DNA from: an uncultured Alphaproteobacteria bacterium | Lineage (GTDB): Bacteria > Pseudomonadota > Alphaproteobacteria > UBA7985 > CAJQQZ01 | Length of the DNA: 40,688 nt | NCBI GenBank assembly: GCA_905480575.1 | Contig: CAJQQZ010000065.1 | Coordinates: 1-40,688, forward strand | Direction of reading: 5' to 3' | Program-made: the position numbers and the translations under genes | In this document: piece after piece, positions 1-40,688 of the stretch | Layout: each line of letters opens with the position of its first letter | Position numbering within the stretch: position 1 is the first letter of the stretch | Notes under the pieces: generated by a model | Seen by the model: only the letters and a program-made list of their open reading frames with translations | What the model was told of the DNA's origin: nothing | Databases searched by the model: none

Positions 1-89
1 TGGCAAGCCCTGGACACATTGCCCAACTCTTCGGCCAGATTTAACAGCCCGACTTTATGTTTGATGATTTTATCGCTAGTACTCAACAT
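1..89 (-). CDS. IS481-family transposase, N-terminal fragment
   Basis: Twenty-nine codons are visible, starting at ATG (89-87) with AGGA about 8 bases upstream. The peptide opens MLSTSDKIIKHKVGLLNLAE and continues into ELGNVSRAC. This is the typical start of the helix-turn-helix domain of IS481-family DDE transposases, where it helps bind the element ends. The catalytic domain lies off the window. The identification rests on a short but very characteristic stretch. The gene runs away from the oxidase gene at 245-1381, so the insertion probably does not disturb it. Confidence 0.8.
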   Translation of the reverse strand, partial: MLSTSDKIIKHKVGLLNLAEELGNVSRAC

Positions 90-167
90 CGTAGTTTCCT
101 TTGTTTGATGTTTTTGGTTTGCACCTACATCAAAACCGGAAACGGCTGGCTCCTTCAAGAGCCGAAC

Positions 168-197
168 GTAGTCCTTCCAGCTAGCTGGAAGGACTAC
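168..197. repeat. perfect 30-base palindrome inside the IS end
   Basis: The 15-base arm GTAGTCCTTCCAGCT is followed directly by its exact reverse complement, with no loop. It lies between the candidate terminal repeat and the transposase start. A second hairpin with arms GGCTC/GAGCC is at 148-163. Either could act as a barrier to transcription entering from outside the element, as a transposase operator, or as an RNA structure in the transposase leader. The palindrome itself is directly visible; its role is not. Confidence 0.75.
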
Positions 198-199
198 TA

Positions 200-227
200 T
201 GTCAGATTAGGTCGGAACTAATTCACA
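200..227. repeat. candidate IS481-type terminal inverted repeat
   Basis: The minus-strand reading starts TGTGAATTAGTTCCG and ends in CCTAATCTGACA, with the TG...CA form expected of an IS terminus. Only one copy is inside the window, so the exact boundary (near 227) is inferred from the sequence style and from its position outside the transposase. Confidence 0.55.
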
Positions 228-244
228 TGAGCCATTTTGGTAGA

Positions 245-1381
245 TCAAGCGCGAATGGTGAGCTTCCTTAACTCATCCACAGACTTCACCCCCAATTGAA
301 TCATATTATTGCAGTAGTCGTCTCTAAGCAACTTCATGGCATGCACACCACCTTGTTCCCCTAAGGCCCCGAGGGCGTACAAAAACGGACGTCCAAGAAG
401 ACAGAAGTCTGCGCCCAATGCTCTCGCTCTCACAATGTCCAACCCTGACCTCAAGCCTGAATCCATAATGATGGTGGTTTTGCCACCAACTGCCTTAGCG
501 ATTTCTGGCAACACAGAGATAGTTGCGGGAACTGCGTCCACCTGCCTTGCTCCATGATTAGAAACAACTATACCATCAAATCCGAATTGAACGGCTATTT
601 CAGCATCCTCAGGTGACATGACCCCCTTTACGACAACTGGTCCATTCCAATAGTCGCGAAAGCGAGCAACGTCGTCCCAGCTTGGCCGGCTGTGAAGAAT
701 ACTGGAGACGAATTCCCGGTATTCGGTTTCGCCGTCATTGTACTTCTCTAGCGTGACTAACCTTGGTACACGGTGAGTTAGAGTTTCGATAGACCAAGCC
801 GGACATTTGGCGGCATGCCAAAAAGTCTCCAGCCCTTTCTTAGGTGGCATCCGCATCCCGGCGCGTAATTGACGCTCTCGCGTTGATGTCATTGGAACAT
901 CCAGTGTCACAACGAGTACTTTAAACCCAGCTTCTCGCCCACGTTTCAACAAGTCTTCTTTGGCAACCGGATGGCCGCTTGGATAATACTGATACCACCC
1001 ATAGTCTCCAACTTCCGGGCCGACTGTTTCCGGCGTTTCAGCGCCAACAACGCTGAGGCTGTATGGGATCTTCATCTGCTTTGCGGCACGCGCCAAATAG
1101 ATCTCGGACTTCGGCCAAACAAGTCCCGATACGCCGATAGGCGCAACCCCGAATGGAGCGTCGTATTCCATTCCAAAAAGCGTTGTTTTTACTTCTGGAT
1201 CACCTTTTGTCGGTAACATGCGTGGCGTGATCTGGACCTTACGTACTTCGGCTTCATTACGGCTAACTGCATCTTCAATGCCAGTACCACTATCCAACAT
1301 TTCCCAAGCAAAGTGCGGTATTCGCTTTTGCGCTCGTTCCTTTAAATAGTGAACAGCGGGATATCGGCTTGCGTCTGTCAT
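245..1381 (-). CDS. FMN-dependent alpha-hydroxy-acid oxidizing protein (LldD / glycolate oxidase family)
   Basis: This 378-residue protein covers the whole FMN alpha-hydroxy-acid dehydrogenase barrel. The flavin- and substrate-binding landmarks are present: APIGVSG near 80, the tyrosine patch GWYQYY (130-133), Lys252 in VVKGV, and the catalytic His276 and Arg279 in SNHGARQ. The phosphate-binding end is the DSGLRSG stretch (307-313) with LLGRPF. The family oxidises L-2-hydroxy acids such as L-lactate or glycolate to 2-oxo acids. Two positions depart from the usual motif: SNHGARQVD instead of SNHGGRQLD, and DSG instead of DGG. The substrate may therefore not be lactate. A second member with canonical motifs is encoded at 17465-18622. 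The gene reads leftward and ends just before the IS element. Confidence 0.9.
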   Translation of the reverse strand: MTDASRYPAVHYLKERAQKRIPHFAWEMLDSGTGIEDAVSRNEAEVRKVQITPRMLPTKGDPEVKTTLFGMEYDAPFGVAPIGVSGLVWPKSEIYLARAAKQMKIPYSLSVVGAETPETVGPEVGDYGWYQYYPSGHPVAKEDLLKRGREAGFKVLVVTLDVPMTSTRERQLRAGMRMPPKKGLETFWHAAKCPAWSIETLTHRVPRLVTLEKYNDGETEYREFVSSILHSRPSWDDVARFRDYWNGPVVVKGVMSPEDAEIAVQFGFDGIVVSNHGARQVDAVPATISVLPEIAKAVGGKTTIIMDSGLRSGLDIVRARALGADFCLLGRPFLYALGALGEQGGVHAMKLLRDDYCNNMIQLGVKSVDELRKLTIRA

Positions 1382-1449
1382 TGCGAACTCTCATTTGTTT
1401 CAACAGCAAACTAATTGACCTGAGTTAGAAAGCAAGCCGAACCGCTCAT

Positions 1450-2361
1450 CTAATGCTGTGGCTGGATGAAGGTGTCATTCCTTAAGTCACTAATAGCCTT
1501 GTATATTTCTTCTCTTGTGTTCATCACAATTGGACCATGCCAGGCTATGGGTTCCTGAATGGGGGCGCCCGAGATCAACAGGAAACGTATCCCTTGCTCT
1601 CCCGCACGCACTTTGATTTCATCACCTGTCCCAAACTGTACAAGCGTCCGATTACCGGACAGATCTCTTATGTTGACTTCTTGCCCCATTACTTCCTTCT
1701 CGAGCAGAACACCTTTTGGATCTGCCGCTTCAAAGAAATAGCCCGAGCCATCAAAAACATAAGCAAAAGAGTTCCTGTAAGTATCGACCTTTAGCGTTTT
1801 CGTAACGTTAGCTGGGACATAGACGTCCAAGTATTGAGGGTCAGCAGCAATACCGTCAACTGGGCCTTGTTTTCCCCAGAAGTTACCAACAACGACTTTC
1901 ACCGCTGTGCCGTCGTCATCAATGATTTCTGGGATCTCCTTGCCCTGAACGTCCTGATATCGTGGTGCAGTCATTTTGAGCGACGATGGCAAGTTAGACC
2001 AAAGTTGAAAACCGTGCATTTGCCCGCCAGCATTTCCTTTCGGCATTTCTTGGTGAAGGATGCCAGAACCGGCAGTCATCCATTGCACGTCCCCGGCACC
2101 TAAGGTTCCAGAATTGCCTAAGCTATCGCCGTGTTCAACTGTGCCGTTTAACACATAAGTAATAGTTTCAATGCCCCGATGTGGATGCCAGGGAAACCCC
2201 GCTAGATAGTCTGCGGGAAACTCATTGCGGAAATCGTCAAACAATAAGAATGGATCGAATTGATCAGGGTTTTGAAAACCAAAGGCCCGGTGCAGGTTGA
2301 CGCCTGCTCCTTCTTTCGTTGGAACGGCTTTTGATCGGGACAGAACAGGTCTTAGGGACTT
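1450..2361 (-). CDS. pirin family protein with damaged or non-standard start codon
   Basis: This is a bicupin pirin. The metal-ligand signature is clear: HPHRGIETITYVL (two His), then GSGILHQEM (His and Glu). The canonical N-terminal block (GAGVNLHRAFGFQNPDQF, then DPFLLFDDFRNE) is encoded upstream of the first usable start (TTG, 2244), so the true protein must begin earlier. The in-frame codon at 2361-2359 is AAG, preceded by GGAG with 5-base spacing and by an in-frame TAA at 2364-2362. An ATG there would give MSLRPVLSRSKAVPTKEGAG, a normal pirin N-terminus of 303 residues. So an ATG-to-AAG change, a non-standard start (CTG at 2343 is another choice) or a base error is likely. Pirins are iron cupins, some with quercetinase activity; the substrate here is unknown. 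Confidence 0.85.
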   Translation of the reverse strand, partial: KSLRPVLSRSKAVPTKEGAGVNLHRAFGFQNPDQFDPFLLFDDFRNEFPADYLAGFPWHPHRGIETITYVLNGTVEHGDSLGNSGTLGAGDVQWMTAGSGILHQEMPKGNAGGQMHGFQLWSNLPSSLKMTAPRYQDVQGKEIPEIIDDDGTAVKVVVGNFWGKQGPVDGIAADPQYLDVYVPANVTKTLKVDTYRNSFAYVFDGSGYFFEAADPKGVLLEKEVMGQEVNIRDLSGNRTLVQFGTGDEIKVRAGEQGIRFLLISGAPIQEPIAWHGPIVMNTREEIYKAISDLRNDTFIQPQH

Positions 2362-2515
2362 TTAAACTCCAATGTATAAAGTTCCGCCATACATATCCCT
2401 TTGTGCGCTTATTACAATCACGCGAGGTGAATAGTTTGTTGCCAATATCTGTAACAATCGTCTATTGAATGATGCCAAAGAAGTCCTATGTGACTGTCAC
2501 TAGAACCCACCACCG

Positions 2516-3421
2516 TTGAAAGAAGAAAAAATCAGTAATTCAAAACACGACGAATATGTTCCCCCTAAGGTCTGGAAGTGGGAACAGGAAAGCGGTGGAA
2601 CTTTCGCCAACATTAATCGACCGATTGCTGGTGCAACACATGATAAGAAATTACCAATTGGTAACCACCCCTTGCAACTCTATTCGCTCGCCACTCCCAA
2701 TGGTCAAAAGGTAACAATTCTGCTGGAGGAACTGCTTGCGGCTGGCCATTCAGATGCTGAATATGATGCTTATCTGATTAACATCGGTGAAGGGGAACAG
2801 TTTGGTTCTGATTTTGTGGATGCTAATCCTAACTCAAAGATTCCTGCTTTGGTCGATCATTCAACGGCTGAACCTACTAGGGTTTTTGAGTCAGGTGCAA
2901 TCCTGCTCTATCTCGCGGAAAAACATCAAGCATTCATGCCAACAGATGCTTCCAAGCGTCCGGAAATGCTGTCCTGGCTCATGTGGCAAATGGGCAGTGC
3001 GCCCTATCTTGGCGGTGGATTTGGGCATTTCTACGCCTACGCTCCTTACAAGATGGAATACCCCATCAATCGCTTTGCAATGGAAGTGAAGCGCCAGCTG
3101 GACGTTCTTGATCGTCACCTAGCGGACAACCAATTCATGTGCGGTGATGATTACACGATCGCCGATATGGCAATTTGGCCTTGGTATGGATCTGTTGTGT
3201 TAAACCGAGCCTACAGTGCAGCCGAATTCTTGGACGCAACGTCGTACAAGAACCTACTACGTTGGACAAACGAGATTGATGCAAGGCCTGCCGTTAAGCG
3301 CGGTCGCATGGTTAATCGAGGTTTCGGTCCGTTAGAAGAACAGCTCCGCGAACGCCATGATGCGTCAGATTTTGAATTGAGAACTCAGGACAAATTGGAG
3401 GCGGCTGAAAAGGAAGGCTAG
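2516..3421 (+). CDS. yghU: glutathione S-transferase, YghU type (disulfide-bond reductase)
   Basis: The 301-residue product matches the long YghU/YfcG-type glutathione transferases closely: a leader with VPPKVWKWEQESGGTFANIN, the thioredoxin-like N domain with LYSLATPNGQKVTILLEE, NPNSKIPALVDH and FESGAILLYLAEK, then the helical C domain with YTIADMAIWPWYGSVV. E. coli YghU is 288 residues and ends in the same HERHDASDFE-like tail. These enzymes bind two glutathiones and reduce disulfides. The first possible start is TTG at 2516, right after an in-frame TAG, and no good ribosome binding site is visible, so the exact start is uncertain. It is divergent from the pirin gene, and its stop overlaps the stop of the convergent crotonase gene. 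Confidence 0.92.
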   Translation: MKEEKISNSKHDEYVPPKVWKWEQESGGTFANINRPIAGATHDKKLPIGNHPLQLYSLATPNGQKVTILLEELLAAGHSDAEYDAYLINIGEGEQFGSDFVDANPNSKIPALVDHSTAEPTRVFESGAILLYLAEKHQAFMPTDASKRPEMLSWLMWQMGSAPYLGGGFGHFYAYAPYKMEYPINRFAMEVKRQLDVLDRHLADNQFMCGDDYTIADMAIWPWYGSVVLNRAYSAAEFLDATSYKNLLRWTNEIDARPAVKRGRMVNRGFGPLEEQLRERHDASDFELRTQDKLEAAEKEG

Positions 3422-4263
3422 ATCTTCTCATTTTTCGTCCAGTCCCAGGTTCCCTGGTCCCGCTCTTGAACCGCTTGTTTCCAACCCACGGTTTCTGAGC
3501 GGTTCTTGAAGTTCATGCCTTCCGGACTGTGGCGTGTAATGCCGTCGAAAAGAGTAGCGAGGCGTTGGGTGTTAAACAGTCCCATCGCCTCGATAGCCTG
3601 ATTAACAAGCATTTTATGCATCATTAGCTGGTTTACAGGCACTGTCGACATGCGCTCAGCCAGGGCTTCGACTTCGCTATCTAATTGATCTGCCGGAACT
3701 GCTTTGTGAATGAGGCCTATTCTTTCGGCTTCACGACCGTCAATCTTATCACCCGTCAACATCATGCGTTTTGCTTGCTCTGCACCAACACGATAAACCC
3801 ACATGGCAGTTGTCGGACATCCCCATACACGCGAAGGCATGTATCCGATCTGCGCGTTTTCAGCCATGATGATCATGTCACAACAAAGCGCTATGTCCGA
3901 CCCACCAGCAACGGCATAGCCATGCACCTTTGCCAACACAGGTCGGTGCGAATTCCACAGCGACATGAACAACTGCGTATTACGATGCATGAAGGCGTAG
4001 TCTTGCATTGGGTCCCAAGGCATAGATTGGACACCGAGATTGCCACCTTCAGCCTCTGCGAAAGCTTTCAGATCATAACCTGCACAAAAACCTTTCCCTG
4101 CCCCGCTTAGTATAATTACATGAACACCTGGATCGGAATTCGCTCGCTTAACGGCATCTGCCAGTTCATCAGGCAGATCAAGATCAATCGCGTTCATAGT
4201 CTCAGGTCGATTGAGTGTAATCCGGCCAATACGACCGTCTTTTTCATAAAGTACTTTCGACAT
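3418..4263 (-). CDS. enoyl-CoA hydratase/isomerase (crotonase) family protein
   Basis: The 281-residue crotonase-fold protein starts MSKVLYEKDGRIGRITLNRP, with a G-rich Shine-Dalgarno-like stretch upstream; an earlier GTG-type extension at 4290 is less likely. The CoA-binding and oxyanion-hole elements are visible: GAGKGFCAGYDL near 54-65 and HGYAVAGGSDIAL near 114-126. The two acidic residues that act in ordinary enoyl-CoA hydratases are not in place: the first region reads GGSDIAL, and the second reads GYMPSRVWG where PE-x-x-G is usual. It probably catalyses another crotonase reaction on an acyl-CoA rather than simple hydration. A CTAG at 3418-3421 supplies the stop codons of both this gene and the convergent yghU. 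Confidence 0.85.
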   Translation of the reverse strand: MSKVLYEKDGRIGRITLNRPETMNAIDLDLPDELADAVKRANSDPGVHVIILSGAGKGFCAGYDLKAFAEAEGGNLGVQSMPWDPMQDYAFMHRNTQLFMSLWNSHRPVLAKVHGYAVAGGSDIALCCDMIIMAENAQIGYMPSRVWGCPTTAMWVYRVGAEQAKRMMLTGDKIDGREAERIGLIHKAVPADQLDSEVEALAERMSTVPVNQLMMHKMLVNQAIEAMGLFNTQRLATLFDGITRHSPEGMNFKNRSETVGWKQAVQERDQGTWDWTKNEKI

Positions 4264-4351
4264 CTGAGTTACCCCCGCACAGTTGACCAATGCCTCCCTT
4301 CACACTACCTATTTCATGTGATTATTCTAGACAAAAAGTTAGAGTGAACTC

Positions 4352-5365
4352 ATGCCACTTGATGTTCTTGACTGCACGAATGAGTGCACCCCAAGTATAC
4401 CGACTGTCACGACCAACAAAGCTTGGGTGGCTAGCGATTTAACGTCGGCTGACTGGCTGGTTCCATTGGACGGTTCTTGCACGGCTGAAATCAGATCTCT
4501 CGCGCGATATATCGAGGCTAATCCGCTGGGCAGTCTACAAAGACGCCCAGAAGAACTGCCTCTAAGAGCTTGTGAATCTGCCGTCAAACGTCTCAAGGCC
4601 ATCCTTGATGACGGGGTAGGTTTTGCGGTTCTTGACAGAATGCCCATAGAAGAATTCAAACTTGCTACACTGGTCGAAATTTATTGGGTTTTGGGGCAAT
4701 TACTGGCGCCGCCCGTTGCACAAAAGTGGAACGGCGAGATGATTTATGAAGTACGCGACACGGGCAAAAAGTATGGTTATGGCGTTCGAGGATCTCATAC
4801 CAATGTCGAGCTGGTCTTTCACACCGATAACGCATTCGGACGGATGGTCCCTTACTATGTGGGCCTATTCTGTAAGAACACAGCCCTAGAGGGTGGCATC
4901 AGCCGATTTTGCTCCCTCTATACGGTTCATGACCGGATGCAAGAACAACATCCTGAGCTGTTAAAACGCCTTTACCAACCCATGCTCTTCGACCGCCAAG
5001 CAGAACATGCCGAAGGAGAGCCAAAAGTAACGCTGGCTCCGTTCTTCTCCTGGCGTGGCGATAAGCTCTTCGCACGAGCCAATACCTCCCTTGTACGAAA
5101 AGGATATCTGGTTGTGGATCAAGATATGGATACACAACTCAGTTCAGCTTTGAATGCGCTAGACCAAATATGTACGTCAGAAGATCTCTGGTACGAAGCC
5201 GCGCTAGCGCCCGGTCATATCCAGTATCTGAACAATCATGAACTGGGCCACTATCGAAGTGAATTCATTGACCATGAGGACGATGACAAGAAGCGCCACC
5301 TTTTCCGCCTGTGGCATCGTAATGAGGGTTCTGCTTCCTACGACGGCGTCATGTTCTCAGCCTAA
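4352..5365 (+). CDS. TauD/TfdA-family Fe(II)/2-oxoglutarate dioxygenase
   Basis: This 337-residue protein has the facial-triad pattern of TauD-like oxygenases: VFHTDNAF gives His157 and Asp159, and the distal histidine is His300 in ELGHYR, followed by Arg in KKRHLFRLWHR, which would hold 2-oxoglutarate. The substrate pocket cannot be read. The first 60 residues are a variable leader. The start ATG at 4352 has only a weak GAGTG upstream. It is divergent from the crotonase gene, and the PPOX flavoprotein gene follows 28 bases downstream in the same direction, so the two are probably co-transcribed. The product is likely a cytosolic hydroxylase of a small organic acid. Confidence 0.88.
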   Translation: MPLDVLDCTNECTPSIPTVTTNKAWVASDLTSADWLVPLDGSCTAEIRSLARYIEANPLGSLQRRPEELPLRACESAVKRLKAILDDGVGFAVLDRMPIEEFKLATLVEIYWVLGQLLAPPVAQKWNGEMIYEVRDTGKKYGYGVRGSHTNVELVFHTDNAFGRMVPYYVGLFCKNTALEGGISRFCSLYTVHDRMQEQHPELLKRLYQPMLFDRQAEHAEGEPKVTLAPFFSWRGDKLFARANTSLVRKGYLVVDQDMDTQLSSALNALDQICTSEDLWYEAALAPGHIQYLNNHELGHYRSEFIDHEDDDKKRHLFRLWHRNEGSASYDGVMFSA

Positions 5366-5393
5366 AAACGACAATCTGATTTCGAAAGCCAAC

Positions 5394-5996
5394 ATGCATA
5401 AAATCACGACGATCGAAGCCCTTGAAGACCTCTACGAAGCAGCAGTTCCAGCTTCAATCACCAAGGTTGCCAAGAAAGTCACACCTCTTTACCGGCAGTG
5501 GATAGAAGTATCACGCTTCACGATCCTTTCAACGGTTGGCCCGGAAGGAACGGATGCTAGCCCCCGCGGCGATGATGGGTCCGTTGTTCGTATCGCTGAT
5601 GCCCAAACGCTTCATCTCGCAGATTGGCGAGGCAACAACCGTTTTGATTCATTGCGGAATATCATTCGAGACAGTCGCGTAAGTCTGTTGTTTATGGTTC
5701 CTGGTTGCAACAATGTCGTCCGTGTTAACGGTAATGCCTTTTTGACCGACGATGCAGACCTAATCGCCAGCTTCGACAAAAACGGTAAGAAACCTAAGAC
5801 CGTCATCGTTATCCAGGTCCAAGAACTATATTTCCAATGCGCCAAGGCAATCATGAGATCTGCGATTTGGAAATCCGAAGACGAAAGCAAATCAGTCCCC
5901 ACCGCCGGTGATTTCATCAAAGAGATGAAAGCCGACTTCGATGGCAAAACTTACGATCAAGGCTACCCTGAGTACGCGAAAGCCCGCATGTGGTGA
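5394..5996 (+). CDS. PPOX-class FMN-binding flavoprotein (pyridoxamine 5'-phosphate oxidase-like)
   Basis: The 200-residue protein starts at the ATG of MHKITTIEALEDLYEAAVPA; a longer reading back to 5238 would run through the dioxygenase gene and is not credible. The split-barrel fold shows as SRFTILSTVGPEGTDASPRG (strands and flavin-phosphate contacts), then LADWRGNNRFDSLRNII and VSLLFMVPG, and ends with a region containing CAKAIMRSAIW. This layout fits the MSMEG_1061-type group of the pyridoxamine phosphate oxidase superfamily, which bind FMN (some use F420). Members often detoxify or reduce small molecules; the substrate is unknown. It follows the dioxygenase and is convergent with the hydrolase gene at 6057. 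Confidence 0.87.
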   Translation: MHKITTIEALEDLYEAAVPASITKVAKKVTPLYRQWIEVSRFTILSTVGPEGTDASPRGDDGSVVRIADAQTLHLADWRGNNRFDSLRNIIRDSRVSLLFMVPGCNNVVRVNGNAFLTDDADLIASFDKNGKKPKTVIVIQVQELYFQCAKAIMRSAIWKSEDESKSVPTAGDFIKEMKADFDGKTYDQGYPEYAKARMW

Positions 5997-6056
5997 GGCT
6001 CCGACCATTGATAAGAACCAAATCTCCATCGGGTTTGGCTAAACTGTAGATGACAG

Positions 6057-6905
6057 CTATTTTTCATCCCACCGGAAAGCGTTACCTTCCGCCGAAACTC
6101 TTCCGATTGACGGCAGACTAAAGTGGCTGCCCAGCACTGCGCATCCCTTCTCAGATGCGGTCTCAAGCAACTTTCTTCTCGAACGAACAGCTTGTTCTCC
6201 ATCTGCGTCGTAAAGGAAGTGCCAATCAGGCCGCCAACATTGCACAGTCGAATGCAAAGCATCACCGGTGATGATGGCTTCCCTGTCTCCACTCTTTAGC
6301 AGCACCGAGACGTGGCCAGGTGTATGTCCTGGCGTTGAGATCAGGGTGACGTGATCTCCTAAATTATGCTCACCTTCCACGAGTTCAACTTGTTCCGCTT
6401 CTATCACTGGCAACACGCTCTCAATATAGAGATTCCCGCCCTGCTCTCTGGAGAACTGTTCGTCAGCTGACGGCATCAAATAGCGTGCGTTCGGAAAGGT
6501 TGGAACCCATCGACCATCCTCTAACCGCGTGTTCCAACCAACATGGTCGCTGTGCAAATGAGTGCAGAGGACGTAGTCCACGTTCTCTGGTTTCACACCA
6601 GCTGCATGGAGGGCAGACATGAACCGATTACCTGACCGTTTATTCCAAGCGGGCGTCCCCGGGTTGGTCTTGTCGTTACCAACGCAACTATCAACCAAAA
6701 TCGTGTGTGAAGGTGTTTTCAATAGAAACCCTTGGACCGGAAGGATTAGATTGCCGGTGTCTGGACATAACTGCCCGGGAACCCTGTCATTGATGACGTC
6801 GCGGACGTTGTCACCTGCATTTGGGAACAGTTTTTCCGGAGGCAGGAACGGGCCATGTATCTCTAGAATACGCCAGACTTCAATTTCACCGATTCTACAC
6901 AGCAT
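6057..6905 (-). CDS. metallo-beta-lactamase-fold hydrolase
   Basis: The 282-residue protein carries the zinc-binding motif THLHSDHVGW (His116, His118, Asp120, His121), then STPGHTPGHVSVL, TGDALH and a final GSHF. This is the full ligand set of a binuclear MBL-fold enzyme such as a lactonase- or glyoxalase-type hydrolase. The early segment LLKTPSHTILVDSCVG is typical of the quorum-quenching-lactonase-like and AttM-like branches, but the motif alone does not give the substrate. No signal peptide is visible, so it is cytosolic. The start ATG at 6905 has AAGGA upstream at somewhat long spacing. It lies downstream of the RNA ligase gene in the same direction but is separated from it by a strong hairpin (6963-6997). 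Confidence 0.9.
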   Translation of the reverse strand: MLCRIGEIEVWRILEIHGPFLPPEKLFPNAGDNVRDVINDRVPGQLCPDTGNLILPVQGFLLKTPSHTILVDSCVGNDKTNPGTPAWNKRSGNRFMSALHAAGVKPENVDYVLCTHLHSDHVGWNTRLEDGRWVPTFPNARYLMPSADEQFSREQGGNLYIESVLPVIEAEQVELVEGEHNLGDHVTLISTPGHTPGHVSVLLKSGDREAIITGDALHSTVQCWRPDWHFLYDADGEQAVRSRRKLLETASEKGCAVLGSHFSLPSIGRVSAEGNAFRWDEK

Positions 6906-6962
6906 ACTTCACGCGCTTCCTTTACTATTAGACATTTAAAAATCTAGACAGTCACAAAGATA

Positions 6963-6997
6963 GATGATGGTTGCTCTTGATCAAGACAACCATCATC
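6963..6997 (-). terminator. large hairpin after the RNA ligase gene, probable terminator
   Basis: Arms GATGATGGTTG and CAACCATCATC (11 bp, perfect) enclose TCTTGATCAAGA, itself a perfect 12-base palindrome, so almost the whole 35 bases fold on themselves. On the minus strand it starts 13 bases after the ligase stop codon and is followed by TATCTTTGTG, a weak U-tract. Termination or 3'-end protection of the ligase mRNA is the simplest role. Confidence 0.6.
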
Positions 6998-7009
6998 AAA
7001 AGATTAGGC

Positions 7010-8128
7010 TTAAAGTTCAATTCCCATATTGGCATTCCATACCAAACCGTATAGCGGTCTGATCTTATCAACTCTAGTTTGGCGCTGTGCCGCCCATTTG
7101 AGGTGACCAATAATCGTCGCCCTGGCAGACTTTCCATCCAGCATAGCGAAAGCAGCATTTACGGATGCCTTATTCAGACTTGCTTTAGCTTTCATCGCAA
7201 AATCCTTCCTCTTTAACTTTCGATGAGCCTCATAGAAGTCCACAATCTCAGACTCGAGCCGGCCAATGGAAGACAAAACAAGACTTTGGTAAGCCAGTAC
7301 AGCTTCTGCCCGTTCGGGGAGCAAAAGCGGAATGACATCATCAACTACATTCTCGACAATCCACTCAAGAACATTCTTTTCTCTGTGGGAATACCCAAGT
7401 GCTCTGTGCCTAAGTGAATATGCCTCAGTTTTAATCTTTAGCCTTTGACCATTAGAGAACACGATAACGTAGCCCTCAATACCCTCCATTGCTCTAGTGT
7501 CAGACACAAAAGCATCGAGGTTATCTATACTGCCATGATGCCGTATTGCAGGTACTTTATAGCTCAACGCTATATCCTGAACCTCTTCCTCGCTAAGGTA
7601 TTCCCCGGAAAACATATGGCGTATGGCGAGCAAGGTAAGCTTGGTTTCATCATACTTCAGAACGACCCGGTTATCGGGGCTAGTAAATTCAAAGATTGGT
7701 GTAAAGCCTTTGATCATCCAATCTCGGCAAAGTTTAAGGACCGCATCGCTTGCAACCGTTAAAGCAGCCTCGGCTTGTTCCGTAACACCCATCCTGGCCA
7801 TAAAGACCAACCGCTCACCCAAAAAGGCAGGGTGGATCATAGATCCATCCAGTTTGTCAGCGATCAGGTGAGAATGAGACCAATCTGGCGGCAATGGCCC
7901 TTCCTTTTCACCGAGGTTGAAGAACTTGTGAAAAGGCCGTGCTATCAACTTGCCATTCAGGTCGAACTTTATCCCTCTAAATTGTAGATCCATTGGCGTT
8001 TCAAAGGTCTTGTTATCCATAAAATCGTAATCAACAACGATCCACTCTTGTCTTCTACTGACGAATATTCCGGACCCTTCCCTTATGTGGGGAAGAACGT
8101 CATCAATAGTTTCAATTTCTACTTTCAT
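7010..8128 (-). CDS. T4 RNA ligase 1-type (Rnl1) ATP-dependent RNA ligase
   Basis: The 372-residue protein has the nucleotidyltransferase motifs in order. Motif I is DKLDGS with the adenylated Lys92. An upstream RGIKFDLNGKLIARPFHKFF block is typical of the Rnl1 family. Motif III is FEFTSPDNRVV (146-156), motif IV EGIEGYVIVF (215-224) and motif V LKIKTEAY with Lys231 and Lys233. The length matches T4 Rnl1 (374 residues). Such enzymes activate a 5'-phosphate RNA end with ATP and join it to a 3'-OH, for example to repair cleaved tRNA anticodon loops. No polynucleotide kinase, phosphatase or anticodon nuclease gene is adjacent, and there are no phage genes around it. The start ATG at 8128 has GAGGAAAA upstream, directly after the T-tract of a terminator hairpin, so expression probably depends on readthrough or a nearby promoter. 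Confidence 0.9.
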   Translation of the reverse strand: MKVEIETIDDVLPHIREGSGIFVSRRQEWIVVDYDFMDNKTFETPMDLQFRGIKFDLNGKLIARPFHKFFNLGEKEGPLPPDWSHSHLIADKLDGSMIHPAFLGERLVFMARMGVTEQAEAALTVASDAVLKLCRDWMIKGFTPIFEFTSPDNRVVLKYDETKLTLLAIRHMFSGEYLSEEEVQDIALSYKVPAIRHHGSIDNLDAFVSDTRAMEGIEGYVIVFSNGQRLKIKTEAYSLRHRALGYSHREKNVLEWIVENVVDDVIPLLLPERAEAVLAYQSLVLSSIGRLESEIVDFYEAHRKLKRKDFAMKAKASLNKASVNAAFAMLDGKSARATIIGHLKWAAQRQTRVDKIRPLYGLVWNANMGIEL

Positions 8129-8140
8129 AATTTTTTCCTC

Positions 8141-8172
8141 AAAAAAAAACGCCTGAGAAAATCCCAGGCGTT
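8141..8172 (-). terminator. strong intrinsic terminator directly before the RNA ligase ribosome binding site
   Basis: Arms AACGCCTG (8148-8155) and CAGGCGTT (8165-8172) form an 8-bp stem with a short inner extension, followed on the minus strand by nine T residues (8149-8141). The next bases, GAGGAAAA, are the ribosome binding site of the ligase. The hairpin also lies 30 bases after the stop of the 40-residue small ORF. It can therefore end the sORF transcript or act as a leader attenuator for the ligase. Confidence 0.85.
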
Positions 8173-8202
8173 TCAAAATTCTACTGTCTGATAAAGACTA
8201 GA

Positions 8203-8325
8203 TTAGAACAGAACCTCCTGGCAGCGATTGTAAGCACCAACATATTGGCAATTGCCCACAGCAAAGCGCTCAGCCGATTTTAGGGCTGATTGTGTCGATA
8301 CTAGATTGTCAAATCGCTTGAGCAT
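8203..8325 (-). CDS. 40-residue small protein of unknown function
   Basis: An intact ORF of 40 codons plus TAA fills the gap between the SerC-SerA gene and the RNA ligase gene. The product starts MLKRFDNLVS, has a mixed, soluble, partly helical composition (TQSALKSAERFAVGN) and ends with two cysteines in NCQYVGAYNRCQEVLF. It is bounded upstream by an in-frame TAG and the terminator of the serine gene, and downstream by a terminator of its own. The ribosome binding site is weak (GGAA, far upstream). It lies in the leader of the RNA ligase transcript. It has no runs of one amino acid, so a classic attenuator peptide is not evident. Function unknown; it might be a real small gene or the coding part of a small RNA. 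Confidence 0.5.
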   Translation of the reverse strand: MLKRFDNLVSTQSALKSAERFAVGNCQYVGAYNRCQEVLF

Positions 8326-8411
8326 TAGATTTAAGATCTATTCCGTTAACTTGGACGCGGCTTCTAGAGAGTCGCAGAATATAAGTAAAGACATTTTTGC
8401 ATGCCTTAAAC

Positions 8412-8450
8412 GAGAAAACCCGGCTCAACTCTCGCCAAACCGGGTTTCTC
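8412..8450 (-). terminator. intrinsic terminator after the SerC-SerA fusion gene
   Basis: Arms AAACCCGG (8416-8423) and CCGGGTTT (8440-8447), extended by GAG/CTC, enclose a 16-base loop. On the minus strand the second arm leads into TTTTCTCGTTT. The hairpin lies about 23 bases after the stop codon at 8473, as expected for the end of that transcript. Confidence 0.75.
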
Positions 8451-8472
8451 TTATTTCGATTGGTTCGTAAAC

Positions 8473-11439
8473 TTACCCGCCGTAAGGGCCTTGCAGACCT
8501 AACTTCTCCATCAAATTCGCATAGATATTTGAGTTCAAAATCAACCGGTTACCATAGCGTTCAATAATTTCTTGCTGACGGTCTGGGTCATTTGTAGAGG
8601 CCAACGCCGCCCAAATAGCAGCCGCTGTTTCAGCTGATTGACGAAGGCCAGCTACAGAATCTGAATCAGCTAGAGCAGAGCCCAAAGCGTTCGACGTCAC
8701 TTTACCAACACCATTAACTGTAATGGCACCAGCATTCGAGAATCCTTCAGGAAGATCACCTTTTAGGTTCATCACTGACTTATACTGGATGCAGTCGAAG
8801 ATTTGATCAACGGCTTGCTTGGCACCTTCTACACGAGAAAAGTGCTCTGTATCCGCCGCAGCATGTGGCAGTAGTTCCAACTTACCTGGGTGGTTTTTCT
8901 CTACCGCAAGGTACGGCACCATCGGACCGGAAAGTTCGCCGGTTTCTGCGTTTTTGAACAAGTCAGCGTCAATGGCGGCATAGCGAACTTTGCCAGATGC
9001 CAAAGCTTTGTCTAAGGCATCGCAGTCTATCACTTCGCCACGGTCGTAGTTAACGACGATTGCACCGTCATTCAGCTGACTTAGGACCTCTTCATTCACA
9101 AGGTTGGCGTTTGCAAACACACCGTTGTTTACAGGCCCTAGACCCGTGTGCGGGGAAAGAACATCTGCTCCTTTAGCGGCTTCAGCAGCCGTTGCAGCAT
9201 ATTCAAAGCCCTCAGATTCAATCCATTGTTGGTGAGCAGGACGAGCATAGATTGTGACATTCATGCCGAAGGATTTAGCGATTTTCGCAAGCTCACGACC
9301 AATGTTACCATAACCAATGACTGCGAGCTTTTTGCCTTCAAGCTTCGTTGTCGGATACTCACATAGGTTCTTGCCAGTGTCGAAGTCACCAGCGCAAACA
9401 AGATCATGCATCCTTTGAACATCAAGATCAGGACAAACCTTCAGCAGGCCTTTCATTGCCATTTGGGCCGTTGCACGGCTGTTAAAGCTAGGCGTGTTCA
9501 TCAATGGCGCAACACCACCGTCACCGTTTCCACCACCCCAGGAGGCAGAACCCATGTTACCAGTACCCGCGCCAATGCGAACACCGCCACTTGTGAAAAC
9601 AGATTCCTCAGGAAGGAATGTCGCCGCTACGATCGTCGCGTCATACTGACCTTTGTCCGTGATCGGCAGCAATTCGTCACGTGTGCTCAAGCTTGGTTCA
9701 TAGAAGAAATGAACACCAGCCGGTAACTCACCGCCGTCATGGGCACCGTCATGGAACTGACCGCCCTTAGCTTCGACATGAGCTTTGACTTCACTGTGAT
9801 CTGGATTGCCATCAGCATCAAATTTCAGGCCGACGAGATCCGCGACCAGTACTTTGTAAGCTTTGTTTGGATCATCCTGACGCGCACGGCCACCTGTGGC
9901 TGTGGCCGAGGCTTCAAAGGTTTCACCTAGTGCCGCCAGCTCTTCCTCAAGAACTACGATCTTTGCTCTCAAGTAAGCATATTCGAGGTTATCAAGCAGT
10001 GCAGTGATGTCTGAAACAGGGCGAATACCACCAATCCAAGCTCTATAATCACCTGGTGTGCCAGGGAATGCATTTACATAACGAGCGACATCCATTCCGG
10101 CTTCGCGGTCACCATTGGGATGAGTGAGTCCTTCGTAAGCCAACAGCTGTTTAGAACGTGCGATAATGCGATCATGGATGCCACGGTCTGTAATACCAGG
10201 ATCATTGACTCTCAACAAAGTCACTGCAGCTCCGCGACGATCTTCGTCAGCAACACCAAGTTCCAAAAGAGGATGCGCATCAATCCAATCGTTGATTTCC
10301 TTGCGGTTTTTGATGGAGCGTTCGTTCAATACAGAAACAGATCCAATAATGCGTTCCGCACGCAACAATCCAAATGTGGTTTCTGCGAAAGCCAGGGTCG
10401 AGTAGGTATTGATAATACCGCCCAGCATCTTGTCTTCTGCTGGATCATAAATTGGTCCGAGACCTACCGTCGACTTGCTTGATAGAGGACGCTTTGGATC
10501 TGTTGGTACTGCCATTTTCAGCTGGCGTGGTATCGCCCAAGCTGGATCAGCCACATTGCGGTCAATCATTTCAAGGACTTGTGGCGTACAAGAAACAACG
10601 AAGTAACCGGAGATGCCGCCAATTGCTTTTTGGAACGGCATGAACATACAGCACTTGTTGGTTACCTCACGAACAACCTTTTCACCCCAAGGCATGGCAC
10701 CCAGCATAGAAGTCGCATCGATAACGGCATGGTGGTTGGCTGGGTCACGGTCAATCCACTGCAGCAGATTGCCGATATCTTCATTCGTGTAGGTTGTAGC
10801 ACCGGTCGTTTCATGACCAACACCAACAAAAAGCTTAACACCCATTTCGACAAGTTTATCAGCTGATGGGATCGTGCCCTCCGCATCGGTAAAATGAACG
10901 CGGGAAACATCACCGTTTGCCGCATACTTGTGCATCTCAACAATTTGCGAGCCCCAGGATTGACGAAAGAAACCGCCCGCCATTGCGGCTTCGCTTTCTG
11001 GAGCTGGCGTGTCGACAAATACGTGTTGGCTTGGATCATTGGCATTCACCATGTGAAGAACACAAACGGTAAAGCCGGAGTGTCCACCACCTAGGCCAAC
11101 AGCCATCTTGTTCTTTTTGGGAAATTCAAAATAACGGTGAATTTCGCGCATCATATCGCCAAGGATGGCATCGGCTGGATAGCCACGATGCATTGAGCGG
11201 CCGATTTCTGCAGCGGTGAAAGGACCAAGGTCTTCACCTGTGTCACTGACTTTACGGTAAGTCTTCTCAAGCCATGCTTCGAATTCAAATTTTAAAAGGC
11301 GCGATTCAGCCTCATCTGCTGTCAAATCAGTGATCGGTCCAACACCAAAAAACTGATTTGTTGTTCTTGCTGGCATTCCGCCAGATGTTGCTTTGATCGC
11401 TGCTTCCCGCTGCGCCTTTAGTTCCTGAACCGTCGCCAT
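8473..11439 (-). CDS. SerC-like aminotransferase fused to SerA-like 2-hydroxyacid dehydrogenase
   Basis: This single 988-codon frame has two enzyme halves. Residues 1-490 are a class V (phosphoserine) aminotransferase: opening FFGVGPITDL, GLGGGHSGF near 115, HETTGATTY near 209, DATSMLGAMPWGE near 241, and the PLP lysine Lys271 in MPFQKAIGG. Residues 525-960 are a D-3-phosphoglycerate-dehydrogenase-like enzyme: YDATIVAATFLPEE, the nucleotide fold VIGYGNIGREL (707-717), NYDRGEVID with Arg800, and His859 in LLPHAAADT. No ACT domain follows; the last 90 residues are an unassigned tail. Together the halves would turn 3-phosphoglycerate into phosphoserine, the first two steps of serine synthesis. 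This is inferred from domain families; other 2-hydroxyacid/amino-acid pairs are possible. AAGGA precedes the ATG, itself just after a terminator-like leader hairpin. Confidence 0.9.
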   Translation of the reverse strand: MATVQELKAQREAAIKATSGGMPARTTNQFFGVGPITDLTADEAESRLLKFEFEAWLEKTYRKVSDTGEDLGPFTAAEIGRSMHRGYPADAILGDMMREIHRYFEFPKKNKMAVGLGGGHSGFTVCVLHMVNANDPSQHVFVDTPAPESEAAMAGGFFRQSWGSQIVEMHKYAANGDVSRVHFTDAEGTIPSADKLVEMGVKLFVGVGHETTGATTYTNEDIGNLLQWIDRDPANHHAVIDATSMLGAMPWGEKVVREVTNKCCMFMPFQKAIGGISGYFVVSCTPQVLEMIDRNVADPAWAIPRQLKMAVPTDPKRPLSSKSTVGLGPIYDPAEDKMLGGIINTYSTLAFAETTFGLLRAERIIGSVSVLNERSIKNRKEINDWIDAHPLLELGVADEDRRGAAVTLLRVNDPGITDRGIHDRIIARSKQLLAYEGLTHPNGDREAGMDVARYVNAFPGTPGDYRAWIGGIRPVSDITALLDNLEYAYLRAKIVVLEEELAALGETFEASATATGGRARQDDPNKAYKVLVADLVGLKFDADGNPDHSEVKAHVEAKGGQFHDGAHDGGELPAGVHFFYEPSLSTRDELLPITDKGQYDATIVAATFLPEESVFTSGGVRIGAGTGNMGSASWGGGNGDGGVAPLMNTPSFNSRATAQMAMKGLLKVCPDLDVQRMHDLVCAGDFDTGKNLCEYPTTKLEGKKLAVIGYGNIGRELAKIAKSFGMNVTIYARPAHQQWIESEGFEYAATAAEAAKGADVLSPHTGLGPVNNGVFANANLVNEEVLSQLNDGAIVVNYDRGEVIDCDALDKALASGKVRYAAIDADLFKNAETGELSGPMVPYLAVEKNHPGKLELLPHAAADTEHFSRVEGAKQAVDQIFDCIQYKSVMNLKGDLPEGFSNAGAITVNGVGKVTSNALGSALADSDSVAGLRQSAETAAAIWAALASTNDPDRQQEIIERYGNRLILNSNIYANLMEKLGLQGPYGG

Positions 11440-11457
11440 GCCTATTAATCCTTGCTC

Positions 11458-11498
11458 AAAAAAATGAGGACAAAAGCCAAAGAGCTTCTCATCCTCAT
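11458..11498 (-). promoter_or_regulatory. terminator-like leader hairpin before the SerC-SerA gene (candidate attenuator)
   Basis: On the minus strand, ATGAGGA (11498-11492) pairs with TCCTCAT (11470-11464), with a small inner AAGC/GCTT stem, and is followed by seven T residues. The ribosome binding site AAGGA and the ATG come 5 to 20 bases later. No gene ends just upstream (the caspase gene has its own hairpin at 11622-11664), so this looks like a leader terminator controlling the serine gene. A conserved leader RNA, the serC motif, has been described before serC genes in alphaproteobacteria; whether this sequence belongs to it is not known. Confidence 0.6.
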
Positions 11499-11621
11499 GT
11501 CAAAATTTTTGCGGAACGGGGGAAAGCGTAAAACAGGCCACTGAATACGCGCTTTTTCCGACCGGCGGATAATAGAAAAATCAATTTTTGGAGACGAACT
11601 AAAAACGCCCTTTAGTAGTCA

Positions 11622-11664
11622 GGTTACGCCGCGAATGCTTTTCTAAAGCCTTTTCGGCGCAACC
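11622..11664 (-). terminator. inverted repeat after the caspase gene, possible terminator
   Basis: GGTTACGCCG (11622-11631) pairs with CGGCGCAACC (11655-11664) with one mismatch, and there is an inner GCTT/AAGC stem. It starts 6 bases after the caspase stop codon. The minus-strand T-run follows only about 16 bases later, so intrinsic termination would be imperfect. Confidence 0.5.
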
Positions 11665-11670
11665 TTTCTC

Positions 11671-13185
11671 TTAGTTGATCTTGAAGAGCTTTTTGAACGT
11701 GCGAACTGGCTTTTTCAGCGGGTTGTTTCCAGATTTAGATTTTTTATTCGATCTAACTTTGGCAACACAAGGACGTGGTTCTTCTTTCTTTAATTGTTCG
11801 AGCAATTTTTGAGAAAATCCTCTGGCCCAATCGGGTCCACCAGTTTGGCGGTAGCCGCTAAGTGCATTTTTGGTTTTTGCTCCGGCTACACCATCAGCTT
11901 TACCAGCAGGGCAGCCTATCCGGTTTAATTCTGTCTGGACCGCTTTGACAAGCTCCTTGCCTGTTAGGATTTCGCCAGTACCGGTGGCCATTGACTGCTC
12001 GTTCGCTGCACTTTCTTCCTCAACAGCATCTTTCCACAGTTTGGCAACTTCGGTGCTGTTATCCACCTCAGGATTTGCAGCGATGGCTTCTAGGACCGGT
12101 TCAGTTTTAACTATCGTCGTTGTTTCTTCAACGACGGCTTCTGGCTTAGTCTCAACAGCAACGTCGGCAGTGGCCTTGTTCTGAGCTGCAATTAGCTTTT
12201 GACGATAGAGGATCGCTAATTTAGCAAACTTTCCATCTGGGAATTCTTCCAAGAACAGATCAAACAAAGCAACATCTTGGCTTTCACGAACAGATTCCCA
12301 GTAGGAAATTTCTAAATCCTGTTCCTGTGAGCCGTTGTCATTTTCTGGCACCGTTGTTGTGTTCTGAATACTTGCAACTTCAGTCTTAACTTCTTGCTTC
12401 AGATAGAATTCGGTGGGAAGGCGGATCAATAGTTCAGGGTTTTGGCTGCCATTGGATTTCTCAATCACTTCACCACTGACCTTTCGGAACAAGCGACCAA
12501 TTTCTAAACCAGGCTCTTCCAAGTAGGCCAACAGACTCTCCGTATAAGGACTGTTATCGCCGTCACCATCGGCCGCGATTTCTCCTGGTGCCGCTGAATA
12601 GGCAAAGACGACACCATTCTTGTCTGTTTCGATTGGCGCGAGGCCGCGGCCTATTAATGCAGATCTAGAGTCACCCAACGATTTCTTCAACTTGTCTGAC
12701 AAGGGATTGTTACGACAAGCATCAAGGACGGTGATCGCGATGTCGGATTTTTGTTCCATCAGTTCAACGACGGAACTTACATCCAAAGTCTCGTAGCGAA
12801 CGGATATCACGTCCTCCAGAGACGAATCAGTCGCGAGTAAAAAGTTACCGCCATCGATTTGGATACCGTGGCCAGCATAATAAAAGAATGCGGCTTCTGC
12901 TCCGTCCAGCTTTTTTGAAAAAGCACGTACCGTCGCAACCATCTCTCGCTGGTCAAGATCTATTCCCTGCACGACTTCAAAGCCCAACCGTTCAAGGCTT
13001 AATGAAACAGCTTTGGCATCGTTCGTTGGATTGGTCAGTGCTGGAGTATAAAGGTAGTCACTGTTACCAATGACAAGTGCTACGCGTTTGGCCTCTGCCA
13101 AACTCATCGTCGATAGTATCGTAAGTAACACCAACGTCAAACGTGGTGTAATCGAAATAGATAAAATTCTACGTAAAAACAACAT
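11671..13185 (-). CDS. secreted caspase-like cysteine protease (peptidase C14 family)
   Basis: The 504-residue protein starts at an ATG with GGAGG 7 bases upstream; a TTG 18 bases earlier lies in that site and is unlikely. An N-terminal hydrophobic segment ending SLAEA looks like a signal peptide. Residues 33-240 are a caspase-hemoglobinase fold beginning KRVALVIGNSDY, with His106 in YYAGHG and Cys157 in LDACRNNP, so the catalytic dyad is intact. A segment near 291-327 (SYWESVRESQDVALFDLF, FPDGKFAKLA) is a helical repeat common after such domains. After an acidic low-complexity linker, 410-445 resembles a peptidoglycan-binding domain (LVKAVQTELNRIGCPAGKAD). The C-terminus is very basic. It is transcribed away from the pseudo-caspase/cyclase operon, with a CRP-like site between them. 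Confidence 0.9.
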   Translation of the reverse strand: MLFLRRILSISITPRLTLVLLTILSTMSLAEAKRVALVIGNSDYLYTPALTNPTNDAKAVSLSLERLGFEVVQGIDLDQREMVATVRAFSKKLDGAEAAFFYYAGHGIQIDGGNFLLATDSSLEDVISVRYETLDVSSVVELMEQKSDIAITVLDACRNNPLSDKLKKSLGDSRSALIGRGLAPIETDKNGVVFAYSAAPGEIAADGDGDNSPYTESLLAYLEEPGLEIGRLFRKVSGEVIEKSNGSQNPELLIRLPTEFYLKQEVKTEVASIQNTTTVPENDNGSQEQDLEISYWESVRESQDVALFDLFLEEFPDGKFAKLAILYRQKLIAAQNKATADVAVETKPEAVVEETTTIVKTEPVLEAIAANPEVDNSTEVAKLWKDAVEEESAANEQSMATGTGEILTGKELVKAVQTELNRIGCPAGKADGVAGAKTKNALSGYRQTGGPDWARGFSQKLLEQLKKEEPRPCVAKVRSNKKSKSGNNPLKKPVRTFKKLFKIN

Positions 13186-13221
13186 CTTACTGCCTCCAAG
13201 CAACAGGATTGTGATAACCTT

Positions 13222-13262
13222 AGTTTAAACAGATGACCAGTGAGATAAGTGATTAAGATCAC
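13222..13262 (-). promoter_or_regulatory. candidate CRP-dependent promoter: cAMP-CRP-like operator plus -10 element for the caspase gene
   Basis: On the minus strand TGTGA-TCTTAA-TCACT (13263-13248) matches the CRP consensus TGTGA-N6-TCACA at 9 of 10 positions. A -10-like TAAACT lies at 13227-13222. If transcription starts near 13215, the operator centre falls at about -41, the class II activator position, and the leader to the ATG is about 30 bases. The operator is also upstream of the divergent operon that encodes an adenylate cyclase. Start site and binding are inferred. Confidence 0.5.
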
Positions 13263-13372
13263 ATAACTTTAGAGAAAACTGAACTTTAATGATGATTATT
13301 GAAGGAATGTTAAGAAAAAGCGACGTAACTACTTGTTGACTGCTTTATTCAGTGCATCATTTCTTCCATCTT

Positions 13373-13390
13373 CTGTAGCCAATGCTACAG
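13373..13390. repeat. short perfect inverted repeat before the pseudo-caspase gene
   Basis: CTGTAGC and GCTACAG are separated by CAAT, 36 bases before the ATG. It could be an operator or a leader hairpin. A TTGACT -35-like box is at 13336-13341, but no good -10 follows at standard spacing. Confidence 0.4.
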
Positions 13391-13426
13391 TTGCAAGTGG
13401 AGATGAGAAGGTAATTGGGGAAACAA

Positions 13427-14911
13427 ATGAGACACAACGGCTTGTTCGCACTGTTTTGCGTGCTTCTGCTCATGTCAGGTTTAAGTAATAGAACAGCGGT
13501 CGCAAAAGAGCTCCACGTTATAGCGGTTGGGATCAATGCCTATGAAAACCTCCCTTCTCTTAAAGCCGCTCAAGAAGACGCGATACAAGTAGCGCGTCTG
13601 TTTCATTCAACTGGTGCCGCAAGCGTCAGGCTCCTTCTGAACAAAGACGCTACCTTGGACAGTCTCTCAGCCACATGGACCAATGCAATTGAAGAAGCAT
13701 CTGCTGGCGATCATCTCGTTTTTTATTTCGCAGGCCATGGCACAACGGAACCTGAACACCTCAAGGCATCTGAGCCTGACAGGCTCGACGAAACTTTGCT
13801 CCTAACTGGTTTTGAACCAGACGTTGCTCAAACTGAACGCCTTCCCGATGACTTGCTTCACCAATGGCTTAAGCTAGCGAATGAAAAGAATCTAAGCGTT
13901 ACACTGCTACTCGATACGAGTTTTCACAAAGCCAAGCGTGAAATCCCTGGATTGCCCTCCAGGGGGCTAACTCTGCGCAACATTGAGTGGCAACCGCACC
14001 CTCAACTCGTACAATCTCAATCTGGCGATAGATTACTCGATGGCATCCAGTACATAACCGGTGCCATTAAGGGTGACTCTCTCTTTGAGTTTGATCAGGA
14101 ATCTCGCTTAGGCAGCTCGCTAGTATCGGCTCTTGTCTCGGTTCTTGATTGCACACCGGGCTCCAGCATTTCTTATAATAATTTTGCGTTCAGTCTCTAC
14201 CAAGGAGTCTTTGAAGCTGTTGAAAGTCACCAGCACTTATCAATCCACCCTCAAACTGCCGACATACAAAACTTCCTTGCCTGCACTTCACCTGCAGAAA
14301 CTAAGTTGTTGGAAGAAGTCAGTTTATCAAGCGATAGCTCAAAGTTACCCGAACTCGCCGGGGTCCAAACGGTTAACTCCTTTGTGACATCTGATTATCA
14401 CTGGCTGAGCAAATCTGGTCTTCTTATGGACAAAAAAGGTACCATAGTTGCAAAGATCGCTTCACCCGAAGACGTTCAGTCCGCGCTAGCGCACTATTTG
14501 GAAAGAGTAGAATTGGCGACAACCGAGAACGCTAGCGATTTAATTGGGTTGTCACCCAGTCGTTCAAGCTACCGAGCAGGTGATGAACTAGCAATTCAGA
14601 TGCGCTTTCCTGAGAACACCATTAACTCGGTCATCCATATTAACTCGCAAGGCCATGCTAGCTTCTTGGTTAATTCACGCACGAGCTACGACACACTGAT
14701 TGAAGAACTAAAAGTATCGGTGACCAAACCCTTCGGCAACGAAACTTTAGTTCAGATTTCTTCATCGTTGGAAATGCCAGATAAGAAGATGTGGAGTGAA
14801 ATTCACAGAGATGAACTTACCCTGTCAACACTTCTAGAAAAACTTGATCGCATCAAATCCAATACAATTCAGATTGATGTCAAAACCATATTAACTCTGG
14901 AGAAACCATGA
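13427..14911 (+). CDS. secreted pseudo-caspase (caspase fold, catalytic Cys replaced by Ser), DUF4384-like C-terminus
   Basis: The 494-residue protein starts at ATG 13427 (GGGG 6 bases upstream) with a signal peptide ending near TAVAKE. Residues 28-250 form a caspase-like fold: ELHVIAVGINAYENLPSL, with the catalytic-type His104 in VFYFAGHG. At the cysteine position the sequence is LLLDTSFHK, giving Ser165 (AGT, 13919-13921) where DxC is required. The protein is therefore predicted to lack cysteine-protease activity and to act as a binder, decoy or regulator; a serine nucleophile cannot be excluded. Residues about 375-470 (LSPSRSSYRAGDELAIQMRF, NSQGHASFLVNS) resemble the DUF4384 beta domain that often follows secreted caspases. 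The stop overlaps the next start by four bases (ATGA), which indicates translational coupling. Confidence 0.85.
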   Translation: MRHNGLFALFCVLLLMSGLSNRTAVAKELHVIAVGINAYENLPSLKAAQEDAIQVARLFHSTGAASVRLLLNKDATLDSLSATWTNAIEEASAGDHLVFYFAGHGTTEPEHLKASEPDRLDETLLLTGFEPDVAQTERLPDDLLHQWLKLANEKNLSVTLLLDTSFHKAKREIPGLPSRGLTLRNIEWQPHPQLVQSQSGDRLLDGIQYITGAIKGDSLFEFDQESRLGSSLVSALVSVLDCTPGSSISYNNFAFSLYQGVFEAVESHQHLSIHPQTADIQNFLACTSPAETKLLEEVSLSSDSSKLPELAGVQTVNSFVTSDYHWLSKSGLLMDKKGTIVAKIASPEDVQSALAHYLERVELATTENASDLIGLSPSRSSYRAGDELAIQMRFPENTINSVIHINSQGHASFLVNSRTSYDTLIEELKVSVTKPFGNETLVQISSSLEMPDKKMWSEIHRDELTLSTLLEKLDRIKSNTIQIDVKTILTLEKP

Positions 14912-15561
14912 AACCCGTCATCCTGTTTTCTGCCCTACTTGCCCTATCTATTTCTGCCAGTTCCCACGACAGTAAAGCGGCGGATGAAACGCCGGTCGGA
15001 TTGGTGGAAGAACTCGCCGATATCCAACTGGACATCGAAGAATTCGACTACGTCTATGAAGGGCAACAGATCAATTTGGGTCAAGAAGGTGAACTGGTTT
15101 TATCCTATTTCTCTTCCTGCCGGCTGGAACGTCTTAAGGGCGGACAGGTCGAAGTTGGGCAAAAATCTAGCCAAACAACCGGCGAACTGTTGGATCAGCA
15201 AACCATGGAATGCGACCAAAGCCAACTTGTTGCCAGTAACGAAGACACTGAATCAGCTGTATTCGTTTTTAGAGGCAGCAAAGACGATGAAGGAAGTGGC
15301 ATACGCCTCTATTCAACTTTGCCCGCAATCAAGGTGACAAGACCGATAGCCTACGCCCAAATAAATCGCATGGATTTAGATGGTGAGAATTGGCTCATAT
15401 CATTGAAGCCTGGTCTAAACGATCTGGCAAAACAGGCAATCAACTTAGAACCCGGTGGAACTTACCAACTCGTCATGAATGAAGAGCGCCTCACTTTCAC
15501 AATTGCGCGTACCGCTCTCGCTACCGACAATACTGTTCTCGGCAGAGTCATCATTTACTAG
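14908..15561 (+). CDS. secreted protein, FecR-like / unknown, in the pseudo-caspase operon
   Basis: The 217-residue product has a clear signal peptide (MKPVILFSALLALSISASS, cut near SKAA). The mature part is mostly beta-strand. The stretch YVYEGQQINLGQEGELVLSY and CRLERLKGGQVEVGQ resembles a FecR-like periplasmic domain (gel-like repeats of value-x-G-strand), followed by a second beta region (PGLNDLAKQAINLEPGGTYQ) of ligand-display type. Two cysteines (CRLE and MECDQ) could form a disulfide. No enzyme motif is visible. It overlaps the pseudo-caspase stop by four bases, and the cyclase gene starts 13 bases after it, so all three are one operon. The FecR link is tentative. Confidence 0.7.
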   Translation: MKPVILFSALLALSISASSHDSKAADETPVGLVEELADIQLDIEEFDYVYEGQQINLGQEGELVLSYFSSCRLERLKGGQVEVGQKSSQTTGELLDQQTMECDQSQLVASNEDTESAVFVFRGSKDDEGSGIRLYSTLPAIKVTRPIAYAQINRMDLDGENWLISLKPGLNDLAKQAINLEPGGTYQLVMNEERLTFTIARTALATDNTVLGRVIIY

Positions 15562-15574
15562 GGCATCTTGAATT

Positions 15575-17443
15575 TTGGCCAGCCTCAGAAATCAAAAGTC
15601 GATAAATGGTGGTGTTGTTATCATCATTGCCCTGGTTACAGCTTTGTTATCGGGGCCCATTTCTGATCGTTTATCCGGCATTTCGTTGGATCTGCTTTTT
15701 CTATCTCGATCTTTTGTCAATCAAGCCGATGACAAAGAGTTCAAAAGTGAAGACTTCGCCCTCGTCATCATTGACGAAGAAACCTACCGCACACCACCTT
15801 TTGAGCAAAGCCCCTTGGTGATGTGGACCCCTGCTATCGCAGCTGTCTTGGGTGACATACAAAAAGCCAAACCAAAGATGGTGGGAATGGATTTGATTTT
15901 CCCGACCTCTGTTGAAGCTTTGAGCCCCAACTACGACCGCCCGCTTCTGAAAGTTTTACGACGTGGCCGTAACGCCAAAAACCTAGTGATTGGCAAATTC
16001 GATCATCCAACCAAACCACTGAAGCCATCAAAGGGGCACGCCTTTGCAATTGGCCCTGGCAAGAACGTCCATGCAATTAATTTTCCGCCAGATCCAGACT
16101 CGATCATAAGGCGCGATAAATCACATTTTGACCGAACCGATGGCAGTTATCAAACATCTTTGAGGTTTGAGATGGCTAAGCGATTGAAACCAGATTTGGA
16201 GCTTGCCGATGAAACCGTCTATCTAAACTTCGATCGACACTCTTTGAAGGCAGAGACCTGGTCACTTTCTGATCTCTACACATGCCATCAGGATGGAAAC
16301 CAAGCAGCATATGACAAAGCCTTTAAAGACAAAATCGTACTGTTTGGGGTGGCCTTGGACGTTGAAGACCGAAAACTCAGTTCAGCACGGTGGCTAGCAG
16401 CACGCGGTCTAGAAACCAATCTGAAGCGTTGTACGCTACCAGTCAGAGAAGGTCTCAGCTGGCATAAAGAAAAGCTATCAACCATTCCCGGTGTCTTCCT
16501 CAATATCCAAGGCGTTAAGGATTGGTTGAATGGTAACCACATCCTCCCCTTGCCCCTATGGCAGCTCGCTTTGATTGTCTTTGTGAGCGCGGCATTGGTG
16601 GCTTTATTTTCAATCGGATCTGCCCTTTCTAGAGGCCTGACAGTTTTCCTCATTGCCATGATCCTTTGGGTAGTCTCGGCTTTCGTTTTTCTGGGCCTCA
16701 ACACACTATTACCGCTCCTGACCGGCCTAATTCTGACGGCATTAGCCTTCGTGGCCAGCCAAATCTACCGCCTTTTCGTGACAGAGAGAGAACGCAATCA
16801 AATTCGTTCAGCCTTCTCGCGCTATATGTCCGGTCCTCTTCTCGACCAAATGGTTGGCTCCGGCAAAATGCCGGAACTCGGTGGAGAGAAGCGTGAGGTA
16901 ACCATATTCTTCTCCGATATTGCTGGCTTTACGACTTTGTCAGAAAAGTCGAGTGACGAAGAAACTATTCAACGCCTCAACTCCTACTTCAACGCTATGT
17001 CTGAATGTGTTCAGCGTCACGGCGGGATAGTTGACAAGTTCATCGGCGATTCAGTCATGGCTATTTTCGGTGCACCGTTCGATCAACCTGATCATGCTAT
17101 CCAAGCTGTTGAAGCAGCCAAAGACTGTTTGTCTATGCTGGAGGAACATGAACTAGGCGCACTATTCCCAACAAGGATAGGCATTGCTTCTGGAAGCGCC
17201 ATTGTCGGCAACGTTGGCTCTGATCTACGTTTTGACTATACCGCTATTGGCAACGTCGTTAACACCGCCTCACGCCTTGAAAGCAGCAACAAAGAAACGG
17301 GAACACAGCTCCTTGTCCACGCCGACACGGCTAAACTGTACAATCAAACGGCAAGACACGCAGATGAACTCATCAAAGCTGGGGAATTGCAATTGAGAGG
17401 CCAAGAGGCTGTGACAGAAGTTTATACTCTCAAGTCAAAGTAA
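15575..17443 (+). CDS. CHASE2-domain class III adenylate cyclase
   Basis: The 622-residue membrane receptor opens with one N-terminal transmembrane helix (13-28), a periplasmic CHASE2 sensor (about 35-325, with FALVIIDEETY, MVGMDLIFP and KDKIVLFGVA), then three transmembrane helices (328-398) and a cytosolic class III cyclase domain (435-620). Catalytic residues are present: metal Asp448 in FFSDIAGF and Asp492 in FIGDSVMAIF, adenine-specific Lys488 and Asp554/Thr556 in DYTAIGN, and Asn563 and Arg567 in NTASR. cAMP is the expected product. The start is TTG at 15575 because no ATG lies in frame before the first helix. The protein would sense a signal in the periplasm, where its two secreted operon partners reside. 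Confidence 0.92.
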   Translation: MASLRNQKSINGGVVIIIALVTALLSGPISDRLSGISLDLLFLSRSFVNQADDKEFKSEDFALVIIDEETYRTPPFEQSPLVMWTPAIAAVLGDIQKAKPKMVGMDLIFPTSVEALSPNYDRPLLKVLRRGRNAKNLVIGKFDHPTKPLKPSKGHAFAIGPGKNVHAINFPPDPDSIIRRDKSHFDRTDGSYQTSLRFEMAKRLKPDLELADETVYLNFDRHSLKAETWSLSDLYTCHQDGNQAAYDKAFKDKIVLFGVALDVEDRKLSSARWLAARGLETNLKRCTLPVREGLSWHKEKLSTIPGVFLNIQGVKDWLNGNHILPLPLWQLALIVFVSAALVALFSIGSALSRGLTVFLIAMILWVVSAFVFLGLNTLLPLLTGLILTALAFVASQIYRLFVTERERNQIRSAFSRYMSGPLLDQMVGSGKMPELGGEKREVTIFFSDIAGFTTLSEKSSDEETIQRLNSYFNAMSECVQRHGGIVDKFIGDSVMAIFGAPFDQPDHAIQAVEAAKDCLSMLEEHELGALFPTRIGIASGSAIVGNVGSDLRFDYTAIGNVVNTASRLESSNKETGTQLLVHADTAKLYNQTARHADELIKAGELQLRGQEAVTEVYTLKSK

Positions 17444-17464
17444 GTTTACCGACGAGTTCAATGG

Positions 17465-18622
17465 TTAGCGAGCAAGATTTGGGACAAGGAACTCTGACAA
17501 CTCCTCAACGGCTGAACATCCAATTTGACCCATTGTCGCTCTAAATTCTTCTTTAAGTATCGTTGCAACGTGGTCAGCTCCGCTGTTGCCCACGACACCC
17601 ATACCAAACATGAACGCACGCCCTAACAAAACAAAGTCAGCACCTTTCGCTAGCATTCTTGCAATATCTAGGCCTGTACGAACACCACCGTCAGCCAACA
17701 ACGTCATGTCCTCGCCAACAGCGTCTCTCATCAACGGTAGAACATCGATCGCCGTCTCCGCCGCGTCTAACTGACGACCGCCATGGTTGGAAACAACGAT
17801 GCCATCAACGCCAACGGCTTTACAAAGCCGGGCTTCCTCAGGGTCGAGAAGCCCTTTCACCATGAGTTTTCCATCCCAATTGTTCCGAAACCACTTTACG
17901 CGTTCAATAGAGACGTGCCCCTCAATAAGATCATTTAGGTAACTGCCCAATTCACTGAGTTTAAGGCCTTTCGGCATGTAGGGTTTTATGTTTCTGAATT
18001 CGGGCACGCCATGACGTAACGTTGCCATCGCCCATCTGGGCCGGGCAAGAATTTGAGCAAGAGTTTGCAAGCTGAATTCTGGAGGTACAGAAAGCCCATT
18101 CTGCACGTTCTTTCGGCGGTTTGTATTTGTTGGAATATCAACCGTAATGATCAGTGCTTTTGCACCTGCAGCCTTCGCTCGCCGCAACATATCTAGATCA
18201 ATCTCGTTATCAATGGTTGCATATTGTTGATACCAATGACAGTCTCCTGCCGCCTTTTGGATATCTTCAACCGACGATGTCGAAAACCCAGACAAAGCAA
18301 AGGGTAAATTGTGCTTTTTGGCTGCAAGAGCCATATGTTCTGGCGCTTTTGGCCAAGTTAGCCCTGTTAAACCAACAGGAGCCACCCCAAAGGGTGCTGA
18401 ATAAGTTTCACCAAACAAGCTCGTTGATAAATCAGGGTGATTAGCCTTGTCCGAAAGGTACCGCGGTCGAAGTTTCACCGACTTGAGAGCATCTAGATTG
18501 TCTTGAAGATTGTGCTCATCTCCAATCCCGCCAACTACGTAATCAAAGGCAAATTTTGGGACAGCTTTTTCGAAGCCAGCTTCTAGATCCCACACGGATG
18601 GATAGTGTTTTTTATAATTCAT
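17465..18622 (-). CDS. FMN-dependent alpha-hydroxy-acid oxidase (LldD-like), second copy
   Basis: This 385-residue protein has the complete family signature: APVGLTG near 81, WYQQY near 130, MVKGLLDPEEA near 254, SNHGGRQLD with His280 and Arg283, ADGGVRTGLD, and LLGRAFMFG. Compared with the copy at 245-1381 the motifs are canonical, so an L-lactate- or glycolate-type substrate is plausible. The start ATG has AGGG upstream. The gene is downstream of a large membrane protein gene in the same direction (65-base gap) and convergent with the cyclase gene (21-base gap). No lactate permease or regulator gene is adjacent. Confidence 0.9.
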   Translation of the reverse strand: MNYKKHYPSVWDLEAGFEKAVPKFAFDYVVGGIGDEHNLQDNLDALKSVKLRPRYLSDKANHPDLSTSLFGETYSAPFGVAPVGLTGLTWPKAPEHMALAAKKHNLPFALSGFSTSSVEDIQKAAGDCHWYQQYATIDNEIDLDMLRRAKAAGAKALIITVDIPTNTNRRKNVQNGLSVPPEFSLQTLAQILARPRWAMATLRHGVPEFRNIKPYMPKGLKLSELGSYLNDLIEGHVSIERVKWFRNNWDGKLMVKGLLDPEEARLCKAVGVDGIVVSNHGGRQLDAAETAIDVLPLMRDAVGEDMTLLADGGVRTGLDIARMLAKGADFVLLGRAFMFGMGVVGNSGADHVATILKEEFRATMGQIGCSAVEELSEFLVPNLAR

Positions 18623-18687
18623 TACCGGCCCTACAGGTCCCTAAGGTCAGGCAAACTATAGTGCAGTTAACGAACAGAGCAAGTGCG

Positions 18688-20640
18688 TCAGGCTTGTTCT
18701 TCAAACGTTTGCCTCGGCAACACCCTTCGTCTCATAATTAGCAAGATCAGTATGATAACAATCGAGCCGAAATCGACGGCTCCTTGAACAACCCAACCGC
18801 TGATAACGTCATAGAAATAGACAACGACTGCTTTCAATCGTGTGATCTGTTGTGGTTCCGGTATTACCACCTCTTCACTTTGACTAACGAAGTTGCTTTC
18901 GATAGAGGTCTTGATCTCGCCGAAACGTTGGCGCAAGGTTTGCAATCGTTGGCGCTGAGCAGCGGCAATGGCGGCGTTTGAACTGCCACTGCGCTCAATC
19001 ACTGAATCCAAGGCCTCTGTTGCTTCTCGCATAGGTCCGATTGGATCAACGGCCTTCAAGCGTGCAAGATCATCCCTTATCGCTCGCAATCTCAAGAAAT
19101 ATTTGGGTTCCAAATCACGGAATCGCTCACCCGAAGCTGCACCCGCCATGTTAGAACGGAATTCTTCGAACTCGGCACTCAGGATCTCTAATGTTCTGGT
19201 CCGCTCATCTTCCAAGCGGTTGAGTTCCTGCCAAGCGAAGTTTAACCTGTTGGCTGCACTTTCAAGAAAGCCAGCGATTTGCCCATCCCCTGCGAAACCA
19301 GTAAACAGTCCTTCTTCGCGCTCTAACTCAGACAGCCTTGCTAAATCCTCTGAATGTGCACGCATCACAGGCTCTAAGGCCAACTGCTCTAGCTTCTGAT
19401 CAGAAATGGCGGAGGCTGACATTTCTAAATCGCTCAACGTATGAAGAAAGTGCGTTTTCATGGCTTTGTCAGAGCTGACACCGACAACGCCTAACAGGGT
19501 TGAGATCGAGAAAATCACAACGACTGAGATAGATAGAGCTATCAAAGAGATTGGGTTTGCCACCCCTTTCCAACCGTATAACCGCGCCAAACGGAAAAAA
19601 CGCGTCCAAATGTAAAAAGTGAGGACCGAAGAAATGATCGCCAACCCAATCGGGACAGCCCATTGCAATAACGGCCCTTCGTTGGCGTCAACGAACTCAA
19701 ACCTGAACCCTTGCATCGTTGTATAACCGGACAGCGTCATGGCGATGAAAGCAATGATCGCTGGCAGTCGACTGGGATCGCCTCCGAACTCTTCGAGAAT
19801 TGCCTTCTCACGCTTCTTTTCGATAGAAGCCAACATGCGATTATGGCGCATACGGTCTCTTAGCCAAAGGCGTATTTGTAGGCATAAAGGAACTAAGACA
19901 GCCTTTATAATCCACCGAACAAGCAACGAAAAGAAATACAAGGCGCAGGCGGCAACAGTCCAAAGCAGAGAATAGAGCAACCACCACACGGCCCCTCTCC
20001 CACTCTCATCATCCACTGCGAAAGCAAGTAACCTCGCGGCCATTCCAGCCAATCCCTCTGCATGCACGAGAAAATCGTCGGCTTTGATAAAGATAAAGGC
20101 AGGGCCGAAATAGAGAATTGCCCAGAGCAGAATTTTCCAGAAATGAACTTTCTGCAGGACGTCGACAAATTCTTCGAAGAACACAACGATCAAAACAAGT
20201 GAAGAGAAGGACCCGAGATAAACCACCCATAGCTGCCAAAGTGGCCAGCTGGCTGGTAGCACATAGAGCTGTAGAACAATGCCGAATGCGATTGCCGTCA
20301 AAGCGATCCCGAAAAGCACCGCCCAATTACGAGCCGCCCTTTCTCGCCCACCGAGCGAAACGAGAATATGATGGACACATAAAGCAACGGCGAGCAAAGC
20401 GCCGATGCCACCTGAATAAACAAGCCACCAACGCTGATCACTCCATGCGTCAGGTTTTAAATGATCCTGCATCAACGCACCGAGTGCAAAGGCGGCCAGT
20501 GATCCACCTATGACGATCAACAGCCATTTTATCTTAGACAGGAAGGTAGAACCATTAGCGTTCATTGGCTGCTCGGGACTCTGTTTCAGGTCGTGAAGTT
20601 CCATTTTCTCAGATTGTATCACGTCAATCTGGCTCTCCAC
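18688..20640 (-). CDS. multi-pass membrane protein with large helical domain, function unknown
   Basis: I do not recognise this 650-residue protein. It has about ten predicted transmembrane helices: 38-56, 71-93, 104-126, 134-154, 168-186, 219-242, 291-305, 327-347 and 362-388, then one final helix near 620-636. Between the last two lies a long soluble, charged, helical region (about 392-600) rich in Glu, Arg and Leu (SELEREEGLF, EELNRLEDER-type heptads), with coiled-coil character. A basic patch RDRMRHNRMLASIEKKREKA (about 261-280) sits on the cytosolic side. The start may be GTG at 20640 or ATG at 20604; neither has a strong ribosome binding site. The layout suggests a sensor or a mechanosensitive-like scaffold, but nothing identifies it. 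Confidence 0.75.
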   Translation of the reverse strand: MESQIDVIQSEKMELHDLKQSPEQPMNANGSTFLSKIKWLLIVIGGSLAAFALGALMQDHLKPDAWSDQRWWLVYSGGIGALLAVALCVHHILVSLGGRERAARNWAVLFGIALTAIAFGIVLQLYVLPASWPLWQLWVVYLGSFSSLVLIVVFFEEFVDVLQKVHFWKILLWAILYFGPAFIFIKADDFLVHAEGLAGMAARLLAFAVDDESGRGAVWWLLYSLLWTVAACALYFFSLLVRWIIKAVLVPLCLQIRLWLRDRMRHNRMLASIEKKREKAILEEFGGDPSRLPAIIAFIAMTLSGYTTMQGFRFEFVDANEGPLLQWAVPIGLAIISSVLTFYIWTRFFRLARLYGWKGVANPISLIALSISVVVIFSISTLLGVVGVSSDKAMKTHFLHTLSDLEMSASAISDQKLEQLALEPVMRAHSEDLARLSELEREEGLFTGFAGDGQIAGFLESAANRLNFAWQELNRLEDERTRTLEILSAEFEEFRSNMAGAASGERFRDLEPKYFLRLRAIRDDLARLKAVDPIGPMREATEALDSVIERSGSSNAAIAAAQRQRLQTLRQRFGEIKTSIESNFVSQSEEVVIPEPQQITRLKAVVVYFYDVISGWVVQGAVDFGSIVIILILLIMRRRVLPRQTFEEQA

Positions 20641-20881
20641 GAGATCACTATTTTGCTCAGAAATCGCTCTGATCCTTCATTGCAACGACAAGACTAAAAG
20701 CTGTTACCCAAGCATTAAGGCAATTCTGTGCAATGAAGAAGAATGAATCTGGCCATCAACAACTGCCTATTTTTTGACCACACAACATACACTGATCGTT
20801 TTATAGGCACAGCAAGATAAATTCTTCTGGATCTGTAGCCCTAACACATTGTTTTTTCGCTGATCTATCCGTTTTAGGCAT

Positions 20882-20897
20882 TGGCACGACACTTGCT
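20882..20897 (+). promoter_or_regulatory. sigma-54 (RpoN) promoter of the ammonium transporter gene
   Basis: TGGCAC-GACAC-TTGCT fits the sigma-54 -24/-12 consensus (TGGCAC-N5-TTGCW), with GG and GC at the required spacing. It ends 39 bases before the amt ATG. Nitrogen-starvation control through NtrC is the usual arrangement; no clear NtrC site was identified by eye in the roughly 240 bases upstream. Confidence 0.88.
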
Positions 20898-20936
20898 AAT
20901 AGAAAAGCGACCTTACCAATCCTGAGGAACCTTCTC

Positions 20937-22256
20937 ATGCCAAAGATCAAGACGGGCCTGCCAATCCTAATTACAACTGGTGCATTTCTCACACTGCCTC
21001 AAACCGCATTTGCAGCGGTCGACCCTGAAACGAACTTCGTTTTCAACACCCTGATATTCTATCTCGGTGGCATTTTGGTGATGTGGATGGCTGCTGGCTT
21101 CACCAGGTTAGAGACAGGGTTAGTGCGTTCGAAGAACTCGGCGATGATGTGCTTGAATAATGTTGGACTCTATTCCGTTACAGGTTTGATGTTCTGGATT
21201 TGCGGCTATGACATGATCTATGGCATTGAAAAAGGCGGTTACATCAACATCCCCGATTTTTTTTGGACAGCCGATGACCCTACAGAGTTTAGTGAAGACG
21301 GTAAATATGCAGCAGCCTCGGATTGGTTTTTCCAGATGGCATTTGTTGCGGCGACGGCTTCAATCATTTGCGGCACAGTGGCAGAGCGCATAAAGTTTTG
21401 GGGTTTCATGGTCTTCGTGGCTGTTATGACAGGTTTCCTCTATCCGATCACCGCTTCTTGGGGTTGGGGTGGCGGTTGGCTCGCTGAACTGGGTTTCAGT
21501 GACTTCGCCGGCTCATCTTATGTGCATTCATTTGGTGGTTGGGCAGCCTTGACTGGCGCAATCGTTCTCGGAGCACGAAAAGGAAAGTATCTCTCTGGCG
21601 GGCGTATCAATCCTATGCCAGGCTCGAATCTTCCCCTAGCAACCCTCGGTACTTTCATTCTTTGGATGGGCTGGTTTGGCTTCAATGGAGCCTCGCAATT
21701 GGCCCTAGGGTCTGGTCCAGATGCAATCGCGATTGCAACTATTGTTATGAACTCCAACATGGCTGCAGTCTCTGGTGCCATTACAACAATGGTCGTTATG
21801 CAGCTTGTTTACAAGAAGATCGATCTCACCATGGTACTCAACGGCGCTTTGGCGGGATTGGTTGCGATTACGGCTGAACCACTGGAGGCAACGGTCCCTG
21901 AGGCAATGGTGATCGGTACTGTTGGTGCTTTGATTGTTATCTACCTAGTACCGCTCCTGGATAGGCTTAAGATCGATGACGTTGTTGGCGCGATACCTGT
22001 TCACCTTGGCGCGGGACTTTGGGGCACCCTCTGTGTCGCTTATACCAAGGACAGCGCAACCCTCATGGGTCAGCTGACCGGCATGTTCGCCATTGCAGTC
22101 TTTATAATCGTTGCTTCAGCTCTCGTTTGGCTAGCCATTAAACATACAATGGGCCTACGTGTTTCAGAGGAGGAAGAGTTCAATGGCCTAGACCGCAGTT
22201 TCCTCGGCGTAGAATCCTACCCTGAATTTGGGCAAGGTTCTCAACGTTTCGGGTAA
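20937..22256 (+). CDS. amt: ammonium transporter (Amt/Mep/Rh family)
   Basis: The 439-residue protein begins with a signal-peptide-like segment ending AFAAVDP and has the 11 membrane segments of Amt. Family marks are GTVAERIKFWGF, the first pore histidine in SYVHSFGGW, NPMPGSNLPLA, FILWMGWFGFNGAS and the second pore histidine in GAIPVHLGAG. The twin-His pore needed for ammonium conduction is intact. The cytosolic tail is short and ends EFGQGSQRFG. No glnK gene (PII protein) is next to it, unlike most amt loci. The start ATG has GAGGA upstream, and transcription should come from a sigma-54 promoter, matching nitrogen control. Confidence 0.95.
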   Translation: MPKIKTGLPILITTGAFLTLPQTAFAAVDPETNFVFNTLIFYLGGILVMWMAAGFTRLETGLVRSKNSAMMCLNNVGLYSVTGLMFWICGYDMIYGIEKGGYINIPDFFWTADDPTEFSEDGKYAAASDWFFQMAFVAATASIICGTVAERIKFWGFMVFVAVMTGFLYPITASWGWGGGWLAELGFSDFAGSSYVHSFGGWAALTGAIVLGARKGKYLSGGRINPMPGSNLPLATLGTFILWMGWFGFNGASQLALGSGPDAIAIATIVMNSNMAAVSGAITTMVVMQLVYKKIDLTMVLNGALAGLVAITAEPLEATVPEAMVIGTVGALIVIYLVPLLDRLKIDDVVGAIPVHLGAGLWGTLCVAYTKDSATLMGQLTGMFAIAVFIIVASALVWLAIKHTMGLRVSEEEEFNGLDRSFLGVESYPEFGQGSQRFG

Positions 22257-22276
22257 GGATTTAGGCAAAAATAGCA

Positions 22277-22312
22277 ACGGCCCGGAAAAGTTACGTCCGG
22301 GCCGTCTTCTTT
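22277..22312 (+). terminator. intrinsic terminator of amt
   Basis: ACGGCCCGGA pairs with TCCGGGCCGT around a 9-base loop and is followed by CTTCTTT. It lies 20 bases after the amt stop. The last gene of the convergent betaine operon ends at 22360. Confidence 0.88.
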
Positions 22313-22359
22313 AAACCAATACATTCCGACGAGTATAATCGACCCATAGGCGACGCTTT

Positions 22360-23874
22360 TTATTGGCCACGTTGCCCCTGAACTACCCGGTTCAAAATCA
22401 AAGCGCAGAACAAAATGGCAAATCCGGCCAAGATACCCTGCCCGATTGAACCATAGTTAAGTCCTTCAAGCACATCCTCACCCAGTCCTTTGGCACCGAT
22501 AAGTGAAGCAATCACTACCATGGCCAACGACAACATGATTGTTTGATTGACACCGGTCAGAATTGATGGTGCAGCCAATGGCAAATCAACTTTTCGCAGC
22601 AGATACCATTTGGACGCACCGTAGGCGATGGCGGCTTCGCGGATTGATTCAGGAACGCCGCGCAACCCAAGCACCGTTAAACGAACGACAGGTGTGCCGC
22701 CAAAGATCATTGTTGTAATAACCGCCGCCGGTTTACCAGTGCCGAAGAAAGCAATCACCGGAATCATGAAGACGAAAGCTGGCATCGTTTGCATAAAGTC
22801 CATGATCGGTCGAATGACAGAATAGAGTCTTGGACGTCGGGCACAATACATCCCCAATGGAATACCTATCAGGATAGACAAGCAAGCAGCCGTACCCAGC
22901 AAAGCCAATGTCGTCATTGCCTTATCCCAAAACCCCCAAAGTCCCATGTAAGCCAGGAAACCTGCTGAAAAGAGCGCGGCTTTCTTACCCGCCGCAAGCG
23001 CCGTCAACAACACAATGAAGGAGAAGATAACGATCCACGGTGTGGCAACGAACAACAATTCGAGAAAGTCCAGTACGGAGCGGATGCCAAAGATAATGGA
23101 TAAGAACAACCAACTGGCGTTTTTACGCGCGAGATCAAATAGATACTCAATCCATTCAATCGTGGTTAGCCGAATAGAATCTGTTGTTGGGAAAACGCTG
23201 AGCAGTTTAATCCAATCAGGAAACACAAACTCAATTACACAGGCGGTTAACACAACCGCAATAAAGATCACTGTCGTCACTGTGCGTAAAAAGCTAAGGC
23301 CTGAGTTAATGGATCGATCCGACAACCAGGCTGAGAAACGTTTCTCTAGAATCGAATTAGCAAGGAGGCCCTCGACAGCCTTAACAGCCAACAACATCAA
23401 CACACCAAAGAGAGCGACCCAAAAGGCTGAGTTCTCTGCTGAGGTTACAGCATTTTGATAGCCGTTCATTGAGGCTTCAAGTGAAGCTATGGTTTCTTGG
23501 ATCTTGGGGATTTTCGCGTCCAACCCCTTCTCGATAGCTTTATCAAGTTTTCGGTAGTTGAGATCGAGAACTTTCACAACAGATGCCATCTGGTCCCGTG
23601 CCCCAGCACCCAAGTCACCGAAGAGTCCCCGCGCTATCTGTATTAGCGCGAAAGTCTCAAGAATAACGAAGGGCAAGCCCCAGTTCCAAATACCGCGCAT
23701 GCCATACCAAACAGGCCCCAACAGTGCCGCTACCCAATTAAAAGTCCAAGTGAAACTGGACGAAGCCCCAATTTTGTCAAACTCGTTTTGATAGTAGTCA
23801 GGGCTTGTTTCAACGAAGGCTGCAATAAGTTCTGAACGACCTTCATCGCTCGAAAGGGTGTCAGGATTGATCAT
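22360..23874 (-). CDS. glycine betaine/proline-type ABC importer permease (ProW-like) with N-terminal membrane extension
   Basis: The last 260 residues are a classic ProW/OpuAB permease: GTAACLSILIGIPLGMYCAR, MDFMQTMPAFVFMIPV, and the coupling loop AAIAYGASKWYLLRKVDLP with PSILTGVNQTIMLSLAMVVI. The first 240 residues are unusual. Residues 25-85 (YYQNEFDKIGASSSFTWTF, NWVAALLGPVWYGMRGIW) resemble DUF2628, a small membrane domain. A helical stretch (95-140) and extra transmembrane segments follow, making 504 residues against about 280-350 for common ProW. Its ATG overlaps the ATP-binding gene stop (ATGA at 23874-23871). It imports osmoprotectants such as betaine together with the two upstream genes. 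Confidence 0.9.
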   Translation of the reverse strand: MINPDTLSSDEGRSELIAAFVETSPDYYQNEFDKIGASSSFTWTFNWVAALLGPVWYGMRGIWNWGLPFVILETFALIQIARGLFGDLGAGARDQMASVVKVLDLNYRKLDKAIEKGLDAKIPKIQETIASLEASMNGYQNAVTSAENSAFWVALFGVLMLLAVKAVEGLLANSILEKRFSAWLSDRSINSGLSFLRTVTTVIFIAVVLTACVIEFVFPDWIKLLSVFPTTDSIRLTTIEWIEYLFDLARKNASWLFLSIIFGIRSVLDFLELLFVATPWIVIFSFIVLLTALAAGKKAALFSAGFLAYMGLWGFWDKAMTTLALLGTAACLSILIGIPLGMYCARRPRLYSVIRPIMDFMQTMPAFVFMIPVIAFFGTGKPAAVITTMIFGGTPVVRLTVLGLRGVPESIREAAIAYGASKWYLLRKVDLPLAAPSILTGVNQTIMLSLAMVVIASLIGAKGLGEDVLEGLNYGSIGQGILAGFAILFCALILNRVVQGQRGQ

Positions 23875-24941
23875 GATGTTTCTGTCCCTTCTATAACGGT
23901 TCGTAGAAGATCGGCTCTGTTCACAACACCTATACGCTTGCCGTCAGCGTCGGTGATCGCAAGGGGTGCGTCTGACTCAATAGCAGCAGTGATCAACACC
24001 GAAAGGCTGACGTCTTCCTGGAATTCTCTTGCTGTTTTTGGCAGCGATTTGTTTTCTTTCTCATAGATTGAGATTGGCCGCATCACGGCATGTGCCTTAA
24101 CAACCTTCAAACGCGAAATACCAGCGACGAAATCAGCAACATAGTCGTCGGCCGGTTGCATAACGATTTCCTCTGGTGTGCCTATCTGGACAACCCGACC
24201 ATCACGCATAATCGCGATACGGTCTCCGATCCTGACGGCTTCGTCTAAATCGTGTGTAATGAACACAGTCGTTTTGTTCATCGTCGCAGCTAGCTTCATA
24301 AACTCATCTTGAAGCTGGCGCCGAATGAGAGGATCTAGCGCGGAAAACGGTTCATCCATAAGCAATATCTTGGGATCCGACGCGAGGGCTCGCGCCAAAC
24401 CAACACGTTGTTGCATACCACCGGAGAGTTCATGGGCAAACTTATGGCCCCATCCGTTAAGCTCTACCAAGCCCAGTACGTTGTTGGCTATCTCTAACCT
24501 TTTGTTCTTTGGAACATTACGGATTTCGAGCGGCATGGCAACATTGTCGAGAACCGACCGATGCGGCATCAAAGCGAAATTCTGAAACACCATCGCGATA
24601 TCTTCGTTCCGACGTCGCATCAACTCCGCTTGGTCCGCCTTCATGATATCCTGACCTTCAATCAAGATTTGCCCAGCCGTTGGTTCCAACAAGCGATTGA
24701 TATGGCGGACTAATGTCGACTTACCACTGCCAGAAAGCCCCATAACGCAGAATATTTCACCGCGTTTAATTTGCAGACTGACGTCGGCAACACCGACGAC
24801 ACAATCATACTTGTCATGGACTTCTTTTTTCGAAAGTCCATTTGCCTGGACATCTGCCAGAGCTTGCTCTGCTTTGTTGCCAAAGATCTTCCAAACGTTG
24901 GAGATTTCGATGGCGAAACCTTGATCGGATTGCTCTTTCAC
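23871..24941 (-). CDS. glycine betaine/proline ABC importer ATPase (ProV-like, CBS domain)
   Basis: This 356-residue protein has Walker [14 protein letters not shown], the Q-loop in [17 protein letters not shown], signature [15 protein letters not shown], Walker [14 protein letters not shown] and the switch His in [10 protein letters not shown]. The N-terminal segment IWKIFGNK and AQALADVQ-like helix is typical of ProV, and the C-terminus contains a CBS-like region ([12 protein letters not shown] through [13 protein letters not shown]) that may sense ionic strength. The start is GTG at 24941, with only GAGCG nearby. A terminator hairpin separates it from the binding-protein gene, so it is likely made in lower amounts than that protein. 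Confidence 0.94.
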
Positions 24942-24976
24942 GAGACGCTCACAAATATTCGTTGAATTTGCAGTTT

Positions 24977-25010
24977 AAAAAGAAAAGGCGTCAGCCGAAA
25001 GACCAACGCC
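24977..25010 (-). terminator. terminator between the binding-protein and ATPase genes
   Basis: GGCGTTGGTC and GGCTGACGCC (minus strand) pair over 10 positions, some G-U, around a TTTC loop and are followed by TTTTCTTTTT. It lies inside the operon, 30 bases after the binding-protein stop. This is a partial terminator arrangement that gives more binding protein than membrane components. Confidence 0.8.
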
Positions 25011-25039
25011 CTGTCTTATTAGTCAATCATCAGAGATGA

Positions 25040-26005
25040 TTAAAGGCCAAGCCAACCGTTCACACGGTCTTCATTAGCTGCCATCCATTCACGAACAACC
25101 TCACCGGCATCACGACCATTGGACGCGATTTCGAAAGCAAAATGGCTAACATCGTCTGACGTTAAAGCCATGTTCTGAACGAAGTCTGCAATAGTAGGCG
25201 CGCGGTCCGCAAGCGTATTTGCGTATGCAACTTGAACCTTCTTTAATGCATCTTCACTAGCAACCATTGATTTACTGAACCAATCTGGATCATCGGAAGG
25301 TTGAACCATCTTGTACTTCTCTGGGTCGTGCTCAGGCTCTTCCAAGCGGACGATATCATGCATGAACCAAATAGCGTGTGGAGAATAGCAGTAGAACGCA
25401 TAACCCTGGCCTTTGGAGATTGAATCGCCAACACGAGCAACCATCACAGCTTGTTCAGCGCGAACAGGCTCCATGAATGCCATCAAACCATAGTCACGGA
25501 CTTTTACTTCGTTCACGTTGGCTGACGCCCAACCAGTGGCACCGATCCAGATCTCACCCTTACCGTTACCGTCACTATCCATTGCCGCCGCAACTTCAGG
25601 ACGGGTCAAGTCAAAGATTGATGTAACGTTGTGGGCTTCAGAGAATGCTTTTGACACACAAAAGCTTTGCTTGCCTTCATATGAATTTTCACTAAGTGAA
25701 ACTGTACCTGCGCCATCAACATACTTCTTTGTAAAGCTCTGTTGGTTTGGCAACCAAACATCGGGATGCATATCAATGTCGCCCTGACCAGCGTCCATTG
25801 CGGCAAAAATGGTTGCATTGTTGCCTGGCACAAGTTCAGCTTCACCGCCAATTTTATCAACAACAACAGCTTGCACAAGGTGTGCAATCGCTTGTGCACC
25901 AGTCCAGCTAGGTGCACCAATCTTAATGCTTTCACCCGCAAAGGATACAGCTGACGATAGCGTCATCGCTGTGGCGCAAACCGCGCCCAATAGAATTCTC
26001 TTCAT
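25040..26005 (-). CDS. glycine betaine/proline-type periplasmic binding protein (ProX-like)
   Basis: The 321-residue protein has a signal peptide (MKRILLGAVCATAMTLSSAV, cut after SFAGE) and a type II periplasmic binding fold starting SIKIGAPSWTGAQAIAHLV. The patches LVPGNNATIFAAMDAGQGDI, HPDVWLPNQ and IGATGWASANV are typical of OpuAC/ProX proteins that hold trimethylammonium ligands in an aromatic cage. The first gene of the operon, it precedes an intercistronic terminator and proV-proW. The 237-base leader holds an 8-bp inverted repeat (26140-26177). Osmotic induction is expected but not visible. Confidence 0.92.
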   Translation of the reverse strand: MKRILLGAVCATAMTLSSAVSFAGESIKIGAPSWTGAQAIAHLVQAVVVDKIGGEAELVPGNNATIFAAMDAGQGDIDMHPDVWLPNQQSFTKKYVDGAGTVSLSENSYEGKQSFCVSKAFSEAHNVTSIFDLTRPEVAAAMDSDGNGKGEIWIGATGWASANVNEVKVRDYGLMAFMEPVRAEQAVMVARVGDSISKGQGYAFYCYSPHAIWFMHDIVRLEEPEHDPEKYKMVQPSDDPDWFSKSMVASEDALKKVQVAYANTLADRAPTIADFVQNMALTSDDVSHFAFEIASNGRDAGEVVREWMAANEDRVNGWLGL

Positions 26006-26139
26006 TCTTCTCTCCTGTTTTTCAACTTATTAGACACGACTGAGCTGTTTCAATCGCCTAAAGCCTAAATTGATTGCTCCCAACTTATTCAAACGTCACA
26101 GCTATTAGGAACAATGCCTACAAAGAATCTGCCTTGGTC

Positions 26140-26177
26140 GTAGTTTCGACAACTGAGCTCCATTCGGCAGAAACTAC
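26140..26177. repeat. inverted repeat GTAGTTTC-N22-GAAACTAC upstream of the betaine operon
   Basis: The arms are perfect 8-mers. The position, about 135-170 bases before the proX start, suits an operator or a leader stem. No known regulator site is matched. Confidence 0.35.
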
Positions 26178-26242
26178 CCTAACGCTCAATTTTGCGGGGC
26201 TCAAGAAGGTTTCACACATTCACCCTTACTGAATTGTAAGTT

Positions 26243-26998
26243 TCATTTAATGAAATCTACAACCAAGGCATTAAAAAGATCGGTCTTTTCCATATGAACG
26301 TTATGCGCGCAACCAGGAACAACAGCCAGAGAAGCACCCGGCACTGTTTTCCAAATGGCCTCCGGCTGCTCCCAACCATAGGACCGGTCTTTGTCGCCCC
26401 ACAAAACAAGCGTCCTGCATGCAATAGCGTTTAACCGACTGAGAGCATCCCAATTGTCCCAAGCTGTCAAACAAGCCAACGCTGCTTGTAAGCTTGCCTG
26501 TTCTCCCTGCTCAAGACAAAGATCAAAACCGGGGCCCTGCTCACCGTTTACAAACCAGGTGGCTGCTATTCGCTTAGCCGTTACGTCAAGGCCTTCATTG
26601 AGAATGCGTTGCCGCGATTGTTCAACGGTTTCAAACCTCGAAGGCAATACACTTATAGGCCCCGTGCCGTAACAAATCAGGCTTCTCAGACGAGAGCTAG
26701 CATTGATCGCTATTTCTTGAACAATCATACCACCCATTGAATGGCCAAGAAGGTTGAATTGATCGACGCCAAGACTATCCATCAACTTGAGAACAGCCTC
26801 GGCAAAGCCTGCTATGCTTTCTGGTGCCTCAAAAGCATTACTTTTGCCAAATCCAGGTAGATCCGGCGCGATAACATCAAAATGCTCGCTGAAGCACTCA
26901 ATCTGATCACGCCACATCTCCGAGCTGCCCAAATAGCCGTGAACCAGAACGAGGACATCACCCTGCCCTTTTCGTTGATAAGACAACTGTTTACTCAT
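26243..26998 (-). CDS. alpha/beta-hydrolase
   Basis: This 251-residue alpha/beta-hydrolase has the oxyanion motif VHGYLGS, the nucleophile elbow LLGHSMGGM, an acidic site in LWGDKDRSYGW and the final His in GCAHNVHMEK. This gives a complete Ser-Asp-His triad. It resembles PcaD/BchO-type enol-lactone and ester hydrolases, which does not fix the substrate. The start ATG has AAGGAG with ideal spacing. The gene is divergent from the glutamine-synthetase-like gene across 98 bases, which must carry promoters for both. Confidence 0.88.
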   Translation of the reverse strand: MSKQLSYQRKGQGDVLVLVHGYLGSSEMWRDQIECFSEHFDVIAPDLPGFGKSNAFEAPESIAGFAEAVLKLMDSLGVDQFNLLGHSMGGMIVQEIAINASSRLRSLICYGTGPISVLPSRFETVEQSRQRILNEGLDVTAKRIAATWFVNGEQGPGFDLCLEQGEQASLQAALACLTAWDNWDALSRLNAIACRTLVLWGDKDRSYGWEQPEAIWKTVPGASLAVVPGCAHNVHMEKTDLFNALVVDFIK

Positions 26999-27096
26999 TC
27001 GACGCTCCTTCTATCCTGTAAAGGATATTGCAGGCCTTCATCTATGCCATTATTGAAGTGGCCTTGCTTCCTCTAACTTTTTGTATAGCGATTGTC

Positions 27097-28434
27097 ATGT
27101 CTTCAAGCGAACAACAACTAACCGACTTTTTGCGCCTTAACCCTACTGTTGAGCGCATCGAAGTCCTACTTCCAGACATGAATGGCATTTTCAGAGGGAA
27201 ATCGCTCCCCGTTTCAGCAGCTAAGAAACTAATGGGCGGGCTCCGTTTCCCTCTCTCATTTTATATGGGAGATATTTGGGGACACGATGTGGACGCTGCA
27301 GGACTTGCCCTCGAAGTTGGAGACCCAGACGCTGCCGCGCAACCGGTTATGTCTAGTCTCTGCTTGGTACCCTGGGCGAAACACCCAACCGCACAAGTCG
27401 TCATGTCATTGTTCAATGACGATGGCAGCCCGGTTGTTTATGATCCACGTGCACAGCTTAAATTCGCTATTGATAGATTGGTGGGACTGGGTTTGACTGC
27501 GGTTGTAGCCGCGGAGCTAGAGTTCTATTTGATCGATGGTCGCAACACTCCTCAAGATCCTCCCAAAGCGCCGACATCCCCCTGCGTTGCTAATCTCTAT
27601 GACGTTCAACTGATGGCTGAACACGAAGACCTCATCCGCGATATCCGTATTGCTTGCGAGCAACAATCAGTGCCGATGGATCTCATCATCGCTGAATATG
27701 GTCGTGGTCAGTATGAGATCAATCTGAACCACGTTGATGATCCTTTGTTAGCCGCAGACCACGCTGTTTTGCTAAAACGTATCGTTAGAGGATGCGCTAG
27801 AAACCATGGCCTCGACGCCACATTTATGGCTAAGCCTTACGGTGATGAAGTGGGTAGCGGATTACACGTTCACGCTTCTCTCCTAAACAAAGAAGGCAAC
27901 AATGTTTTCTCTAGCGACGAAGGTGTTGGCAAGAAGCTGGAACAAGCGAACGCTGGCTTGTTGGATACGATGCTAGATTGCCAAGCAATCTTCACACCTC
28001 ACCTCAATTCCTACCGCCGTATCCTGAACGATCATTTCCCGGCCAGATCAATTTCCTGGGGCCTGGACAACAGAGCTGTTTCTGTTCGAGTACCAGCCAC
28101 CAAAGGAATAGCGGCCCGACTGGAACACCGTATATGCGGTGCCGACGTTAACCCCTATCTCGCGATTGCGGCCATCCTTGGCGGCATTGCCAATGGCTTG
28201 GAACAGGAAATGACGCCACCTGCTATACAGAAGATTGGCGACCCAATGCCTAAAACCAAGCTATCCAGTGATTGGATGGGAACCATCGAACGGTTCGGAC
28301 AATCGGAGAAAGTTAAGGCCTTATTCGGCCCTGAATACCAGAAAGCCTACGCGGCTGTTCGTATGTCGGAAGCCTCAGCTTTCAACGACCGTGTTTCAAA
28401 CGTTGAGCATGAGGTTTACCTGAACCAGTTATAA
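27097..28434 (+). CDS. glutamine synthetase-family protein (PuuA-like gamma-glutamyl ligase)
   Basis: The 445-residue protein starts at ATG 27097 (MSSSEQQLTDF); earlier starts would add a hydrophobic leader without ribosome binding site. It contains the GS fold: a beta-grasp N-domain with VLLPDMNGIFRGKSLP, then catalytic elements in AAELEFYLID, AEYGRGQYEINL, GSGLHVHASL, and the ATP/ammonia loop ARLEHRICGADVNPYLAIAA. Such proteins (PuuA, GlnA3) add glutamate to polyamines or other amines rather than making glutamine. A partner oxidase or aldehyde dehydrogenase of a polyamine pathway is not adjacent. Its stop codon overlaps the end of the convergent hydrolase gene by six bases. Confidence 0.88.
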   Translation: MSSSEQQLTDFLRLNPTVERIEVLLPDMNGIFRGKSLPVSAAKKLMGGLRFPLSFYMGDIWGHDVDAAGLALEVGDPDAAAQPVMSSLCLVPWAKHPTAQVVMSLFNDDGSPVVYDPRAQLKFAIDRLVGLGLTAVVAAELEFYLIDGRNTPQDPPKAPTSPCVANLYDVQLMAEHEDLIRDIRIACEQQSVPMDLIIAEYGRGQYEINLNHVDDPLLAADHAVLLKRIVRGCARNHGLDATFMAKPYGDEVGSGLHVHASLLNKEGNNVFSSDEGVGKKLEQANAGLLDTMLDCQAIFTPHLNSYRRILNDHFPARSISWGLDNRAVSVRVPATKGIAARLEHRICGADVNPYLAIAAILGGIANGLEQEMTPPAIQKIGDPMPKTKLSSDWMGTIERFGQSEKVKALFGPEYQKAYAAVRMSEASAFNDRVSNVEHEVYLNQL

Positions 28435-29193
28435 AGGTCTGTCTTTCAGAAATTCACTGATTGCATCCAAACAAGACTGCTGCTTTTCAAGGAACGGATG
28501 GTGCCCACAATCGCCTAACATTTGAATAGTGGTCTCACAGTTTGCTTTAGTACTGAATGCGTCGGCTTGACGGGCAGTACCATAGGCATCCTGCCACCCC
28601 TGAAGAAGCAAGGTCGGCACTTCGACAGATGGAATGTAGCTCTCAATGTTCCAGTGTCTAAACTCGGGATGAAGCCAAGAGTTGCACCATCCCCAAAAAG
28701 CCGTGTCGATATTATCTCCATGATACTTCCTCAGTTTTTCACTCAGCTTGCCAGTGTCAAACTCTGCCTTCGTTTTCTCAATTGCCTGAACCGAGATGGG
28801 TTCAACGAAGAAGTGCGGTGCCATTAATATGAGAGATCGAAGCCTAGCGTCAGGGTTGCTGCCAGCATAAACGCAGGCTATTGAGCCGCCGTCACTGTGT
28901 CCAAGTAAGACAAGATTTGGTTCTGGTAACTCGGCTATTAACTTCGGAAGAAAATCAATTGCCTCTCGCTGCATGTAATCCAGTGATCGCGGAAGCGAGA
29001 TGCCATCGCTGTTCCCATACCCCAATCGAGAAAAAGCAAAAACTGAACAACCCGTTGCTTTGGCCAATTGTTCTGAAAAATCTCGCCACAAGGCAACACA
29101 GCCCAACCCCTCATGCAGCATGACAATGCACCAATTAGGATGTTTCGAACCTTCGATCTTCAAACATTCTATATTCTGACCATCTATCAGCAA
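28429..29193 (-). CDS. alpha/beta-hydrolase downstream of the CoA ligase gene
   Basis: This 254-residue alpha/beta-hydrolase has the triad pattern MLHEGLGCVALW (oxyanion), LLGHSDGGSIA (nucleophile), LQGWQDAYG and GDCGHHPFLE (His). The HEGLG and GHSDGG forms are typical of a group found beside aromatic-acid CoA ligases; substrate unknown. The only usable start is TTG at 29193, three bases after the ligase stop, so it is probably translated by coupling with the upstream gene. It ends inside the glutamine-synthetase-like gene end. Confidence 0.86.
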   Translation of the reverse strand: MLIDGQNIECLKIEGSKHPNWCIVMLHEGLGCVALWRDFSEQLAKATGCSVFAFSRLGYGNSDGISLPRSLDYMQREAIDFLPKLIAELPEPNLVLLGHSDGGSIACVYAGSNPDARLRSLILMAPHFFVEPISVQAIEKTKAEFDTGKLSEKLRKYHGDNIDTAFWGWCNSWLHPEFRHWNIESYIPSVEVPTLLLQGWQDAYGTARQADAFSTKANCETTIQMLGDCGHHPFLEKQQSCLDAISEFLKDRPL

Positions 29194-29196
29194 AAG

Positions 29197-30759
29197 CTAA
29201 TACCTAAGCTTAAAGCGTTGAATCTTACCTGTGGCCGTTTTAGGCAGTTCTTGGACAACTTCGATCCAACGCGGATATTTCCAAACACCAACAGCATTTT
29301 TGACATATTCCTTCAGATCTTCAAACAGGCCATCCGTTTCCTTTTCTCCCTCATTGAGGATAACAAAGGCTTTAGGCTTCAGAAGAGCGTCTGGATCTTC
29401 AGCTGGAACGACGGCAGCTTCAAGGATTTTTGGGTGAGTAATCAAGGCTGATTCTACTTCGAAAGGTGAAACCCAAACACCCGATACTTTGAACATGTCG
29501 TCACTTCGACCGCAGTAACAATAATAACCCTCTTCATCCTGATAATACTTGTCACCCGTATAGGCCCACGCGCCGACAAATGTTTTCCGGTTCTTTTCCC
29601 GCTGGTTCCAGTACCCAATAGTCGTTGAGGGTCCATCGACGATCAACTCACCAATCTCTCCTCTTGGAACCACTTCTCCAGCTTCGTCGACTAGCTTCAT
29701 CTTATAGCCTGGGACAGCCATTCCCGATGTCCCATAGTGAACTTCGTTCGGGCGGTTACTCAAGAAGATATGCAACATCTCTGTTGATCCAACACCATCA
29801 AGAATATCAACACCAAACCTTGCTTTCCAACGTTCTCCTATTTCCTTGGGCAAAGCTTCACCAGCAGAAATGCAAGACCGCAAATTAGAAGAACCAGGAT
29901 GTTGCTCTATAGACTTGTCCCCAAGGATCGCACCGTAAAGAGTTGGCACGCCGCAATAGATCGATGGGTTATGTTCGCTCAACAAGTCCATGACAGCTTG
30001 TGGTGTTGGACGACCATCGAAAAGCACCGTCGTGGCCCCCACAGACATCGGGAAGGACATTCCATTGCCCAGGCCATAAGCAAAGAAGAGCTTTGCAGCC
30101 GAAAAGACAACGTCATCTTCACTGATGCCCAACACATTCTGACCATAGCACACAGCCGTCTGAGCCAAGCTGGAATGAATGTGGGGCACGCCTTTTGGCA
30201 TTCCCGTTGACCCTGATGAATAGAGCCAAAACGCGACCTCATCAGAGCAAGTTTTGGCGGCGATGAACTCACTCGATTGCTCCGCCATCAAAACTTCAAA
30301 TGAGTTTTCGTTCTCTTCTCCGTCGACGACAATTACGCGCTGCAAGAACTCAAGATCATTGAGTATTGGGGCAACCATCGGGACCAAAAGGGATGATATA
30401 AACAGAATTTTCGCTCTGCAATCAGCCAATATATAGGCGTACTGTTCGGTGGTCAGCAGCGTATTGAGTGCTACAGGAATAACACCGGCTTTAATCCCTC
30501 CCCAGAACACGACCGGAAACGAGGTGGTATCAAGCATGATCTGAGCAACACGATCTTCTCTTCTCATGCCTAGGGAAGAAAACAAATTGGCAGCTTTGTT
30601 CACTTGAGCACTCAGTTCGCCGTAAGACGTCTCGCCCTTACTGTCGATGAAAGCAACCTTACTGCCTCTACCCTCTTCCAAATGGCGGTCAATAAAATAT
30701 GTAGCGGCGTTGTATTCGCGCTCTATGACCAGTTCTGAATTCGTTTTATCGTTTGCCAC
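29197..30759 (-). CDS. benzoate-CoA ligase-family acyl-CoA synthetase
   Basis: The 520-residue protein starts at GTG 30759 with GGGAG upstream, and the conserved YNAATYFIDRHLEEG entry is near the N-terminus. The AMP-forming signature is YSSGSTGMPKGVPH. The A5-type motif GVGSTEMLHIF, the domain hinge YCYCGRSDDMFKVSGVWVSP and the catalytic lysine region PKTATGKIQRF follow. The opening and the GSTEMLHIFLSN block fit benzoate- and 4-hydroxybenzoate-CoA ligases, though other aromatic or cyclic acids are possible. It is divergent from livHMGF, which suggests that the imported substrate may be the acid it activates. The hydrolase gene follows. Confidence 0.88.
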   Translation of the reverse strand: MANDKTNSELVIEREYNAATYFIDRHLEEGRGSKVAFIDSKGETSYGELSAQVNKAANLFSSLGMRREDRVAQIMLDTTSFPVVFWGGIKAGVIPVALNTLLTTEQYAYILADCRAKILFISSLLVPMVAPILNDLEFLQRVIVVDGEENENSFEVLMAEQSSEFIAAKTCSDEVAFWLYSSGSTGMPKGVPHIHSSLAQTAVCYGQNVLGISEDDVVFSAAKLFFAYGLGNGMSFPMSVGATTVLFDGRPTPQAVMDLLSEHNPSIYCGVPTLYGAILGDKSIEQHPGSSNLRSCISAGEALPKEIGERWKARFGVDILDGVGSTEMLHIFLSNRPNEVHYGTSGMAVPGYKMKLVDEAGEVVPRGEIGELIVDGPSTTIGYWNQREKNRKTFVGAWAYTGDKYYQDEEGYYCYCGRSDDMFKVSGVWVSPFEVESALITHPKILEAAVVPAEDPDALLKPKAFVILNEGEKETDGLFEDLKEYVKNAVGVWKYPRWIEVVQELPKTATGKIQRFKLRY

Positions 30760-30927
30760 GATTTTTATCTCCCGCAAGCTGCCTTTTTGCTCTTCCGGCA
30801 AACGGCACTGCAAGACTTTAACAAGCTAAACGAAGCTCGCAATGGAAAAATGGAGTGATTGCTGTTGACGCTTCAAAAGTGATCTGTAAGTTGCTGGATA
30901 AGAAAAACTAGGGAAGCGTTTGGGGAA

Positions 30928-31851
30928 ATGGACTTCAGTCTTTTGGCGACACAACTGTTGAATGGTGTTCAGCTAGGCGTCTTACTGTTTTTACTCGCTT
31001 CAGGTTTGACCCTGATCTTTGGAATCATGGACTTCGTGAACCTCGCCCACGGTTCATTTTACATGATCGGCGCCTTTGTGTGCGCGACATTGACATTCGC
31101 AACGGGATCTTTCTTTCTCGCCATATTCTTGGCAATACCAATCACTGCAGTGGTCGGCTTAGTCGTTGAATCCACGATCATTTCACGCCTCTACCAAAGA
31201 GACCATTTGGATCATGTTTTGGCGACGTTTGGCTTCATTCTTATCTTCGATACACTGACCCATATGATTTGGGGGCCGAACGGCATTGCCATCCCGCTCC
31301 CTGCCTATTTGGATGGACGCATTGCTTTTACTGAAAACCTGCAACTCCCAACCTTCCGACTTTTGATTGTTGGAACAGGATTGTTGGTCGCATTCGGTCT
31401 CTATTTCCTTGTGACGCACACGAAACTCGGAATGTTGATCAGGGCCGGCGCCTCTAATCGAACGATGGCCACCGCACTTGGGGTAAACATCAAGCTTCTG
31501 TTCACCTTCGTTTTTGCTTTAGGCGCAGCATTGTCTGGATTGGCAGGCATGCTGGTCGCACCCATCACAGAGGCTTCAATTGGTATGGGGAACGAGATCA
31601 TTATCGCTGCTTTTGTCGTTATCATTATCGGTGGTATAGGGTCGATGAAGGGTGCCTTCGTCGCTTCAATGATCGTCGGGCTAATCGATACGATGGGTAG
31701 GTCGTATCTTGATAGCCTTATGAAAGTCTTTATGTCAGAGAACATGGCTGAAACCGCGGCTCCTGCTGTCTCTGCTATGCTCGTCTACATCCTAATGGCT
31801 GCTATTCTCGCGTTCAGACCTCAGGGGCTTTTCCCTGCGGCTAGTCGATAA
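30928..31851 (+). CDS. livH: branched-chain amino acid-type ABC transporter permease (LivH-like)
   Basis: This 307-residue, 8-helix permease opens LLATQLLNGVQLGVLLFLLA and has the family stretch FGIMDFVNLAHGSFYMIGAF, an RAGASNRTMATALG coupling loop and the membrane end VIIIGGIGSMKGAF. It is the first gene of livH-livM-livG-livF. The periplasmic binding protein gene that usually belongs to such operons is missing here, so the substrate (aromatic acid, amide or amino acid) is unknown. No strong promoter is evident; TTGACG at 30865-30870 is a weak -35 candidate. Confidence 0.93.
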   Translation: MDFSLLATQLLNGVQLGVLLFLLASGLTLIFGIMDFVNLAHGSFYMIGAFVCATLTFATGSFFLAIFLAIPITAVVGLVVESTIISRLYQRDHLDHVLATFGFILIFDTLTHMIWGPNGIAIPLPAYLDGRIAFTENLQLPTFRLLIVGTGLLVAFGLYFLVTHTKLGMLIRAGASNRTMATALGVNIKLLFTFVFALGAALSGLAGMLVAPITEASIGMGNEIIIAAFVVIIIGGIGSMKGAFVASMIVGLIDTMGRSYLDSLMKVFMSENMAETAAPAVSAMLVYILMAAILAFRPQGLFPAASR

Positions 31852-31863
31852 GGAGCGAACGGT

Positions 31864-32826
31864 ATGTTTGCTTTGCTTAAGTCTCCAAGCCTTCGCGGAA
31901 CAGTTACAGTTTTAGTTATCCTGGCCTTGGCTTTAACACCGCCCATTTGCGCCCTGATCGACAATACCTTCTATGTTGGTGTCGTCAATAACATGATGAT
32001 CTTTGCCGTCGCTGCAGTGGCCTTGAATTTGATCCTTGGATACGGCGGCATGATCTCCTTTGGACATGCCGCTTACATTGGCATTGGTGCTTATTGCGTT
32101 GGTATCCCTGCCTACTACAACGTGACAAACGGCTGGATCCACTTGGCTTATACAATCTTTTTCTGTGGTGCTTTTGCCCTGGTAACCGGGGCAATCTCTC
32201 TTAGAACCAAAGGTGTTCATTTTATCATGATCACCATGGCTTTCGCACAAATGGCTTTCTATGCTTTCATTTCGTTGGAAGAATACGGCGGTGATGACGG
32301 TCTGGTTATCTATGACCGTTCAGTTTTCACAAGCCTCATTGATCTCGAAGACGATCTAACATTCTATTACTTGACATTAGCGGTCTTGTTGGCCGTTGTC
32401 TTGGTGACTTGGCAAATCATGAGGTCGCGATTTGGCATGGTTATCAGAGGTGCAAAAGGCAATGAAGCGCGCATGAAAGCCCTTGGATTTAATTGCTACG
32501 CCTACCGTCTCACCGCCTACGTGATATCAGGCGTTCTTTGTGGATTGGCCGGAATGCTGCTCGCGAACAGGGACCTCTTCATTACTCCAGAATTCATGGA
32601 TTGGACCCGGTCAGGGGAGTTGATGTTCATGGTCATTTTAGGGGGAACAGGCTCACTATTTGGCCCCATCTTAGGCGCGGGTGTCTTCAAAGTTCTCGAA
32701 GAGGTACTGTCATCATGGTGGCAATATTGGCACTTGATATTCGGCGTGTTCCTCGTAGTGGTCGTACTCTTTGCACCAAAAGGACTGGACGGACTCATGG
32801 AATGGCGGAGAAAGAAAGATGACTAA
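31864..32826 (+). CDS. livM: branched-chain amino acid-type ABC transporter permease (LivM-like)
   Basis: The 320-residue LivM-type permease has LNLILGYGGMISFGHAAYIG, SLRTKGVHFIMITMAFAQM, the coupling loop GNEARMKALGFNCYAYR and GGTGSLFGPILGA. It begins 12 bases after livH with AAGGAG upstream and overlaps livG by eight bases (ATG of livG at 32819 inside its last codons). It forms the heterodimeric membrane part with LivH. Confidence 0.94.
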   Translation: MFALLKSPSLRGTVTVLVILALALTPPICALIDNTFYVGVVNNMMIFAVAAVALNLILGYGGMISFGHAAYIGIGAYCVGIPAYYNVTNGWIHLAYTIFFCGAFALVTGAISLRTKGVHFIMITMAFAQMAFYAFISLEEYGGDDGLVIYDRSVFTSLIDLEDDLTFYYLTLAVLLAVVLVTWQIMRSRFGMVIRGAKGNEARMKALGFNCYAYRLTAYVISGVLCGLAGMLLANRDLFITPEFMDWTRSGELMFMVILGGTGSLFGPILGAGVFKVLEEVLSSWWQYWHLIFGVFLVVVVLFAPKGLDGLMEWRRKKDD

Positions 32827-33562
32827 TTCTATTCTCTCAGTTCAGGGGCTCGTCAAAACTTTCGGAGGTTTAACAGCCACTGACAATATTTCTCTGGACG
32901 TACGCGGCGATGAAGTACACGCCATAATTGGTCCCAATGGTGCTGGTAAAACGACCCTAATTTCCCAACTCTGTGGTGAGCAAAAATCTGACGCCGGTCG
33001 GATCTTGTTCAAGGACCAGGACATTACCAAACTGGCCGTACATCGCAGGGCCTTAATGGGGTTAGCCAGGTCATTTCAGATCACATCTTTGGTGATGGAC
33101 ATGACCGTCTTAGACAACGTTGCTCTCGCTGTACAAGCGCACCAGGGACATTCGTTTCGGTTTCTGAAGGCAGCAGCCAACGACAAGCTTTTGGAGGAGC
33201 CTGCATTACAAGCCCTTTCAACAGTTGGAATCAGCGAACGAGCGAGCTCTATCGCGGCTGAATTATCACACGGAGAACTAAGACAGCTTGAGATTGCCAT
33301 GGCAATCGCTAGTAAGCCGGCCCTGTTGCTTTTGGACGAACCCATGGCGGGAATGGGAACAGAAGAAGCTTTGGCGATGACAGAAACCCTCCGCAAGATC
33401 AAAGACAACACGCCGATACTGTTGGTAGAACATGACATGGATACTGTCTTTGCGTTGGCGGACCGAATTTCTGTTCTGGTTTACGGCAAGATCATCGCAA
33501 CTGGTACAGTGGATGAGATCCGAGACAATGCCGATGTCCGTGCCGCGTACTTGGGAGAATAG
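32819..33562 (+). CDS. livG: ABC transporter ATPase (LivG-like)
   Basis: The 247-residue ATPase starts at ATG 32819 inside the end of livM. An upstream reading from 32771 would lie inside livM and is rejected. It has Walker A GPNGAGKTTLISQL, the Q-loop ARSFQITSLVMDM, signature LSHGELRQLEIAMA, Walker B LLLLDEPMAGMG and switch His in LLVEHDMD. The signature LSHGE is common in LivG of aromatic-acid and urea importers. It pairs with LivF to power LivHM. Confidence 0.95.
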   Translation: MTNSILSVQGLVKTFGGLTATDNISLDVRGDEVHAIIGPNGAGKTTLISQLCGEQKSDAGRILFKDQDITKLAVHRRALMGLARSFQITSLVMDMTVLDNVALAVQAHQGHSFRFLKAAANDKLLEEPALQALSTVGISERASSIAAELSHGELRQLEIAMAIASKPALLLLDEPMAGMGTEEALAMTETLRKIKDNTPILLVEHDMDTVFALADRISVLVYGKIIATGTVDEIRDNADVRAAYLGE

Positions 33563-33565
33563 AGC

Positions 33566-34267
33566 ATGTTGAAAGTTCAAAATCTCGAAACATACTACGG
33601 TCGATCCCAAGCACTTTTTGGCATGGAGTTAACTGTCAACGCCGGAGAGGTCGTAACCTTGCTCGGACGCAATGGCATGGGTAAATCCACCACTATTCAG
33701 TCGATCATGGGAATTACCAAACCAGCATCTGGAACCCTTTCATTTGAGGGGCAAGATCTCACTAAACTCACTAGTTCTCGCATCGCCCGTCTTGGGCTGG
33801 GTCTCGTACCAGAAGGCCGCCAGATTTTCCCTAACCTAACTGTTTTTGAGAATCTGGTCGCAACAGAAGCCAATAGAGACAACCGTGACGAACCTTGGAC
33901 CCTGCCCCGTATCTTTGAATTGTTCCCGGCCCTAAAAGCGAGATCGTCTTCTATGGGCAATCTTCTGTCAGGTGGAGAACAACAAATGCTAGCTGTTGGC
34001 AGAGCGCTAATGACCAATCCCAAGTTACTCATCTTAGATGAGGCCACCGAAGGATTGGCCCCACTCATTCGTCAACAAATCTGGGATTGTTTGGCCTCTC
34101 TCAAAGCGCTCGGTCAATCCATCCTTGTCGTTGATAAGAATGTCGCTGATTTAGCCAAAATAGCCGATCGCCATTACATTATTGAAAAAGGCCAAGTCGT
34201 GTGGGAAGGCAATTCAACTGCCCTACTCTCGGACTCTGAATTGCAACAACGCTACTTGGGTGTTTGA
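33566..34267 (+). CDS. livF: ABC transporter ATPase (LivF-like)
   Basis: This 233-residue ATPase has LKVQNLETYYGRSQALFG, Walker A GRNGMGKSTTIQS, LVPEGRQIFPNLTVFENL, signature LSGGEQQMLAVGRAL and Walker B LLILDEATEGLAP. The usual switch His is replaced: the segment reads LVVDKNVADLA where VEQN or VEHD is expected. It follows livG by four bases. Its end overlaps the convergent hydrolase gene by 16 bases, so transcripts from both sides must collide. Confidence 0.94.
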   Translation: MLKVQNLETYYGRSQALFGMELTVNAGEVVTLLGRNGMGKSTTIQSIMGITKPASGTLSFEGQDLTKLTSSRIARLGLGLVPEGRQIFPNLTVFENLVATEANRDNRDEPWTLPRIFELFPALKARSSSMGNLLSGGEQQMLAVGRALMTNPKLLILDEATEGLAPLIRQQIWDCLASLKALGQSILVVDKNVADLAKIADRHYIIEKGQVVWEGNSTALLSDSELQQRYLGV

Positions 34268-35094
34268 GCTGGCCGACCTAACGCTTCCCAAAAAGCTGTG
34301 ATCTCCTCAGCGAAAGCGTCAGAGTTGAACAACGGTCCCATATGCCCGTCGTTTTCCAAAAGGCTGTGCTTGGCCTCCGGATGATGTTCCCTTAAGCGCT
34401 TGATAATCGCTTGCGCCGGCAACAAGGTCTCACCACCTTCCATGAGATGGATTGGGCAAGTCGGCCAATCCATCGGTTTTCTTCTTTGATCAAACGTGAC
34501 AGCTTGAGTTTCCCGATAGAGCTGCGGCGTTAAATCTACGATCCTCTGTCTTAGACTTTCCGGCATCTCATGCCAATGAACCCCGTTCCAAGCTTCGATG
34601 AAAATCTTGATCCCCTCTTCGGATTGCCCGGCTTCGTGCAAACGGATGAAAGCACCAACAAGTTCTTGATCCAACTTTATCGCTGCCTCATCCTCTTTTA
34701 CGTCAAGCACTGAAAAGATCATGGGCTCCACCAGGGTCAGGCTATCGGCCTTCATCCTATCAGCAAGCTGGAAGGCTAAAAGACCCCCCATCGAATGCCC
34801 GACGAGGTGTAATTGTGACCAAGGAAGAGTCTCGCAGAAATATTCGACAACTGAATGATGGTCTTTCACCGTGAACTCATCACCAAGAAAATCTAGATTG
34901 GTTTCACCATACCCGCAAAGATTGGGCACAACGACACGTCTATTGTCCGCGGATAACAGAGCAGCCAAACGATGATAGGCTTGAGCGCCAGTAGCCGCCG
35001 CGTGACAGATGACAACTAACTGATCAGAGTTTTGATCGCCAAACTCTAGCCACTCAATTTGGCCGCGCGCGTGATTGGAAAGACGAAGGTTCAA
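34252..35094 (-). CDS. alpha/beta-hydrolase
   Basis: This 280-residue hydrolase has the fold marks VVICHAAATGAQAYH, PNLCGYGETNLDF, the nucleophile elbow LVGHSMGGLLAF, the acid in HLMEGGETLLPA and the histidine in ENDGHMGPLF. The start is TTG at 35094, with AGGAATAGG in front. It follows the unknown gene at 35106 by 11 bases and with it the mttB-type gene, so the three form a leftward unit. Substrate unknown. Confidence 0.85.
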   Translation of the reverse strand: MNLRLSNHARGQIEWLEFGDQNSDQLVVICHAAATGAQAYHRLAALLSADNRRVVVPNLCGYGETNLDFLGDEFTVKDHHSVVEYFCETLPWSQLHLVGHSMGGLLAFQLADRMKADSLTLVEPMIFSVLDVKEDEAAIKLDQELVGAFIRLHEAGQSEEGIKIFIEAWNGVHWHEMPESLRQRIVDLTPQLYRETQAVTFDQRRKPMDWPTCPIHLMEGGETLLPAQAIIKRLREHHPEAKHSLLENDGHMGPLFNSDAFAEEITAFWEALGRPAQTPK

Positions 35095-35105
35095 GAAACC
35101 TATTC

Positions 35106-35729
35106 CTAAAGAGTAATTTCCGGGTCAACATCTACTAGCATAGTCGCAAGTATCGCAAACGGACTTTCGTGAACACTTGCACAGCCCTCCGCTTCCACTT
35201 CGCTCAACGATCGCTGGTAGAGCTTTCCATACTGCCACACTTGGTCATCAGAATAAATAAGACCATCCGATAAGCCCGCTACAGCAGCAGCCAACATGAC
35301 CATCATTCTAGTGGTGGTCAAATCGCCGTCTTCCGAGCAGTTGAAAGACCAGCATCGATTAAACTTAGACGCCTGCTGCAGTACCTCGTGTTGATGGTTT
35401 ACGCTGGTTCCAAAACCACCACCATTCCAAGGCAACAACCCAATTCTCTCTTGGTCTGCCCCAAACGGAGTGCAAGTAATCTCGATGCCCCCTGTGACCC
35501 CGTCTGCAAATACCCAAGCGTAATAATCTTCTTCCCATTCGAAGAAACAATCACTTGTTATTGAGTAATTATGGGAACCGTTGTTGGACACGATTTGAAC
35601 ATCGGTATTTGGTGCCATGGCTGCACCGTGGTTTCCAAAAAGCAGTTTCAGGTTTCTTTCGGTCTCAGTTACAACTTGGCCAAAAGTAATTCCAATCGTA
35701 CCAACGGGTACAACATCCAAATTTGACAT
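35106..35729 (-). CDS. protein of unknown function (207 residues)
   Basis: I do not recognise this protein. It is soluble, lacks a signal peptide and is acidic, with five cysteines (SDCFFEWEED, EITCTPFG, NRCWSFNCSED, EGCASVHES). The central part, DYYAWVFADGVTGGIEITC then GLLPWNGGGFG, is aromatic and glycine-rich and suggests a beta-sandwich; the second half (TTTRMMVMLAAAVAGLSD) is helical. It lies between an mttB-type gene (74 bases upstream) and a hydrolase gene (11 bases downstream) on the same strand, so it may act on a methylated-amine or ester intermediate. No ribosome binding site is obvious. Confidence 0.7.
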   Translation of the reverse strand: MSNLDVVPVGTIGITFGQVVTETERNLKLLFGNHGAAMAPNTDVQIVSNNGSHNYSITSDCFFEWEEDYYAWVFADGVTGGIEITCTPFGADQERIGLLPWNGGGFGTSVNHQHEVLQQASKFNRCWSFNCSEDGDLTTTRMMVMLAAAVAGLSDGLIYSDDQVWQYGKLYQRSLSEVEAEGCASVHESPFAILATMLVDVDPEITL

Positions 35730-35803
35730 GGCTAAAATTCACAATTGCGCTTTACAATGATCAAATTTTAACACTATTTCGAGTCGTAATACTAGAGTCT
35801 TAT

Positions 35804-37339
35804 CTAGAAATCCGTTGGCGCCCCACCTTCTTCTTTTCTTTTCGCGATGAAGGTGTCCAATTCATCTTTGATGGCTTGCTCGATTGGTGGCGGAGTGTAC
35901 TCAGCCAACATTTGTTTGTAGATGATGTTGGCTTTTTGATAGGCATCTGGTCGTCCGGCCTCTTCCCAGCTCTCAAAGTTTCGCCAGTCCGATATCATAG
36001 GTGAATAGAAAGCCGATTGATAACGTGATTGCGTATGGTCTGTTCCGAAGAAATGACCACCAGGCCCCACTTCTTTCATAGCTTCGAGCCCAAAGGCCTC
36101 TTCATTCACGGGAAAAGGCTGCATGAACTCCGCTGCCATCTGCAATAAGTCTGCATCAATGACCATCTTTTCAAAAGAGGCATGCAAACCGCCTTCCATC
36201 CAACCAGCCCCATGCATCAGCATGTTGCAATGCCCCATCAAAGCTCCCCAAAGAGAGAAGACCGACTCATAGGCTGCTTGAGCATCAACAGAATTGGCAG
36301 CGTTAACATTCGATGAACGGAATGGCACACCGTAGCGACGAGCGAGCTGACCAGAAACTAGCGCAGCACGCATGTATTCAGGTGTACCAAAGGCCGGAGC
36401 ACCGGACTTCATATCAACGTTGGATGTGAAACCGCCATAAATAAAAGGCGCGCCTGCGTTAACAACCTGAGTCATCACAAGACCCGCCAAAGCCTCAGCA
36501 TTTTGTTGAGTCAAAGCACCAGCAATTGTTACCGGTGCCATAGCACCCGCCAGTGTAAAGGGCGTCAACACAACAACTTGATTGCGTTTAGACATCTCAA
36601 TGATGCCCTTAAGCATGGGCTCATCCAGTTTCAGCGGTGAGTTGGAGTTGATCACCGTGAAAAGGCTGGGCTCCTGGTCCAATTGGTCGTGGGAAACACC
36701 TCGCGCGATCCGCGCAATCTCGATGCCGTCAAGAATGCGTTCAGCGCCTAATGAATAGGCATGGAATGCTTTGTCCGACAATGTCGCGAAATCATACAGA
36801 CAGTCGAGATGACGGGTTGAAGCATGGAGATCAGTTGGCTCCACTGGGTAACCACCAAAAAGATGAATGATATTAAGGCTTTGGCCCATTCGGACGAAGT
36901 TCTGAAAATCCTGCTGATTGCCTGGCCTTCTTCCTCCGTCCATGTCCGATGCGTTGGGTGCGGATGCTACTGTACAAAAGGCACAGTAGTTGTCTCCCAT
37001 ATGAAGATTGTGGTCGGAGTTTCGGGCATGAAGAGTGAATGAGGAGCGAACAGTCTTCAAAGATTGCTCAATCAACCCACGGTCAATCCGAACGCGGTGG
37101 CTGTTTTTAGAAACATCTGCTCCCGCTTCTTTTAGTATGTCACGGGCTTCCTCAAGTAGGAAATCAATCCCAATTTCCTCTAAGACCCGTAGAGAAGCAT
37201 CATGGATGGATTCTAATTCATCAGCTGAAACAGCTTCAACAGGCATGTAGGGAGACTTAACTTGTCTCCACGGAGGCTGTGCGAAAGATTCTCCTGCTGA
37301 ACGATCCTTGCGCCCGCTCAAACGTCCTCTACGTGCCAT
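35804..37339 (-). CDS. trimethylamine methyltransferase (MttB) family protein, non-pyrrolysine
   Basis: The 511-residue TIM-barrel protein is an uninterrupted frame, so it is not a pyrrolysine (TAG-read) MttB. Family landmarks are LRVLEEIGIDFLLEEARDIL near 50-72, SAPNASDMDGGRR near 125-137, CLYDFATLSDKAFHAYSLG, LTPFTLAGAMAPVTIAGAL, FIYGGFTSNVDMKSGAPAFG and GPGGHFFGTDHT. Known members include the glycine betaine methyltransferase MtgB, which moves a methyl group to a corrinoid protein. No corrinoid-protein gene is adjacent in the window. It is the first gene of a leftward unit and follows a terminator of the upstream importer operon; GGAG lies before the ATG. Confidence 0.9.
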   Translation of the reverse strand: MARRGRLSGRKDRSAGESFAQPPWRQVKSPYMPVEAVSADELESIHDASLRVLEEIGIDFLLEEARDILKEAGADVSKNSHRVRIDRGLIEQSLKTVRSSFTLHARNSDHNLHMGDNYCAFCTVASAPNASDMDGGRRPGNQQDFQNFVRMGQSLNIIHLFGGYPVEPTDLHASTRHLDCLYDFATLSDKAFHAYSLGAERILDGIEIARIARGVSHDQLDQEPSLFTVINSNSPLKLDEPMLKGIIEMSKRNQVVVLTPFTLAGAMAPVTIAGALTQQNAEALAGLVMTQVVNAGAPFIYGGFTSNVDMKSGAPAFGTPEYMRAALVSGQLARRYGVPFRSSNVNAANSVDAQAAYESVFSLWGALMGHCNMLMHGAGWMEGGLHASFEKMVIDADLLQMAAEFMQPFPVNEEAFGLEAMKEVGPGGHFFGTDHTQSRYQSAFYSPMISDWRNFESWEEAGRPDAYQKANIIYKQMLAEYTPPPIEQAIKDELDTFIAKRKEEGGAPTDF

Positions 37340-37417
37340 GTCTAACTACTCCAAAAGTATAACTACTCGGTAAACGATTCGGCTAATTCCACAAGACTCA
37401 AAGTTCGTTGGTAGGAA

Positions 37418-37446
37418 CAAAAAAAGGCCCCACCGAAGTGAGGCCT
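37418..37446 (-). terminator. intrinsic terminator after the PotABC-type operon
   Basis: On the minus strand AGGCCTCAC pairs with GTGGGGCCT around a TTCG tetraloop and is followed by TTTTTTTG. It lies 24 bases after the ATPase stop and separates that operon from the mttB-type gene. Confidence 0.92.
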
Positions 37447-37470
37447 TTCAATCAGTCAGTCAAACAAAGA

Positions 37471-38562
37471 TTAGGCATCAAGTGCCCGGCAATCTTCTAC
37501 TGTCCAACCCAAGTTAACTTTCTCGCCAACGGACAAAGAAGCGTGTTCAGAAGCATTCGGAATCTTGACGATAAACTCATCATTCCCGCAAACAGAAGCC
37601 CGTGTGCGAATATGATCACCAAGGTAAATCAATTCTTTGACAACACCTTCCGCAACGTTCGGGTATTTGGATGTAGGATTAACTTCAATACGTTCAGGTC
37701 TTAGCGACAGTGTTGTACGGCTGCCTTTAGCCGATGCTGCATCAATCTTCGCCGACTTGATAACTGATCCGTCGGAAAGTTTGACGTCACATTTGTCACC
37801 GTCAACACTCATAATTTCGCCGACGAACGTGTTATTCTCACCAATAAACTGAGCAACGAACGCGTTATCAGGCTGTTCATACAAGACGTCTGGTGGCGCA
37901 ATTTGCTGAATGACACCGTCGTTGAATACAGCAACTCTCGTTGACATTGTCAGAGCTTCTGACTGATCATGTGTTACGTAAACAACAGTAACGCCAAGCT
38001 GCTCGTGAATGTGCTTGATCTCATACTGCATTTGCTCACGCAGCTGCTTATCAAGCGCACCTAGTGGCTCATCCATGAGAACCAGTTCAGGCTTAAACAC
38101 CAGAGCACGAGCAACAGCAACACGCTGTTGCTGGCCACCTGAAAGCTGCATCGGACGACGGTTACCAAACTCACCGAGTTGAACCATATCCAGAGTATCC
38201 TGAACACGTTTCTCGATTTCAGCTTTGTTCATTTCCTTACGAACCTGCAACGGGAACGCAAGGTTCTCTGCCACAGTCATATGTGGGAACAAAGCATAGT
38301 TCTGGAACACCATGCCAATACCGCGTTTGTGAGGTGGCACGTTGTTAATCGGGCGATCACCCAGATAGATCTCGCCGTGAGTAGCAGGTTCAAAACCAGC
38401 CAACATCATCAGGCAAGTTGTCTTGCCGGAACCAGATGGCCCAAGCATTGTAAGGAACTCACCCTTGGCGATATCGAGGTTAAGGTCCTTAACAACCAGT
38501 TGTTCTCCATCGTAGGACTTTTGCACGCCCTGGAAACTGACAAGAATTTCTTCGTTAGACAT
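37471..38562 (-). CDS. spermidine/putrescine-type ABC importer ATPase (PotA-like)
   Basis: This 363-residue ATPase has Walker [35 protein letters not shown], signature [15 protein letters not shown], Walker [13 protein letters not shown] and switch His in [12 protein letters not shown]. Residues 270-360 form a TOBE domain ([12 protein letters not shown]). It is the last gene of a leftward importer operon (permease, permease, ATPase). The substrate may be a polyamine, betaine or similar compound; binding-protein evidence is off the window. Confidence 0.93.
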
Positions 38563-38595
38563 TTCGCTCTCCCTAAAGAGTCTGAATAGTTTAAT

Positions 38596-39480
38596 TTAAC
38601 GGCCAGTAACGCCACGAATACGATCACTACGACGACGCAGTAATTCGACCGTGGTTAACAGCACGATGGATAACAAGACGAGAATAGTCGCTGCCGACAG
38701 GATCGTTGGGCTAATTTCTTGGCGAATACCCGCCCACATCTGGCGCGGTAACGTCAGCTGCTCAGGACCACCAATAAAGAGGACAACAACAACTTCATCA
38801 AACGAGGTGATGAATGCGAACAGAGCACCCGAGATCATCCCTGGCAAAATCAAAGGCATTTGCACCTTGAAGAAGTTGTAAACCGGGCCTCCGCCCAACC
38901 CCGACGCCGCCCGCATGAGCGACTGATCGAAACCGACCAATGTCGACGTAACGGTGATCACAACAAACGGGATACCAAGAACGGTATGAGCAAAAATCAA
39001 TCCAGTAAATGTAGAAACGAGGTTCAACTTTGCATACCAGATGAAAATCGCAGGTGCCGTGATAATCAACGGAACAATCAAAGGCGAAATCATCATAGCC
39101 ATGATCAACTTGCCAAAAGGCATGTAAGGCTTTGAAATTGCCTGTGCAGCAAGAGTTCCAAGTGTTGTTGCAAGAAGAGTTGCGAAAATGGCAACGATGA
39201 ACGAGTTTTTCGCACCCCGTACCCACTTATCACTACAAACAGTCGTCACAATAGCATCAGAACAATCACCGATAAGGATCTTGTACCATCGCAGAGAAAA
39301 ACCTTCTGGGTCCAAAGACAACATCTGTTCTGTAAAGATCAGAAACGCCCCTGAAGAGAAAGACAGAGGAATGACCGCAACGAGTGGCGCTACGAGAAAG
39401 AAGAAAACAAACCCACAAAAGGCGAGGTAAAAATAGTGCCAAGCCCGCTGAGGGACGGTTGAATATGCATGTATAGCCAT
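38596..39480 (-). CDS. ABC importer permease (PotC-like)
   Basis: The 294-residue inner-membrane permease has the ABC coupling loop AASGLGGGPVYNFFKVQMPL and ends in TVELLRRRSDRIRGVTGR. Between the first two helices it holds an extra segment (SDAIVTTVCSDKWVRGAKNS) not found in ordinary PotC, with two cysteines. Four bases separate it from the PotB-like gene, and the ATPase follows 33 bases later with GGGAG. Confidence 0.92.
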   Translation of the reverse strand: MAIHAYSTVPQRAWHYFYLAFCGFVFFFLVAPLVAVIPLSFSSGAFLIFTEQMLSLDPEGFSLRWYKILIGDCSDAIVTTVCSDKWVRGAKNSFIVAIFATLLATTLGTLAAQAISKPYMPFGKLIMAMMISPLIVPLIITAPAIFIWYAKLNLVSTFTGLIFAHTVLGIPFVVITVTSTLVGFDQSLMRAASGLGGGPVYNFFKVQMPLILPGMISGALFAFITSFDEVVVVLFIGGPEQLTLPRQMWAGIRQEISPTILSAATILVLLSIVLLTTVELLRRRSDRIRGVTGR

Positions 39481-39484
39481 TTTC

Positions 39485-40688
39485 TTACCCCATCTTCATG
39501 TTGTCGATGCCGACAATCTTATCATAAACCCAATAGAGCAGGAGAATACCAACCAACAGAATAGCCCCCATTCCACAAGCGAGACCCCAGTTCAACGACG
39601 ATCTCATATGATAGTTGATCTGATTCCCGATGAGCTGGCCATCTTTACCGCCAACAAGTTCAGGTGTGATGAAGTAACCAACGGCCACAATGAACACCAG
39701 AATACAACCAGCACCGATTCCCGGTAGTGTTTGAGGCATATAGACCCGAATAAAGGCCAAAGAGGGCGTCGCACCGAGATTCTGTGCCGCGCGCATATAG
39801 GATGGTGGAATTGTCTTCATCACCGAATAGAGCGGCAAAATCATGAAGGGCAGAAGGATCTGCGTCATCACGATCAACGTACCAGTGTAGTTATACATCA
39901 TAGCCAGTCGATTATCATCACTGAGTATGCCTAACGCCACCAGCGTCGAGTTCACGACCCCTTCTTGTTGTAACATCACCATCCACGCAACGATGCGCAC
40001 TAAAAGTGACGTCCAGAACGGCATCAAAACGCAGATCATAAGCAAGTTTGAATGCTTCAGAGGTAGAGTTGCGAGCAAATGAGCCACTGGATAGGCCAAA
40101 ATGAGACAGAAGAGTGTAACAAGGACTGAGACCTGGAATGTCCGCCACCAGAACATCTTGTAAACGCGACGGTTTTCAGGCTGCTGGACAATTTCTAGAT
40201 CAGAGTTCTGCTTCAAATCAACAGAGTTCAAATAGTACTCGTAAGTCCAATTAGATTGCATGATAGAAAGGGACTTCCAAGTTTCGATGTCTCCCCAACG
40301 CTTATCAGCCTTGATCAACGCTTCTTTATAAGGACCACTATCAATGTTCTTCAATTTGCGTGAGGTCTTTTTGATCAATGAACGCCAACCAGACTTGGCA
40401 TAGTTCATGCGGCTTGACGCTTTACCGATCTGGAAACGATCACTCGTTTTCAGATCAGTTGCCATGGCGGCAAAAAGGTCTTCACCTGGCAATTCTTGTT
40501 TATCCCACTCAGCAAAGGCTTCGAAGGTATTTGGAAAAACATCGTTCACCAACCGATCATCCGCGCTCCGTACGAGCAGCATGAGAATCGGAATGACAAA
40601 CATAAGAATTAGGAAAATCAATGGAACACTGACCAGCCCGATGGCTTTCAGCTTGTTTTGGCGCATTGAGCGCTGCAGACTTACTTTT
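39485..40688 (-). CDS. ABC importer permease (PotB-like), 5' end off the window
   Basis: The frame stays open to the window edge. The first ATG inside is at 40666, but the preceding codons (K-V-S-L-Q-R-S) are in frame and no ribosome binding site is seen, so the real start is probably outside. From 40666 it encodes 393 residues. A first helix (LVSVPLIFLILMFVIPILML) is followed by a large hydrophilic domain of about 140 residues before the remaining helices, where ordinary PotB has a short loop. The coupling loop AAQNLGATPSLAFIRVYMPQ is canonical. The large periplasmic insert may contact the binding protein. Confidence 0.9.
   Translation of the reverse strand, partial: KVSLQRSMRQNKLKAIGLVSVPLIFLILMFVIPILMLLVRSADDRLVNDVFPNTFEAFAEWDKQELPGEDLFAAMATDLKTSDRFQIGKASSRMNYAKSGWRSLIKKTSRKLKNIDSGPYKEALIKADKRWGDIETWKSLSIMQSNWTYEYYLNSVDLKQNSDLEIVQQPENRRVYKMFWWRTFQVSVLVTLFCLILAYPVAHLLATLPLKHSNLLMICVLMPFWTSLLVRIVAWMVMLQQEGVVNSTLVALGILSDDNRLAMMYNYTGTLIVMTQILLPFMILPLYSVMKTIPPSYMRAAQNLGATPSLAFIRVYMPQTLPGIGAGCILVFIVAVGYFITPELVGGKDGQLIGNQINYHMRSSLNWGLACGMGAILLVGILLLYWVYDKIVGIDNMKMG

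Follow-up and report, generated by a model that had tools for sequence, protein, structure and literature searches.

The CHASE2 adenylate cyclase encoded in the DNA studied here forms a near-obligate pair with members of a protein family that we refer to as FECRL, and this pair is recurrently coupled to peptidases of clan CD; together with probable control by CRP-cAMP, these are the strongest claims of our analysis. The window, that is, the whole stretch of 40,688 nucleotides, is one contig of a 4.03-Mb alphaproteobacterial genome. Its locus (Table 1) contains a divergently encoded caspase (CASP) and an operon for a caspase-fold protein that lacks the catalytic Cys (PSEUDO), a FECRL protein, and the cyclase. 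We consider, with moderate confidence, that the best explanation of this arrangement is a receptor cyclase of the CHASE2 type that has FECRL as its obligate partner in the periplasm, is recurrently coupled to peptidases and is subject to cAMP feedback.

Table 1. Positions of the features of the locus in the window and of the related array in Bradyrhizobium lablabi SZCCT0009.
Feature	Sequence	Coordinates	Strand	Evidence
CASP, predicted secreted caspase (C14, paracaspase/orthocaspase type)	Window	11671..13203	-	Pfam C14, 133 bits
Divergent promoter region, CASP/operon gap	Window	13204..13414	.	Sequence
CRP-type palindrome AGTGATTAAGATCACA	Window	13248..13263	.	Sequence match
PSEUDO, predicted secreted metacaspase-type pseudo-caspase	Window	13415..14911	+	C14, 29.3 bits
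FECRL, putative periplasmic partner of the cyclase, from a family with two beta domains	Window	14908..15561	+	AF2, neighbourhood
CHASE2 receptor-type class III adenylate cyclase	Window	15575..17443	+	CHASE2, 72.3 bits; Guanylate_cyc, 84.7 bits
Active caspase	B. lablabi L262	4943-7399		
Pseudo-caspase, His -> Tyr, Cys -> Leu	B. lablabi L262	7411-8982		
FECRL	B. lablabi L262	9118-9798		
Cyclase	B. lablabi L262	9821-11980		

An earlier note on this DNA had located all four genes correctly. The stop of PSEUDO and the start of FECRL overlap by 4 bp, and a 13-bp gap separates FECRL from the cyclase gene. The same note assigned signal peptides to all three non-cyclase products. Inspection by eye agrees for the three of them, whereas in a 19-residue hydropathy scan of their N-termini CASP alone passed the threshold. 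We presume that the three products are located in the periplasm.

The divergent gene had been described as encoding a caspase with an intact His106 and Cys157, and the profile alignment bears this out. The dyad is intact (His112/Cys163 when counted from the TTG start, the ATG being residue 7) and the Peptidase_C14 domain scores above the curated Pfam cut-off of 21.4 bits, as in members of the C14 caspases. Its profile matches the MALT1 paracaspase in the PDB (E 3e-12), and its C-terminus gives a weak PG_binding_1 match (22.2 bits, under the cut-off of 23).

PSEUDO also scores above the 21.4-bit cut-off for C14, and its profile matches metacaspases in the PDB (E 2e-17). Since PSEUDO is metacaspase-like and CASP paracaspase-like, the two do not appear to derive from a recent duplication. 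His108 is retained in PSEUDO, and the Cys column is occupied by Ser169, the same residue that had been reported as Ser165 (counted from the ATG, residue 5). The assignment comes from an alignment with two intact homologues of full length, L175 and L176; a mixed alignment that included paralogous caspases, in which the Cys region was misplaced, was left out. The C-terminal region of PSEUDO aligns with the DUF4384-like ends of these two homologues, whose DUF4384 matches (E 0.022 and 1.9e-4) fall under the curated cut-off. An AF2 model of PSEUDO made without homologues was unusable (pLDDT 39). With a predicted caspase fold and a substituted catalytic residue, PSEUDO resembles the pseudo-orthocaspases and pseudo-metacaspases, and, because the Cys is lost, it is probably a non-catalytic binding or regulatory subunit.

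The label "FecR-like" that had been given to the third product did not survive the analysis. The protein, of 217 aa and with conserved Cys 71 and Cys 102, matched no Pfam family, and Pfam FecR (PF04773) matched none of 48 members of its family even at E<=1. An HHalign comparison with 19 alphaproteobacterial FecR domains gave a probability of 0.6% (E 0.09), while the positive control of this profile comparison reached an E of 6e-38; on these two grounds, identity with FecR was ruled out. An AF2 model (pLDDT 83) predicts two beta domains. Compared with PDB folds, the model gave no match with E<=0.001 and, in a second look, only values of Z<8. We also rejected a fold name for the family, given that the C-terminal part is fibronectin/Ig-like at middling Z only, and FECRL is treated here as an unnamed family with two predicted beta domains.

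The fourth product had been called a membrane CHASE2 adenylate cyclase, in agreement with its Pfam scores (Table 1) and hydropathy. A transmembrane segment at about residues 7-33 is followed by the CHASE2 domain, a transmembrane region at about 322-403 and the catalytic domain at 439-619, and the metal-binding Asp and the Asn/Arg motifs are present in the alignment. This combination of a CHASE2 domain flanked by transmembrane segments and a catalytic domain with its motifs is that of the CHASE2 class III cyclases, and the predicted product is cAMP.

The conservation of the gene neighbourhood was determined in two sets of genomes; because some genomes occur in both, the two sets of counts partly depend on each other. 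When the whole class was searched, 52 of 387 genomes proved to have FECRL; in this census, the cyclase gene lies immediately downstream on the same strand in 41 of the 64 FECRL loci examined, and a clan-CD peptidase gene lies within 7 kb in 24 of the 64. For the named genomes, the query was the CHASE2 region alone, used as an alignment, and in 70 of the 71 loci that had sufficient sequence the gene directly upstream of the cyclase was FECRL. Of the 73 FECRL-cyclase pairs in these genomes, 32 have a gene for a CHAT protein or a caspase within 7 kb. The neighbourhood is more than chance: across 34 genomes, 11 of 53 CHAT genes are within 7 kb of FECRL versus 0.19 expected, about 58-fold over background, and the corresponding figure for C14 genes is 3 of 106 versus 0.39 expected. 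A second FECRL search, in ten relatives from the same order, gave no match.

The next upstream gene on the same strand encodes a TPR-CHAT protein in 10 loci of relatives and a caspase in 11. It is this immediate upstream slot that PSEUDO occupies in the window. Roughly half of the FECRL-cyclase pairs lack a neighbouring peptidase, those of most Azospirillum among them, which means that the core pair does not depend on one. The proposal that the four genes are conserved together thus holds for FECRL and the cyclase (70/71) and extends to a peptidase in part of the loci (32/73), whereas the exact four-part set is rare. The set had also been thought to be specific; it recurs in B. lablabi, but most relatives have an intact CHAT protein or caspase, or no peptidase. 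The earlier note had suggested looking for a loss of linkage in relatives, and linkage was found to be conserved.

Among the scored relatives, nearly all the peptidases beside FECRL-cyclase pairs keep the His-Cys dyad, with B. lablabi as the one exception, and therefore the window carries a pseudoenzyme variant. Accordingly, the Cys-to-Ser change in PSEUDO could reflect decay or accident, or PSEUDO could work weakly as a serine-type peptidase, in what is otherwise an ordinary CHAT/caspase-FECRL-cyclase module. We regard this as unlikely. The dyad states in relatives favor it, and PSEUDO is a single sequence, whose orthologue was not recovered in the sister species because the PSEUDO/FECRL stretch falls in an assembly gap. 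Against it, the reading frame of 498 codons is intact and overlaps that of FECRL, and an independent pseudo-caspase occupies the same operon slot in B. lablabi SZCCT0009, where the active caspase, pseudo-caspase, FECRL and cyclase genes are all on one strand (Table 1). This array is an independent version of the four-part set, differently arranged. Furthermore, a homologue of PSEUDO in another family has lost both residues of the dyad and adjoins a trypsin-caspase fusion. Its dN/dS between two species is 0.14, and values for such pseudo-caspases range from 0.14 to 0.27, which shows purifying selection on these doubly substituted homologues beside an active trypsin-caspase.

In the sister species (G001), one contig ends within CASP and another starts within the cyclase gene, and the outer neighbours are shared, so the ends of the locus are conserved between the two genomes. 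The CASP orthologue, located at the contig end, is 71% identical and that of the cyclase 82% identical; pN/pS is 0.21 for the C-terminal part of CASP and 0.15 for the cyclase, both values being read at saturated synonymous sites. The same genus possesses a second, paralogous caspase-cyclase-FECRL2 module (C152 in this genome and C359 in the sister species). In the sister species, this module is divergent to a gene for a cNMP-binding protein; in the genome studied here, its caspase frame is split and its cyclase contains an in-frame TGA, defects that could represent decay or an assembly error.

The divergent promoter region contains the palindrome AGTGATTAAGATCACA, with GTGAT-TAAG-ATCAC, a perfect inverted repeat, as its core. 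It agrees with TGTGA-N6-TCACA at 9 of 10 positions and is the only match in the window with at most one mismatch. The perfect form GTGATN4ATCAC occurs at 10 sites in the 4.03-Mb genome, one of them being the promoter site, and the chance of finding one in the CASP/PSEUDO gap is about 5e-4. The site is about 50-70 bp from CASP and about 160 bp from PSEUDO, and a scan of the gap for sigma-70 promoters and a scan for terminators gave nothing above chance. The motif was picked after the site in the window had been seen, and the sites of relatives serve as a separate test: matches of at least 9/10 lie upstream of 23 of 71 non-redundant operon clusters, compared with a mean of 0.5 and a maximum of 2 of 71 for 29 permuted half-sites. 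Elsewhere in these loci, such sites are found at 8 of 360 gene starts (Fisher P about 1e-13 versus 23/71). In the operons L054, L135 and L140, the half-sites are retained and the spacer is changed. The palindrome is thus a candidate operator of the kind found in CRP/Clr regulons, to which CRP would presumably bind. The operon is probably under CRP-cAMP control, and the enrichment of these sites, as a motif analysis, supports the link to cAMP independently.

According to the reading that we prefer, the locus would be a signalling module that reports from the periplasm to the cytoplasm through cAMP. FECRL would sense a stimulus or present it to the CHASE2 domain. A periplasmic clan-CD peptidase, either a TPR-CHAT lipoprotein or a caspase, would have been added in many relatives and may process either FECRL or the sensor itself, or else a protein ligand, thereby setting the activity of the cyclase. 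In this genome, the peptidase slot of the operon would be held by the Cys-less metacaspase-fold PSEUDO, with the intact CASP encoded divergently from a promoter region that it has in common with the operon, and cAMP may feed back on both units through the CRP-type site between them. We infer physical contact as well as the direction and sign of the proteolytic step, and proteolysis would in this way set the cAMP level.

The main rival to proteolysis setting cAMP is that cAMP controls the proteases: FECRL and the CHASE2 cyclase would be the real signalling unit, and the caspases its output or unrelated envelope proteases that happen to share a promoter region under cAMP-CRP control. We consider it somewhat unlikely. 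It would account for the occurrence of the core pair alone, with no peptidase, in many loci of Bradyrhizobium and most of those of Azospirillum, for CASP being a separate divergent unit, and for the CRP-type site being nearer to CASP than to PSEUDO. However, in many relatives the peptidase gene is the first of the same tight operon, with gaps of about 10-130 bp, and PSEUDO overlaps FECRL in the window; therefore, co-production of the peptidase-type protein with the sensor seems to be selected.

A defence function was also considered, in which the locus would be a Pycsar-type anti-phage cyclase system with caspases as death effectors. The cyclase domain is recognized by the PADLOC models for PycC (best E 1e-26), since the class III fold is shared, and the PADLOC caspase model gives weak matches (E 1e-7 to 7e-11). 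Nevertheless, the operon and its flanking genes lack a cyclic-nucleotide-activated effector, which led us to reject this candidate; in addition, the cyclase is a predicted transmembrane CHASE2 receptor, the caspases look secreted, and different families have retained the FECRL-cyclase pair as an operon for signalling that carries CRP-type sites. We regard a Pycsar system as highly improbable.

The signalling module that we favor resembles several known systems in part. In Sinorhizobium meliloti, another alphaproteobacterium, the CHASE2 receptor adenylate cyclases CyaD1, CyaD2 and CyaK respond to a protein signal via an outer-membrane protein by raising cAMP, and act on the CRP-family regulator Clr, which in turn acts on the neighbours of cyaD1 (PMC13001267, PMC5498481). 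That pathway also includes periplasmic/FecR-domain and TPR-type genes (PMC5498481, PMC13001267), although these FecR-domain and TPR neighbours are dispensable for signal perception (PMC5498481). A caspase or CHAT peptidase is not described there, and smc02177 has a real FecR domain according to the paper, unlike FECRL (PMC5498481, PMC13001267). A CHASE2 adenylate cyclase cluster of Campylobacterota likewise has conserved envelope partner genes that were read as one pathway (PMC9239204). The cluster comprises a phosphodiesterase, a FecR-domain protein and a TPR protein; it differs in having the phosphodiesterase and another partner family, and a clan-CD peptidase is not reported (PMC9239204).

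On the peptidase side, Ser often takes the place of Cys in pseudo-orthocaspases, in which the Alphaproteobacteria are rich (PMC6426788; PMC3501461). Those of Alphaproteobacteria and Cyanobacteria are like PSEUDO in having a p20 domain with a substituted dyad and, in some cases, DUF4384, whereas a link to a cyclase operon is not described, and neither text contains the word "cyclase" (PMC6426788; PMC3501461). A Trichodesmium fusion joins a caspase domain and a CHASE2 receptor in one system, but as a single protein that lacks a cyclase and whose caspase is predicted to be cytoplasmic (PMC3501461). In the literature that we searched, the module is not described, and nothing relevant was found on CHAT with CHASE2 or on caspase-adenylate cyclase operons.

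The role of bacterial caspases is an open question, as is why the catalytic residues have been lost from so many of those in Alphaproteobacteria. Here, caspases are tied by gene order, in many genera, to cAMP and to a defined partner, and so their function should be readable with a cAMP/CRP reporter. The input mechanism of CHASE2 domains is also poorly known, and FECRL is a near-universal putative periplasmic partner in one large subfamily. We tentatively suggest, as an idea with a smaller chance of being right than the signalling module itself, a previously undescribed envelope-to-cAMP family in which periplasmic caspase-type peptidases, be they CHAT proteins, caspases or pairs of an active caspase and a pseudo-caspase, would gate a CHASE2 cyclase via FECRL within a loop that CRP-cAMP closes on the promoter of the operon. 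If true, this would be a circuit from proteolysis to a second messenger that operates outside the cytoplasm.

The genus carries a paralogous second module composed of a caspase, a CHASE2 cyclase and FECRL2, the counterpart of FECRL, which is the unnamed two-beta-domain family of presumed periplasmic partners of the cyclase. In this genome the caspase frame of the second module is split and its cyclase has an in-frame TGA, and both genes are open in the sister species. Divergent to the second-module caspase lies a gene (L276) whose product joins a hydrophobic N-terminal part to a cyclic-nucleotide-binding domain.

The coordinates of these and other features are compiled below.

Features of the window, this genome (G000), the sister species (G001) and genome G011
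Feature	Location	Remark
Second module, this genome	L061 (G000:C152) 1635-6554	
Second module, sister species	L064 (G001:C359) 8998-13834	
Cyclic-nucleotide-binding-domain protein	L276 (G001:C36) 10302-11009	
Third caspase-like gene, this genome	L063 (G000:C21) 5841-8015	
FECRL2-type protein with fused DUF4384 domain	L065 (G011:C114) 5538-6749	
T4 RNA ligase 1-like protein	window 7010-8176	RNA_lig_T4_1, 76.6 bits
988-aa protein, D-2-hydroxyacid dehydrogenase domain at C-terminal end	window 8473-11439	
FMN-dependent dehydrogenase gene	window 17465-18622	between cyclase and membrane protein

Within the window, the RNA ligase-like gene, which lies on a bacterial chromosome, also encodes a weak match to the Rnl1 C-terminal domain. 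The long N-terminal part of the 988-aa protein appears aminotransferase-like by eye, and its sister-species counterpart is 91% identical. The FMN-dependent dehydrogenase gene is absent from the matching position of the sister-species locus (L050).

Tandem TPR-CHAT and caspase genes stand upstream of FECRL-cyclase at three loci (L188, L208, L214), and a CHASE2 cyclase is divergent to the gene for the FECRL2-type DUF4384 fusion (L065). The third caspase-like protein has Ala in place of Cys (IFDTAWR), retains the His and bears two bacterial SH3 domains. At L062, L180 and L181 (G092, G192 and G271), a pseudo-caspase lacking both His and Cys adjoins a trypsin-caspase-DUF4384 fusion; this double-loss protein is kept in three species, with dN/dS of 0.14-0.27.
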